Source: Rubrivivax sp.
GTDB taxonomy: Bacteria; Pseudomonadota; Gammaproteobacteria; Burkholderiales; Burkholderiaceae_C
Direction of reading: 5' to 3'
DNA: 59,952 bases
NCBI GenBank assembly: GCA_027483705.1
Contig: JAIXTY010000081.1
Coordinates: forward strand, 1 to 59,952
Positions 1-59,952 of this stretch are shown piece by piece (position 1 is the stretch's first letter; the number at the start of each line of letters is the position of its first letter). The notes under the pieces are model-generated. The model ran no database searches. It was not told where the DNA came from and was given only the letters and a program-made list of their open reading frames with translations. The translations under genes were made by a program, and so were the position numbers.

Positions 1-801
1 CAGCTCGTTCATCACCTGGCAGGTGCGGTTGATGACGCGGCTGAAGCCCGGCTCGCACACGAACATGTGGTGCGCCTCTTCGGTGAGCATGAACTTCGTC
101 GTGCGCGCCAGCGGGTCGAAGCTGCTCTCGGCGAGCGCGCAGAGCTGGAACTTGCCGTCGCGGTCGGTGAAGTAGGTGAACATGAAGAAGCTCAGCCAGT
201 CGGGCGTCTGCTCGTTGAAGGCCTGCAGGATGCGTGGGTTGTCCTGCTGGCCGCTGCGGCGCTCGAGCAGGGCCTCGCCTTCTTCACGCCCGTCGCGGCC
301 GAAGTGCTTGTGCAGCAGGTAGACCATCGCCCACAGGTGGCGGCCTTCCTCGACGTTGATCTGGTAGAGGTTGCGCAGGTCGTACATGCTGGGCGCCGTC
401 AGGCCCAGGTGGCGCTGCTGCTCCACGCTCGCGGGCTCGGTGTCACCTTGCGTCACGATGATGCGGCGCAGGTTGGCGCGGTACTCGCCGGGCACGTCCT
501 GCCAGGCGGCCTCGCCCTTGTGATCACCGAAGTGGATCTTGCGGTCGGCCTCGCCGGGGTTCAGGAAGATGCCCCAGCGGTAGTCGCGCATCTTCACGTG
601 GCCGAACTGCGCCCAGCCTTGCGGGTCGACGCTGACGGCGGTGCGCAGGTACACATCGTTGCCGGTGCTGCCCTCGGGCCCCATGTCGTCCCACCAGCTC
701 AGGAAGTTGGGCTGCCACTGCTCGAGCGCCCGCTTCAGCGTGCGGTCTTCGTCGAGGTTGACGTTGTTGGGGATCTTCTCGCTGTAGTTGATGGCGCTCA
801 T
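1..801 (-). CDS. boxB: Benzoyl-CoA 2,3-epoxidase subunit BoxB (3' end outside window)
   Basis: BoxB is the di-iron oxygenase component of benzoyl-CoA 2,3-epoxidase, which with the reductase BoxA makes 2,3-epoxybenzoyl-CoA in the aerobic box pathway. Translating leftward from ATG at 801 gives an open frame of 267 codons running off the window without a stop. It starts MSAINYSEKIPNN and contains an EEGRHLW segment and an EEAHH segment, the paired Glu/His iron-ligand pattern expected of this family. Full-length BoxB is about 470 residues, so roughly the N-terminal 55 percent is present. It lies 40 bases downstream of boxC in the same orientation and is presumably co-transcribed with it; boxA would be expected beyond the left edge. 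Identification is firm from the sequence and context. Confidence 0.93.
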   Translation of the reverse strand, partial: MSAINYSEKIPNNVNLDEDRTLKRALEQWQPNFLSWWDDMGPEGSTGNDVYLRTAVSVDPQGWAQFGHVKMRDYRWGIFLNPGEADRKIHFGDHKGEAAWQDVPGEYRANLRRIIVTQGDTEPASVEQQRHLGLTAPSMYDLRNLYQINVEEGRHLWAMVYLLHKHFGRDGREEGEALLERRSGQQDNPRILQAFNEQTPDWLSFFMFTYFTDRDGKFQLCALAESSFDPLARTTKFMLTEEAHHMFVCEPGFSRVINRTCQVMNEL

Positions 802-841
802 GCTGTCTGCTCCACGTGATCGTTAGACGCGTTGTCGATGT

Positions 842-2500
842 TCAAACCCGGTTCCAGTCGAAGGCGGCCTTGTCGCCCTTGCCGTAGACCTTGAGCGCAC
901 CCTTCTCGCCCACGGCGTTGGGGCGCTGGAAGATCCAGTTCTGCCAGGCGGTGAGGCGGCCGAACACGCGCGTGGCCATCGTCTCCACGCCGTTGAAGCG
1001 CAGGTTGGCTTCCATGCCCGTCAGCGCGTCGGGGCTCATGGCCACGCGCTCCTCGATGGCGATGCGGGTCTCGTCGGCCCAGTCGATGTCGTCGGGGTTG
1101 CTCGTCACCAGGCCCAGCGCAAAGGCGGCGTCGGCGTCGAGCGCCTGGCCCAGCGTGGCGCGCACGGCGGCCAGCGGGGCGGCTTCGTCGTAGAAGCGGC
1201 GATCCAGGCGGCTCTGCTCGGTGGCCATCGGGTAGGTGCCGAAGTTCAGCTCGCTGACGGCGACCTTCGGCGTGCGCTCCGGCTCGTCGGGCAGGATGAG
1301 CATGTAGCTGCGGTCGCAGGCCAGCGCCAGCTCGAGCAGGCTGCCCGCAAAGCACGAGCCCGGCTCGATCAGCGCAAAGAGGCTGCGGCTGGACACATCG
1401 AGCCGGCTGAAGGTGCGGCGCAGCAGGCCGAGGGTCTCGCGCACCAGCCAGTGGCTGCCGTGGGCGGCCAGCACGGCGTCCATCGCCAGCACAGCGGCGG
1501 CATCACCTTCGGTCTTGACGAGCCAGGTGCCGATTTCGGGCTCGTTGGTGCGCATCTCGAGGATGGCGTCTTCCAGTTCGCGCGCCATCGCCAGCGGGTA
1601 CCAGGCGGCGCCGGCGGCCTCGATGGCGGCCACGGTGGCGGGCTGCTCGCCCTGCGGGCCCTTCACGGTGAAGGTGGCCACGCGCTTGGCGCGGTCGATG
1701 GCGACGCTGACGTTCGGGTAGCGAAGCGCGTCCGATTCGATCGTGCGCTGCAGCGGGCCGAGCGCCACGCCGCGCGCATCGGCCGGGCGGTCGGAGAGCT
1801 TGGCCAGTTCCAGCGCGCGTTCCTGCACCTTGGCGGCAAAGGCGGCGGGCTTGGCGATGTCGTCCACCAGGCGCCAGTCCTTGGCCTTCTGGCCGCGGAT
1901 GCCTTCGTTGGTGGTGCAGAAGATGTCGGCCAGGTCGTGGCGCACCTTGCGCTTGTCGGTCACGCGCGTCAGGCCGCCGGTGCCGGGCAGCACGCCCAGC
2001 AGCGGCACCTCGGGCAGGCTGACGGCGCTGCTGCGGTCGTCGACGAGGACGATCTCGTCGCAGGCCAGCGCCAGTTCATAGCCGCCGCCGGCGCAGGCGC
2101 CATTCACGGCGGCCAGGAACTTGAGGCCCGAGTGCGCGCTGCTGTCCTCGAGGCCGTTGCGGGTCTCGTTCGTGAACTTGCAGAAGTTCACCTTCCAGGC
2201 GTGGCTGCTCACGCCCAGCATGAAGATGTTGGCGCCCGAGCAGAACACCTTCTCCTTGGCGCTGGTGACCACCACCGTGCGCACCTCGGGGTGCTCGAAG
2301 CGGATGCGCTGGATGGCGTCATTCAGTTCGATGTCGACGCCGAGGTCGTAGCTGTTGAGCTTGAGCTTGTAGCCCGGACGCAGGCCGCCGTTTTCATCGA
2401 AGTCGGCCAGCAGCGTGGCCACCGGGCCCTCGAACTTCAGCTTCCAGTGGCGGTAGCGGCTGGGCTCGGTCTGGTAGTCGACGCGTTCGGTGGTGCTCAT
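842..2500 (-). CDS. boxC: Benzoyl-CoA-dihydrodiol lyase BoxC
   Basis: BoxC opens the ring of 2,3-epoxybenzoyl-CoA (formerly called a dihydrodiol) to 3,4-dehydroadipyl-CoA semialdehyde plus formate. The 552-residue product has the family's usual length. It begins MSTTERVDYQTEPSRYRHWK and has two crotonase-like halves: an N-terminal half with FCSGANIFML near residue 90 and GACAGGGYELALA near residue 135, and a C-terminal half with GSCFAGSLLELALACDR near residue 385. The ATG at 2500 is preceded by a GGAGACACC-type ribosome site. boxB follows 40 bases downstream. The upstream interval to boxR carries a predicted promoter and two candidate regulator boxes. Nothing looks truncated. Confidence 0.96.
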   Translation of the reverse strand: MSTTERVDYQTEPSRYRHWKLKFEGPVATLLADFDENGGLRPGYKLKLNSYDLGVDIELNDAIQRIRFEHPEVRTVVVTSAKEKVFCSGANIFMLGVSSHAWKVNFCKFTNETRNGLEDSSAHSGLKFLAAVNGACAGGGYELALACDEIVLVDDRSSAVSLPEVPLLGVLPGTGGLTRVTDKRKVRHDLADIFCTTNEGIRGQKAKDWRLVDDIAKPAAFAAKVQERALELAKLSDRPADARGVALGPLQRTIESDALRYPNVSVAIDRAKRVATFTVKGPQGEQPATVAAIEAAGAAWYPLAMARELEDAILEMRTNEPEIGTWLVKTEGDAAAVLAMDAVLAAHGSHWLVRETLGLLRRTFSRLDVSSRSLFALIEPGSCFAGSLLELALACDRSYMLILPDEPERTPKVAVSELNFGTYPMATEQSRLDRRFYDEAAPLAAVRATLGQALDADAAFALGLVTSNPDDIDWADETRIAIEERVAMSPDALTGMEANLRFNGVETMATRVFGRLTAWQNWIFQRPNAVGEKGALKVYGKGDKAAFDWNRV

Positions 2501-2556
2501 CGGTGTCTCCGGGTGCTGATGCAGTGGATTGCAGGTCAGGGGCTGATCGATGGCAT

Positions 2557-2600
2557 GCAGAATAATGCGTGCTTTCGGAGGGTGTCAAGCACTTTAGTTC
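2557..2600 (-). promoter_or_regulatory. boxC promoter with two candidate BoxR boxes
   Basis: On the minus strand a perfect TTGACA (2588-2583) is followed after 18 bases by TATTCT (2564-2559), a credible sigma-70 promoter for boxC-boxB. Two 12-base elements overlap it: GCAGAATAATGC at 2557-2568, covering the -10, and GCACTTTAGTTC at 2589-2600, abutting the -35. Both resemble GCACAATAGTGC and GCAATATAGTGC in the boxR/DUF4863 intergenic region. The 11-mer AGTGCTTGACA is also identical in the two regions. Known BzdR/BoxR regulators bind TGCA-containing repeats; assigning these boxes to BoxR is inference. Confidence 0.55.
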
Positions 2601-2611
2601 ATTTTTTGGGG

Positions 2612-3556
2612 TCAAGTCGGCGGCAGCGCCAGCGCGTCGCGCACCTGCTGCCGCAAGAGGCGGAAGCTGGCCTGCAGGTCCTGCGCGCTGGTGTCCAGCT
2701 GCAGCTCGGCCTTGGAATAGAAGGCGGCGCGGCCGGCCAGGATGCCCTTCAGGTCGTCCATCGCCTCGCGGCTGGCGGCCATGGGGCGAAGGTCGCCCTG
2801 GGCCAGCACGCGCTTCATGTGGTCCTCGGGTTCGGCCTTCAGCCACACCGTCGTGCAGTGGGCCAGCAGCAGGTTGAAGGTGGCGGGGTCGCTGACGATG
2901 CCGCCGGGCGTGGCGATCACGGCCTCGGGGTAGATCTGGATCGCTTCCTCCAGCGCGCGGCGCTCGTAGCGGCGGTAGGCGTTCTGACCGTACAGGCCCT
3001 GGATCTCGCTGACGCTGCAGCCGGCGAACTTCTCGATCTCGCGGCTCAGTTCCACGAAGGGGTAGCCCAGGTCCTCGGCCAGCATCGCGCCCAGCGTGCT
3101 CTTGCCGGCGCCGCGCAGGCCCACCAGCGCCACGCGCGGGCTGCGGGCCGAAGTGCGCGCATTGCCGCCGCCGGTGCCCAGCATCTGGCCCACGGCCTCA
3201 CGCACGCGGCGCAGCGTGGCCTCGTCGCGGTGCTCCAGCAGCTCGCGCAGCAGCAGCCACTCGGGGCTGGAGGTGGTGACGTCGCCCAGCAGTTCGGCCA
3301 GGCTGCACTGCAGCGCCTGCGCCACCTGCAGCAGCACCAGGATGCTGGCGTTGCCAATGCCGTACTCCAGATTGGCCAGGTGGCGCTCGCTGACGTCGGC
3401 GGCCAGCGCGGTGGCCTTGCGCGTCATGCCGCGGCGCGCCCGCAGCGCGCGCACGCGCTCGCCGAGTGCGACCAGGAACGGGTTCTTGGCCTCGCCGCCG
3501 TCGTCGTCGGCGGCCGTCGGGGCTAACCCGGTGGGATGCAATATAGTGCTTGACAT
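2612..3556 (-). CDS. boxR: BoxR/BzdR-family benzoyl-CoA-responsive regulator (XRE HTH + shikimate-kinase-like domain)
   Basis: Members of this family repress benzoate genes and sense benzoyl-CoA. The product is 314 residues from ATG at 3556, where the conserved part begins shortly after; an in-frame ATG 12 codons upstream is less likely because it would consume the divergent promoter. An XRE-type helix-turn-helix spans about residues 28-90 (ERVRALRARRGMTRK, then SERHLANLEYGIGNAS). A shikimate-kinase-like domain spans about 138-310 with an intact P-loop GLRGAGKST at 146-154. In BoxR/BzdR the kinase-like fold serves as effector-binding domain, not as a working shikimate kinase. It sits between boxC and the divergent DUF4863-boxD operon, the classic position for the locus regulator. 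Confidence 0.93.
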   Translation of the reverse strand: MSSTILHPTGLAPTAADDDGGEAKNPFLVALGERVRALRARRGMTRKATALAADVSERHLANLEYGIGNASILVLLQVAQALQCSLAELLGDVTTSSPEWLLLRELLEHRDEATLRRVREAVGQMLGTGGGNARTSARSPRVALVGLRGAGKSTLGAMLAEDLGYPFVELSREIEKFAGCSVSEIQGLYGQNAYRRYERRALEEAIQIYPEAVIATPGGIVSDPATFNLLLAHCTTVWLKAEPEDHMKRVLAQGDLRPMAASREAMDDLKGILAGRAAFYSKAELQLDTSAQDLQASFRLLRQQVRDALALPPT

Positions 3557-3598
3557 GTCGGAGCGTCGGCCGTAAGGTGCCGACACGCACAATAGTGC
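3538..3598 (+). promoter_or_regulatory. boxR / DUF4863-boxD divergent control region
   Basis: A perfect TTGACA at 3550-3555, a 17-base spacer and TAAGGT at 3573-3578 form a plausible rightward promoter for the DUF4863-boxD-ligase-transporter operon. Two matching 12-base partial inverted repeats flank it: GCAATATAGTGC at 3538-3549, just upstream of the -35, and GCACAATAGTGC at 3587-3598, near the expected transcription start. The same element occurs in the boxC promoter. The left copy lies within the first codons of boxR, so boxR may repress itself as well. Box positions are direct observation; BoxR binding is inferred. Confidence 0.5.
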
Positions 3599-3639
3599 AT
3601 CAACCCGCCGGCCGCAAGCCGGACGACTTGATCGCCGTC

Positions 3640-4113
3640 ATGACGCCCGACACCTTCCGCGAGCAGATCGCCGCCTTCACCGCCCGCATCGCCGGCCGCC
3701 CGCTGGATGCCGCGCTCGACGCCTGGCTGAATGCCGAGTGCGGGCCGGACAGCACGGTCTACCGCGAGTTGCGCGCGTCCTGCCAGGCCGGCGTGGCCGA
3801 AGGCTGGCTGTGCCAACGCGAAGGCGGTGGCATCCGCTTTGGCCGCATCTTCAAGCCCGCGCCCGATCTGCACGGCTTCTCGGTCGACGTCGTCGACATG
3901 GCCGACATCGCCGGCCCCCGCCACGTGCACCCCGAAGGCGAGATCGACCTCGTCATGCCTGTCGACGGCGAGGCCCGCTTCGACGGCCGCCCGGCCGGCT
4001 GGCTGGTGATGCCGCCCGGCAGCGCCCACCGTCCCACGGTGAGCCAGGGCCGTGCGCTGGTGCTCTACCTGCTGCCGAATGGCCGCATCGACTTCACGAA
4101 GGATTCCGCATGA
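3640..4113 (+). CDS. DUF4863 family protein of the box operon
   Basis: The 157-residue product begins MTPDTFREQIAAFTAR. Its second half resembles a small cupin-like fold with a HVHPEGEIDLVMP stretch and a later MPPGSAHRP stretch, so His/Glu metal ligation is possible. I recognise it as DUF4863, a family that includes 4-hydroxylaminobenzoate lyases of the PnbB type; in box clusters its role is not established to my knowledge. The frame is open upstream to 3550, but the ATG at 3640 leaves room for the divergent promoter. The stop overlaps the boxD start by four bases (ATGA), implying translational coupling. It is the first gene of the rightward benzoate operon. Confidence 0.75.
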   Translation: MTPDTFREQIAAFTARIAGRPLDAALDAWLNAECGPDSTVYRELRASCQAGVAEGWLCQREGGGIRFGRIFKPAPDLHGFSVDVVDMADIAGPRHVHPEGEIDLVMPVDGEARFDGRPAGWLVMPPGSAHRPTVSQGRALVLYLLPNGRIDFTKDSA

Positions 4114-5657
4114 GCGAGCTGCTGCCCAACTTCGTCGCGGGCCGCTGGGTGCCCGGCACCGGCGCCGGCACCGCGCTGTTCGACCCCGTCACCGGCGACG
4201 AGCTGGCGCGCGTGGACGCCACCGGCCTGGACCTGCCCGCCGCGTTTGCCTTTGCGCGCGACACCGGCGGCGCCGCGCTGCGCGCCCTGAGCTACGGCCA
4301 GCGCGCCGAGCTGCTGGCGCGCATCGGTGCCGTGCTGCAGGCCCACCGCGACGCCTACTACGCCATCTCGCTGGCGAACAGCGGCACCGTGAAGAACGAC
4401 ACCGCGGTGGACGTGGACGGCGCGATCTACACGCTCGGCCAGTACGCGAAGTGGGGTGCTGCCCTGGGCGAGCGCCGCTTCCTGCTCGACGGCGACGCGG
4501 TGCGCCTGGGCAAGGAGCCCGTGTTCCACAGCCAGCACGTGCAGGTGCCCACCGAGGGCCTGGCGCTCTTCATCAACGCGTTCAACTTCCCGGCCTGGGG
4601 GCTGTGGGAGAAGGCCGCGCCGGCGCTGCTGAGCGGCGTGCCAGTGGTGGTGAAGCCGGCCACCGCCACGGCCTGGCTCACGCAGCGCATGGTGAAGGAC
4701 GTGGTCGACGCCGGCATCCTGCCGCCCGGCGCCTTGAGCATCGTCTGCGGCAGCTCGGCGGGCCTGCTGGAGCAGTTGCAGCCCTTCGACGTGCTGTCGT
4801 TCACCGGCAGCGCCGAGACCGCGGCGCTGATCCGCCGCCACGCCGCGGTGGCCGAGCGCTCGGTGCGCGTCAACATCGAGGCCGACAGCCTGAACAGCGC
4901 GCTGCTGCTGCCCGGCGCGGCGCCGGGCTCCGAAGCCTTCGAGCTGCTCGTCAAGGAAGTGGCGCGCGAGATGACGGTGAAGTCGGGCCAGAAGTGCACG
5001 GCCATCCGCCGCGTGCTGGTGCCGGCCGACGTGTACGGCGCGGTGGCCGAGGCTGTGTCGGCGCGGCTTGCGAATACCACGGTCGGCAACCCGCGCAATG
5101 GGACGGTGCGCATGGGCGCGCTCGTCAGCCGCGCGCAGAAGGCTGCTGTGCAGGAAGGCCTGGCGCAGCTGAAGACGCAGGCCGAGGTGCTGCACGACGG
5201 CGCGCGCCTCGCGTTGGTGGACGCCGACCCCGAGCGCTCGTGCTGCGTCGCCCCCACGCTGCTGGGCACGCGCGATGCCGACGGCGCGCACCTCGTACAC
5301 GACACCGAGGTCTTCGGCCCCGTGGCCACGCTGGTGGCCTGCCGCGACCTGCCGCACGCACTGGCGCTGGCAAGGCGCGGGCAGGGCTCGCTGGTGGCCT
5401 CGGTCTACGGCAGCCAGGCCGGTGAGCTGGCCCGCACCGCGCTGGCCCTGGCCGCCAGCCACGGCCGCGTGCACGTGGTCAGCCCCGAGGTCGCCGCGGC
5501 GCACAGCGGCCACGGCAACGTGATGCCGCAGTCGCTGCACGGCGGCCCCGGCCGCGCCGGCGGTGGCGAGGAACTCGGCGGCCTGCGCGCGCTGAACTTC
5601 TACCACCGCCGCGCGGCCATCCAGGCCGGCAGCGCGGTGCTGGGCGAGCTGGGCTGA
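4110..5657 (+). CDS. boxD: 3,4-dehydroadipyl-CoA semialdehyde dehydrogenase BoxD
   Basis: BoxD oxidises the ring-opened semialdehyde to 3,4-dehydroadipyl-CoA using NADP+. The 515-residue protein shows the aldehyde dehydrogenase fold throughout: FNFPAWGLWEKAAPALL for nucleotide and substrate binding, VKPATATAW, FTGSAETA, catalytic Glu257 in NIEADSLN, and catalytic Cys296 in SGQKCTAIRR. The C-terminal GGGEELGGLRALNFYHRRAAIQ region is typical of the PaaZ/BoxD type of ALDH. The start ATG at 4110 overlaps the upstream stop. It sits 45 bases before the benzoate-CoA ligase gene. Identity as BoxD rests on family likeness plus box context. Confidence 0.93.
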   Translation: MSELLPNFVAGRWVPGTGAGTALFDPVTGDELARVDATGLDLPAAFAFARDTGGAALRALSYGQRAELLARIGAVLQAHRDAYYAISLANSGTVKNDTAVDVDGAIYTLGQYAKWGAALGERRFLLDGDAVRLGKEPVFHSQHVQVPTEGLALFINAFNFPAWGLWEKAAPALLSGVPVVVKPATATAWLTQRMVKDVVDAGILPPGALSIVCGSSAGLLEQLQPFDVLSFTGSAETAALIRRHAAVAERSVRVNIEADSLNSALLLPGAAPGSEAFELLVKEVAREMTVKSGQKCTAIRRVLVPADVYGAVAEAVSARLANTTVGNPRNGTVRMGALVSRAQKAAVQEGLAQLKTQAEVLHDGARLALVDADPERSCCVAPTLLGTRDADGAHLVHDTEVFGPVATLVACRDLPHALALARRGQGSLVASVYGSQAGELARTALALAASHGRVHVVSPEVAAAHSGHGNVMPQSLHGGPGRAGGGEELGGLRALNFYHRRAAIQAGSAVLGELG

Positions 5658-5702
5658 ACCCCGTGCTGCACGGCGCCTGACAAGAACACACGGAGACACC
5701 CC

Positions 5703-7291
<1,589 letters not shown>

Positions 7292-7295
<4 letters not shown>

Positions 7296-8086
7296 GCGTT
7301 GCGTTCGTCGACGTCGACTGGGCCGGCCGCCCGGTGCGCATCGAGCATGCGTGGGTGGGCGAGGGCGCCTGGACGCTGGTGTTCCTGCACGAGGGCCTGG
7401 GCTCGGTTTCGATGTGGCGCGACTTCCCCGAGCGGCTGTGCGCGGCCCTAGGCTGCCGCGGCCTCGTCTACTCGCGCCCCGGCTACGGCCGCAGCACGCC
7501 GCGGTCGGCCGGCGAGCGCTGGAATCCCGACTTCATGCACCGCCAGGCGTTCGAGGTGCTGCCGGCGCTGCTGCAGGCGCTGGACGTGCAGGCGCCCTAC
7601 GCCCTCTTCGGCCACAGCGACGGCGGCTCGATCGCGCTGCTGCACGCGGCGCGCTTTGCCGACCGCGTGAGCCACGCCGTGGTGCTGGCGCCGCACATCC
7701 TGGTCGAGGACCTGTCCATCGCCAGCATCGAGAAGGCCCGCACGGCCTACGAGACCACCGACCTGCGCCAGCGCCTGGCCCGCCACCACGAAGACCCCGA
7801 CTCCGCCTTCCTCGGCTGGAATCACATCTGGCTGGATGCGCGTTTCCGCGGCTGGAACATCACGCCGGAGATCGGCACCATCCGCTGTCCGCTGCTGGCG
7901 GTGCAGGGCTTGGATGACGAGTACGGCACGCTGGCGCAGATCCACGGCATCCGGGAACGGGTGCCGCAGACGCAAACGCTCGAACTGCCCGCCTGCGGCC
8001 ACTCCCCGCACCGCGACCAGCCCGAGCGACTCATCGCCGAGGTCGGCGCGTTCTTCCAAGACCACACCCAGGAGACACAGCCTTGA
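7292..8086 (+). CDS. Alpha/beta hydrolase of the box operon
   Basis: The 264-residue cytoplasmic protein has an alpha/beta-hydrolase fold. The nucleophile elbow is GHSDGGS with Ser109, the oxyanion segment is FLHEGLGSVSMW near residue 32, and the expected late acid and base lie around GLDDEYG and CGHSPHRDQPERL. It starts with GTG at 7292 overlapping the ligase stop (GTGA) and ends overlapping the TTG start of the transporter protein, so it is embedded in a coupled operon. A thioesterase or ester/lactone hydrolase role, for instance relieving blocked CoA esters or opening an epoxide-derived lactone, is possible but inferred. No substrate can be read from the sequence. Confidence 0.85.
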
Positions 8087-9261
8087 ACATCACCCGCATC
8101 GCCCTGGCCGCCGCCGTCACCGTGTCAGCGCTGGCCCTTCCGCTGGCCGCGCAGGCCCAGCAGGCCAAGCTCAAGGTCGGCCTCATGCTGCCGGCCACCG
8201 GCACCTTTGCCGCGCTCGGCACGGCCATCGAAAACGGCTTCCGCCTGTACGTGGCCGAGCAGGGCGGCAAGCTCGGCGGCCGCGAGCTGGAGTTCGTGAA
8301 GGTCGACGACGAGAGCGATCCCGCCAAGGCCACCGACAACGTCAACAAGCTCGTCAAGCGCGACAACGTCGACGTCATCATCGGCACCGTGCACAGCGGC
8401 GTGGCCATGGCCATGGCGCGCGTGGCGCGCGAGAGCGGCACCATCCTCATCGTGCCGAACGCCGGCGCGCAGGCCGTCACGGGCCCGATGTGCGCGCCGA
8501 ACATCTTCCGCTCCAGCTTCAGCAACTGGCAGCCGGGCTACGCCGCCGGCGAGGTGGTGGGCAAGAAGGGCCACAAGAAGGTGGTCACCATCACCTGGAA
8601 GTACGCCGCGGGCGACGAGAGCGTGGCCGGCTTCAAGGAAGGCTTCGCCAAGGCCACCAACGGCCAGGGCCAGGTGCTGAAGGAACTGAGCCTGCCGTTC
8701 CCGAACGTGGAGTTCCAGGCGCTGCTGACCGAGATCGCCTCGCTCAAGCCCGATGCCGTGTACACCTTCTTCGCGGGTGGTGGCGCCGTCAAGTTCGTCA
8801 AGGACTACGCCGCCGCGGGCCTGAAGAAGAACATCCCGCTGTACGGCGCCGGCTTCCTGACCGACGGCACGCTCGAGGCGCAGGGCGTCGACGCCGACGG
8901 CCTGATGACCACGCTGCACTACGCCGACGGCCTGGGAACGCCCAAGGACAACGCCTTCCGCCTGGCCTACGCCAAGACCTACAAGCTGCAGCCCGACGTG
9001 TACGCCGTGCAGGGCTACGACGCGGCGCAGATCCTGGGCATCGGCCTGGCGGCCACCAAGGGCGACGTCAAGGACAAGGCCGCCTTCGCTGCCGCGGTGC
9101 GCAAGGCCACCATCGACAGCCCGCGCGGCAGGTTCACCCTCGGCAAGAACCACGACCCCGTGCAGGACATCTACCTGCGCAAGGTGGTGGGCAAGGAGAA
9201 CAAGCCGGACGGCATCGCCGTCAAGGGCCTGGCCGACCCCGGCCGCGGCTGCAACATGTGA
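8083..9261 (+). CDS. ABC transporter substrate-binding protein (branched-chain amino acid/aromatic acid type)
   Basis: This is a periplasmic receptor of the LivJ/LivK superfamily, here probably for benzoate or a related aromatic acid given its neighbours. The 392-residue product has a Sec signal peptide (MNITRIALAAAVTVSALALPLAAQA, cleavage likely after AQA near residue 25) and then KLKVGLMLPATGTFAALG, the standard N-terminal strand of a Peripla_BP_6 domain. The start is a TTG at 8083 whose last two bases form the upstream TGA stop; an AGGAGA ribosome site lies just before it. The permease and ATPase genes follow immediately. Substrate is inferred from context only. Confidence 0.9.
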   Translation: MNITRIALAAAVTVSALALPLAAQAQQAKLKVGLMLPATGTFAALGTAIENGFRLYVAEQGGKLGGRELEFVKVDDESDPAKATDNVNKLVKRDNVDVIIGTVHSGVAMAMARVARESGTILIVPNAGAQAVTGPMCAPNIFRSSFSNWQPGYAAGEVVGKKGHKKVVTITWKYAAGDESVAGFKEGFAKATNGQGQVLKELSLPFPNVEFQALLTEIASLKPDAVYTFFAGGGAVKFVKDYAAAGLKKNIPLYGAGFLTDGTLEAQGVDADGLMTTLHYADGLGTPKDNAFRLAYAKTYKLQPDVYAVQGYDAAQILGIGLAATKGDVKDKAAFAAAVRKATIDSPRGRFTLGKNHDPVQDIYLRKVVGKENKPDGIAVKGLADPGRGCNM

Positions 9262-9293
9262 CGACACCCCGGCCTGCACCGACCTGAGCCTCG

Positions 9294-10175
9294 ATGGACT
9301 TCGCCACCTTCCTGATCCAGTGCCTGAACGCGGTGCAGTACGGGCTGCTGCTGTTCCTGGTGGCCAGTGGCTTGACGCTGATCTTCGGGATCATGGGCGT
9401 CATCAACCTGGCCCACGGCAGCTTCTACATGATCGGCGCGTACATGGCGTTCGCGCTGTCGGCGCCGGTGGCGTCCACCTTCGGTGGCGGCTTCTTCTCG
9501 GTGCTGCTGGTGGGCGTGGTGATGGCGGTGCTGCTGGGCTACGCGCTGGAGTGGGCCTTCTACAGCTACCTCTACGAGCGCGAGCACCTGCAGCAGGTGC
9601 TGATGACCTACGGCCTGATCCTCGTCTTCGAGGAACTGCGCAGCATGATCGTCGGTGACGACGTGCACGGCGTGCCGGTGCCGCCGATGCTGAGCGCGGC
9701 GCTGCCGCTGGGCGAGATGATGACCTACCCCGTGTACCGGCTCTTCATCTCGGCGGTGTGCATCGCGCTGGCCGTGGGCATGTACCTCGTGTTCACGCGC
9801 ACGCGGCTGGGCATGATGATCCGCGCCGGCAGCACCAACCGCGAGATGGTGCAGTCGCTGGGCGTTGACATCTCGTTTCTCTACCGCGTGGTGTTCGCCG
9901 CCGGCGTGGCGCTGGCGGCGCTGGCCGGCATGGTGGCGGCACCGGTGAGCAGCGTCTACCCGGGCATGGGGCAGTCGGTGCTGATCATCTGCTTCGTGGT
10001 GGTGGTGATCGGCGGCATCGGCTCGATCCGCGGCGCGCTGGTGGCGGCGCTGCTGATCGGCTTCGTCGACACCTTCGGCAAGGTGCTGCTGCCTTCGGCG
10101 GCGGGGGTGCTGGTGTACGTGCTGATGGCGCTGATCCTCCTGTGGCGCCCTGACGGCCTCTTCAAGGCCGGCTGA
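9294..10175 (+). CDS. ABC transporter permease, LivH type
   Basis: The 293-residue hydrophobic protein is an inner-membrane permease of the branched-chain amino acid transporter class. It shows FLVASGLTLIFGIMGVINLAHGSFYMIGAY near residues 20-50, the family hallmark, about eight membrane segments, and the coupling-loop region SVYPGMGQSVLIICFVVVVIGGIGS near 220-245. It pairs with the LivM-type permease two bases downstream. In this operon the most likely cargo is benzoate or another aromatic carboxylate rather than an amino acid; that is inference from position between box genes. Confidence 0.9.
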   Translation: MDFATFLIQCLNAVQYGLLLFLVASGLTLIFGIMGVINLAHGSFYMIGAYMAFALSAPVASTFGGGFFSVLLVGVVMAVLLGYALEWAFYSYLYEREHLQQVLMTYGLILVFEELRSMIVGDDVHGVPVPPMLSAALPLGEMMTYPVYRLFISAVCIALAVGMYLVFTRTRLGMMIRAGSTNREMVQSLGVDISFLYRVVFAAGVALAALAGMVAAPVSSVYPGMGQSVLIICFVVVVIGGIGSIRGALVAALLIGFVDTFGKVLLPSAAGVLVYVLMALILLWRPDGLFKAG

Positions 10176-10177
10176 CG

Positions 10178-11212
10178 ATGAGCGACGGCATCCACCGGCC
10201 CGGCACCGGGCAGGCCGGCAAGACCGGCTTCGTCATCGCGGCCTTCGCCGCGCTGGCGATCTACCCGCTCTTCGGCGGCAGCTACGGCCTCGACCTTGTC
10301 ACGAAGATCATGATCTTCGCGATCTTCGCGCTCAGCCTCGAACTGCTGGTGGGTGGCACCGGCCTCGTGTGCTTCGGGCACGCGGCCTTCTTCGGCATCG
10401 GGGCCTATGCCACCGTGCTGCTGAGCCCGGGCTACGACCCCGCCCACCTGCTGGTCCTGGTGCCGGCCTGCGTGGGCGCCGCGGCGCTGTATGCGCTGGC
10501 CGTGGGCGCTTTAAGCCTACGCACCAAGGGCGTGTACTTCATCATGGTCACGCTGGCCTTCGCGCAGATGGCCTACTACGTGGTGCACGACACGCCGCTG
10601 GGCGGCGGCACCGACGGCATCTACCTCAACGCCAAGCCGGCCATCCCGGGTGTGTTCGAGCTGAAGGGCGGCCTCGTGATCTACGGCTTCACGTGGGTGA
10701 CGCTGGCGCTGGTGTTCGGGCTGCTGGCCGTGGTGTCGCGCTCGCGCTTCGGGCGCGCGCTGGCGGGCATCCGCGTCAACGAGCAGCGCATGCGGGCCAC
10801 CGGCTTTGCCACCTACCCTTACAAGCTGGCGGCCTTCACGCTGAGCGGTGCCATCGCCGGGCTGGCGGGCTTCCTGTTCGCGGTGAAGGACGGCTACGTG
10901 AACCCCGAGCTGATCAGCTGGCACCTCTCGGGCTCGGTGCTGATCATGATCATCCTGGGCGGCATCGGCCACCTGCGTGGCGCGCTGATCGGCGCCTTCG
11001 CCTACGTGCTGCTGCAGGAGTTCTTCAAGAGCGAGGCGATCTTCGGCAGCTTCGCCAAGCACTGGCACCTGGGCCTGGGGCTGGTGATCATCGCCAGCGT
11101 CGCGCTGCTGCCGCGTGGGCTGGTGGGCATTCCGGGGCAGCTGGCGGCCCGCCTGGGCGGCCGCAGCGCGCGCCGCGCCGAGGCGCGGCCGGGCCTGAAG
11201 GAGACACGATGA
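10178..11212 (+). CDS. ABC transporter permease, LivM type
   Basis: The 344-residue second permease has multiple membrane helices and typical LivM elements: FALSLELLVGGTGLVCFGHAAFFGIGAY near residue 45-75 and the cytoplasmic coupling segment with GRALAGIRVNEQRMRATGFATYPYK near 190-215, followed by GGIGHLRGALIGA. The C-terminal tail is Arg-rich and cytosolic. It starts two bases after the LivH stop, and its own stop overlaps the ATPase start (ATGA), so subunits are made in coupled fashion. Function as half of the importer channel is well supported; cargo is inferred to be aromatic acid. Confidence 0.9.
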   Translation: MSDGIHRPGTGQAGKTGFVIAAFAALAIYPLFGGSYGLDLVTKIMIFAIFALSLELLVGGTGLVCFGHAAFFGIGAYATVLLSPGYDPAHLLVLVPACVGAAALYALAVGALSLRTKGVYFIMVTLAFAQMAYYVVHDTPLGGGTDGIYLNAKPAIPGVFELKGGLVIYGFTWVTLALVFGLLAVVSRSRFGRALAGIRVNEQRMRATGFATYPYKLAAFTLSGAIAGLAGFLFAVKDGYVNPELISWHLSGSVLIMIILGGIGHLRGALIGAFAYVLLQEFFKSEAIFGSFAKHWHLGLGLVIIASVALLPRGLVGIPGQLAARLGGRSARRAEARPGLKETR

Positions 11213-11976
11213 GCACGCCCGGTGTGTCACCCGGCGAGGTGCTGCTGCGCGGCCGCAGCATCACGCGCCGCTGGGGCGGCCTGGTGGCCGTCAACGACGT
11301 GTCGCTGGAGCTCTGGCGCGGGGCGGTGCACGCCGTCATCGGCACCAACGGCGCCGGCAAGAGCACGCTGATCAACATCCTCTCGGGCGAGTTCCCGCCC
11401 TCGGCCGGCCAGGTCGAGCTGCTCGGCCAGGACATCACAGCCTGGTCGCAGCCGCGCCGCGCGCGTGCCGGCCTGGGCCGCAGCTACCAGCGCAACACCA
11501 TCTTCCCGAGCTTCACGGTGCTGGAGAACTGTCGCCTCGCGGCGCAGGCGCGCACGCCGCGGCCCTGGGCGCTGTGGGAGCCGGCCTCGCGCTGCGGCCC
11601 GAGCAACGCCGCCGCGCGCGAGGCCGCGGCGCGCACCGGCCTGGCAGACTTTCTCGAGCGCCCCGCGGGCCTGCTGAGCCACGGCCAGAAGCGGCAGCTG
11701 GAGATCGCCATGTGCCTGGCCACGGCGCCGCAGGTGCTGCTGCTCGACGAGCCGCTGGCCGGCATGGGCGCCGAGGAGACCGAGCGCATGCTGGCGCTGC
11801 TCGCCGAGCTGCGGGCCGATCACGCCATCCTGCTGGTGGAGCACGACATGGACGCGGTGTTCCGCGTGGCCGACCGCATCACGGTGATGGTCAACGGCGG
11901 TGTCATCGCGCACGGCACGCCCGAGGCGGTGCGCAGCGATGCCGCGGTGCAGGCGGCCTACCTCGGCGGGCACTGA
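11209..11976 (+). CDS. ABC transporter ATP-binding protein, LivG type
   Basis: The 255-residue ATPase drives the importer. Walker A is GTNGAGKST near residue 44, the Q-loop region is RSYQRNTIFPSFTVLEN, the signature is the LivG variant LSHGQKRQLEIA near 162, Walker B is VLLLDEPLAGM, and the switch His is in LVEHDMDAVF. The ATG at 11209 overlaps the LivM stop. It is shorter in the ABC-helical region than some LivG proteins but complete. The LivF partner begins one base after its stop. Confidence 0.92.
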   Translation: MSTPGVSPGEVLLRGRSITRRWGGLVAVNDVSLELWRGAVHAVIGTNGAGKSTLINILSGEFPPSAGQVELLGQDITAWSQPRRARAGLGRSYQRNTIFPSFTVLENCRLAAQARTPRPWALWEPASRCGPSNAAAREAAARTGLADFLERPAGLLSHGQKRQLEIAMCLATAPQVLLLDEPLAGMGAEETERMLALLAELRADHAILLVEHDMDAVFRVADRITVMVNGGVIAHGTPEAVRSDAAVQAAYLGGH

Positions 11977-11977
11977 C

Positions 11978-12700
11978 ATGAGCACGACCGATCCCATTCT
12001 CGACGCCCGCGGCATCCACGCCTGGTACGGCAGCAGCCACGTGCTGCATGGCGTGGACCTGGCCATCGCCCGCGGCGAGACCGTCGGCCTGCTCGGCCGC
12101 AACGGCATGGGCAAGAGCACGCTGATCCGCACGCTGCTGGGCCACGTCACGCAGCGCGAGGGCCAGATCCGCCTCTTCGGCGAGGACTTCAGCCGCGGTC
12201 GCCCGCACGAGGTGGCGCGCCGCGGCGTGGCCTACGTGCCCGAGGGGCGCGGCGTGTTCCCGAACCTGAGCGTGCGCGAGAACCTGGTGATGGCTGCGCG
12301 GCCGCCGCAGCTGGCGCCGCGCGGGCAGGGCTGGAGCTTCGAGCGCGTGATGGACACCTTCCCGCGGCTGGCCGAGCGCATCGGCCACCTGGGCGGGCAG
12401 CTCTCGGGCGGCGAGCAGCAGATGCTGTCGCTCGGCCGCGCGCTGATGACGCAGCCCGAGCTGATCATCCTCGACGAGGCCACCGAGGGCCTGGCGCCGC
12501 TGATCGTGGTCGAGATCTGGCGCGTCATCGGCGAGATCCGCGCCGACGGCATCGCCACGCTCATCGTCGACCGCGACTACCGCAAGGTGCTGGCGCACGC
12601 CGACCGCGCCGTCGTGCTGCAGAAGGGCGCGGTGGTGCTGCAGGGCGCGAGCGCCGTGCTTCGCGACGACGCGGCGCTGGCGGAGTTCCTGGGCGTCTGA
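11978..12700 (+). CDS. ABC transporter ATP-binding protein, LivF type
   Basis: The 240-residue second ATPase has Walker A GRNGMGKST near residue 37, YVPEGRGVFPNLSVREN as Q-loop region, signature LSGGEQQMLSLGRAL near 138, and Walker B LIILDEATEGLAP. The segment after Walker B reads LIVDRDYRKVL where LivF proteins usually have VEQN or VDKN; canonical His is absent in this subunit type anyway. It is the last gene of the rightward benzoate operon, followed by a GC hairpin. Transport role is secure; substrate is inferred. Confidence 0.92.
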   Translation: MSTTDPILDARGIHAWYGSSHVLHGVDLAIARGETVGLLGRNGMGKSTLIRTLLGHVTQREGQIRLFGEDFSRGRPHEVARRGVAYVPEGRGVFPNLSVRENLVMAARPPQLAPRGQGWSFERVMDTFPRLAERIGHLGGQLSGGEQQMLSLGRALMTQPELIILDEATEGLAPLIVVEIWRVIGEIRADGIATLIVDRDYRKVLAHADRAVVLQKGAVVLQGASAVLRDDAALAEFLGV

Positions 12701-12707
12701 GCACGGG

Positions 12708-12732
12708 CCGGGCGGAAACCTCCTTCGCCCGG
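12708..12732 (+). terminator. Possible terminator hairpin after the benzoate operon
   Basis: CCGGGCG at 12708-12714 can pair with CGCCCGG at 12726-12732 around an 11-base loop, starting 7 bases after the livF-type stop. No T-tract follows, so this would be a weak or Rho-assisted terminator. Position at the end of a nine-gene operon is the main support. Confidence 0.4.
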
Positions 12733-12859
12733 GGGAGCCGTTGTGGCACGGCGTCCCTAGACCACGCGGCCGACCCACCCCGCCGCGGGTAGGCATGCCG
12801 CGGCGGTGCTCGCACAGTGCGCGCTCGGCCGATCACGGCCTGCCAACCGGGAGATCCAC

Positions 12860-13684
12860 ATGTCCATCAAGCACACGTTCACGGCCATCGCGCTGGCGGC
12901 CACACTCGCCGCACCGCAGGCCCAGGCCTCGGTCCTCTACGGGGTCGGCTTCGCGGGGCCGACGCCGCTGTACGAGCTCGACCAGACCTCGGGCGCCCTG
13001 TCCAGCATCGGGCCCACCGGCAGCGACAACCTCGGCGACCTCACCAGCGACACGCGCGCCGGCTCGTTCAGGCTGTGGGGCATGCGCATCGCCAGCAACG
13101 AGCTCGTCACGCTCGACGCCGGCACGGGCGCCATCAGCGGCAGCGTGGCGCTCGACTCGGCGGACCGCATGGTCAGCATCGCCTTCGACGCCGTGAGCGG
13201 CCGCCTCTTCGGCAACACCGCGGTCGGCTTCGGCGCCGACTTCGACGCGCTGTACGAGATCAACCCGACCACCGGCGCCACGACCTTCGTGGGCCGCATC
13301 CTGTTCAGCAACGTGTACGCGCTGGCCTTCGACCAGGCCGGCACGCTGTTCGGCATCTCGGACAGCACCGATGAACTCATCAGCATCAGCACCACCACCG
13401 GCAACGGGGCGCTCGTCGGCGCCACCGGCGTGGGCTTCGGGTTCGACATCGCCTCGCGGCCCGAGGACGGCGTGATGTTCCTGGCCGAGAGCGGCACCTC
13501 CTCGCTCTACCGTCTGGACACCGCCACCGGCGCCACCACGCTGGTGGGGGCCTACGGCAGCTTCACCAACGTGGTCGGCCTGGCCTTCGGCCCGGATGGC
13601 ACGGTGCCGGTGCCGGGCACGCTGGCGCTGGCGGGGCTGGGCCTGCTGGCGCTGGGTGCGCGCTCGCGGCGCGCGACGGCCTGA
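12860..13684 (+). CDS. Secreted PEP-CTERM-type protein of unknown function
   Basis: The 274-residue protein has a signal peptide (MSIKHTFTAIALAATLAAPQAQA), a long beta-rich middle with repeated motifs such as LYELDQTSGALSSIG, LYEINPTTGATTFVG and LYRLDTATGATTLVG, and a C-terminal sorting tail: VPVPGTLALAGLGLLALGAR followed by basic residues. The repeats look like propeller-type blades, each ending in a threonine/glycine turn. The tail is the PGT variant of PEP-CTERM, recognised in exosortase-containing Gram-negatives for export of extracellular or biofilm proteins. ATG 12860 is preceded by a GGGAG site. No exosortase gene is in the window. Function is unknown; it stands alone between unrelated genes. 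Confidence 0.82.
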   Translation: MSIKHTFTAIALAATLAAPQAQASVLYGVGFAGPTPLYELDQTSGALSSIGPTGSDNLGDLTSDTRAGSFRLWGMRIASNELVTLDAGTGAISGSVALDSADRMVSIAFDAVSGRLFGNTAVGFGADFDALYEINPTTGATTFVGRILFSNVYALAFDQAGTLFGISDSTDELISISTTTGNGALVGATGVGFGFDIASRPEDGVMFLAESGTSSLYRLDTATGATTLVGAYGSFTNVVGLAFGPDGTVPVPGTLALAGLGLLALGARSRRATA

Positions 13685-13695
13685 GCCGGCGGGCT

Positions 13696-14388
13696 TCAGG
13701 CCGCCGCAGGGGCCGGCTGCTCGCTCAGCCGGCCGGCTTCCATGCGCAGCTGGCGGTCGCAGCGCGCGGCGATGGCACGGTCGTGCGTCACCAGCACCAG
13801 CGTCGTGCCGGCCTCGCGGTTCATCTCGAACATCAGGTCCATCACCTTGCCGCCGGTGGCGAAGTCGAGGCTGCCGGTGGGCTCGTCGGCCAGCAGCAGC
13901 GCCGGCCGCGTGACGAAGGCGCGGGCCAGCGCCACGCGCTGCTGCTCGCCGCCGCTCATCACGCGCGGGTAGTGGCCCAGGCGCTCGCCCAGGCCCACGC
14001 GGCGCAGCATCTCGGTGGCCTGCGCACGCGCGTCGGGCGCGCCCTTCAGCTCCAGCGGCAACATCACGTTCTCGAGCGCCGTCAGGTTGGCCAGCAGCTG
14101 GAAACTCTGGAACACGAAGCCCACGCGCTCGGCGCGCAGCGCGGCGCGGGCGTCCTCGTCCATCGCGAAGAGGTCGGTGCCGGCGAGCTTCACGGTGCCC
14201 GAGCTGGGCACGTCCAGGCCGGCCAGGATCGACAGCAGCGTGCTCTTGCCCGAGCCCGAGGCCCCCACGATGGCCACGGATTCCCGCGCCACGAGCTGGA
14301 AATCGACCTCATGCAGTATGGTGAGCGTCCCGGTGGCGTCGGCCACCTGCTTGGTGACACGCTCGACCGCGATGATGGGTTCAGGCAT
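13696..14388 (-). CDS. ybbA: ABC transporter ATP-binding protein, YbbA/LolD type
   Basis: The 230-residue ATPase belongs to the MacB/LolD/YbbA export-type group. It has Walker A GASGSGKST near residue 42, the Q-loop region FVFQSFQLLANLTALEN, signature MSGGEQQRVALARAF, Walker B LLLADEPTGSLD and switch LVLVTHDRAIA. Divergent pairing with tesA is the arrangement of ybbA-tesA in enterobacteria, which is why I prefer YbbA over LolD. No FtsX-like permease (the YbbP partner) lies beside it; the downstream neighbour is the PEP-CTERM gene. Its ATG at 14388 overlaps the tesA ATG on the other strand by two bases. Confidence 0.88.
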   Translation of the reverse strand: MPEPIIAVERVTKQVADATGTLTILHEVDFQLVARESVAIVGASGSGKSTLLSILAGLDVPSSGTVKLAGTDLFAMDEDARAALRAERVGFVFQSFQLLANLTALENVMLPLELKGAPDARAQATEMLRRVGLGERLGHYPRVMSGGEQQRVALARAFVTRPALLLADEPTGSLDFATGGKVMDLMFEMNREAGTTLVLVTHDRAIAARCDRQLRMEAGRLSEQPAPAAA

Positions 14389-15124
14389 GAAGAGTGGTGA
14401 GGCGGCCGCGCGCGAAGCGCGGCGCCGTTGGTTGGATGCTGCGGTGCGGCACTGTAGCGCGCTGGCCCTGGCGGGCTGGTGGGCCGGGCCGACGGCCGCC
14501 CAGGCGACAGGGGCAAGGGCTGCAGGGGCCACGGCGGCAGGGGCCACGACCGCGACAGCCGCGCAGCCGGCGGTGCTGATCGTGGGCGACAGTCTCTCGG
14601 CCGAGTACGGCCTGCCGCGCGGCAGCGGCTGGGTGGCGCTGCTCACGCGCCGGCTGGCCGAGGAGAAGCTGGCCTGGCGCGTCGTCAACGCCAGCATCAG
14701 CGGCGACACCACCTCGGGCGGCCGCACGCGGCTGCCGGCGCTGCTGCGCGAGCACCAGCCGCGCGTGGTGGTGATCGAGCTCGGCGGCAACGACGCGCTG
14801 CGCGGCCTGCCGCTGGCCATGACGCAGGCCAACCTGACGGCCATGACGCAGGCCGCCAAGGCCGCCGGCGCCCGCGTGCTGATCGCCGGCATGCAGGTGC
14901 CGCCGAACTACGGCCGCCAGTACGGCGAGGACTTTGCCCGCCTCTTTGCCACCGTCGCCAAGGCCGAAGGCGCGGCGCTGGTGCCCTTCCTGCTGGCCGG
15001 CGTGGCCGACGGGCCCGATGCCGAGCGCCTGTTCCAGCCCGACCGCATCCACCCCACGGCCGAAGCCCACCCGCGCATGCTGGCCAACGTGTGGCCGGTG
15101 CTGCGGCCCTTGCTGCGCAGCTAG
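14387..15124 (+). CDS. tesA: GDSL/SGNH esterase TesA (acyl-CoA thioesterase I / lysophospholipase L1), exported
   Basis: The 245-residue enzyme is a periplasmic SGNH hydrolase. The four family blocks are visible: GDSLSAEYGLP with the nucleophile Ser near residue 68, SISGDTTSGG with the Gly block, GGNDALRG with the Asn block, and DRIHPTAEAHP with the catalytic Asp and His near the C-terminus. The N-terminus (MKSGEAAAREARRRW, then an Ala/Leu/Trp core ending AAQA) is a plausible signal peptide, followed by an Ala/Thr-rich linker. ATG 14387 overlaps the divergent ybbA start; a GTG at 14444 would give a shorter signal peptide and leave 55 bases for promoters, so the start is uncertain. The stop overlaps the end of the convergent DUF6600 gene by four bases. 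Confidence 0.88.
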   Translation: MKSGEAAAREARRRWLDAAVRHCSALALAGWWAGPTAAQATGARAAGATAAGATTATAAQPAVLIVGDSLSAEYGLPRGSGWVALLTRRLAEEKLAWRVVNASISGDTTSGGRTRLPALLREHQPRVVVIELGGNDALRGLPLAMTQANLTAMTQAAKAAGARVLIAGMQVPPNYGRQYGEDFARLFATVAKAEGAALVPFLLAGVADGPDAERLFQPDRIHPTAEAHPRMLANVWPVLRPLLRS

Positions 15125-16734
15125 CGCTGCGGCAGGCGGTCCGGCCGCTGCGGTGCCTGCTTGCGGCCCTCGTCGGCGTCCTTGTTGTCCTTCGGTTCGG
15201 CCGCGGGCTTGGCCGCCTCGCGGTGGCGTTCGATCAGGCGCTCGGCGATGCCGCTGCGTTCGCCACCGCGAGCCGGTGCTGCGGCCGGGGCTGGTGCGGC
15301 CGGCGCTGGGGGTGACGCGGCCGGCGGGGCCTGCACCGGGCGTGGTGCCACCGGCACCGCCGCCATGGGCGGGGCCGGGCGGAAGCGGTCGTCGCGGCGA
15401 TCGTCACGGCGGTCGTCTCTGCGATCTTCCCGGCGGTCCTCCCGGCGCTCCTCGCGCCGATCCCGCCCGACTTCCCGCATCGGGCCCACGTCGGCTTCGG
15501 GGCGCGGGCGGTGCTGCTCGATGGGCCGCACCAGCAGGCTGTCGGGCACCACCGGTGCAGGCTGCTGCACCATGCGCGGCCCCCAGGCCGGGTTCCAGGC
15601 GTCCACGCGCTCGATGTGGCGCTCGCTGTGCCGGTACCACGGCCGGTACGGTGCCCGCGGCGGCAGCGGCGCCCAGCCGACGCCGGGGCCACCGATGTTG
15701 ACCGAGACGTTCAGGTTCGGCGTGCCCGCCCACAACACCAGCGCCGGCGAATACACCGGCCGCGGCGTGTACGGCCCCGGCCACCAGGCCCAGCGGCCGC
15801 CCCACAGCACCCAGCGGCCGTAGTGGAAGGGCGCAAAGCCCCAGGGCGCGCGGTCCACCCAGGTCCAGCCCCAGGGGCGCAGCCAGACCCAGCGGCCGTC
15901 TCGGTAGGGCTCCCAGCCCGGCGCCAGGTCTCGCGGCAGCCAGACCCAGCCGTGTTCGGGATGGCTGTCCCAGCGGCCATGGCGCTCGAGCTCCTCGACG
16001 CCGGTCATCTCGGGCGAGACGCGGCGCTCGCCGGCCTGCGCGAACTGTTCCTCCAGGCGCGTATCGCGCCGGTCCTCGCGGGCCACCCAGTCGGCGAACT
16101 CGTCGTTCTCGGCCGACACCTCGCGCTGGCGCAGCCGCGCGCCCTCGCGCCACAGCGCCAGGCGCTCGCCGGCGTCGACGGCAGGCCCGCCGTCGATGCG
16201 CAGCGTGCCGCGCCAGGCCTGCACCAGCGTGCGGTCGGCCTCGCCGTCGAGGCGGCGGTCGATGCGGTACAGGCCCGCGCGCAGCAGCGCCACGCGGGCC
16301 TCGCCGGTGACGAGTTCGGTCTCTTCGGCGGCCTCGCGCGAGGCCAGGCGCAATGCCAGGCTGCCGCGGTGCACGCGCACGACCAGGCGTTCGTCGTCCA
16401 GCCGCGAGAGCTCGATCTCGCTGCGTTCGCCCAGGCGCAACACGCTAGAGCCGATGCGCAGCTCGGCCCGTGCGCGCGGGCCGGTGGCCAGGCGGTCGCC
16501 GGTGGTGAGCGGGCGGTTGCGCTCGGTGTCGGTGTCGATGGCGCGCCAGTCGCCGCGGTCGGCGTCGAGCAGCGACACCGGGCCGTCCAGGCTGGCCAGG
16601 CGGCCGACGCGGCCGGGTGGATCGCCCTCGGCCGCCGCGGCCGGCAGGCCGGCCAGGGCGCACAGGCCCAGCAGCGTGGACGTGATCAGGCGGAACAGGG
16701 TGCGCGGCAGCCGCGCGGGTGTTCGGGTGTCCAT
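15121..16734 (-). CDS. Exported FecR-like / DUF6600 protein with Arg/Asp-repeat tail
   Basis: The 537-residue protein has a signal peptide ending AAAA near residue 35, then a FecR-like beta domain (about 40-180; GRVGRLASLDGPVSLLDADRG, later LRIGSSVLRLGERSEIELSRL). A Trp/Pro/Gly-rich region follows (about 230-370), repeating WVWLPRDLAPGWEPYRDGRWVW-like units, the DUF6600 hallmark. The C-terminal part is low complexity: alternating RRE/DRRDD units near 425-450, then an Ala/Pro linker and a charged tail. Function of DUF6600 proteins is unknown; cell-envelope or surface location is inferred. It is monocistronic and convergent with tesA. Confidence 0.78.
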   Translation of the reverse strand: MDTRTPARLPRTLFRLITSTLLGLCALAGLPAAAAEGDPPGRVGRLASLDGPVSLLDADRGDWRAIDTDTERNRPLTTGDRLATGPRARAELRIGSSVLRLGERSEIELSRLDDERLVVRVHRGSLALRLASREAAEETELVTGEARVALLRAGLYRIDRRLDGEADRTLVQAWRGTLRIDGGPAVDAGERLALWREGARLRQREVSAENDEFADWVAREDRRDTRLEEQFAQAGERRVSPEMTGVEELERHGRWDSHPEHGWVWLPRDLAPGWEPYRDGRWVWLRPWGWTWVDRAPWGFAPFHYGRWVLWGGRWAWWPGPYTPRPVYSPALVLWAGTPNLNVSVNIGGPGVGWAPLPPRAPYRPWYRHSERHIERVDAWNPAWGPRMVQQPAPVVPDSLLVRPIEQHRPRPEADVGPMREVGRDRREERREDRREDRRDDRRDDRRDDRFRPAPPMAAVPVAPRPVQAPPAASPPAPAAPAPAAAPARGGERSGIAERLIERHREAAKPAAEPKDNKDADEGRKQAPQRPDRLPQR

Positions 16735-16840
16735 GCCCCTTCAACGCGCGGCGGGGCCTTGCTGCCGACCCCCGATCGGGTGCCGGGCACGTAAAGACTC
16801 GTTGCCGGATGCATCAATCGTCGTCTTCGACGCCGGGGCA

Positions 16841-17380
16841 TCAGTCGTCGTCGCCGGCGTCCGCCAGCTCGGGGAACAGCACCTCGGTGAACCCGAGCTT
16901 GGTGAGGTCGGTCATGCGTGTCGGGTAGAGGCGGCCGATCAGGTGGTCGCACTCGTGCTGCACCACCACGGCGTGGAAGCCGTCCACCTCGCGCTCGATG
17001 GCGCGGCCCTGCACGTCCTGCCCGCTGAAGCGGATGCGGGCGTGGCGTGGCACCAGCCCGCGCAGGCCCGGCACCGAGAGGCAGCCCTCCCAGCCTTCCA
17101 CCATCTCGTCGGACAGCGGCGTGATCACCGGGTTCAGCAGCACCGTCTGCGGCACCGCCTCGCGGCCCGGGTAGCGCGGGTTCTGCGTGAAGCCGAACAC
17201 CACCAGCTGCAGGTCCACGCCGATCTGCGGCGCCGCCAGCCCGGCGCCGTTGGCGGCGCGCATGGTGTCCATCATGTCGGCCACCAGGGCGTGCAGCTCG
17301 GGCGTGTCGAAGATGCGCACCGGGTGCGCCACGCGCAGGAGGCGCGGGTCGCCCATCTTCAGGATCTCTCGCACGGCCAT
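16841..17380 (-). CDS. def: Peptide deformylase
   Basis: This metalloenzyme removes the N-formyl group from nascent proteins. The 179-residue product holds all three family motifs: GAGLAAPQ near 45-52, EGCLS with metal-ligand Cys100, and HECDH at 142-146 with the two His ligands and catalytic Glu143. It starts at ATG 17380 ([15 protein letters not shown]), the conserved beginning for deformylases. Genomic partner fmt is not adjacent here, so this may be one of several paralogues; the EGCLS and HECDH motifs are canonical, arguing for activity. The tail ends in a short acidic stretch (GDDD). Confidence 0.94.
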
Positions 17381-17597
17381 CGTCGGGGCTCCAGCGGGCC
17401 GCAGCGGCCTCGTGAACGCGATTGCACCATGAGCAGGGCCCGGGGCAGGGCCGACGAGGGCGGGGCTTTCGTTCCATCGGGCGCAGCCGCATCTCGGTCG
17501 ACCGATGCCGCGTTGTGTCCGGCCGGGGCTGCGCCGCGGCGGATCGCTTCCTACAGTGCATCCATCGTCACTGTCATCTCTTCCCAAGGAGCGCCCC

Positions 17598-17964
17598 ATG
17601 AACACCCGCCGCCTGCCTGGTTCGTTCACGCTGTCCACGGCCCTCGTCGCCACGATGGCCGTCGTGGTGATCGCCTTCACGGGCCCGGTCCAGGCCGCAT
17701 CGGCCCCGGTCACCATCCACGCGGCGCCGTCCACCGCGCAACTGCGGCAACTGGCCGCCGACGTGCAGGGCCGCTACACGCTGGCCGACGGCCGCACGCT
17801 CGACGTGTGGCGAGAAGCCGGCGCGGTGCACGCGCAGATCGACGGCGAGCGCACGATGCGCCTGCAGCCGGCCGGTGCCGGGCGGCTGCGCACGGCCGAT
17901 GGCGGCATGACCTTCGAGTTCATCGCCGGCCCGGACGGCCGCGCGCTGAGCGTGAACGTCGCCG

Positions 17965-17987
<23 letters not shown>
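17598..17987 (+). CDS. Small secreted protein, unknown function
   Basis: The 129-residue product begins [36 protein letters not shown], a clear Sec signal peptide likely cleaved after QAA near residue 34. The mature part of about 95 residues is a compact beta-rich domain with [24 protein letters not shown] and a similar [18 protein letters not shown] stretch. I do not recognise the family. An AAGGAG ribosome site lies at 17586-17591 ahead of ATG 17598. Its 3' end overlaps the convergent NadR-like gene by 23 bases. The 217-base gap upstream, shared with def, presumably holds its promoter. Confidence 0.75.
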
Positions 17988-22029
<4,042 letters not shown>

Positions 22030-22038
22030 AACCGCCGC

Positions 22039-23115
22039 TCAGCTGAAGAGGCGCCGCGCCGCCGGCGAGCCTGCCGGCAGGCCCAGCTGCTCGAGCCGGC
22101 CATAGAGATCGTCGATCTCGCGGCCGATGTGGTCGAAGGCGTGCAGCGTGATCGGCTGGCCCTGATCGTCGCAGGCGGTGGCGTCGAGGTCGTCGCACAG
22201 CTGCTTGGACAGCAGGTGCCAGGCCGGAAAGGGCTCCACGGCCGCGGGCGTCTGCGGCACGTCCAGCGACAGCCACACCTCGCGCACGGCGCCGCCCTGC
22301 GGCTGCTCGTCGCCGGCGGCCAGTGCGGCCTGTGCGTCCACCGACAGCACCAGCACCGGGGGCGCGCCGTCCTCGTCGGCCGGCAGCACCCAACGGCCGG
22401 GCACAGCGCCGGCCTTGAGGCCCGCGCGCTGCGCCACCTGCTGCACGAAGCCCACGCTCCAGGCCACGCCGTTGCTCTTCAGCGTGATGGCCAGCTGCGC
22501 ATCGAGCGGGGCGGCCAGGCCGTCGAGCTCGCGGGCGCGCGCCACGACCTCCAGCATGTCGGGCGGCTCGGCACTCGCGCCCAGGGCCTCGGCCAGCGCC
22601 TCGATCTTCTGCACGAACTCGGAGTACTCGATCTCGTTGAGCGGCCCGCTGCGGCTGGCCAGCTGCACGCCGGCCTGCAGCTCGGCGTAGCGGCGGCCCG
22701 GCGTGAGCGGCTCCCACTCGCCGCTTTCGGTGTCCAGGCCCTCCAGGTAGAACGGCTTGCTGCCGGCGCGGCGCGAGGGCGGGGCGTGCTGCAGCACCTG
22801 CTCGGCGCTGACCGGGGCATCCAGCGCCAGCGGCACCAGCGCGTCGATCAGCGCGTCCAGCCGCGGCAGGCGGCGCAGCGGCGCGCCACGCAGCGCCGGC
22901 GCAGGCCCCGGCCCTTCGCCCGGCACGGTGTCGCCGTCGTGCAAGGGCGGCGCGTCCAGCGGGGGATCCGGGCGCTCGTCCAGCGTGCTGGCCAGGAAGC
23001 GCGAATGCGCATCGCCGGCCTTCGGGCGCGCCCGGCGCACGCGCCACCAACCCTGCAGCGCCAGCGCCAGCAGCACCACGCCAGCGGCCAGGGCGAGCGC
23101 GGTGGCGAGCGTCAT
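22039..23115 (-). CDS. zipA: Cell division protein ZipA
   Basis: ZipA tethers FtsZ to the membrane. The 358-residue product has one N-terminal membrane segment (TLATALALAAGVVLLALALQGWW), a basic RRARP stretch, a Pro-rich linker (about 45-90), and a C-terminal FtsZ-binding-type domain (about 220-350) with PVLVLSVDAQAALA and FDHIGREIDDLYGRLEQLGLPAG. Sequence identity in this family is low, but size, topology and position directly after smc and before ligA make the call good. It is 24 bases downstream of smc. Confidence 0.85.
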   Translation of the reverse strand: MTLATALALAAGVVLLALALQGWWRVRRARPKAGDAHSRFLASTLDERPDPPLDAPPLHDGDTVPGEGPGPAPALRGAPLRRLPRLDALIDALVPLALDAPVSAEQVLQHAPPSRRAGSKPFYLEGLDTESGEWEPLTPGRRYAELQAGVQLASRSGPLNEIEYSEFVQKIEALAEALGASAEPPDMLEVVARARELDGLAAPLDAQLAITLKSNGVAWSVGFVQQVAQRAGLKAGAVPGRWVLPADEDGAPPVLVLSVDAQAALAAGDEQPQGGAVREVWLSLDVPQTPAAVEPFPAWHLLSKQLCDDLDATACDDQGQPITLHAFDHIGREIDDLYGRLEQLGLPAGSPAARRLFS

Positions 23116-23139
23116 GCGCCGTCGGCCCTGGCCTGCGCG

Positions 23140-26100
23140 TCAGGCCGCCTCGGCCATCGACAGCGCGCTCTGCATGTCGACCGCCACGATTCGGCTGACG
23201 CCCTGCTCCTGCATCGTCACGCCGATCAGCTGCCGGGCCATCTCCATCGCGATCTTATTGTGGCTGATGAAGAGGAACTGCGTGCCCTGGCTCATCTCGG
23301 TCACGAGCTTGGCATAACGCTCGGTGTTGGCGTCATCCAGCGGCGCGTCCACCTCGTCGAGCAGGCAGAAGGGCGCCGGGTTCAGCTGGAAGATCGCGAA
23401 CACCAGCGCGATGGCGGTGAGCGCCTTCTCGCCGCCCGACAGCAGGTGGATTGTGCTGTTCTTCTTGCCCGGCGGCTGGGCCATCACCTGCACGCCGGCG
23501 TCTAGGATCTCGGTGCCCGTCATCACCAGGCGCGCCTGGCCGCCGCCGAAGAGGCTGGGGAACATGCGGCCGAAGTGCTCGTTGACCTGGTTGAAGGTGC
23601 TGGCCAGCAGGTCGCGCGTTTCCAGGTCGATCTTCGCGATGGCGTCTTCCAGCGTGCGGATGGCCTCGTTCAGGTCGGCGTTCTGCGCGTCGAGGAAGGT
23701 CTTGCGCTCGCGGCTGGCGGTCAGCTCGTCCAGCGCCGCCAGGTTGACGGCGCCGAGTGCGTTGATGTCCTTGTTGATGCGGTCGATCTCGGTCTGCAGG
23801 CCCCAGAGCTTGACGTTGCCGTCTTCGATGGACTTGCCGAGGGCCTCGACATCGACCTCGGCCGCCGCCAGCTGCTCCAGGTACTGTGCGCCGCCCAGCT
23901 GCGCGGCCTGCAGTTCCAGCTGCAGCTTGGTGATCTGCTCGCGCAGCGGCTCCAGGCTGCGCTCGAAGGCCAGGCGCTGCTCGTCGGCCCGGCGCAGCTG
24001 CGCGCTCAGGTCGTCGTAGGTGCTGCGCGCCAGGCCTAGGGCCTGCTCGCGCTCGAGCTTGATCGCCAGCGCGCCCTGCAGCCCGCTCTGCGCCGCGGCG
24101 TCGTCGAAGCTGCCGAGCTCCAGCTGCAGCTGCTCGCCGGCCTGCACGTTGGCCTGCACCTGCGCGGCGGCGGTCTCGATGCTGCGCTGCAGCTCGGCCT
24201 GGCGCGCCACCAGCGCGCGGGCCTGGAAGCGGGCCTCCTGGGCCTGGCGCTCGAGCGCACGCTGCTGCTCGCGCTGGTCCGACAGCGCACGCTCGGCGGC
24301 GATGACGGCGTCTTCGAGTTCGGCGTGCTTTTCCTGCGCGTTGGCAAGGTCGATGTCCAGCTCCTCGAAGCGCGCTTCGCCGGTGGCGCGGCGTTCTTCG
24401 AGCGCTTCGAGCTGCGCGTCGATCTCGGCCAGCTCTTCGGCCAGCTGGCTGCTGCGTGAGTTGGCGGCTTCGGCCTGCTGGCTCAGGCGCAACAGCTCGA
24501 CGTGCAGCGTGTGGGCACGCTGCTGCGCCTCGGCCGCCTCGCGGCGCACGGTGGCCAGGCGCTGGCTGGCATCGGTGTAGGCGGCCTCCAGCCGCACCTG
24601 CTGGGCGCGGGCCTCGTCGGCGATGAGCGCCTGCGCGCGCTGCTGGCGGTCGAGGTTCTCGATCTCCTGGGCGCGGGCCAGCAGGCCGGCCTGTTCGCTG
24701 TCGGGCGCGTAGAAGGCCACGGCGTGCGGGCTCACGGCGTGGCCTTCGCGCGTCATGATGACTTCGCCGTGCGCCAGCTGCGCGCGTTGCGACAGCGCCG
24801 TGTCGAGCGAGTCGGCGGTGTAGACGCCCTCCAGCCAGTCGGACAGCAGGGCCTGCAGCGAGGCGTCGCCAAGCTTGAGCTGGTCGGTCAGCGGCGGCAG
24901 CGTGCGATGGGTGTTGGTGATGCTGCCCGACGGCAGCGCGTAGAAGGCCAGCCGTGCCGGCGGCGCATCGGCCGCGAAGGCGCGCACGGTGTCCAGCCGG
25001 CCCACGGCCAGCGCGTGCAGTCGCTCGCGCAGCGCGGCCTCCAGGGCCGTCTCCCAGCCGGGCGTCGTGTGCACCTGCTTCCACAGGCCCTGCAGGCCAT
25101 CGAGGCCGTGCTTGGCCAGCCAGGGCTTGAGCTTGCCCTCGGTCTGCACCTTTTCCTGCAGCGCGCGCAGCGCCGACAGCCGGGCGCCGATGTCGGTGAC
25201 CCTCGCGGCCTCGCGGGCCGCGGCGTCCTGCGCCTCGCGGCGCTGCTCGTCGAGCGCAGGCACCTGCTCCGAGAGCTCGGCCAATCGCGCCTCGGTCTCG
25301 TCGCGGCGTTCGTTGGCCGCGGTCTCGTCGGTGCGCAGCGCCTCGATGCGTGCCATGTCGGGCGCCGACAGGCCCTTGCGCTCCGCCGCCAGCCGCTCGT
25401 GCCGCGCCTTCAGGCCGCGGCTCTGCTCCTCGACGTTGCGGCTGTCGGCGGCCAGCAGCTGGATCTGCTGCTGCACCTCGGCGGCCTTGGCGCGCTGGGC
25501 GTTGGCGGTCTGCTGCGCGCTGCGCACGGCCTCCTCGGCATCGGGCAGCGCGAAGCCCTGCTCCTCGGCCTGCGCATGCAGCGTGTCGGCCTGCTCCTCG
25601 GCGGCGGCGATGCGGCCGGCGATCTCGTCGAGCTCGGCGGTGGCCTCCTCCTGCCGCGCCGCCCACTGCGCGTTCTGCGCCTGCAGGTCGGCCAGCCGCG
25701 CCTGCGCGCGCTGGCGGCCTTCGACGACGTAGCGGATGCGCTCCTCGAGCCGGCTCACCTCAAGCGCGGCTTGCGCCAGCTCGCCCTGGCGCGCGTGCAG
25801 CGTGTCGTTGGCGGCATAGTGGGCTTGGCGCACCTGCTCCAGCTCGGCCTCGGTGTGGCGCAACTCGGCCAGGCGCGCTTCCAGCGCGGTGGCAGCCTCG
25901 GTGGCCGCGGCCTGCACGCGCAGCTCTTCGTTGGCGGCGTCGCGGTGCTTCAGGAACCACAGCTGGTGCAGCTTCAGCGTGCCCTGTTCCTGCAGCGTGC
26001 GGTACTGCGAGGCGACCTCGGCCTGCTTCTCGAGCTTGTCGAGGTTGCTGTTCAGCTCGCGCAGGATGTCGTCGACGCGTGTGAGGTTCTCGCGCGTGTC

Positions 26101-26655
26101 CTTCAGCCGGTTCTCGGTCTCGCGGCGGCGCTCCTTGTACTTGCTGACGCCGGCCGCCTCTTCAAGGAACAGGCGCAGCTCCTCGGGCCGGCTCTCGATG
26201 ATGCGGCTGATGGTGCCCTGGCCGATGATGGCGTAGGCCCGCGGCCCCAGGCCGGTGCCCAGGAACACGTCCTGCACGTCGCGGCGGCGCACCGGCTGGT
26301 TGTTGATGAAGTAGCTGCTGGTGCCGTCACGCGTGAGCGTGCGCTTCACCGCAATCTCGGCAAAGGCGTTCCACTGGCCGCCGGCACGCGCCAGCGTGTT
26401 GTCGAACACCAGCTCCACGCTGGCGCGGCTGGCCGGCTTGCGGTTGCCGCTGCCGTTGAAGATGACGTCCTGCATGGACTCGCCACGCAGCTCCGACGCC
26501 TTGCTCTCGCCGAGCACCCAGCGCACGGCGTCCATGATGTTGCTCTTGCCGCAGCCGTTGGGCCCGACGACGCCCACGAGCTGCCCCGGCAGCTGGAAGG
26601 TGGTGGGTTCGGCAAAGCTCTTGAAGCCCGAGAGCTTGATCTGCGTGAGGCGCAT
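23140..26655 (-). CDS. smc: Chromosome segregation protein SMC
   Basis: SMC is the ATPase of the condensin-like SMC-ScpAB complex. The 1171-residue product starts MRLTQIKLSGFKSFAEPT, with Walker A GPNGCGKSN near 32-40, RGYAIIGQGTISRII-type N-terminal head motifs, long Glu/Gln/Ala-rich coiled coils (about 170-510 and 660-1000), a hinge (about 515-655), and the C-terminal head with signature HLLSGGEKALTAIAL near 1080 and Walker B FCLLDEVDAPLDDAN. ATG 26655 gives the conserved start; the frame stays open further upstream but overlaps queF there. zipA follows. Confidence 0.97.
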   Translation of the reverse strand: MRLTQIKLSGFKSFAEPTTFQLPGQLVGVVGPNGCGKSNIMDAVRWVLGESKASELRGESMQDVIFNGSGNRKPASRASVELVFDNTLARAGGQWNAFAEIAVKRTLTRDGTSSYFINNQPVRRRDVQDVFLGTGLGPRAYAIIGQGTISRIIESRPEELRLFLEEAAGVSKYKERRRETENRLKDTRENLTRVDDILRELNSNLDKLEKQAEVASQYRTLQEQGTLKLHQLWFLKHRDAANEELRVQAAATEAATALEARLAELRHTEAELEQVRQAHYAANDTLHARQGELAQAALEVSRLEERIRYVVEGRQRAQARLADLQAQNAQWAARQEEATAELDEIAGRIAAAEEQADTLHAQAEEQGFALPDAEEAVRSAQQTANAQRAKAAEVQQQIQLLAADSRNVEEQSRGLKARHERLAAERKGLSAPDMARIEALRTDETAANERRDETEARLAELSEQVPALDEQRREAQDAAAREAARVTDIGARLSALRALQEKVQTEGKLKPWLAKHGLDGLQGLWKQVHTTPGWETALEAALRERLHALAVGRLDTVRAFAADAPPARLAFYALPSGSITNTHRTLPPLTDQLKLGDASLQALLSDWLEGVYTADSLDTALSQRAQLAHGEVIMTREGHAVSPHAVAFYAPDSEQAGLLARAQEIENLDRQQRAQALIADEARAQQVRLEAAYTDASQRLATVRREAAEAQQRAHTLHVELLRLSQQAEAANSRSSQLAEELAEIDAQLEALEERRATGEARFEELDIDLANAQEKHAELEDAVIAAERALSDQREQQRALERQAQEARFQARALVARQAELQRSIETAAAQVQANVQAGEQLQLELGSFDDAAAQSGLQGALAIKLEREQALGLARSTYDDLSAQLRRADEQRLAFERSLEPLREQITKLQLELQAAQLGGAQYLEQLAAAEVDVEALGKSIEDGNVKLWGLQTEIDRINKDINALGAVNLAALDELTASRERKTFLDAQNADLNEAIRTLEDAIAKIDLETRDLLASTFNQVNEHFGRMFPSLFGGGQARLVMTGTEILDAGVQVMAQPPGKKNSTIHLLSGGEKALTAIALVFAIFQLNPAPFCLLDEVDAPLDDANTERYAKLVTEMSQGTQFLFISHNKIAMEMARQLIGVTMQEQGVSRIVAVDMQSALSMAEAA

Positions 26656-26739
26656 CGGCGGGACGCCCGGCGCCTTGCAGCGACCGAACGCAAGTGCTTG
26701 ATTCTGAAAGGAAAAAGCGCTCCTGATCGGGGCGCTGAC

Positions 26740-26765
26740 GGGGCGCGATGATAGCATCGCGCCCC
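26740..26765. repeat. Perfect inverted repeat between smc and queF
   Basis: GGGGCGCGATG (26740-26750), loop ATAG, CATCGCGCCCC (26755-26765): an 11-base perfect stem with a 4-base loop in the 141-base divergent region. A second, looser inverted pair (AGCGC at 26716-26720 with GCGCT at 26732-26736) lies just to the left. Because the flanking genes diverge, this is not a terminator of either; a dimeric-regulator site or a transcript hairpin are the options. The centre reads GATGATAGCATC and may overlap a -10 element. Confidence 0.55.
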
Positions 26766-26796
26766 CCGCGGGCCACCCCGCTCCACCCCAGCTGCC

Positions 26797-27255
26797 ATGG
26801 CCCGCCGACCGAAGCCGGAATCCACCCCCGAACGCCAGCCGCCCGCCACGCCCCCGAGCGCGCCGAGCCGCGAGCTGCACGCCTTCCCGAACCCGGCGCC
26901 GCAGCGCGACTACGTCATCCGCTTCGACGTGCCCGAGTTCACCTGCCTGTGCCCGCTGACCGGCCAGCCCGACTTCGCGCACTTCACGCTCGAGATCGTG
27001 CCCGACAAGCTGTGCGTCGAGACCAAGAGCCTGAAGCAGTACTTCTGGAGCTACCGCAACGAGGGCGCCTTCCACGAGAAGGTGACCAACGCCATCGTCG
27101 ACGACCTCGTCAAGGCCATCGCGCCTCGCTTCGTGCGGCTGCACGCCGACTGGTTCGTGCGCGGCGGCATCCGCACCTTCGTGACGGCCGAGCACCGCCA
27201 GAAGGGCTGGAAGCCGCAGCCGGTGGTGGCGCTGCCCGGCGCCGACGCGGCGTGA
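26797..27255 (+). CDS. queF: NADPH-dependent 7-cyano-7-deazaguanine reductase QueF
   Basis: QueF reduces preQ0 to preQ1 for queuosine tRNA modification. The 152-residue protein is the short, single-domain type. The catalytic motif [14 protein letters not shown] places the nucleophile at Cys52 and the acid at Asp59; the QueF substrate/NADPH signature [20 protein letters not shown] follows near 75-95, and [13 protein letters not shown] lies at the C-terminus. The first 25 residues are a Pro-rich extension. ATG 26797 is used. The SET-domain gene begins 18 bases after its stop. Confidence 0.95.
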
Positions 27256-27273
27256 ACCTCGCTTGATGCTCGT

Positions 27274-27702
27274 GTGAACACCGCCGTCGCCCGCCCGCCA
27301 TACCAGAAGTTCGCCGTCGACGTGCGCGACAGCGCCATCGACGGCCGCGGCGCGTTCGCCGCCGAGCCGATCCCGCCGCGCCTGAAGATCGGCGAGATCC
27401 GCGGCGAGAGCATCAGCGTCGCCGAGGCGCGCATCCGCGCCACGCGCAGCGAACGCATCATGATCGTCGAGCTCTCCGAGAAGAAGGCCATCGACTTCAG
27501 CAAGAGCAGCGATCCGATGCGCTACACGAACCACAGCTGCCGGGCCAACGCGCGGCTCGTCATCCGCAACGGGCGTGTCGAGTTCTATGCGCTGCGAGCC
27601 ATCGCGGTGGGCGAGGAGATCACCGTCGACTACGGCGAGACGCACCACGAAGGCCGGCTGCGCTGCCAGTGCGGCGCGCCGGGCTGCCGCGGGGCGCTGT
27701 AG
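27274..27702 (+). CDS. SET-domain protein (putative protein-lysine methyltransferase)
   Basis: The 142-residue protein is little more than a SET domain. After a short N-terminus come DSAIDGRGAFAAEPIP (SET-N), then the SAM/active-site pseudoknot pieces YTNHSCRANA near 88-97 and GEEITVDYG near 117-125, and a post-SET-like Cys cluster (CQCGAPGCRG) near the end that could bind zinc with the upstream Cys. The start is GTG at 27274. It is probably cotranscribed with queF. Bacterial SET proteins of this size occur sporadically; the target protein is unknown. Methyltransferase activity is inferred from the intact motifs. Confidence 0.86.
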   Translation: MNTAVARPPYQKFAVDVRDSAIDGRGAFAAEPIPPRLKIGEIRGESISVAEARIRATRSERIMIVELSEKKAIDFSKSSDPMRYTNHSCRANARLVIRNGRVEFYALRAIAVGEEITVDYGETHHEGRLRCQCGAPGCRGAL

Positions 27703-27721
27703 CGAGGCGGTCGTCGCGGCT

Positions 27722-28777
27722 TCAGCCGTCGACGACGGCCTGGTGGCGCAGCTTGGCCACGGCGCCCTGGCGCGTGGCCATCAGCCCCCGCTCGGCCTCG
27801 ATGATGCGCAGCCACATCGCGTCGATCGCGGGGTGGGCCCAGCCGAGCTCGCGGTGGGCGCGCGCCGAGCTGTAGTCGAGATGGCAGCGTGTGGTGTCCA
27901 CGGCCTCGCGCGACAGGAAGGCCGGCAGCCCAATCGAGCGCAGCAGCGGCTCGGCCAGCGCCATCTGCGGTCGCATCACCGCCCGCGGCAGGTACAGCGC
28001 GATGCCGCGGCGGCCGCTCAGGCGCGTCCAGGTGGCGAACAGCTCGCGCATCGGCAACCGCTCGCCGCAGAACAGGTAGTCGCTGCCGGCCGGCGCCTGC
28101 TCGCCGGCCCGGCACAGGCCGTCGGCGAGCGCGTCCACGTCCACCGGCGCCAGCACCGCGTCGCCGCCGAAGGCCATCGGTGCCATGCCCCCCAGCAGTT
28201 GCAGGCGCAGCAGGTAGCCGAAGATGGCGTGGTCGTTGGCGCCAACCACCGCGTTCGGCATCGCCGTCACCAGCGGCAGCCCGCGCGCGCGCCAGCGCAG
28301 CGCCGCCTCGTGCGCCTGCCACTTGCTGCGGGCGTAGGGCGTGGGGTGATGGCCGTCGTGGACGTGGCTCTCGTCGCGCGGCACGCTGGGCGTGCCGGCG
28401 CGGCCGCTGCCGCCCAGCGCCCACACGGTGGACACGTACACCACCTTCGGCGCCTTCGCGGCATGCGCCGCGCCCAGCACGCGCTCGGTGCCGCCGGCGT
28501 TGACCTCGGTCATGCGGCGCGCCGTGGCGGCGTCGGCGCCGATCTCGTAGACGCCGGCGTTGTGCAGCACCAGGTCGAAGGCGCCGAGCGTGGTCATCCA
28601 CGGGCCATCGGCCGTGACGTCGCCGGCCACCAGCGTGCCGCCCTGTTGCGCGATCCACCGCGCGGCCGGCCCCTCGGGTTGGCGCACCAGGGCCGTCACG
28701 GCCCAGCCGCGGCGGCGCATCGCGCGCACCAGGGCCTGGCCGATGAAACCGGTGCCGCCCGTGAGAAAGACGTTCAT
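27722..28777 (-). CDS. NAD(P)-dependent epimerase/dehydratase (extended SDR, dihydroflavonol-reductase-like)
   Basis: The 351-residue enzyme has the Rossmann dinucleotide motif TGGTGFIG at 6-13, VLHNAGVYEIG near 71, VYVSTVWALGG with the catalytic Ser/Thr near 115, and the YxxxK pair in YARSKWQAHE near 150. This places it in the extended short-chain dehydrogenase family, nearest in style to dihydroflavonol-4-reductase-like proteins. The start ATG 28777 gives MNVFLTGGTGFIGQ; nothing upstream is conserved. It is convergent with the SET gene and divergent from the ankyrin gene. Substrate is unknown. Confidence 0.86.
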   Translation of the reverse strand: MNVFLTGGTGFIGQALVRAMRRRGWAVTALVRQPEGPAARWIAQQGGTLVAGDVTADGPWMTTLGAFDLVLHNAGVYEIGADAATARRMTEVNAGGTERVLGAAHAAKAPKVVYVSTVWALGGSGRAGTPSVPRDESHVHDGHHPTPYARSKWQAHEAALRWRARGLPLVTAMPNAVVGANDHAIFGYLLRLQLLGGMAPMAFGGDAVLAPVDVDALADGLCRAGEQAPAGSDYLFCGERLPMRELFATWTRLSGRRGIALYLPRAVMRPQMALAEPLLRSIGLPAFLSREAVDTTRCHLDYSSARAHRELGWAHPAIDAMWLRIIEAERGLMATRQGAVAKLRHQAVVDG

Positions 28778-28994
28778 GCCAGGCCCTCCTGGGCCGGATG
28801 CTAGTCGGCCCCGGGGACGCCGGCCCCGGTTGACCACCACCAGCCACGCTGCCACCATCCGCGCCCACGGCGTTTGCAGGGCGCCGCCGGATCCGCGGAC
28901 AGGGCCGAGCCCACCTGCTGGCGATCAGCCTTCCATTCCCACCTTTGTGCGGCCTGAACCCGCGGATCGCAGGCGTTCCACGCATGGAGGACTC

Positions 28995-30509
28995 ATGAGC
29001 GAACCCGCTCGCGGCAGCCTGCCGCCCCACCCCGACGCCGATCAACTCCGCCGCCAGGCGCGCGAGCTGCTGCGCGGCTGGCAACGTGGCGAGGCCGCCG
29101 CGCTGGCGCGTGCAGCGCCCTACGCGCTGCCGGCGCCGCCGAAGCTGGCGCAAGCACAGCTCGTCATCGCGCGCGAGCTGGGCTTTGCCAGCTGGGCACG
29201 GCTGCTGGACGAGGTTGAGCACCGGCGCGCCACGGCGCTGGACGACGCGGCCTTCACCGAGCGCGTGCTGGTGCTGGCGCTGGGCCGCGGCTACGCGGCG
29301 CCGCGGCCGGCGCAGGCGCTGGCGCTGCTGCAGTCGCGGCCGGGGCTGCGCGCGCCGGCGTTGCGGCTGGTGCAGGGCCAGCTGGATGAACGCGACGGCA
29401 TCGACCCCCGCCGCCCGCTGCCGCCCTGCCAGGCGCCGCCGCTGGCGCTGGTGGCCTTCAGCGCGCTGGCCACCGTGGGCTGTGAGCCGGCGCTGCTCGC
29501 GGCCATGGACCGGCTGCTCGCGGCCGGGGCCGACGCCAACGCCGGCCTCGTCGACCCCGACTTCCCCGAGCGCCCGCTGCCCCTGCTGTACGGCGCCGTG
29601 GCCCGTGCCCGCAGCGCGGCGATGGTGCAGCGGCTGCTGGCCGCCGGCGCCGAGCCCAACGACAACGAGTCGCTGTACCACGCGGTGGAGCAGGCCGACC
29701 GGCGCATCGTCGCGCTGCTGGCCGAGGCCGGCGCGCGCTGGCGCGGCACCAACGCGCTCTTCCGGCAGTTGGACTTCGAGTCGGTGGAGCACCTGCAGCA
29801 GGTGCTGCAGCTGGGCGCCGATGCCAACGACCGCTCGGCCGGCACCGGCACGCGGCCGCTGCACCACGCGGTGCTGCGGGGGCGCTCGCTGCCGCACCTG
29901 GAGCTGCTGCGCCAGCACGGCGCCGATGTCGCGGCGCTCGACGGCCACGGCCACAGCCTGGCCTGGTTCGCCGCGCGCGCCGGCCGCCGCGACGTGCTGG
30001 ACTGGCTGGCCCCGCTGGGCCTGCGCCCGCCCGACTCGCTGCACGAGCGCTTCCTCGCCGCCTGCGCCGCCGCCGACGGGCCCACGGCACGTGCGCTGCT
30101 GGCCGGGCGCCCCGGCCTGATCGGCGAGCTGGCGCCCTGGGACCGCACGCTGCTGCCCGAGCAGGCGCAGCGCGGCGCCTTCGAGTCGGTTCGCCTGATG
30201 CTGGCGCTGGGCTGGCCCGTCGCCGTGCCCGGCCCCTGGCAGGCCAGCGCAGTGAACCAGGCCGCGTTCCGCGGCGACGCGGCCATGGTGGCGCTGCTGC
30301 TGCAGCACGGCGCGCGCTGGCACGAGAAGAACGGCTACGGCGGCAACGCCCTCGGCAGTTGCCTGCACGCCGGCTGCCACGAGCCGGTGCCCGGTGGCGA
30401 CTACGCCGAGGTGCTGCGCCTGCTGATCGCCGACGGCGCGCCACCGCCCGAACGGGACGACCACCTCACCGACGAGATGGCGGCCGTCGTCGAAGGCCTA
30501 GCGGAGTGA
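28995..30509 (+). CDS. Ankyrin-repeat protein
   Basis: The 504-residue, probably cytosolic protein begins with a helical module (DADQLRRQARELLRGWQRGEAAALA, then AQLVIARELGFASWARLLDEV) often found in front of bacterial ankyrin arrays. From about residue 150 to 490 it carries ankyrin-like repeats, for example AMDRLLAAGADANAG, MVQRLLAAGAEPND, HLELLRQHGADVAALDGHGHSLAWFAARAG and MVALLLQHGARWHEKNGYGGNALG. A GGAGGACTC ribosome site precedes ATG 28995. No enzymatic domain is visible; a protein-protein interaction role is inferred. It is monocistronic, with a GC hairpin after the stop. Confidence 0.85.
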   Translation: MSEPARGSLPPHPDADQLRRQARELLRGWQRGEAAALARAAPYALPAPPKLAQAQLVIARELGFASWARLLDEVEHRRATALDDAAFTERVLVLALGRGYAAPRPAQALALLQSRPGLRAPALRLVQGQLDERDGIDPRRPLPPCQAPPLALVAFSALATVGCEPALLAAMDRLLAAGADANAGLVDPDFPERPLPLLYGAVARARSAAMVQRLLAAGAEPNDNESLYHAVEQADRRIVALLAEAGARWRGTNALFRQLDFESVEHLQQVLQLGADANDRSAGTGTRPLHHAVLRGRSLPHLELLRQHGADVAALDGHGHSLAWFAARAGRRDVLDWLAPLGLRPPDSLHERFLAACAAADGPTARALLAGRPGLIGELAPWDRTLLPEQAQRGAFESVRLMLALGWPVAVPGPWQASAVNQAAFRGDAAMVALLLQHGARWHEKNGYGGNALGSCLHAGCHEPVPGGDYAEVLRLLIADGAPPPERDDHLTDEMAAVVEGLAE

Positions 30510-30514
30510 GCGCG

Positions 30515-30537
30515 GGGCCGGCCGGCGCCGCCGGCCC
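30515..30537 (+). terminator. Possible terminator hairpin after the ankyrin gene
   Basis: GGGCCGGC (30515-30522) can pair perfectly with GCCGGCCC (30530-30537) around a 7-base loop, six bases past the stop. There is no T-run, so intrinsic termination would be inefficient; position supports the call. Confidence 0.45.
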
Positions 30538-30653
30538 GCCCAGGTAGCCCGACTCGCATTTGGGAGATGGCCGTCGGGGCTTCGGGCCCGGCGGGCGGGC
30601 GCCACAGAATCCGCCCGCCCTGGCGCCTGTCGCGCCGCCGAAAGGAGCCCGCC

Positions 30654-31055
30654 GTGCGCAGCTACCCCCGCAACAGCCCCGAGGCCGCCGGCCGCATCGT
30701 CGCGCTGGTCCTGATGGCCGACGGCTACGTCTGCCGCACCGAGATCGAGGTGCTCGAACGGCTGGGCGTGCACCAGCGCCTGGGTCTGCCGGCCGGTGCC
30801 ATCCCGCGCCTGGTGCAGGACCTCTGCGAAGACCTGATGAGCGGCCTGTGCGCCACCGGCTCGCTGATCGACGGCGTCGACGACGCGATGCTGGCGTCGT
30901 TCATGGCCGAGGTCGACAGCCCCGTGCTGCGTGCCGAGGTGCTGGAGATCGCCGAGGCCGTGTGCGCCGCCGACCGTCACTTGGCCGACGCCGAGGTGAC
31001 GGTGATCGCCGCCGCGCGCCGCCACTGGGGCCTGGTGGAACGCCAGGCGGCCTGA
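30654..31055 (+). CDS. TerB-like (tellurite-resistance TerB/DjlA fold) protein
   Basis: The 133-residue helical protein has the look of a TerB-like domain: RIVALVLMADGYVCRTEIEVLERLG near the N-terminus and a matching second half AEVLEIAEAVCAADRHLADAEVTVIAAARRHWGL, each a helix-acidic loop-helix unit. TerB folds bind divalent metal through such acidic loops. The start is GTG at 30654 after a strong AAAGGAG ribosome site; no ATG is available nearby. It is convergent with mutS, 16 bases apart. Family membership is a moderate call; a role in tellurite resistance should not be assumed. Confidence 0.65.
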   Translation: MRSYPRNSPEAAGRIVALVLMADGYVCRTEIEVLERLGVHQRLGLPAGAIPRLVQDLCEDLMSGLCATGSLIDGVDDAMLASFMAEVDSPVLRAEVLEIAEAVCAADRHLADAEVTVIAAARRHWGLVERQAA

Positions 31056-31071
31056 ACCGCCGGCGCCGCGC

Positions 31072-33648
<2,577 letters not shown>

Positions 33649-33712
33649 GGAGCGCGGGATGTTAGGCGAGGCGCGCTATCGTCCCGTCGGGCACGACGAC
33701 CCGGGAGACACG

Positions 33713-34477
33713 ATGCGCTGGATGCGATGCGAACACGAGGGCCGCGTGCGGCCGGGCCTGCTGGACGGCGAGCAGGTGCACCTGCACGAGGGCGACCTGT
33801 TCGGCACGCCGGTGCCCACCGGCGTGCGCGTGCCGCTCGCGGGCCTGACGCTGCTGCCGCCCTGCGTGCCCGGGCAGGTGATCGGCCTGTGGAACAACTT
33901 CCGCGCGGCCGCCGCGAAGAACGGCTGGGCCGAGCCGGCCGAGCCGCTGGTCTTTCTGAAGTCGCCGGCCGCGGCCAGCGGGCATGGCGCGACGGTGCCG
34001 GCGGTGGCCCCCGAGGTCGGCCGCGTGGCCTACGAGGGTGAGCTGGCCATCGTGATCGGCCGCGCCGCGCACCGCCTGGCGCGTGACGAGGCCGCCGGCG
34101 CCATCTTCGGCTACACGGTGGCCAACGACTTCACGGCGATGGAGCTGCTGAACCGCGACGCCAGCTTCGCGCAGTGGGCGCGCGCGAAGAGCTTTCCGGG
34201 CTTTGCCGCCTTCGGGCCGTGGATCGACACCGCCTTCGACCCCGCCCCGGCGCTGCTGCGCACGCGCGTGGGCGGCCGCGAGCGCCAGAACTTCCTGCTC
34301 GCCGACATGTTCTTCAGTCCGCACGAGCTGGTCTGGCGCCTGTCGCAGGACTTCCTGCTGCAGCCCGGCGACCTCATCCTGTGCGGCACCTCGCTGGGCG
34401 TGCTGCCGCTGAAGCCGGGCACCGAGGTCGAGGTGGAGATCGACGGCCTCGGCGTGCTGCGCAGCACCTACGGCTGA
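33713..34477 (+). CDS. Fumarylacetoacetate hydrolase family protein
   Basis: The 254-residue enzyme belongs to the FAH superfamily, which includes C-C bond hydrolases, isomerases and decarboxylases of aromatic catabolism. It shows GLWNNFRAAAAKNGW, VFLKSPAAASGHG, the metal-site segment VAYEGELAIVIGRAAHRLA with paired acidic residues, and GYTVANDFTAMELLNRD, then AKSFPGFAAFGPWI and a C-terminal GDLILCGTSLGVLPLKPGTEVEVEIDGLG. ATG 33713 follows GGGAGACACG. Substrate cannot be read; 5-carboxymethyl-2-hydroxymuconate isomerase/hydratase-like chemistry is one possibility. It overlaps the convergent P450 gene by 10 bases. Confidence 0.87.
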   Translation: MRWMRCEHEGRVRPGLLDGEQVHLHEGDLFGTPVPTGVRVPLAGLTLLPPCVPGQVIGLWNNFRAAAAKNGWAEPAEPLVFLKSPAAASGHGATVPAVAPEVGRVAYEGELAIVIGRAAHRLARDEAAGAIFGYTVANDFTAMELLNRDASFAQWARAKSFPGFAAFGPWIDTAFDPAPALLRTRVGGRERQNFLLADMFFSPHELVWRLSQDFLLQPGDLILCGTSLGVLPLKPGTEVEVEIDGLGVLRSTYG

Positions 34478-35961
34478 GCCGTGGTCGTGGATTCAGGCGC
34501 GGCCGCGCGCCGGGCCACGCGCATGCGCAGGCCCACCGGCGCCATCGTGAACTCCAGGCGCTCCTCGGCCGGGCCGCCGTGCGCGGTGCCGACCTCGAGG
34601 ATGTCGAAGCCGCCCAGCAGTGTGGCCAGCGCCAGCTTCATCTCGATCAGCGCCAGGTAGCGCCCGGGGCAGATGCGCGGGCCGGCGCCGAAGGGCATGG
34701 ACACGCGCTTCACCGACGCCGCATCCGCAGCGCCCTCGGCCAGCCAGCGATCGGGCTCGAACGAGGCAGCGCGTGGCACCAGCTCGTCACGCATCGGGTC
34801 GTGCCGCGCCACGCCCAGCACGACCGTGCCGCGCGCGATGCGCACGCCGCCGACGACGCTGTCGCGCAGCGCCTCAGAGCCCAGCAGCGGCGCCACGGGC
34901 TTGAGGCGCATGGTCTCGTGCGCGCAGGCCTCGAGGTAGTCGAGCGACGCCAGCTGCTCGAGCGTCGGCGCCTCGGCACGGCCGGCGACACGGCGCACCT
35001 CGTCGGTGGCGCGGGCCAGCGCCTCGGGGTGGCGCCACAGCAGTTCGAGGGCCCACGCCAGCGTGTTGGCCGTGGTGTCCTCGCCGGCCAGCAGCATGGT
35101 GAACACGTTGCCGGCCACCTGGCGGTCGTCGATCGCGCTGCCGGGCTCGTCGGCGGCCACCAGCATGGCCTCCAGCAGGTTGGGCGGGTGGGCGCGGCGC
35201 ACGGGGTTGGCCTCGAGCCGCGCCCGGGCCGCGGCCACGAAGCCCTGCACCGCCTCGTTGAGCGCGGCCATGCTGTGCTCGACCTCGCGCACGGCCGGCG
35301 TGCGCAGCCAGCGCCAGGTGGGCAGCGGCGACATCATGCGGCGCCACAGCGTCGGGAACACGCGGTCGAGGTGGTCCTGGATGACGTCGCCGTCGGATTC
35401 CAGCGTGTTCACCTCGGCACCGAAGGCCAGGCCGGCGACGGCATCGACCGTGTAGCGCATGAGGTCGGCTTGCAGGTCGATGGTCTCGCCGGCGTCGGCG
35501 GCGCGGCCCCAGCGCCCCGCCAGCCGCTGCGCAACGCGCTGCAGGGCCGGGTGGTAACCGCGCACGTGGGCGGGGTCGAAGGCCGCCATCACCATGCGCC
35601 GCTGGCGCTTCCAGGCGTCGCCGTTGACGGCGAACACACCCGGCAGCAGGCCCATCTCGGCGCCGATCTCCTCCATGCGCGAGGTGCGGCGGAAGCCCTC
35701 GGGGCGGTCGCGAAGCACGGTGGCCAGCAGTTCGTGGTCGCCGCACACCAGCACGCGGCGCGGGCCCAGGCGCAACTGGTACAGCGGGCCGAACTCGCGG
35801 CACCAGGCCTCGAGCTGGCGGTGCATGCGCGGCGTGTCGAGCTGCAGCAGGTTGCCGACGATGGGCAGCGGGCGCGGCCCGGGCAGCGATTCCAGGCCGC
35901 GGGGCGGGGGCCGGTCGGCGGCGATGGCGGCGGCTTCTTCGGCCGGCTGGGCGTTGTTCAC
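34468..35961 (-). CDS. Cytochrome P450
   Basis: The 497-residue haem monooxygenase starts at a GTG (35961; VNNAQPAEEAAA). No ATG lies close upstream, and the long open extension beyond is non-coding. Visible P450 landmarks are the Pro-rich start LPGPRPLPIVGNLLQL, the I-helix AGEDTTANT near residue 300, the K-helix HETMRLKP near 358, a PERF-like FEPDRWLAEG, and the haem loop FGAGPRICPG with the thiolate Cys431. It lacks an N-terminal membrane anchor and is not fused to a reductase; no ferredoxin or reductase gene is nearby. Similar soluble family members hydroxylate lipids or terpenoids, but the substrate is unknown. Confidence 0.93.
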   Translation of the reverse strand: MNNAQPAEEAAAIAADRPPPRGLESLPGPRPLPIVGNLLQLDTPRMHRQLEAWCREFGPLYQLRLGPRRVLVCGDHELLATVLRDRPEGFRRTSRMEEIGAEMGLLPGVFAVNGDAWKRQRRMVMAAFDPAHVRGYHPALQRVAQRLAGRWGRAADAGETIDLQADLMRYTVDAVAGLAFGAEVNTLESDGDVIQDHLDRVFPTLWRRMMSPLPTWRWLRTPAVREVEHSMAALNEAVQGFVAAARARLEANPVRRAHPPNLLEAMLVAADEPGSAIDDRQVAGNVFTMLLAGEDTTANTLAWALELLWRHPEALARATDEVRRVAGRAEAPTLEQLASLDYLEACAHETMRLKPVAPLLGSEALRDSVVGGVRIARGTVVLGVARHDPMRDELVPRAASFEPDRWLAEGAADAASVKRVSMPFGAGPRICPGRYLALIEMKLALATLLGGFDILEVGTAHGGPAEERLEFTMAPVGLRMRVARRAAAPESTTTAQP

Positions 35962-36108
35962 GGGCAAGGCAGGGCAGACAAGCGGCGAGGTGTACCACGC
36001 GGGCCGCCGCCGCCGCGCCCCGGCGTGAACCTTCACGCGGGCCCGTGCGGCAGCCCGTAGACTCCGCGGCGGAGGATCCGGCGGCCCGACGAGGCCCACA
36101 CCGCAACG

Positions 36109-37176
36109 ATGAACGACCCCGCTTCGACGAGGCAGAAGACACGCCGCGCCGGCTCCACCGGCCTGGGCAAGGTGACGCTGGAGATGGTGGCCGCGGCGGC
36201 CGGCGTGTCGGCGGCCACCGTGTCGCGCATCCTCAATGGCACGGCGATGGTCAGCGACGACAAGCGCACGGCCGTCGACGAGGCCATCGCGCGCCTGGGC
36301 TTCGTGCCCAACCCGGTGGCCCGCGGCCTGGCTGGTGGCCGCACGCTCAGCGTCGGCGTGGTCACGCAGGCCATCGACAGCCCGTTCTACGGCGGTGCCT
36401 TGCGCGGCATCGAGAACACGCTCACCGCCGCCGGCTACAGCCCGCTGTTCGTGAGCGGGCAGTGGAGCGCCACGCACGAGGCCCGCTGCATCGACGCGCT
36501 GCGCTCGCGCCGCGTCGACGGCATCATCGTGCTCACCGGTCGCCTGAGCGATGCCGCGCTGGCCGCCACCGCGCGCGAGCTGCCGGTGGTGGTGACCGGC
36601 CGCACGATGAAGGCGCCGGGCCTGTGCGCGCTGGACTTCGACAACTTCGAGGGCGCGCGGCTGGCCACGCACCACCTGCTGAGCCTGGGCCACCGGCGCA
36701 TCGCCTTCATCGCCGGCGACCTGAAGCACCCCGACGGCAAGGAGCGCCTGCGCGGCTACCGCTCGGCCATCGAGGCCGCGGGCCTGGCCTACGAGCCGGG
36801 CCTGGTGATGCCCGGCAACTTCACCGAGGCCAGCGGCCTGGCGGCGGTGGAGCGGCTCATCGACAGCCGGCACCCGTTCACGGCCATCTTCGCCTCGAAC
36901 GACCAGATGGCCTTCGGCGCCGGCCTCGGGCTGCACCGCCGGCGGCTGCAGGTGCCGCAGGACGTGTCGCTGGTGGGCTTCGACGACCTGGCCTCCGCGG
37001 TGTACGCGATCCCGCCGCTGACCACCGTGCACCACCCGGTGGACGAGCTCGGCCAGCTCGCGGCGCAGGCGATGCTGCAGCTGCTGGCCGGCGAGACGCC
37101 GACGCTGGCGCTGCCGGCGCCGCGCCTCGTGGTGCGCGAGAGCACCCGCGAAGCCGGCCCGGCGCGCCGGCGCTGA
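36109..37176 (+). CDS. LacI-family transcriptional regulator of the beta-glucan locus
   Basis: The 355-residue regulator has a LacI helix-turn-helix near residues 22-70 (VTLEMVAAAAGVSAATVSRILNG, then FVPNPVARGLAGGR as hinge), followed by a periplasmic-binding-like effector domain (SVGVVTQAIDSPFYGGALRGIE, HRRIAFIAGDLKHPDGKERLRGY, FTAIFASNDQMAFGAGLGL, VSLVGFDDL). It directly precedes the ABC operon (122 bases) and a perfect TGAAAGCGCTTTCA palindrome lies in between. Four such sites occur in the window, all in this locus, so it is the obvious binder. A sugar released from laminarin would be the inducer by inference. No copy of the site is found before its own gene. Confidence 0.92.
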   Translation: MNDPASTRQKTRRAGSTGLGKVTLEMVAAAAGVSAATVSRILNGTAMVSDDKRTAVDEAIARLGFVPNPVARGLAGGRTLSVGVVTQAIDSPFYGGALRGIENTLTAAGYSPLFVSGQWSATHEARCIDALRSRRVDGIIVLTGRLSDAALAATARELPVVVTGRTMKAPGLCALDFDNFEGARLATHHLLSLGHRRIAFIAGDLKHPDGKERLRGYRSAIEAAGLAYEPGLVMPGNFTEASGLAAVERLIDSRHPFTAIFASNDQMAFGAGLGLHRRRLQVPQDVSLVGFDDLASAVYAIPPLTTVHHPVDELGQLAAQAMLQLLAGETPTLALPAPRLVVRESTREAGPARRR

Positions 37177-37206
37177 GGCGGCCGACGGCCTCTCGATAAC
37201 CCTCGA

Positions 37207-37250
37207 TTGACAGTCGCGGGCCCCGCCCGCACACTGTGAAAGCGCTTTCA
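37207..37250 (+). promoter_or_regulatory. Promoter and LacI-type operator of the beta-glucan ABC/GH operon
   Basis: A perfect -35 TTGACA (37207-37212), a 17-base spacer and CACACT (37230-37235) precede the palindrome TGAAAGCGCTTTCA at 37237-37250, which would cover the transcription start. It has the central CG step favoured by LacI-family proteins. It lies 48 bases upstream of the substrate-binding-protein start. Regulation by the adjacent LacI-family protein is inferred. Confidence 0.78.
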
Positions 37251-37298
37251 TGGTGCCGGCCCGCGGGCCTGCGCTGGCTGGCGCCGCGTCCGTGCACC

Positions 37299-38591
37299 AT
37301 GAATCCGCCGACCCCTCCCACTGCCCACCCGCCCCGGCGACGTGCCGTCGTGCTGGGGTTGGCGGCCGCCTGCGCGGGCATGCCCGGGCGCCCGCGCGCC
37401 GCGGCGCCGGTGCGGCTGACCGTGGCCGCCTACCCGGCGGTGGACGCCATCGTCAAGGCCGCGCTGCCAGCCTGGCGCCAACGGCAGCCGGGCGTGGAGG
37501 TGGCGGTGGTCAGCCGCCAGTTCAACGACCACCACACGGCCATGACCACGGCCCTGTCGACGCGCTCGCACCTGCCGGACCTGATGGCGCTGGAGGTGGG
37601 CTTCGTCGGCCGCTTCTCGCAGGGCGGCGGCCTGGAAGATCTGCGCCAGCCACCGTACGACTTCGACCGTGTCGCCGCCCGCTACGTGCCCTACGCCGTG
37701 GCCCAGGCCACCGGGCGCGGCGGTGCCATCGTCGCCGCGCCGTCGGACATCGGCCCCGGCACGCTGCTCGTGCGCCACGACCTGCTGGCGCGTGCCGGCG
37801 TCGGCGAGGCGCAGATCACGGCCTCGTGGGACGGCTACGTCGCGGCGGGCCGCCAGATCAAGCAGGCCACCGGCGCCTACCTCGTGGCGCACGCGCGCGA
37901 CGTGAAGGACCTGCTCATCCGCACCGGCATCCGGCCCGGCGAGGGCCTGTACTTCGGCGCCGAGCACCGGGTGCTGGTGCAGTCGCCGCGCTTCGTGCGC
38001 GCCTTCGAGGTGGCGCGCGAGGTGCGGCGCCACGGGCTGGATGCGCGAGTCGGCGCCTGGAGCAACGACTGGAGCGAGGGCTTCAAGCGCGGCCTGCTGG
38101 CGACGCAGCTGACCGGCGCCTGGCTCGCCGGCCACCTGAGCAACTGGCTCGCACCGGCCACACTCGGCCTGTGGCGGGCGCTGCCGCTGCCCGAAGGGGC
38201 CGAGGCCGCCTGGGGCGGCACCTTCTTCGCCATTCCGCGCGGGGCGCCGCCGGCCAGCAAGGCCCTGGCCTGGGAGCTGATCCGGCTGCTGACGCTGGAC
38301 CGCGCGCAGCAGCTGCAGGCCTTCCGCAGCCAGGACGCCTTTCCGGCCCTCGTCGAGACCTTCGACGACCCGTTCTTCGAGCAGCCCATCGAGTTCCTGG
38401 GCGGGCAGGCGGCGCGCCTGCGCTGGCGCGAGTCGGCACGCCGCATCACCGCCGTGGCGGTGCACAAGCAGGACGCCTTCGCCGGCGAGGTGATCGACAC
38501 CGAGCTCGACAAGGTGCTGCTGCGCGGCAAGCCCATCGACGCGGCGCTGGCCGATGCCGCGCGGCTGCTCGAGCGGCGCGCGCGACGCTGA
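37299..38591 (+). CDS. ABC sugar transporter substrate-binding protein
   Basis: The 430-residue periplasmic receptor (SBP family 1, MalE-like) has an N-terminus MNPPTPPTAHPPRRRAVVLGLAAACAG with a twin-arginine-like RRR followed by a hydrophobic core, so Tat or Sec export are both possible. The mature domain starts VRLTVAAYPAVDAIVKAALPAW and shows ITASWDGYVAAGRQIKQATG and GTFFAIPRGAPPASKALAWELIRLL, usual for oligosaccharide receptors. ATG 37299 fits the signal peptide; the frame is open further up to 37236 but that would put the start inside the operator. It is the first gene of the 11-gene glucan operon; a gluco-oligosaccharide ligand is inferred. Confidence 0.88.
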   Translation: MNPPTPPTAHPPRRRAVVLGLAAACAGMPGRPRAAAPVRLTVAAYPAVDAIVKAALPAWRQRQPGVEVAVVSRQFNDHHTAMTTALSTRSHLPDLMALEVGFVGRFSQGGGLEDLRQPPYDFDRVAARYVPYAVAQATGRGGAIVAAPSDIGPGTLLVRHDLLARAGVGEAQITASWDGYVAAGRQIKQATGAYLVAHARDVKDLLIRTGIRPGEGLYFGAEHRVLVQSPRFVRAFEVAREVRRHGLDARVGAWSNDWSEGFKRGLLATQLTGAWLAGHLSNWLAPATLGLWRALPLPEGAEAAWGGTFFAIPRGAPPASKALAWELIRLLTLDRAQQLQAFRSQDAFPALVETFDDPFFEQPIEFLGGQAARLRWRESARRITAVAVHKQDAFAGEVIDTELDKVLLRGKPIDAALADAARLLERRARR

Positions 38592-38601
38592 CGACAGGCA
38601 C

Positions 38602-39516
38602 ATGGCGATGAAGCTGCCCCCGTTCCTGCGCCTGTCGCCCGCGGCCACGCCGTACGTGCTGCTGAGCCCCTTCCTCGTGCTGTTCGCGGTGTTCGGGGTG
38701 TTCCCGCTGCTGTTCTCGCTGTGGCTCGCGTTCCAGAGCTGGGAGCCCACCAGCGGCCTGGAGGCGATGCGCTACGTGGGCGCCGAGAACTTCGCCTTCG
38801 CGCTGCAGGACGAGTGGTTCTGGAAGTCGCTGAAGAACACGGCCTGGCTGGCCCTTGTCTCGGGCGTGCCGCAGCACCTGGTGGCGATCCCGCTGGCGGT
38901 GTTCATCCACAACCGCTTCGCGCGGCTGCGCGACGCCACGATCGGGGCCTACTTCCTGCCGTACATCACCAGCACGGTGGCCATCGCCATCCTGTTTTCC
39001 AGCCTGTTCAGCACCGACTACGGCGTCGTCAACGCCGTGCTGCGCGGCCTGGCCGGCGGCGAGGCCATCGACTGGCTGGGCAACCCCGACCACATCAAGC
39101 CGGCCGTCGCCCTGGTGGTGTTCTGGCGCTACGTGGGCTTCAACGTCGTGCTGTACCTGGCGGCGCTGCAGACCATCCCGAAGGATCTCTACGAGGCCGC
39201 GACGATGGACGGCGCCTCGGCCCGGCAGCAGTTCTTCCACATCACGCTGCCGAGCCTGAGGCCGATGATCTTCTTCGGCGTCACGCTCAGCGTCATCGGC
39301 GGGCTGCAGCTCTTCGAAGAGCCGTTCATCCTGACCGGTGGCCGCGGCGGCTCCGACCAGGCGGGCATGACGACGGCGATGTACCTGTACCGCATGGCCT
39401 TCGACTTCAACGACTTCGGGGCCGCCAGCGCGATGAGCTGGCTGTTGTTCGCGCTGGTGGTGCTGCTGACCTGGCTCACCAACCGCGCCTTCCGGCCGAA
39501 GGGCGGTGCGGCGTGA
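38602..39516 (+). CDS. ABC sugar transporter permease (MalF/UgpA type)
   Basis: The 304-residue inner-membrane protein has six predicted helices, beginning YVLLSPFLVLFAVFGVFPLLFSLWLAFQSW. Its cytoplasmic EAA coupling loop reads YEAATMDGASARQQFFHITLPSLRP near 198-222, which docks on the ATPase. It starts 10 bases after the receptor gene and overlaps the second permease by four bases (GTGA). Role as one half of an oligosaccharide importer is firm; specificity is inferred from the glycoside hydrolases around it. Confidence 0.92.
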   Translation: MAMKLPPFLRLSPAATPYVLLSPFLVLFAVFGVFPLLFSLWLAFQSWEPTSGLEAMRYVGAENFAFALQDEWFWKSLKNTAWLALVSGVPQHLVAIPLAVFIHNRFARLRDATIGAYFLPYITSTVAIAILFSSLFSTDYGVVNAVLRGLAGGEAIDWLGNPDHIKPAVALVVFWRYVGFNVVLYLAALQTIPKDLYEAATMDGASARQQFFHITLPSLRPMIFFGVTLSVIGGLQLFEEPFILTGGRGGSDQAGMTTAMYLYRMAFDFNDFGAASAMSWLLFALVVLLTWLTNRAFRPKGGAA

Positions 39517-40343
39517 GCGCGGCCCCGTCTCGCATGGCCCCGTGGGCCGCCTACGCGCTGGTGGGCGCGGGCGCGCTCGTGATGCTGGCGCCGTTCTGGT
39601 TCATGTTCGTGTTCGCGACGCAGTCGCGCACCGAGATCTTCAGCGTGCCGCCGCCGGTGTGGTTCGGCGACGACTTCTTCGCCAACCTGAAGATCCTCAC
39701 CGAGCGCATCCCGTTCTGGCGCAGCCTGGGCTGGAGCCTGTACGTGGCGCTGGCCTCCACCGCGCTCACGCTGCTCTTCTGCAGCATGGGCGGCTACGCC
39801 TTCGCCTGCTTCGAGTTCCGCTTCAAGAACGCGCTGTTCGCGCTGGTGATGGGCACGATGCTGCTGCCCAGCTTCATGAACATGATCCCCACGTTCATGA
39901 TCATGGACGTGCTGGGCTGGATCGACCAGCCGCGCGCGCTGTACATCCCCGGCGCGGCCAGCGCCTTCGGCATCTTCCTGATGCGGCAGTTCGTGCTCAG
40001 CGCCGTGCCGAAAGACCTGATCGAGGCCGCCCGCATGGACGGCTGCAGCGAGCTCGGCATCTACTGGCGCATCGTGCTGCCGCTGCTGAAGCCCGCGCTC
40101 GGCACGCTGGGGCTCATCACCTTCATCGCCAGCTGGAACAACTTCATCGGGCCGCTGATCGTGATGCGCAGCCCCGAGAACTACACGTTGCCGCTGGCGC
40201 TGCGCAGCCTGCAGAGCCCCGTCGACACCGAGTGGGGCGCGCTGATGACCGGCTCGGCCATCGCCACCATCCCGCTGCTGCTGCTGTTTGCCGTCTCGTC
40301 GCGCCAGCTCATCGCCGGCCTCACCGCCGGCGCGGTGAAGTGA
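39513..40343 (+). CDS. ABC sugar transporter permease (MalG/UgpE type)
   Basis: The 276-residue second permease starts with GTG at 39513 overlapping the previous stop. It has six membrane segments (first AAYALVGAGALVMLAPFWFMFVFA) and an EAA loop IEAARMDGCSELGIYWRIVLPLLKPAL near 170-195. TFIASWNNFIGPLIV is a further MalG-type hallmark. Together with the preceding gene it forms the channel; the ATPase is encoded after the GH1 gene, an unusual separation. GH1 follows after 52 bases. Confidence 0.92.
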   Translation: MSAAPSRMAPWAAYALVGAGALVMLAPFWFMFVFATQSRTEIFSVPPPVWFGDDFFANLKILTERIPFWRSLGWSLYVALASTALTLLFCSMGGYAFACFEFRFKNALFALVMGTMLLPSFMNMIPTFMIMDVLGWIDQPRALYIPGAASAFGIFLMRQFVLSAVPKDLIEAARMDGCSELGIYWRIVLPLLKPALGTLGLITFIASWNNFIGPLIVMRSPENYTLPLALRSLQSPVDTEWGALMTGSAIATIPLLLLFAVSSRQLIAGLTAGAVK

Positions 40344-40395
40344 CACCGCCTGGCACCCCTCGTTCCTGCCTCTGTTCCTGCCCTCGTTCCCGACC

Positions 40396-41778
40396 ATGAA
40401 CTCTCCGCAACCGCTGCACCCCCGCCACCGTTTCCCGGCCGACTTCGTCTGGGGCGTGGCCACCAGCTCGTTCCAGATCGAGGGTGCCGCCCACGAAGAC
40501 GGCAAGGGCGAGTCGATCTGGGACCGCTTCTGCCGGCAGCCCGGTGCCATCGCCGACGGCTCCAACGGCGACATCGCCTGCGACCACGTGCACCGGCTGG
40601 ACGCGGACCTCGACCTGATCGCCGGCCTGGGCGTGGACGCCTACCGCTTTTCGGTGAGCTGGCCGCGCGTGCAGCCCGACGGGCAGGGCGCCTTCAACGA
40701 GGCCGGTCTGCGCTTCTACGAACGCCTGGTCGACGGCCTCATCGCCCGCGGCATCAAGCCCTACCTCACGCTCAACCACTGGGACCTGCCGCAGGCCCTG
40801 CAGGACGCCGGCGGCTGGGCCAACCGCGACACCGTGCACCGCTTCGTCGCCTACGCGCGCGCCGTGGCGCGCCGGCTGGGCAGCCGCGTGGTGGCCATCA
40901 CCACGCACAACGAGCCGTGGGTGGTGGCCGTGCTGGGGCACGAGACCGGCGTCTTCGCGCCCGGCCTGCGCGACCGCGGCATCGCCATGCAGGTGGCGCA
41001 CCACCTGCTGCTCAGCCATGGCCTGGCGCTGCAGGCCCTGCGCGCCGACGGCTGCCCGAGCCGGCTGGGCATCGTGCTGAACCTCTCGCCCATCGGCCCG
41101 GCCACCGACAGCCCCGAGGACGTGGCCGCCGCGCGGCTGGAAGACGGCCGCTCGGTGCGCTGGTACATGGACCCGCTGTTCAAGGGCGCGTACCCGGCCG
41201 ACGTCTGGCAGCACCTGGGCGGCGACGTGCCGCACATCGAGCCCGGCGACCTCGAGGCCATCGCCACGCCGATGGACTTTCTCGGCATCAACTACTACAC
41301 GCGCGGTGTCGTCAGCGCCAGCGGCGCCTGGAGCGCCCGGACGAGCGGCAAGCCGCTCACCGACATGGGCTGGGAGATCGTGCCCGAGGGCCTGACGGAG
41401 CTGCTGCTGCGCCTGCACCGCGACTGGACGCTGCCACCGCTGTACGTGAAGGAAAACGGCGCCGCGTTCCAGGACACGTTGGTGCGAGAGGGCGACGCGG
41501 ACCGCGTCCACGACGCCGAGCGCATCGATTACATCGCCAGCCACATCGCCGCCGTCGGCGACGCGATGGCGCAGGGCGTGCCGATGGCCGGCTACATGGT
41601 GTGGAGCCTGATGGACAACTTCGAGTGGGCCAGCGGCTACGTCAAGCGCTTCGGCATCGTGCACGTCGACTACGCGACGCTCGCGCGCACGCCCAAGGAC
41701 AGCTACCTCTGGTACCGCGACTTCCTGCAGGCGCAGCAGCGGGCCCGCCAGCCCGTGGCGGCCCCCGTGCAGGGCTGA
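40396..41778 (+). CDS. GH1 beta-glucosidase, cytosolic
   Basis: This retaining exo-enzyme releases glucose from beta-gluco-oligosaccharides. The 460-residue product has no signal peptide and starts RFPADFVWGVATSSFQIEGA after a short lead. The acid/base Glu173 sits in THNEPW, the nucleophile Glu353 in YVKENGA, and the substrate-binding end is MVWSLMDNFEWASGYVKRFGIVHVDY. Family length and motifs are normal. Placed between the ABC permeases and the ABC ATPase, it most likely cleaves imported laminari-oligosaccharides inside the cell. Confidence 0.95.
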   Translation: MNSPQPLHPRHRFPADFVWGVATSSFQIEGAAHEDGKGESIWDRFCRQPGAIADGSNGDIACDHVHRLDADLDLIAGLGVDAYRFSVSWPRVQPDGQGAFNEAGLRFYERLVDGLIARGIKPYLTLNHWDLPQALQDAGGWANRDTVHRFVAYARAVARRLGSRVVAITTHNEPWVVAVLGHETGVFAPGLRDRGIAMQVAHHLLLSHGLALQALRADGCPSRLGIVLNLSPIGPATDSPEDVAAARLEDGRSVRWYMDPLFKGAYPADVWQHLGGDVPHIEPGDLEAIATPMDFLGINYYTRGVVSASGAWSARTSGKPLTDMGWEIVPEGLTELLLRLHRDWTLPPLYVKENGAAFQDTLVREGDADRVHDAERIDYIASHIAAVGDAMAQGVPMAGYMVWSLMDNFEWASGYVKRFGIVHVDYATLARTPKDSYLWYRDFLQAQQRARQPVAAPVQG

Positions 41779-41783
41779 AGGCC

Positions 41784-42842
<1,059 letters not shown>

Positions 42843-42873
42843 TCCCGCCAACCCCACACCCACCGATCGCAAC

Positions 42874-43791
42874 ATGCAAGAACCCCAACGCCCCGGCTGG
42901 ACGCTCGTCTGGCACGACGAGTTCGACGGCGACGCCGTCGACCGCACGAAGTGGGACTTCGACCTCGGCAATGGCTTCTACGACTACAAGAACCACGCCT
43001 GGGTGCCGGGCTGGGGCAACGAGGAACTGCAGTACTACACGGCCGAGCCCGAGAACGTGCAGGTGCGCGACAGCTGCCTCTTCATCCGCGCCGTGAAGGC
43101 GCCGCTGCACGGCTGCGGCTACACCTCGGCGCGTCTCAAGACCAAGGCGCGCGACGGCCGCGTGCTGTTCGGAAAGCAGTACGGCCGCGTCGAGTTCCGC
43201 GCCCGCGTGCCCTGGGGCAAGGGGCTGTGGCCGGCGCTGTGGATGCTGCCCGTGGAAGACAAGTACGGCGGCTGGGCCGCCAGCGGCGAGATCGACCTGA
43301 TGGAGATCGTCGGCGAGAAGCCCGAGGAGGTGCTCAACAGCATCCACTTCGGCTCCACCTACCCGCGCCGCTCGCTGATCACCAAGACCCACCCGCTGCC
43401 CGGCGGCAGCCTGGTGTCGGACTGGCACCTGTACGCGGTGGAGTGGGAGCCGGGCGAGATCCGCTTCTTCGTCGACGAGGTGCAGACCTGCACCTACCGC
43501 CACTGGTGGAGCTGCAGCCGGCTCGAGAACGGGCAGGGCACCGAGGCCGCGTCGGAGGCCGACCTGAACCCCTGGCCCGCGCCCTTCGACCAGCCGTTCT
43601 ACCTGGTGATGAACGTGGCCGTCGGCGGCAACTTCCCCGGCGTGCCCAATGACGCCACGCGCTTTCCGGCCGAGCTGGTGGTGGACTACGTGCGCGTGTA
43701 CGACAAGGTCGGCGGTTATGGCCCCGTGCCGCCGCGCGGCGAGGGCGTGATGCCCTGGGAGCCGGGCCACGTGTCCGAGCGCCGCACCTGA
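42874..43791 (+). CDS. GH16 beta-1,3-glucanase-like enzyme without signal peptide
   Basis: The 305-residue enzyme starts MQEPQRPGWTLVWHDEFDGDAVDRTKW, a direct entry into the GH16 beta-jelly-roll with no export signal. The catalytic signature GEIDLMEIVGE gives nucleophile Glu139, assisting Asp141 and acid/base Glu144. It has YTSARLKTK, KGLWPALWMLP and FYLVMNVAVGGNFPG, all typical of the laminarinase branch. Without a signal it would act in the cytosol, unusual for an endo-glucanase, presumably on imported longer oligosaccharides. It lies between the ABC ATPase and a GH17 gene. Confidence 0.92.
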   Translation: MQEPQRPGWTLVWHDEFDGDAVDRTKWDFDLGNGFYDYKNHAWVPGWGNEELQYYTAEPENVQVRDSCLFIRAVKAPLHGCGYTSARLKTKARDGRVLFGKQYGRVEFRARVPWGKGLWPALWMLPVEDKYGGWAASGEIDLMEIVGEKPEEVLNSIHFGSTYPRRSLITKTHPLPGGSLVSDWHLYAVEWEPGEIRFFVDEVQTCTYRHWWSCSRLENGQGTEAASEADLNPWPAPFDQPFYLVMNVAVGGNFPGVPNDATRFPAELVVDYVRVYDKVGGYGPVPPRGEGVMPWEPGHVSERRT

Positions 43792-43825
43792 GCCCCGACG
43801 CAACCGAACCGCAGGAGACAGACCG

Positions 43826-44854
43826 ATGAGCTCGAAACCCTCCGACATCACCCGGCCCGCGGGCCATGGGGGCTCGCAAGCCTGGGCGCCGGCCTTTGCA
43901 TCGGCCTTCGCATCGGCCTTCGCCACGGGCAGTGCCGCGCACGGCGGCGCCGTCGGCAGCGGTGGTGTCGCGCTGCCGGGCACAGCCCCGGCCGCGCCCA
44001 TGCCGCCGCCGCTGCCGCCCGCCGAGCGCGCCCGCCTCGACGAGGCCTTCCGCGCCACCCTGGCCCGCGGCATCCACGGCCTGTGCTTCAGCCCCTACCT
44101 CGAGGGCCAGGAGCCGGGCTCGCAGATCGGCGAAGCGCAGATCCGCGAGCGGCTGGCCATCGTGCGGCCGCACACGCGCTGGGTGCGCAGCTTCTCGTGC
44201 ACCGACGGCCACGAGCAGACGCCCCGCGTGGCCAAGGCCCTGGGCCTGAAGACGCTGGTGGGTGCCTGGCTGGGCATCGACCACGAGATCAACGCGCGCG
44301 AGATCGCCGGCGCCATCGCCGTGGCGCGCGCCGGGCACGCCGACGTCGTGGCCGTGGGCAACGAGGTGCTGCTGCGCGGCGACCTCACCGAAGACGAGCT
44401 CATCGCCCACATCGAGGCCGTCCGCCAGGCGCTGCCGGGTGTGCCCGTGGGCTATGTCGACGCCTACTTCCTGTTCGAGAAGCACCCGCGTGTCACGGCC
44501 GCCTGCGACGTGGTCATGACCAACTGCTACCCCTTCTGGGAAGGCTGCCCGCGCGAGCAGGCGCTGCCCTACATGCAGACCATGCTGGCGCGCACCCGCG
44601 CCGCCGCGCCGGGCAAGCGCATCCTCATCAGCGAGACCGGCTGGCCCGACCAGGGCAGCGCGTTCCACGGCGCCGTGCCCGGCACCGAGGCGGCGATGCA
44701 GTACTTCGTGGACACGGCGGCCTGGGCCGAGGCCGAGGGCATCGAGTGGTTCCACTTCGCCGCCTTCGACGAGGCCTGGAAGGTGGGGGCTGAAGGCGAC
44801 GTCGGCGCCTACTGGGGCCTGTGGGACAAGGATGCCCGCCTCAAGTTCGGCTGA
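43826..44854 (+). CDS. GH17-like beta-1,3-glucan hydrolase, probably cytosolic
   Basis: The 342-residue protein has a disordered Ala/Gly/Pro-rich N-terminus of about 70 residues, containing a tandem 4-residue repeat (ASAF x2-3), then a GH17-type TIM barrel from about residue 80 (GIHGLCFSPYLEGQEPGSQIG; HTRWVRSFSCTDGHEQTP; GLKTLVGAWLGIDHE). The acid/base is Glu180 in AVGNEVLLR, the nucleophile is Glu270 in ISETGWP, and WFHFAAFDEAWK closes the barrel. It has no hydrophobic signal. The barrel is a close relative of the C-terminal domain of the symporter fusion 1.5 kb downstream. Exo- or transglycosylase activity cannot be excluded. Confidence 0.87.
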   Translation: MSSKPSDITRPAGHGGSQAWAPAFASAFASAFATGSAAHGGAVGSGGVALPGTAPAAPMPPPLPPAERARLDEAFRATLARGIHGLCFSPYLEGQEPGSQIGEAQIRERLAIVRPHTRWVRSFSCTDGHEQTPRVAKALGLKTLVGAWLGIDHEINAREIAGAIAVARAGHADVVAVGNEVLLRGDLTEDELIAHIEAVRQALPGVPVGYVDAYFLFEKHPRVTAACDVVMTNCYPFWEGCPREQALPYMQTMLARTRAAAPGKRILISETGWPDQGSAFHGAVPGTEAAMQYFVDTAAWAEAEGIEWFHFAAFDEAWKVGAEGDVGAYWGLWDKDARLKFG

Positions 44855-44864
44855 GCCTGCGCCC

Positions 44865-45818
44865 ATGCACTCGACACCGCTGCTGCCCACGGGCAACGCC
44901 ATCTGCTACTCGGGCTATCGCGAGGGGCAGAGCCCGGCCACGCGCGTGTTCCCCTCGGTGGCCCAGATCCGCGAGGACCTGCACCTGCTGGCCCGCCACT
45001 GGCAGCTGCTGCGCCTGTACGACTGCAGCGTGCACGCCGAGCGGGTGCTGCAGGTCATCGAGGAAGACGGCCTGCCGCTGCGCGTGATGCTGGGCGCCTA
45101 CCTCGGCGCCGAGCTCAGCAACCCGGGCTGCCCCTGGGGCGGCGTGTACACCGAGCCGCAGCTCGCCGCCAACCGCCGCGAGAACGACGCCGAGCTGCGG
45201 CGCCTGGTGGCGCTGGCCCTGCGCCACCGCGACACGGTGTTCAGCGTCGCCGTGGGCAACGAGGCCACCGTGGACTGGACCGACCACCTCGTGCCGGTGC
45301 CGCGGATGATCGAGTGCGTGCGCTGGGTGAAGGCGCGTGTGCCGCAGCCGGTGACCTTCTGCGAGAACTACGTGCCCTGGCAGGACAGGCTCGCCCCGCT
45401 GGTGCCCGAGCTGGACTTCATCTCGGTGCACACCTACCCGGTGTGGGAGCACAAGCCCATCCACGAGGCGCTGGACTACACCCAGGACAACGTCGCCAGC
45501 GTGGCCCGGCGCTACCCGGGCACGCCGGTGGTCATCACCGAGGCCGGCTGGTGCACGCGCAGCAACGGGCGCGGCATGCGTGCCGAACACGCGGTGCAGG
45601 CGCTGCAGGCCGCGTACGTGCGCGAGCTGATGGACTGGACCCGGGCCGAAGGCCTGCTGTGCTTCGTCTTCGAGGCCTTCGACGAACCCTGGAAGGGCTC
45701 CGACGACCCGCTCGAGCCCGAGAAGCACTGGGGGCTGTTCACCGTCGACCGGCGTCCCAAGCTGGCCGTGGCCGACCTCTACGCCGACCTTCTGGCCGCC
45801 GCCGGAGCCCACGCATGA
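44865..45818 (+). CDS. GH17-like protein, second copy, cytosolic
   Basis: The 317-residue protein is a signal-less GH17-type barrel: AICYSGYREGQSPATRVFPSVAQIREDL, RLYDCSVHAERVLQVIEE, LGAYLGAELSNPGCPWGG, acid/base Glu133 in AVGNEATVDW, nucleophile Glu226 in VITEAGWC, and FVFEAFDEPWKG. It is more distant from its upstream neighbour than that neighbour is from the symporter-fused domain, and resembles the barrel of the leftward lipoprotein enzyme (GNEALVEW, GETGW). Its last bases overlap the next gene (ATGA). A beta-1,3-glucosidase or glucanase role is inferred. Confidence 0.85.
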   Translation: MHSTPLLPTGNAICYSGYREGQSPATRVFPSVAQIREDLHLLARHWQLLRLYDCSVHAERVLQVIEEDGLPLRVMLGAYLGAELSNPGCPWGGVYTEPQLAANRRENDAELRRLVALALRHRDTVFSVAVGNEATVDWTDHLVPVPRMIECVRWVKARVPQPVTFCENYVPWQDRLAPLVPELDFISVHTYPVWEHKPIHEALDYTQDNVASVARRYPGTPVVITEAGWCTRSNGRGMRAEHAVQALQAAYVRELMDWTRAEGLLCFVFEAFDEPWKGSDDPLEPEKHWGLFTVDRRPKLAVADLYADLLAAAGAHA

Positions 45819-46243
45819 ACACACCGTCGATGCACACCCATCGCACACCCGATGTCGCGCTGTGGGACCAGTACCGTGCGCTGCGCGAGCAGTGGACGCA
45901 CGAGGACAACCTCGTCAACCACCGCGTGAGCTGGCTCATCCTTTCGGGCGGCCTGCTGTTCACCGCCTACCGCGCCGAGGCGGCGAGCAGCGGCAACTGG
46001 CTGGCGCTGGCCTTTCCGCTGTTCGGCATGCTGGTCGCGGCGCTCATCGGCGTGGCCATCCATGCCGCACTGGCGGCGGCCGACGACGTGCGGCGCGAGT
46101 TCGAGCGCGCCGGCCTGGCCGATCTGGCGCCACTGGCGCCGGCCAGCCGCCTGGCGCGGCGCGGCCGCTGGGCCGCGAAGGCACTGCCCTTCGTCTTCGG
46201 TGCGATGTGGCTGCTGGCGCTGCTGGGCAGCCTGCGCAGCTGA
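45815..46243 (+). CDS. Small inner-membrane protein of the glucan operon, unknown function
   Basis: The 142-residue protein has a charged N-terminus (about 40 residues, QYRALREQWTHEDNLVNHR), two hydrophobic segments (VSWLILSGGLLFTAY near 43-57 and WLALAFPLFGMLVAALIGVAIHAAL near 64-88), a cytosolic or periplasmic charged loop (ADDVRREFERAGLADL), and a C-terminal segment (ALPFVFGAMWLLALLGSL). I do not recognise the family. It is translationally coupled to the GH17 gene before it and sits just ahead of the symporter-GH17 fusion, so a helper role in uptake is conceivable but unproven. Confidence 0.75.
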   Translation: MNTPSMHTHRTPDVALWDQYRALREQWTHEDNLVNHRVSWLILSGGLLFTAYRAEAASSGNWLALAFPLFGMLVAALIGVAIHAALAAADDVRREFERAGLADLAPLAPASRLARRGRWAAKALPFVFGAMWLLALLGSLRS

Positions 46244-46260
46244 GGCGACCGCCGGTCGCC
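46244..46260 (+). other. Short perfect hairpin upstream of the symporter-GH17 gene
   Basis: GGCGACC (46244-46250), loop GCC, GGTCGCC (46254-46260): a 7-base perfect stem beginning at the base after the upstream stop codon. No T-run follows. It could pause transcription or protect an RNA end and so set different expression levels in the two halves of the operon. Confidence 0.4.
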
Positions 46261-46288
46261 GACACGAATCACAAGAAGCAGGAGACCC

Positions 46289-48676
46289 ATGAACACCACC
46301 GCAGTACCGGCGAGCACCCCCCACGGCGCCCACAAGGTGCCCTTCGGCCACAAGGTCGCCTTCGGGCTGGGCATGCTGGCCAACCAGATGTTCCCGGCGG
46401 CGCTGGGCATCTTCATGGTCGTGCTCGTGCAGGACATGGGCTTCCCGACGTGGATGTGGGGCATCCTGTTCTTCCTGCCGCGGGCCTACGACGCGGTGCT
46501 CGACCCCATCATGGGCTTCATCTCCGACAACACGCGCTCGCGCTGGGGCCGGCGGCGGCAGTACGTGTTCATCGGCGCCATCATGCTGGGCGTGGGCTTC
46601 GTGGCCATGTGGCAGCTCTACCGCGACGACGGGGTGACCTACAACTTCCTGTACTTCCTGTTCTGGTCGCTGGTGTTCTTCACCGGGCTCACGGTGTTCA
46701 GCATCCCGTACGTGGCCATGGGCTACGAGATGAGCGACGACTTCCACGAGCGCACCAGCATCATGGCCGTGGCGCAGTGGATCGGGCAGTGGGCCTGGGT
46801 CATCGCGCCGTGGTTCTGGGTCGTGATGTACGACCCGAGCTGGTTCCCCAACGCCGACACCGCCACGCGCACGCTGTCGGTGTGGGTGGGCGTGGCCTGC
46901 ATGCTGCTGGCCATGGTGCCGGCGGTCTTCCTGCCGAGCCGCTCGACGCTGGACGACACGCACCTGGTGCCGCTGACCATCGCCAACATCGGCCGCGGCT
47001 TCAAGGAGCTGATGGAGGGCTTCAAGGAGGCCTTCGCCTGCGTGCCCTTCCGCAAGCTGTGCTTCGCCACCTTCCTGATCTTCAACGCCTTCAACACGGT
47101 GGCGGCGTTCTCGTTCTTCATCGTCGTCTACCACCTGTTCAACGGCAACACGGCCGCGGCCGGCATCTGGCCCACGCTCTTCGGCAGCATTGGCGCGCTG
47201 GTCACCACCTTCGCCGTCATCCCCACGGTGGCGTGGATGTCGCGCCGCATGGGCAAGAAGCTGGCCTTCATGGTGTCGCAGGGCATCTCGCTGCTGGGCT
47301 ACGTTCTGCTGTACCTGCTGATGGTGCCGGGCAAGCCGTGGATGTTCATGCTGGCGCTGCCGTTCTTCAGCTTCGGCATCGGCGGCCTGTTCACGCTGAT
47401 GATGAGCATGACGGCCGATGTGTGCGACCTCGACGAGCTCGCCACCGGCAAACGCCGCGAGGGCATCTTCGGCGCCATCTACTGGTGGATGGTGAAGCTG
47501 GGCTTCGCGGTGGCGGGCCTGCTCAGCGGCGCCATCATGGCCTTCGTGGCCTTCACGCCCGGCGCGCCGGTGCAGCCCGAGGGCGCGGTGGACGGCCTGC
47601 GCCTGTTCTACAGCGGCGTGCCCATCGCCGGCACGCTGCTGGCGATGTGGATCATGCGCAGCTACGACCTCGACGAGAAGCGCGCACTGGAGGTGCACGC
47701 CGAACTCGAGCGCCGCAAGCAGCGCACGGCGCCTGACGCCTCGCAGGGCTCGGGCGCGCGCCCCTGGCTGGCCGAGCACGGGCTGCTGCTGCCGGGCGCC
47801 GAGGCGTCGGCGCTGGCTGGCCGCAGCGCGCACGAGGTGCGCGAACTGGCCGGCGAGCAGCTCGCGGCCGGCCTGTACGGCCTGTGCTTCAGCGCCTACC
47901 CGGCGGGCCAGCAGGCCGGCGACGAGCTGCGGGCCGCCGACCTCACGCGGCGCATCGACCTGATCGCGCCGCACACGCGCTGGGTGCGCTCGTTCGCGTG
48001 CACCGAGGGCCACGAGGCCATCCCGCGCCTGGCGCGCACCCAGGGCCTGAAGACGATGGTCGGCGCCTGGATCAGCGCCGACCGGGCGCGCAACGAGCGC
48101 GAGATCGCCTCGCTCGTGCGCCTGGGGCAGGACGGCTTCGTCGACATCGCCGTGGTGGGCAACGAGGTGCTGCTGCGGGGCGAGCTCACCGAGGCCGAGC
48201 TGCTGGACTACCTGCGCCTGGTGCGCCAGGCGCTGCCCGAGACGGTGCGCGTGGCCTGCGTCGACGCCTACTTCCAGTTCCTCGAGCGGCCGGCCCTCAC
48301 CGCGGCCTGCGACGTGGTGCTGCCCAACTGCTACCCGTTCTGGGAAGGCGCGCCCGTCGAGCGCGCGGCGCAGTACCTGCGGCGCATGCACGCCCTGGTC
48401 AAGGCCGCGGCCGGCGAGGACAAGCCCGTCATCGTGGCCGAGACCGGCTGGCCCAGCGGCGGCGAGCCGGTCGGCGCGGCCGTGCCCTCGGCCGACCACG
48501 CGATGCGCTATTTCGCCGAGGTGCAGCAGTGGGCCCGGCGCGAGGGCGTCAAGCTCTTCTGGTTCTCGAGCTTCGACGAGCCCTGGAAGCGCCCGCAGGA
48601 GGGCGAGCTGGGCACGCGCTGGGGTCTATGGGACCAGAACGAGCGGCCCAAGTACGGCCCGGGCGGCACGGCATGA
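46289..48676 (+). CDS. GPH-family sugar:cation symporter fused to a C-terminal GH17 domain
   Basis: This 795-residue protein joins two complete modules. Residues about 20-465 form a 12-helix glycoside-pentoside-hexuronide:cation symporter (KVAFGLGMLANQMFP; FFLPRAYDAVLDPIMGFISDNTRSRWGRRRQY; SIPYVAMGYEMSDDFHERTSI; ADVCDLDELATGKRREGIFGAIYWWMVKLG). After a charged linker (EVHAELERRKQR) and about 30 low-complexity residues, a GH17 barrel occupies about 500-790, with acid/base Glu626 in VVGNEVLLRG and nucleophile Glu718 in VAETGWPSGG, ending WFSSFDEPWKR. GPH proteins keep both ends in the cytosol, so the hydrolase should face inward. The reading frame is continuous across the junction, with no stop or frameshift. 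Import coupled to cleavage of beta-1,3-gluco-oligosaccharides is the inferred role. Confidence 0.9.
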   Translation: MNTTAVPASTPHGAHKVPFGHKVAFGLGMLANQMFPAALGIFMVVLVQDMGFPTWMWGILFFLPRAYDAVLDPIMGFISDNTRSRWGRRRQYVFIGAIMLGVGFVAMWQLYRDDGVTYNFLYFLFWSLVFFTGLTVFSIPYVAMGYEMSDDFHERTSIMAVAQWIGQWAWVIAPWFWVVMYDPSWFPNADTATRTLSVWVGVACMLLAMVPAVFLPSRSTLDDTHLVPLTIANIGRGFKELMEGFKEAFACVPFRKLCFATFLIFNAFNTVAAFSFFIVVYHLFNGNTAAAGIWPTLFGSIGALVTTFAVIPTVAWMSRRMGKKLAFMVSQGISLLGYVLLYLLMVPGKPWMFMLALPFFSFGIGGLFTLMMSMTADVCDLDELATGKRREGIFGAIYWWMVKLGFAVAGLLSGAIMAFVAFTPGAPVQPEGAVDGLRLFYSGVPIAGTLLAMWIMRSYDLDEKRALEVHAELERRKQRTAPDASQGSGARPWLAEHGLLLPGAEASALAGRSAHEVRELAGEQLAAGLYGLCFSAYPAGQQAGDELRAADLTRRIDLIAPHTRWVRSFACTEGHEAIPRLARTQGLKTMVGAWISADRARNEREIASLVRLGQDGFVDIAVVGNEVLLRGELTEAELLDYLRLVRQALPETVRVACVDAYFQFLERPALTAACDVVLPNCYPFWEGAPVERAAQYLRRMHALVKAAAGEDKPVIVAETGWPSGGEPVGAAVPSADHAMRYFAEVQQWARREGVKLFWFSSFDEPWKRPQEGELGTRWGLWDQNERPKYGPGGTA

Positions 48677-49605
48677 ACGGCCGCGGCGCGGCCCTGCTGG
48701 CGATGCTGCTGGGCGTGTTGACGCAGGCCGGCTGCGGCGGCGGCGGGGGCGGTGGCGACACCACGCCCGCGGTGCCCAGCCCGCCGCCGGCGCCCGCCCC
48801 GCCGGTGGCCGGGCCGCCCGCTGCACCGCCCCCGGCACCGTCGCCGCCGCCCCCGACCAGTGCCGGGCCGGCCCCGGCCGGCTACGTGCTGGTGTGGGCC
48901 GACGAGTTCGACATCCCGGGCCTGCCCGACGCCGCGCGCTGGGGCTACGACACCGAGCGCAACCGCCTGGGCTGGTGGAACGCCGAGCGCCAGTACTACG
49001 CCGCGGCGCGCTTCCAGAACAGCGTCGTCGAGGCGGGCAGGCTGCGCATCACCGCGCGGCGCGAGGCGCTGTCGTCGCTGCCGGACTGGGGCGGCCAGGC
49101 CTACAGCTCGGCGCGGCTGATCACGCGCGGCAAGGCCTCGTGGACCTACGGCTTCTTCGAGATCCGCGCGAAGATGCCCTGCGGCACGGGCACCTGGCCG
49201 GCGATCTGGATGCTGGGCACCGGTGGCGTGTGGCCCGATGACGGCGAGATCGACATCCTCGAACACGTGGGCCGCAACCCGGGCGAGATCCTCGGCACCG
49301 TGCACACGCCCATCACCGGCGGCAGCGGCAACGGCTCGCGCACGGCGCTGCCCTCGGCATGCACGGCGTTCAACGACTACCAGCTGCTGTGGACGGCCGA
49401 CGAGATCGCCATCGGCGTGAACGGCAGCGTCTACCACCGCTACCGCAACCCGCGCACCGGCCGCGCGGCCTGGCCCTTCGACGCGCCGCAGTACCTGCTG
49501 CTGAACATCGCCATCGGCGGCACGCTGGGCGGCGCGGTGGACGACAGCATCTTCCCGCGCACGATGGAGATCGAGCACGTGCGGGTGTGGCAACCCGCGC
49601 GCTGA
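48673..49605 (+). CDS. GH16 endo-beta-1,3-glucanase lipoprotein
   Basis: The 310-residue enzyme has a lipoprotein signal (LLGVLTQAGC, lipidated Cys near residue 20) followed by a Gly run and a 45-residue Pro/Ala linker, then a GH16 domain from about residue 72 (GYVLVWADEFDIPGLPDAARW). Catalysis: nucleophile Glu192, Asp194 and Glu197 in GEIDILEHVG. WPAIWMLG and LLLNIAIGGTLGG are laminarinase-type. It starts overlapping the symporter-fusion stop (ATGA) and closes the operon. Anchored in the outer membrane, it would cut laminarin at the surface or in the periplasm, the counterpart of the signal-less GH16 upstream. Confidence 0.93.
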   Translation: MNGRGAALLAMLLGVLTQAGCGGGGGGGDTTPAVPSPPPAPAPPVAGPPAAPPPAPSPPPPTSAGPAPAGYVLVWADEFDIPGLPDAARWGYDTERNRLGWWNAERQYYAAARFQNSVVEAGRLRITARREALSSLPDWGGQAYSSARLITRGKASWTYGFFEIRAKMPCGTGTWPAIWMLGTGGVWPDDGEIDILEHVGRNPGEILGTVHTPITGGSGNGSRTALPSACTAFNDYQLLWTADEIAIGVNGSVYHRYRNPRTGRAAWPFDAPQYLLLNIAIGGTLGGAVDDSIFPRTMEIEHVRVWQPAR

Positions 49606-49619
49606 CCGTCCCGGCAGGC

Positions 49620-50039
49620 TCAGCGCTGGCCGATGCGGCTGCCGTTGCCGACCAGCTCCTCCACCCGCTGCAGCACGAAGGCGCCCGTGGCGGCATAGAG
49701 GTCGAACTCCGGGTGCTGCAGGCGCACCATCGCGTCGCCGTCGTCGGGCAGCACCACGTGCGCCATCGACCAGCCCGGGTAGCGCCGCGCGGCGATCTCG
49801 CCGAACGACAGCAGCTGCACGTCGTGGTGCCGCGGGTCGCGCGCGATGCGGGCATACAGCGCGTTCACCGCGCCGCGCTCGCCCTCCAGCACCTGCACGT
49901 ACAGCCCCTGGCCCTGGCAGAGCACGCCGGTGATGCCGTGCGCGGCGTTGTGCGCCTCGCACTCGGCAAGGATCTGCGCGGTGACGGTGCCGGTCTGCGG
50001 CCCGACCGAACGGCTGACGTACAGGGCTCTCACCAGCAT
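49620..50039 (-). CDS. Short BLUF blue-light photoreceptor
   Basis: The 139-residue protein is a stand-alone BLUF (FAD-binding blue-light sensor) domain with a short C-terminal cap. All photocycle residues are in register with the classical proteins: Tyr7 (LVRALYVS), Asn31 (EAHNAAHGITGVL), Gln49 (GLYVQVLEG), Trp90 and Met92 (GWSMAH). There is no fused output domain, so signalling would go through a partner protein. It lies 98 bases downstream of GH30 in the same orientation, with a hairpin in between, so it may be in the porin operon or have its own promoter. The link to glucan use is positional only. Confidence 0.92.
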   Translation of the reverse strand: MLVRALYVSRSVGPQTGTVTAQILAECEAHNAAHGITGVLCQGQGLYVQVLEGERGAVNALYARIARDPRHHDVQLLSFGEIAARRYPGWSMAHVVLPDDGDAMVRLQHPEFDLYAATGAFVLQRVEELVGNGSRIGQR

Positions 50040-50122
50040 GGCATGCGGTCCTTTCGCGCGGGGCGCGCTGTCGGCGGGCCGGCAGCGGCCCTGGCGGAGT
50101 ATGGGGCTCGCGGATCGGCAGG

Positions 50123-50137
50123 CCCGGCGCCGCCGGG
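50123..50137 (-). terminator. Possible terminator hairpin between GH30 and BLUF
   Basis: CCCGGC (50123-50128) and GCCGGG (50132-50137) form a 6-base stem with a 3-base loop directly after the GH30 stop. No T-run. It may separate the glucanase operon from the BLUF gene. Confidence 0.3.
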
Positions 50138-51526
50138 TCAGGCCCCGGCGGTCGCCGCCCGCCGGAAGGTGGCGATGGCGTGCGCGGGCAGGTCGGCCGG
50201 GTACGCGGCGCCGTCGATGGCCAGCGAAAACGCGATGTCGTGCTCGCTGCGGTTGAGCACCACCACCGCCGTGCTGCCGTCGGGGTTGGCGAAGGCCGTG
50301 CACTCCAGCGCCTCGCGCGTGGCCGCGCACAGCACGCGCCGGGCGCCGGGCTGGATGTACCGCGCGAAGTGGCCCAGCGCCGCGTACGAGCTCTGCGGGT
50401 GCAGGCCGTCCTCGGCCGGCACGGCCAGGAAGGGCGCGCTGCAGAAGTTGCCCACGTGGTTGGGGCCGCCCTGTTCGTCGAGCAGCAGGTTCCAGTCGAT
50501 CCAGCCCACCGTCCAGCGGTTGAGGTCGTTGATGATCGATCGCGCGTAGCGTTCGGCCAGCTCCCAGCGGCCCCAGTGCGGGCCGCCTTCCTGGCAGCCC
50601 TCGGTGAACAGCAGCTGCTTGTCGGGCCAGGCGTCGTGCACCAGCTGCACGTGCTCGAAGTGGTCTTCCACGTACCAATGGAAGCCGGTGCCCCACACGT
50701 ACTTCGCGGCCTCGGCGTCGCCGTAGATGACGCTGGCGCGCTCGACCATCGCGTCGCGGTTGTGGTCCCACACGACGATGCGCACGTGGCCCAGGCCGGC
50801 GGCGTGCAGCGCCGGGCCGAGGTCGTCGCGCACGAAGTCGCGTTCTTCCTCCGCGGTGTACAGGCAGGAGTCCCAGCGCTGGCGCGCCTCGGGCTCGTTC
50901 TGCACCGACACGCCCCACACCGGCACACCCTCGGCCTCGTAGGCGCGGATGAAGCGCACGAAGCATTGCGCCCAGGCGGCGCGGCACTCGGGCCGCAGCC
51001 GGCCGCCGTCGTTCATGCGGCCGCTGTCCTTCATCCAGGCCGGCGGGCTCCAGGGCGAGACCAGCAGCTGCAGCGGGCGGCCGGCCACGCGCTGCGCGGC
51101 CTGGATCATCGGCAGCAGCGCCTGGCGGTCGCGCTCGATGCTGAAGCTCTCGAGCGCGTGGTCGCCGTCGCGCTCGACGTGCGCGTAGTTGCCGAGCGCG
51201 AAGTCGCAGCTGTTCATGTGCACGCGGCACAGCGTGTAGCCGTGGCCCTGCCGCGGGTCGAAGCAGGCCTGCAGGAAGGCCTCGCGCTGCGCCGGCGAGA
51301 GCTTCAGCCAGGTGCTGGCCGCCGCCTCGGTGAAGGCGCCGCCGAAGCCCTCGAGCGCCTGGAAGCGCCGCGAGGTGTCCACCCACAGCCGCGCCGGCGC
51401 CCGGGCGTGCGCGCCGGCGTCGGCCTCGGGCCGCAGCGGTGGCTGCGGTGCCAGGCGCGGGGCGGGGCCGTGGCGCTCGTCGCGGGCGCTGAGCACCCAG
51501 TCCAGCGCGTCGGGCTCGGGCGTCAT
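50138..51526 (-). CDS. GH30 glucanase (beta-1,6-glucanase/glucosylceramidase type), no signal peptide
   Basis: The 462-residue enzyme has a GH30 barrel with FQALEGFGGAFTEAAA near residue 55, SPWSPPAWMKDSGRMNDGG near 160, acid/base Glu211 in SVQNEPEA, nucleophile Glu309 in LFTEGCQE, WIDWNLLLDEQGGPNHVGN, and the C-terminal beta-domain (FARYIQPGARRVLCA ... STAVVVLNRSEHDIAFSL). GH30 members in glucan loci cleave beta-1,6 links, matching laminarin side branches. There is no signal peptide, so the cytosol is the predicted site. Its ATG overlaps the stop of the upstream lipoprotein gene by four bases. Confidence 0.92.
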   Translation of the reverse strand: MTPEPDALDWVLSARDERHGPAPRLAPQPPLRPEADAGAHARAPARLWVDTSRRFQALEGFGGAFTEAAASTWLKLSPAQREAFLQACFDPRQGHGYTLCRVHMNSCDFALGNYAHVERDGDHALESFSIERDRQALLPMIQAAQRVAGRPLQLLVSPWSPPAWMKDSGRMNDGGRLRPECRAAWAQCFVRFIRAYEAEGVPVWGVSVQNEPEARQRWDSCLYTAEEERDFVRDDLGPALHAAGLGHVRIVVWDHNRDAMVERASVIYGDAEAAKYVWGTGFHWYVEDHFEHVQLVHDAWPDKQLLFTEGCQEGGPHWGRWELAERYARSIINDLNRWTVGWIDWNLLLDEQGGPNHVGNFCSAPFLAVPAEDGLHPQSSYAALGHFARYIQPGARRVLCAATREALECTAFANPDGSTAVVVLNRSEHDIAFSLAIDGAAYPADLPAHAIATFRRAATAGA

Positions 51527-53280
51527 CGCGACCAGTGCAGCCCGTCGATGCGCAGCAGCGGCAGCCCGGTCAGGTTCTGCGGCTTGCCGGTGAAGCTGTA
51601 GCGGTCGGCGACGATGAAGCGGAAGTTCACGTAGCGCAGGTCCAGCTTCGGGTTGGCCGCCACGAAGGCCGAGACAGGGATCGACACCGAGCACCAGCTG
51701 TTGGTGTTGCAGTAGCCGTACTCGCCCGGGGCGATCTGCAGGAAGGCCTCCTGCACGTCGCGGTCCTCGGTGTCGGTGCTGATGCCGACCTCGATCTTGC
51801 CCGGGTAGCCGTCGCTGCGCACCAGGAAGTTGATTCGGCCGGTGGCGAAGTTGCTCAGGTTGGCCAGCACGCCGCTGCCGGAGTACTGGAACAGGCCCCA
51901 GCCGTAGTCGACCGGGTTGGGCGTGATCTCGAAGTGCGCGCCGCCGTCGGGCGAAGCTGCGCCGACCGTGGCCTCGCGGTAGCCGGTGCTGGCGAACGGG
52001 TCCCAGCGCAGGCCGGTGGCGCGTTCCTCGCCCGCGGTCACGGTGTCGGCGAACAGCGTGTATCGCGAGGCCGACACCGGCGCGGCCAGCGTCGGCGGCA
52101 CCCACTTCACCGCGTCGGCGGCGGTGTAGCTGCCGGCCTCGCAGGCCCAGGTCACGCCGCAGGTGCCCAGCGACTGCACCGTGTAGCGCGCCTCGCGGCG
52201 GGCGTTGAACAGGCCCCAGCCGTCGTCGCCCTGCTTCCAGGGTTCGTCGAAGGCCTGGAACACGAAGATGGCCTTCGGGCCCTGCGTGTCGCGCCGGCCT
52301 TCCTGCGCCCAGGTCTGCAGCGCGTCGAAGTACATCTTCTGGTTCACCGGGTGGGCGCGGAAGGCGAGGTTCGGGCCGCCGGCGGTATCGACCGCAGCCC
52401 AGCCCGTTTCGCCGATCACCATCGGCATCGTGCCGAGGTTGAACTTCACGAGGCCGGCACGCGCGCGCTCGAACTGCGACTTGGCCTCGGCCAGCGTGGC
52501 GTCCATCATGGCCTTGGCGCGCTGCGCCTCGGGCGCGCCCTTCTGCCGCCAGTCGTAGGCCGTGGGGTTGTAGAAGGTGTCGAGGAAGGGGTAGACGTGC
52601 ACCGCGGCGAAGTCGACCGTCTCGGCGATCACCCGGTCCACCTTGGACCACATCAGCCAGTTGTCGTTGGTGGTGACGGGCTGCGTGACCGCGGCGCGCA
52701 CCTTGCGGATGTAGGCCGCCAGGACGGGCGGCTCCATGCGGTGGCCGGACCATTCCACCAGCGCCTCGTTGCCGACACTCACGGCGACGACGATGTCGCG
52801 GTAGGCGTTGGCCAGGCGGATCTGCGCATCGAGGTCGGCCTGGTTGGCAGCCTCGACGGCCGGCGACACCGGCGGCACCATGTAGGAGCCGAGCTGAACC
52901 TTCAGGTCCAGGCTGTTGTCGCGGATGACCTGCAGAACCGTCTCGGAGAAGATCCTGCTGGTGAACAGGCGGATCGTGCCGATGCCGGTGGCCTGGATAA
53001 GGCGCAGGTCCTGCAGCACGTTGGCCGGTGTGATGACCTCGCTGTCCAGGTCGGCCGGGCTGCGCGACGTGCGGTAGGGCGAGTAGTTGATGGCGGCGCG
53101 CGTCATCAGGCTCTGCGGCAGTGCGCGGCGGTCAGTCTGCGAGACGGCGCTGGGCGTGTAGCCGCCGCTGTCGTCGCCACCGCAGCCGGTCGCGCCGAGC
53201 AGGGCGGTCAGGGCCACGCCGGCAGCCAGTGCCAACCGCGTGAACGAACGGATGCGACCTTGCGGGAGTCGGGTGTTCAT
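51523..53280 (-). CDS. GH17-type lipoprotein with C-terminal beta-sandwich domain
   Basis: The 585-residue protein has a lipoprotein signal (LTALLGATGC, lipidated Cys about residue 33), then a GH17-like barrel at about 60-390 with INYSPYRTSRSPADL, acid/base Glu172 in SVGNEALVEW, nucleophile Glu291 in VIGETGWAAV and FVFQAFDEPWKQGDDGWGLF. Residues about 405-585 form a beta-rich accessory domain (YTLFADTV ... VDYGWGLFQYSGSGVL ... IEVGISTDTEDRDVQEAFLQI ... LDLRYVNFRFIVADRY) that resembles C-terminal galactose-binding-like domains seen on some beta-glucosidases. It is encoded between the porin and GH30 and would act in the periplasm or at the surface. Confidence 0.88.
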   Translation of the reverse strand: MNTRLPQGRIRSFTRLALAAGVALTALLGATGCGGDDSGGYTPSAVSQTDRRALPQSLMTRAAINYSPYRTSRSPADLDSEVITPANVLQDLRLIQATGIGTIRLFTSRIFSETVLQVIRDNSLDLKVQLGSYMVPPVSPAVEAANQADLDAQIRLANAYRDIVVAVSVGNEALVEWSGHRMEPPVLAAYIRKVRAAVTQPVTTNDNWLMWSKVDRVIAETVDFAAVHVYPFLDTFYNPTAYDWRQKGAPEAQRAKAMMDATLAEAKSQFERARAGLVKFNLGTMPMVIGETGWAAVDTAGGPNLAFRAHPVNQKMYFDALQTWAQEGRRDTQGPKAIFVFQAFDEPWKQGDDGWGLFNARREARYTVQSLGTCGVTWACEAGSYTAADAVKWVPPTLAAPVSASRYTLFADTVTAGEERATGLRWDPFASTGYREATVGAASPDGGAHFEITPNPVDYGWGLFQYSGSGVLANLSNFATGRINFLVRSDGYPGKIEVGISTDTEDRDVQEAFLQIAPGEYGYCNTNSWCSVSIPVSAFVAANPKLDLRYVNFRFIVADRYSFTGKPQNLTGLPLLRIDGLHWSR

Positions 53281-53288
53281 GAGCGGCC

Positions 53289-54665
53289 TCAGAAATTGAT
53301 GTTGGCGCCGATGCCGATCGAGTTGCCGCGGTCGGCGACGCGCGAGTCGATGTTGGTGTGCGCGGCGTGCGCCGGGATGGACAGCGGCGCCTGGCCCTTG
53401 CGCCCGAACTGGTAGGCACTCAGCGAGCCGTAGACCTGGACGGTCTGGTTGATGGTGTAGCCCACGCTCGCCGATGTCGCCGTCAGCGTGTTGCTCTGGC
53501 CGCGCTCGCTGGGGTTGGCCGTCGTGGCGCTGCCCAGGTAGACGAGGCCCAGCCCGACGGTGAGCTTCTCGTTGACGCGGTGGCGCAGCCCGGCCATCAG
53601 GTCGGTGGAGCGCGCGGCGTAGCCGGGGTTGGGCACGCCCTGCGCGTCGACGCCGCCCCAGTCGACGTTGAACATGCTGTTCCAGCGGCCCAGCGGGCCG
53701 GGGGTGGTCTGCACCGCGTAGGCGCCGCTCCAGCGGTTGAAGCGGATGCCGGCCGACAGCTCCACCGAGCTGCTCACCAGGTGGCGGGCCATCAGCAGGG
53801 CCATGCCCTGGCTGGAGCCGCCGAGCAGCGGGTCGTCCGCAGGGAAGGGCGTCAAGCCGCCGAAGGGCGCCTTGCCCCAGGCCACGGGCTCGCCGTTCTT
53901 CGCCGACTGCACGATGACGTCGACCAGCAGCTCGCGGCCGATGTACTTGGCGTAGAGCTCCAGGAACTGCGGCTTGTTCTTCTTCCAGCCGCTCTTGCCC
54001 ATGTCGTAGGTGGCCTCGAACAGCACGTCGCCGCCCAGCATCTCCACCGGCCGTGTCATGTAGCGCACGGCGCGGCTGAGCAGGCCGTAGCCGGCGCCGC
54101 TGTCGCTCCAGACCGTGGAGGTGCCGATGCCGCCGCCCCAGAAGTCGGAGCCGATGGCCTTGAACGAGTAGGGGAAGTCGGGGACGCTCCAGCCGCGCGT
54201 CGTCATCGCGCCCAGCGTCAGGCGGCCCCAGTCCTCGTGCGCGACGCCGACGTTGCGCTCGTACAGCCAGCCGTCGAGGTCGACCTTGCCGTCGCGCCAG
54301 CGCTGGCTGAGCAGGCCGAAGACCTGCCAGCCGCGGCCGACGTTCTGCTTGTAGCCCAGGTAGGGCTGGAACAGCGTGACGTGGCTGTCGCGCGTGCCGA
54401 AGGGCTTGCCGAAGACGATGTCGTCGGCCCAGACGCGGTGGCGGGCTTCGCCCAGCTCGCGCTGGCAGTCCTCGCAGACGTTGGTGGTGCGCGTGAGCTC
54501 GGCCTTCGCGAACCCGGTCAGGCTGAAGGGGCCGAAGTCCACCGCCAGCGCCGGGGCGGACACCAGGGCCGCGGCCAGCGCCAGGGCGGCGGCCGGCACC
54601 GGGCGGATGGAGGCCCGGCGCAGGGGGCGCAGCGGGGCGGTCGGCAGGGAAGTCGGGTTCGGCAT
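53289..54665 (-). CDS. Outer-membrane porin, probable glucan-oligosaccharide entry channel
   Basis: The 458-residue protein has a long signal peptide ending SAPALA near residue 45, then FGPFSLTGFAKAELTRTTNVCEDCQ and a series of amphipathic beta-strands, e.g. GWQVFGLLSQRWRDGKVDLDGWLYERNVGV and VNEKLTVGLGLVYLGS, ending IGIGANINF with the C-terminal Phe required for outer-membrane assembly. A short CEDCQ loop near residue 63 could form a disulphide. I cannot place it in a named porin family with certainty. First gene of the leftward group, it carries its own operator, supporting sugar entry as its job. No TonB-dependent receptor is present. Confidence 0.82.
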   Translation of the reverse strand: MPNPTSLPTAPLRPLRRASIRPVPAAALALAAALVSAPALAVDFGPFSLTGFAKAELTRTTNVCEDCQRELGEARHRVWADDIVFGKPFGTRDSHVTLFQPYLGYKQNVGRGWQVFGLLSQRWRDGKVDLDGWLYERNVGVAHEDWGRLTLGAMTTRGWSVPDFPYSFKAIGSDFWGGGIGTSTVWSDSGAGYGLLSRAVRYMTRPVEMLGGDVLFEATYDMGKSGWKKNKPQFLELYAKYIGRELLVDVIVQSAKNGEPVAWGKAPFGGLTPFPADDPLLGGSSQGMALLMARHLVSSSVELSAGIRFNRWSGAYAVQTTPGPLGRWNSMFNVDWGGVDAQGVPNPGYAARSTDLMAGLRHRVNEKLTVGLGLVYLGSATTANPSERGQSNTLTATSASVGYTINQTVQVYGSLSAYQFGRKGQAPLSIPAHAAHTNIDSRVADRGNSIGIGANINF

Positions 54666-54728
54666 GGGTGCCTTCCTGGGCGTCGGGGCCGGTCGTCGCG
54701 AACGCGTGCGGCGGCCGGGCGTGATCGG

Positions 54729-54788
54729 GTGTGAAACCGGGTGTGAAAGCGCTTTCACACGATAGGGCCGTGCACCCCCGCGCGTCAA
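54729..54788 (-). promoter_or_regulatory. Porin promoter with 20-base palindromic LacI-type operator
   Basis: On the minus strand TTGACG (54788-54783), 17 bases, then CTATCG (54765-54760) form a promoter. The operator core TGAAAGCGCTTTCA is at 54744-54757, inside a perfect 20-base palindrome GTGTGAAAGCGCTTTCACAC (54741-54760) that touches the -10 and covers the start site. An extra half site GTGTGAAA lies at 54729-54736. Control by the LacI-family protein is inferred. Confidence 0.75.
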
Positions 54789-54823
54789 CGCGTCGTGCCT
54801 TCGTGTTTTCCCTTGCCCTGGTG

Positions 54824-54869
54824 TCGACCCCATCCGGGAAAACGACAGATGATCATGAAAGCGCTTTCA
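54824..54869 (+). promoter_or_regulatory. GH81 promoter with LacI-type operator
   Basis: A weaker rightward promoter, TCGACC (54824-54829), 18 bases, GATGAT (54848-54853), is followed two bases later by the palindrome TGAAAGCGCTTTCA at 54856-54869, 47 bases before the GH81 start. The operator position relative to the -10 matches the other three copies. Confidence 0.65.
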
Positions 54870-54916
54870 AACCAGAATCAGCGCCGAGCCCCTGCCGGGC
54901 TGCAGGACGACGCGCC

Positions 54917-57208
54917 ATGAACCTGTTCCGCCGCACCGTAATCGGTCTGATGCCCTGGGTGGCCGCCTGCTGCGTGGCCCTGCCGCCGGCGATGGCACAG
55001 GGCGACCGCCTGGCCTTCGGCGCCGGCCGCGTGAGCCTCAAGCCCCGTGGCAACGACGCCGCGGTGCCGCGCGCGCCCTTCCGCACCGAGGCGATGCTGC
55101 AGCGCGCGGCGCCCACGAACCAGTGGTACTCGTCGCTGATCTTCAGCGAGAAGCCCGAGAACATCTACGCCCAGCCGCTGAGCTTCCGCCCCATGCCCGG
55201 CGGGCTGGAGGTGGCGCTGCCCACGAAGGCCGTGGTGCCCACCGAGCGCCGCGACGTCGAGATCCACTACGCCCACCGCAACGCCATCACCATCGCGCCG
55301 GTGGCCTTCGAGCCCGGCCGCGCGCTGCTGGCCGGCAGCAGCGACTGGGCCATCGACATCACCATGGGCCGCGGCGCCGACCGCTTCGAGGCCACCGTCG
55401 CCCACGGCAGCCCGTATGCCTGGTTCCGCGTCGGCCGCGGCGACCTGCGCGTGCGCCTGCCGGCGGCCGGCGAGCGGGTGGCCACGGCCGACCCGCGCAT
55501 GCTGGTGCTGCGCCTCGGCGGCGTGGCGTACGCGCTGTTCGGGCCCACCGGCGTGCAGTGGGAGGCCGCGTCGGCCACCGAGTGGCTGGCGCGCCTGCCG
55601 GCCGGCAAGGGCTTCCTGGTGGCCAGCGCGCTGCCCGACGACAGCGCCGCCACGCAGGCGCTGCTGCTCAAGCACGCCTATGCCGCCGTCGTCGACACAC
55701 GCGTGGACTGGAAGGTCGACCGCGCCACCGGCGAGGTGCAGACCAGCTTCACCGCCACCACGCAGCCGCTGGAAGGCAGCGAGACGACGCCGCTGCTGGG
55801 CCTGTACCCGCACCACTGGTTCCGCAACGCCAGCCTCGACGGCCGCCTGGGCCCGGCCTACGACACCGTGCGCGGCAAGGTGCGGCTGCTGGCGGCCAGC
55901 AGCTTCCGCACCAGCGCGCGCTACACGGGCTTCGTGCCCTTCTGGCCCGCCGTCGCCGAGGGCACGCCGCGCCTGGCCGAACTGCGCGACGTGATGAAGA
56001 GCGACATCCGCAACGCGCGCCGCATGCTGCTGGTCGAGGGCGAGGGCCCATACTGGCAGGGCAAGGGCCTGCTGCGCCTGGTGAAGATGCTCGATGTCTA
56101 CGAGCAGCAGGGCGACAAGGACGGCAGCGCACGCCTGCTGGAGCTGCTGAAGACCCGCGTCGAGGAGTGGTTCTCGGGCAACGACCGCCGCCGCTACTTC
56201 CACTACGACCGCGCCATGGGCACGGTGGTCGCCTACCCGGAAGAGTACTTCTCGGTGGTGCAGATGAACGACCACCACTTCCACTACGGCTACTGGATCC
56301 GCGCGATGGCTGAGATCGCGCTTCGAGACCCGGCCTGGGCCGCGCGCGGCCGCTGGGGCGACATGGTCGACCTGCTGGTCAAGGACATCGCGTTCGCCGA
56401 ACGCGGCAAGGCCGAGTTCCCGTTCCTGCGCAACTTCGACCCGTACGAGGGCCACAGCTGGGCCTCGGGCATCGGCCTGGGCGAGCACGGCAACAACCAG
56501 GAGTCGTCGAGCGAGGCGCTCAACGCCTGGACCGGCCTCATCCTCTGGGGCGAGCTGCAGGGCGACACGGCGCTGCGCGACATGGGGATCTGGCTGCTCG
56601 TCACCGAGACCGAGGCCGTCAAGCACTATTGGTTCGATCTCTACGGCCAGGTCTTCGCGCCCGAGTACAAGAACGTCGACGTCAGCATGGTGTTCGGCGC
56701 CAAGTACGCGCACAACACCTGGTGGATCGACGATCCGCGGCAGATCACCGGCATCAACCTGCTGCCGATGACGACCGTCTCGACCTACTTCGCCAGCCAC
56801 CCCGAGTACATCCGCAGGAACCTCGCGTCGCTGAAGGACGAGCAGAAGATCTGGGCCGACCGCGGCAAGAAGGTCGATCCGCCCGACATCTGGCAGGACG
56901 TCTTCGCCAAGTACCTGGCGCTGGCCGACCCGGCCGCCGCGCTGGCCGCCTGGGACCGCTGGGGCGCCGTCGAGCTGGGCGACAGCCGCACGCACACGCT
57001 GCACTTCCTGCTGAGCCTGGCCGAACTCGGCGCGCCCGACACCAGCGTCACCGCCGACACCACGCTGTACCAGGTGTTCAAGCGGCCCGATGGCCGCCGC
57101 AGCTACCTGGCCTTCAACGCCGGCAAGGCGCCGATCACCGTGCGCTTCTCCGACGGCCGCCAGCTCACCGTGCCGCCGGGCCAGCTGGCCCGCGCCGGCA
57201 CGCCCTGA
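54917..57208 (+). CDS. GH81 endo-beta-1,3-glucanase, secreted
   Basis: The 763-residue enzyme has a signal peptide (RRTVIGLMPWVAACCVALPPAMAQ, cleavage near residue 28) and a GH81 domain filling the rest: PTNQWYSSLIFSEKPENIYAQPLSFR near 60-90, the (alpha/alpha)6 catalytic part with MNDHHFHYGYWIRA near 450, GHSWASGIG near 515, and the family motif with Glu529 and Glu533 in NNQESSSEALNAW. GH81 enzymes are inverting endo-laminarinases that start attack on long beta-1,3-glucan. It ends with a beta extension (YLAFNAGKAPITVRF). Its operator and divergent porin link it to the regulon. Confidence 0.94.
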   Translation: MNLFRRTVIGLMPWVAACCVALPPAMAQGDRLAFGAGRVSLKPRGNDAAVPRAPFRTEAMLQRAAPTNQWYSSLIFSEKPENIYAQPLSFRPMPGGLEVALPTKAVVPTERRDVEIHYAHRNAITIAPVAFEPGRALLAGSSDWAIDITMGRGADRFEATVAHGSPYAWFRVGRGDLRVRLPAAGERVATADPRMLVLRLGGVAYALFGPTGVQWEAASATEWLARLPAGKGFLVASALPDDSAATQALLLKHAYAAVVDTRVDWKVDRATGEVQTSFTATTQPLEGSETTPLLGLYPHHWFRNASLDGRLGPAYDTVRGKVRLLAASSFRTSARYTGFVPFWPAVAEGTPRLAELRDVMKSDIRNARRMLLVEGEGPYWQGKGLLRLVKMLDVYEQQGDKDGSARLLELLKTRVEEWFSGNDRRRYFHYDRAMGTVVAYPEEYFSVVQMNDHHFHYGYWIRAMAEIALRDPAWAARGRWGDMVDLLVKDIAFAERGKAEFPFLRNFDPYEGHSWASGIGLGEHGNNQESSSEALNAWTGLILWGELQGDTALRDMGIWLLVTETEAVKHYWFDLYGQVFAPEYKNVDVSMVFGAKYAHNTWWIDDPRQITGINLLPMTTVSTYFASHPEYIRRNLASLKDEQKIWADRGKKVDPPDIWQDVFAKYLALADPAAALAAWDRWGAVELGDSRTHTLHFLLSLAELGAPDTSVTADTTLYQVFKRPDGRRSYLAFNAGKAPITVRFSDGRQLTVPPGQLARAGTP

Positions 57209-57235
57209 TCAGGGTAAGCCAGGGTACGCCGATGC

Positions 57236-57280
57236 TTGCCAGCCCGTCCCGCGATTCGCATACTGCTGAAAGCGCTTTCA
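57236..57280 (+). promoter_or_regulatory. Promoter and LacI-type operator of the repeat lipoprotein
   Basis: TTGCCA (57236-57241), 17 bases, CATACT (57259-57264), then after two bases TGAAAGCGCTTTCA at 57267-57280, 62 bases before the ATG. It is the fourth copy of the operator with the same placement relative to the -10. Confidence 0.75.
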
Positions 57281-57342
57281 AGCGTTCAGCGTCCGTTCAC
57301 CGTCCCGGGTCCACCGACCCCCGCCATCAAGGACAGCCCGCC

Positions 57343-59382
57343 ATGACCACCCGCCGACCCTCACCGCCTTCCGCGCTCAGCAGCGCCTCGGCCGCCGCCC
57401 TGCTGGCCCTCACGCTGGCTGCCTGCGGAGGCGGCAGCGGCGAGGCGCCGCCGCAGCAGGCGGGCAGCGTCGTCGTCTCGGCCGCGCCGGTGGTGACGAT
57501 CACCAACAACGTGACGGCCGAGACGGCCACCGGCCCCATCACCTTCACCTTCTCGTTCAATCGCGACGTGGGCACCTCGTTCACCGCCGACGACGTGGCG
57601 GTGACCGGCGGCACCAAGGGCGCCTTCGCCCGGGCGTCCGGCACCAGCGCGACGCTGGTGGTCACACCCACCGTCGACAGCGTCGGCACGGTGCAGGTCA
57701 CCGTGGCCGCCGGCAACGTGACCGACGCCACCGGCACTGGCAACGCCGCCACGGCCGCCAGCAAGGCCTACAACACCGTGATCCCGGTGGTGCGCTCCGC
57801 ACTCGTCACGTTCCAGGAGACGCCGGCGCCGACGCTGATCGGCTTCGGTGGCGCCGAGGACGCCACGGTGGTGACCGACCCGACCGACGCCACGAACAAG
57901 GTCGCGAAGATCGTCAAGAGCGGCACCGCCGAACTGTGGGCCGGCACGACGGTGGCCGTGTGCCCGAGCGACGCCATCGCGCGGCTGCCGTTCTCGAGCA
58001 CGCTGACCAAGATGTCCGCGCGCGTGTGGTCGCCGGTCGCGGGCATCCCGGTGCGTCTGAAGGTCGAGAACTCGGCCGACGGCACGCAGTCGGTCGAGAC
58101 CGAGGCCACGGTGACGGTGGCCAGCGGCTGGCAGACGCTGGTGTTCGACTTCGCCACCCCGGCGGCCGGCACGGCGGCGCTCAACCCCTCGCGCACCTAC
58201 GACAAGGCGTCGATCTTCTTCAACTTCGGCACCACCGGCGCGGCCACCGGCGCGCGCACCTACTACCTCGACGACCTCTCGTTCGTCGGCAGCAGCTTCA
58301 CGGCCAGCTGCCCGTCCACCGGCGGCGGGGGCGGCGGCGGTGCCACGGCCACGACCATCACGATGGACGAGGCCTCGGCGCCCGTGCTCACGGGCTTCGG
58401 CGGGGCGGAGGACGCCACGATCGTGGCCGACCCGGCCGGCGGCACCAACAAGGTGGCGCGTGTCGTCAAGAGCGGCACGGCCGAGCTGTGGGCCGGCACC
58501 ACGGTGTCGAACCTGCCCGGCCTGGCCATCGCCCCGATCGGCTTCAGCGCCACCGCCAAGACCATCACGGTGCGCGTGTGGTCGCCCGCGGCCGGCGTGC
58601 CGGTGCGCCTGAAGGTGGAGAACGCCGCCGACGGCACCAAGTCGGTCGAGACCGAGGCCACCGTCACCGCCGCCAACACCTGGCAGACGCTGACCTTCAA
58701 CTTCGCCAGCCCGGCGGCCGGCACGGCGGCGCTGGACCTGGCCGTCACCTACAACAAGGCCTCGATCTTCTTCAACTTCGGCACCACCGGTGCGGCCACC
58801 GGCGCCCGCACCTACTACTTCGAGGACGTGAGCTACCCGGCCGTGGCCAGCGGTGGTGGTGGTGGCAGCGGCGGCACGACCACGGCCATCAACTTCGAGG
58901 GCACGGCCCCCACGCTGGCCGGCTTTGGCGGCGCCGAGGACGCGACCGTGGTGACCGACCCCACCGACGCCGCGAACAAGGTGGCGAAGATCGTCAAGAG
59001 CGGCACCGCCGAGCTGTGGGCCGGCACGACCATCTCCACCGGCGCGGGCAACACCATCAACCGCATCGGCTTCGCGAGCGGCCGCACGACGATCACGGCC
59101 CGCGTGTGGTCGCCGGCGGCGGGGATCCCGGTGCGCATGAAGGTGGAGAACGCAGCCGACTCGACCAAGTCGGTCGAGACCGAAGCCACCGTCACGACCG
59201 CCAGTGGCTGGCAGACGCTGAGCTTCAACTTCGCCACGCAGGCGGCCGGCACCGCCGCGCTGGATCTGGCGGCCACCTACAACCGCCTGTCGGTGTTCTT
59301 CAACTTCGGTACCACCGGCGCGGCCACCGGTGCCCGCACCTACTACATCGACGACATCGTCTACCCGGCCTCGGGCAGCTGA
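57343..59382 (+). CDS. Lipoprotein with Ig-like domain and three tandem carbohydrate-binding-like repeats
   Basis: The 679-residue protein has a lipoprotein signal (LLALTLAACG, Cys near residue 28), an Ig-like domain at about 48-145 (VVTITNNVTAETATGPITFTFSFNRDVGTSFTADDVAV), and three near-identical beta-rich repeats at about 154-316, 337-500 and 516-676, separated by Gly-rich linkers. Each repeat has GFGGAEDAT, KSGTAELWAGTT, VRLKVENAADGTKSVETEATV-like and NFGTTGAATGARTYY blocks. No catalytic signature is visible. Repeats of this shape, with Trp and acidic residues, suggest glycan binding; I cannot name a CBM family. It shares the locus operator, so a surface glucan-binding role is the best inference. 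Confidence 0.8.
   Translation: MTTRRPSPPSALSSASAAALLALTLAACGGGSGEAPPQQAGSVVVSAAPVVTITNNVTAETATGPITFTFSFNRDVGTSFTADDVAVTGGTKGAFARASGTSATLVVTPTVDSVGTVQVTVAAGNVTDATGTGNAATAASKAYNTVIPVVRSALVTFQETPAPTLIGFGGAEDATVVTDPTDATNKVAKIVKSGTAELWAGTTVAVCPSDAIARLPFSSTLTKMSARVWSPVAGIPVRLKVENSADGTQSVETEATVTVASGWQTLVFDFATPAAGTAALNPSRTYDKASIFFNFGTTGAATGARTYYLDDLSFVGSSFTASCPSTGGGGGGGATATTITMDEASAPVLTGFGGAEDATIVADPAGGTNKVARVVKSGTAELWAGTTVSNLPGLAIAPIGFSATAKTITVRVWSPAAGVPVRLKVENAADGTKSVETEATVTAANTWQTLTFNFASPAAGTAALDLAVTYNKASIFFNFGTTGAATGARTYYFEDVSYPAVASGGGGGSGGTTTAINFEGTAPTLAGFGGAEDATVVTDPTDAANKVAKIVKSGTAELWAGTTISTGAGNTINRIGFASGRTTITARVWSPAAGIPVRMKVENAADSTKSVETEATVTTASGWQTLSFNFATQAAGTAALDLAATYNRLSVFFNFGTTGAATGARTYYIDDIVYPASGS
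57802..58290 (+). repeat. Repeat unit 1 of the repeat lipoprotein
   Basis: First of three coding repeats of about 160 residues (residues 154-316), ending YYLDDLSFVG. It is the most divergent copy, with an extra CPSDA-containing loop near residue 207 and a Cys just after the unit. It is closely similar to units 2 and 3 at DNA level in the blocks encoding GFGGAEDAT and FFNFGTTGAATGAR. Confidence 0.8.
58351..58842 (+). repeat. Repeat unit 2 of the repeat lipoprotein
   Basis: Second unit (residues 337-500), ending YYFEDVSYPA, preceded by a Gly-run linker. Long stretches match unit 3 almost base for base, which points to recent duplication or ongoing exchange between copies. Confidence 0.82.
58888..59370 (+). 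repeat. Repeat unit 3 of the repeat lipoprotein
   Basis: Third unit (residues 516-676), ending YYIDDIVYPA at the protein C-terminus. Nothing follows but SGS, so the array itself is the business end of the protein. Confidence 0.82.
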
Positions 59383-59383
59383 C

Positions 59384-59412
59384 GGGCGCCGCGCCGGCGC
59401 CGGCCGGCGCCC
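59384..59412 (+). terminator. Possible terminator hairpin after the repeat lipoprotein
   Basis: GGGCGCC (59384-59390) pairs with GGCGCCC (59406-59412) around a 15-base GC loop that can itself fold. It starts immediately past the stop; no T-run. Confidence 0.45.
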
Positions 59413-59442
59413 CCGGGGTGGGGCGCTGGCGATAATGCCGCG

Positions 59443-59658
59443 ATGACTGTCTTCTACTGGGTGATGGGCGTGCTGATCGTCGGCACGCTGGCGCCGGCGG
59501 CGCTGTACTTCGTGCTCTACCTCGTCACCGGCGAGCCGGCCTGCGATCGCCGCGCCCGCGGCTTCTGGGCGGCGTCACGGGTGTTCGCGCTGCTGGGCTT
59601 CAACATCCTGGTCTGGGGGCACGTGATCCACGGCCTGTGGAGCATCTGGCGCGGTTAG
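59443..59658 (+). CDS. Small two-helix membrane protein, unknown function
   Basis: The 71-residue product has two hydrophobic segments, VFYWVMGVLIVGTLAPAALYFVLYLV near 3-28 and VFALLGFNILVWGHVIHGLWSIW near 47-69, with a charged loop CDRRARG between. It has no recognisable domain. The ATG at 59443 has only a weak upstream ribosome site. It is convergent with the gene at the window edge and not obviously part of the glucan regulon. Confidence 0.6.
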   Translation: MTVFYWVMGVLIVGTLAPAALYFVLYLVTGEPACDRRARGFWAASRVFALLGFNILVWGHVIHGLWSIWRG

Positions 59659-59674
59659 CCGCGCCGACCGGGCT

Positions 59675-59952
59675 TCACATCGGCGCGTCGTCGCCCTCGG
59701 GCGCGGCCCGGCGGATGCGCACCGGGGCCTTGCGCGCGGCGGCGGGCGCTGCCGGTGCGGTGGCCAGGGCCTGCACGACCGTATCGCTGCCGTCGGCCAC
59801 TGTGCGGCCCGGCACCACCGGCTCGTCCTTGATGACGCGCGTGTACGGCGCCAGGATGTTCACCAGCTGCCCGAAGACCTTGGGGTTGCCGGCCACGACC
59901 TCGCGCTGGTGCAGGTAGTCGCTCTCGCCGGCGAAGTTGCCGATCAGGCCGC
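59675..59952 (-). CDS. C-terminal part of an unidentified leftward gene (5' end outside window)
   Basis: From the right edge the leftward frame reads GLIGNFAGESDYLHQREVV and continues AGNPKVFGQLVNILAPYTRVIKDEP, then an Ala/Pro-rich basic tail ending RRAAPEGDDAPM before the stop. About 91 residues are visible. I do not recognise the family. The open frame, the conserved-looking first 55 residues and a low-complexity C-terminus suggest a genuine gene cut by the window. Confidence 0.6.
   Translation of the reverse strand, partial: GLIGNFAGESDYLHQREVVAGNPKVFGQLVNILAPYTRVIKDEPVVPGRTVADGSDTVVQALATAPAAPAAARKAPVRIRRAAPEGDDAPM

Follow-up and report, generated by a model that had tools for sequence, protein, structure and literature searches.

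The closest described counterpart of the protein analysed here is encoded by FORMB_24740 (AOR29491.1) of Formosa sp. Hel1_33_131, in which, according to Unfried et al. (2018), a 12-helix MFS transporter at the N-terminus is joined to a C-terminal GH17 domain (PMC6246565). In the accessible text of that paper, the product FbGH17B is cloned, purified and assayed; it hydrolyses debranched laminarin, processes oligosaccharides to glucose and is reported as an exo-hydrolase, with a GH30 of the same pathway acting as debranching beta-1,6-glucosidase. A benefit of the fusion is also proposed there, and the discussion considers two enzymes of the cascade likely to be periplasmic, FbGH17B not being named among them in that text. 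The two-domain nature of FbGH17B is confirmed in two further papers (PMC11005184 and PMC13188888), whose accessible parts also describe MlGH17B of Muricauda lutaonensis, a cytosolic transglycosylase without signal peptide that is 53% identical to the GH17 domain of FbGH17B. Because a transglycosylase occurs at this level of identity to a reported exo-hydrolase, the reaction of these domains cannot be read from sequence. Like the fusion, MlGH17B is a GH17 encoded near an MFS transporter, but it is free-standing and comprises 295 aa. GH17 enzymes in laminarin loci are likewise mentioned in PMC6298971 and PMC11345257, and the accessible parts of these papers do not mention a fusion. In the open-licence PMC literature few transporter-enzyme fusions in sugar uptake were found; for the two fusion types described below, only the Formosa work and its citations were retrieved, with no report of a Burkholderiales fusion or of the second type.

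The window, the 59,952-nucleotide stretch of Burkholderiales DNA analysed here, carries a gene of the same build. It belongs to a Rubrivivax-like genus, five loci of which have a 300-base stretch that recurs unchanged in named records, in three cases labelled Rubrivivax. As in the case of FbGH17B, the transporter comes first and the GH17 second in one gene, and the predicted laminarin locus contains a GH30 and an endo GH17; the hosts differ, Formosa in one case and Burkholderiales in the other. As a stand-in for FbGH17B we used a fusion from a Formosa metagenome-assembled genome (L080), which shares 59% identity with the window protein and follows a GH17 and a GH30 gene, in the order of FORMB_24720-24730-24740. 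The window cluster shares its GH30 and a lipoprotein-like GH17 with loci of the FbGH17B type, but their order and strand differ from those in the five Bacteroidota loci compared. The transporter-GH17 architecture is hence already known from marine Bacteroidetes and the window provides a further case. The preliminary description of this DNA, which knew of no characterised example of such a chimera, is superseded on this point by the published and assayed FORMB_24740 product (PMC6246565).

Architecture, key residues and topology

The preliminary description had also read the gene as a transporter continuing in frame into a full GH17 barrel with both catalytic glutamates, and this reading is upheld by a single 795-aa open reading frame (Table 1), by domain matches, by a structural model and by residue invariance. 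The transporter part matches Pfam MFS_2 (PF13347) over residues 25-463 (E 2.4e-63; 214.6 bits, cut-off 27), and the GH17 part matches Glyco_hydro_17 (PF00332) over residues 698-789 (42.2 bits, cut-off 28.2), a match confined to its C-terminal third. Searches with phmmer against solved structures aligned residues 21-484 with MelB and residues 506-785 with 4wtp, a GH17 beta-1,3-glucanosyltransferase. An AlphaFold2 model was built from an alignment of 61 homologous fusions (A3), chosen from those at hand, and reached a mean pLDDT of 87.3 and a pTM of 0.61, the placing of the domains relative to each other being unreliable. It contains 12 membrane-length helices, a weakly modelled linker segment (481-488) and eight barrel strands, and a Foldseek search placed the first part with MFSD2A and MelB and the second with 4wtr/4wtp. 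Inspection by eye revealed no signal peptide in the product. The assignment of the transporter to the GPH type calls for caution: the TIGR00792 model aligns end to end (positions 1-437 of 437), but its 171.3 bits fall below the NCBI cut-off of 231.35, and the transporter is therefore named MFS_2/MelB-type here.

A symporter of the same superfamily with an added C-terminal domain is LacS of Streptococcus thermophilus, which carries a cytosolic IIA domain in the same chain. That domain is regulatory and not a hydrolase, and no PTS domain was detected in the window protein with Pfam at E 0.001, its C-terminal domain being a GH17.

Table 1. Positions of the fusion gene, its parts and the neighbouring genes in the window
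Feature	Position	Strand	Basis or remark
LacI regulator, ABC sugar importer genes, GH1, ABC ATPase, GH16 without apparent signal	36109..43791	+	
Free-standing GH17, no signal peptide apparent (by eye)	43826..44854	+	Pfam, tree
Second free-standing GH17, distant (27%), no apparent signal peptide (by eye)	44832..45818	+	
142-aa ORF, membrane-like by eye, without Pfam match	45815..46243	+	
AGGAG, ribosome-binding-site-like, 4 nt before the fusion ATG	46280..46284	+	sequence
Transporter-GH17 fusion gene, 795 aa plus stop	46289..48676	+	single stop-free frame
12-helix MelB/MFS_2 transporter part, residues 1-478 (membrane helices within 19-456)	46289..47722	+	
Asp68 to Asp72, paired with MelB residues 55 and 59	46490..46504	+	alignment to MelB
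Lys403, paired with MelB residue 377	47495-47497	+	alignment to MelB
Linker, residues 479-523 (about 45 aa)	47723..47857	+	low pLDDT, dN/dS
GH17 (beta/alpha)8 barrel, residues 524-795	47858..48673	+	Pfam, phmmer, AlphaFold2, Foldseek
Glu626, predicted acid/base, just after strand 4 (620-623)	48164..48166	+	alignment, model
Glu718, predicted nucleophile, within strand 7 (716-719)	48440..48442	+	alignment, model
GH16, lipoprotein-like signal (by eye)	48673..49605	+	start overlaps fusion stop by 4 nt
GH30	50138..51526	-	
GH17, lipoprotein-like signal (by eye)	51523..53280	-	
GH81-type gene	54917..57208	+	

The fold and the cation-site residues of the transporter part are those of MelB (4m64, 7l16) and MFSD2A, which differ from it in having no enzyme domain and in their sugar-site residues. 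Asp68, Asp72 and Lys403 are invariant across the 61 alignment rows and pair with MelB residues 55, 59 and 377, which we take to be its cation site. The positions of MelB Asp19 and Asp124, presumably the sugar site, are occupied in the fusion by Gln33 and Ser138, a substitution that counts against the functional reading proposed below. By this comparison the cation site seems to match that of MelB, and the sugar site to differ from it. GH17 enzymes of clan GH-A require catalytic glutamates at strands 4 and 7, and from what is known of this family and clan we assume that Glu626 serves as acid/base and Glu718 as nucleophile. Both residues are invariant in 17/17 Burkholderiales fusions and in 61/61 rows of the wider alignment.

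With helices taken from the model and the termini left aside, the loops of the window protein hold 16 Lys and Arg residues on the inner side and 2 on the outer side, and the inner count exceeds the outer one in 61/61 fusion sequences. In the MelB fold both termini are cytosolic, and together with the charge bias this places the GH17 domain in the cytosol, in agreement with the location first proposed for the C-terminus. A periplasmic GH17, by which oligosaccharides would be cut before uptake and glucose imported, is very improbable, since the bias puts both termini inside in every one of these sequences, as the established MelB fold does.

Gene cluster and conservation of the fusion

Across the Burkholderiales loci that were compared, many genes of the cluster are again found beside the fusion, and in many loci it is accompanied by free GH17 genes. 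The free-standing GH17 upstream of the fusion had been described as closely similar to the fused domain; the gene is present, but its product is about 50% identical to the fusion GH17, and the more distant GH17 (27%) lies between the two. The neighbour with about 50% identity is probably of the MlGH17B type, whose free-standing arrangement is closer to that of this gene than to the fusion, a likeness drawn by description from the accessible text of PMC11005184. In the ABC importer, the second permease (39506-40343) has no Pfam match and is named from its position. Past the GH16, the minus strand carries a BLUF ORF, the GH30, the lipoprotein-like GH17 and an ORF that looks porin-like but matched no Pfam family. 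No counterpart of the BLUF ORF adjoining the cluster was found at 1e-10 in 30 loci, several of which end before the matching place, and the ORF is treated as unrelated; a light-sensor link to the cluster was rejected on these grounds.

The window has a GC content of 72%, and a 906-aa ORF runs antisense over most of the fusion gene. At this composition the length of an ORF proves nothing, and the evidence for the fusion lies in its conservation. Full-length matches to the window-type fusion (class A) were found in 21/81 genomes of the window's genus; 17 of them were aligned and the other four (G823, G827, G833 and G836) classed by score and coverage only. A set of 100 genomes yielded 17 with full-length class A matches, all inside its 60 window-genus genomes. 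In broader draws from the order and the phylum, of 399 and 398 genomes with two candidates scored per genome and no other window-genus genome listed, a fusion match came from the window's own genome only (1/399 and, among the matches listed, 1/398).

A set of loci was then assembled from the best 80 of 568 relatives of the fused query, a choice biased to fused forms and including some loci cut by contig ends. A single ORF with both domains is present in 18/18 Burkholderiales and 59/62 Bacteroidota/Balneolota loci of this biased set, so that the fusion is kept in 77/80; the same domain order, for which the preliminary description had suggested a database search, is thereby found well outside the window. 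The median GC of the 62 Bacteroidota/Balneolota loci is 39%, and their open frames are thus left unexplained by GC-rich DNA. Over seven pairs picked by hand among the 17 aligned sequences, dN/dS ranged from 0.11 to 0.19 for the transporter, from 0.14 to 0.46 for the linker and from 0.08 to 0.31 for the GH17 domain. Linker values below 0.5 in 7/7 pairs indicate that the linker is translated in frame and under purifying selection, and no start codon with a Shine-Dalgarno-like motif was detected in the class A linkers scanned (10 of the 17, the window's included). A chance ORF in GC-rich DNA is ruled out by this conservation. Long spurious ORFs are common at high GC, a point in favour of two genes misread as one through an assembly or stop-codon artefact, but the full-length matches across the genus, the single ORFs in Bacteroidota/Balneolota loci of low GC and the linker dN/dS leave that explanation a practically negligible probability.

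Origin of the fusion and a second fusion type

Phylogenies were inferred from 88 GH17 and 59 transporter sequences picked by group, after removal of near-identical sequences by shared 8-mers (from 226 to 214 for GH17 and from 128 to 112 for the transporter) and exclusion of L001 and L111, which are copies of the window. In the transporter tree, L131, L130, L126, L125, L028 and L118 lie on very long branches, and only its short-branch parts were used. The GH17 domains of Burkholderiales fusions form one clade (100/100) inside those of Bacteroidota fusions, adjoining L048-L050 and L060 (90/88), the whole fusion clade being supported at 80/84 only. The free-standing GH17s of Burkholderiales cluster with their free-standing counterparts from Gammaproteobacteria (97/90), and those of Bacteroidota constitute a third group (93/89). 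In the transporter tree the Burkholderiales clade (100/100) joins Saprospiraceae/Lewinella fusions (100/96) within a clade of fused forms (99/92). In gammaproteobacterial relatives, transporter and GH17 are separate.

The preliminary description had derived the fusion from a local duplication of the neighbouring GH17. The tree contradicts this, since the fused domain and its free neighbour fall in different groups; a constrained tree that unites the Burkholderiales GH17s of fusions with those of the free type (including class B) in a single clade is worse by 36.3 log-likelihood units, at a p-AU of 0.022 that is not overwhelming. On the simplest reading of these phylogenies, the fused gene arose in or near the Bacteroidota. 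The nesting of a single Burkholderiales clade among Bacteroidota fusions in both trees makes it most likely that Burkholderiales acquired the fused gene whole from Bacteroidota, once among the sampled sequences. The position of L060, beside Burkholderiales in the GH17 tree and elsewhere in the transporter tree, counts against such a transfer.

Unfused forms of the transporter also occur. In three of the 81 genus genomes (G006, G019 and G030) the transporter stops where the linker begins and is followed by no GH17 ORF of at least 200 aa on its strand, with separate GH17 genes nearby. These transporters are nested among fused forms in the transporter tree, and domain loss is the simplest reading of that placement. 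In three of the 62 Bacteroidota/Balneolota loci, L096, L108 and L109, the transporter is unfused and the GH17 next to it falls with the free-standing enzymes in the tree. The occurrence of unfused transporters in 3/81 genomes and 3/62 loci implies that the tether is dispensable.

Four of the 81 genus genomes (G015, G025, G055 and G837) encode a different MFS_2-like transporter joined to a GH17 in one ORF. These transporters are 25-26% identical to that of the window, and their GH17s are of the free-standing type, with 71-77% identity to the window GH17 at 43826-44854. Three of the four entered the trees, G837 having been found later; their GH17s fall inside the Burkholderiales free-standing clade (100/99) and their transporters far from class A. 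A single origin of both fusion types was rejected, one clade of all fused GH17s giving a p-AU of 2.9e-7. The second fusion is apparently independent of the window type, and apparently new. Related unfused transporters exist in G831 and G057, and that of G052 ends at a contig edge. The three GH17s are not monophyletic within the free-standing group, and the G057 transporter, itself unfused, branches among fused forms, so that several fusions or a later splitting are both possible.

Each of the four linkers of the second type contains an ATG that precedes the barrel by 57-76 residues and has a GGAG or GAGG motif 5-6 nt ahead of it. Motifs of this kind precede 5/110 in-frame internal ATGs in the four second-fusion ORFs, the four in the linkers included, and 6/320 in ten class A ORFs. 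An ATG with such a motif is what the loss of an upstream stop codon would leave, and the start may still be used. We see about even odds that the joining of importer and GH17 was invented at least twice, the second type through stop-codon loss with a retained GH17 start, in which case a single message could yield the enzyme in tethered and in soluble form.

Predicted role in beta-1,3-glucan uptake

Taken together, the data favour, with a probability of roughly 0.7, a fusion of an inner-membrane, MelB-type and probably cation-coupled importer with a tethered cytosolic GH17 domain, predicted to be active on beta-1,3-glucan, in a cluster for laminarin or beta-1,3-glucan use. In the proposed sequence of events, secreted GH16, GH17, GH81 and GH30 enzymes would free short beta-1,3-gluco-oligosaccharides, the transporter part would take these up, and the tethered GH17 would meet and cleave them at the inner mouth of the importer. 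Import of laminari-oligosaccharides with cleavage at the inner face is, on sequence grounds, the likely function of the fusion. The substrate, the cation coupling, exo-hydrolysis, any kinetic benefit of the tether and the secretion of the other enzymes are inferred. The ABC importer of the same cluster could be the main uptake route, which counts against this reading.

The chemistry of the GH17 domain admits an unlikely alternative, in which it would act mainly as a beta-1,3-glucanosyltransferase, so that imported oligosaccharides would be rebuilt and held in the cell instead of being cut to glucose. The best solved relative is a transferase (4wtp/4wtr), and MlGH17B, at 53% identity to FbGH17B, is a transglycosylase in the accessible text of PMC11005184. 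Against this stand the fused homologue FbGH17B itself, reported as a glucose-yielding exo-hydrolase in that of PMC6246565, and the lack of any storage gene in the annotated parts of the cluster.

Import coupled to cleavage must also be weighed against a tether without catalytic benefit, which would merely secure co-production of both parts in a fixed ratio, the enzyme acting on oligosaccharides from any route, the ABC importer included. We hold this to be rather doubtful, if less so than the transferase reading. It would fit the three genus genomes whose transporter lacks a following same-strand GH17 ORF, the unfused state of L096, L108 and L109, the free GH17 genes that accompany the fusion in many loci and the low confidence of the linker in the model. 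The retention of the fusion in nearly all of the best loci, a biased set, the purifying selection on it and the seemingly independent second fusion of like parts speak for the tether instead. That the tether is widely retained and apparently arose a second time argues for its usefulness.

These results extend this kind of fusion beyond marine Flavobacteriia to genomes of Burkholderiales, Saprospiria-like bacteria, Cyclobacteriaceae and Balneolota, with trees that point to a transfer of the fused gene between phyla. What the analysis adds is a history that crosses phyla, a revision of the proposed origin by duplication, and a second fusion that appears to be independent. The three genus genomes whose transporter lacks a fused GH17, together with the four that carry a separate fusion, constitute natural experiments; as a single genus offers fused, unfused and re-fused forms, the benefit of tethering becomes directly testable. 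If the fusion was indeed invented repeatedly at the same kind of locus, tethering to the importer would itself have been selected.

Genes in and beside the glucan cluster

The ORF encoding a BLUF domain returned no matches at 1e-10 among 30 related loci, several of which stop short of the corresponding place. No Pfam match was obtained for the small ORF preceding the fusion, a 58% relative of which is present in locus L022, from the same genus. Repeated segments were noted by eye in the 679-aa protein, and its match to CBM_4_9 was sub-threshold.

Features of the window and of related loci
Feature	Position	Strand
Small membrane-like ORF immediately upstream of fusion	window 45815-46243	+
BLUF blue-light sensor domain ORF, within glucan cluster	window 49620-50039	-
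679-aa protein, end of glucan cluster	window 57343-59382	+
Second-type transporter-GH17 fusion	L021:4104-6539	
Second-type transporter-GH17 fusion	L022:6271-8796	
Second-type transporter-GH17 fusion	L023:8178-10637	
Second-type transporter-GH17 fusion	L133:4750-7164	
Class A (window-type) transporter, stop codon at linker, fused GH17 domain absent	L024:7419-8846	
As above	L025:8758-10191	
As above	L026:9726-11150	
Two free-standing GH17 genes, downstream of fusion (Kordia)	L065:10416-12221	

Unfused Bacteroidota loci and a second fusion type

In three Bacteroidota loci (L096, L108 and L109), transporter and GH17 are encoded by adjacent but distinct ORFs. Since all three GH17s cluster with free-standing GH17s in the GH17 tree, the fused domain seems to have been lost in these loci, rather than split off. 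The four second-type fusions, all of which contain an ATG and an SD-like motif in their linker, apparently represent a second origin, independent of class A.
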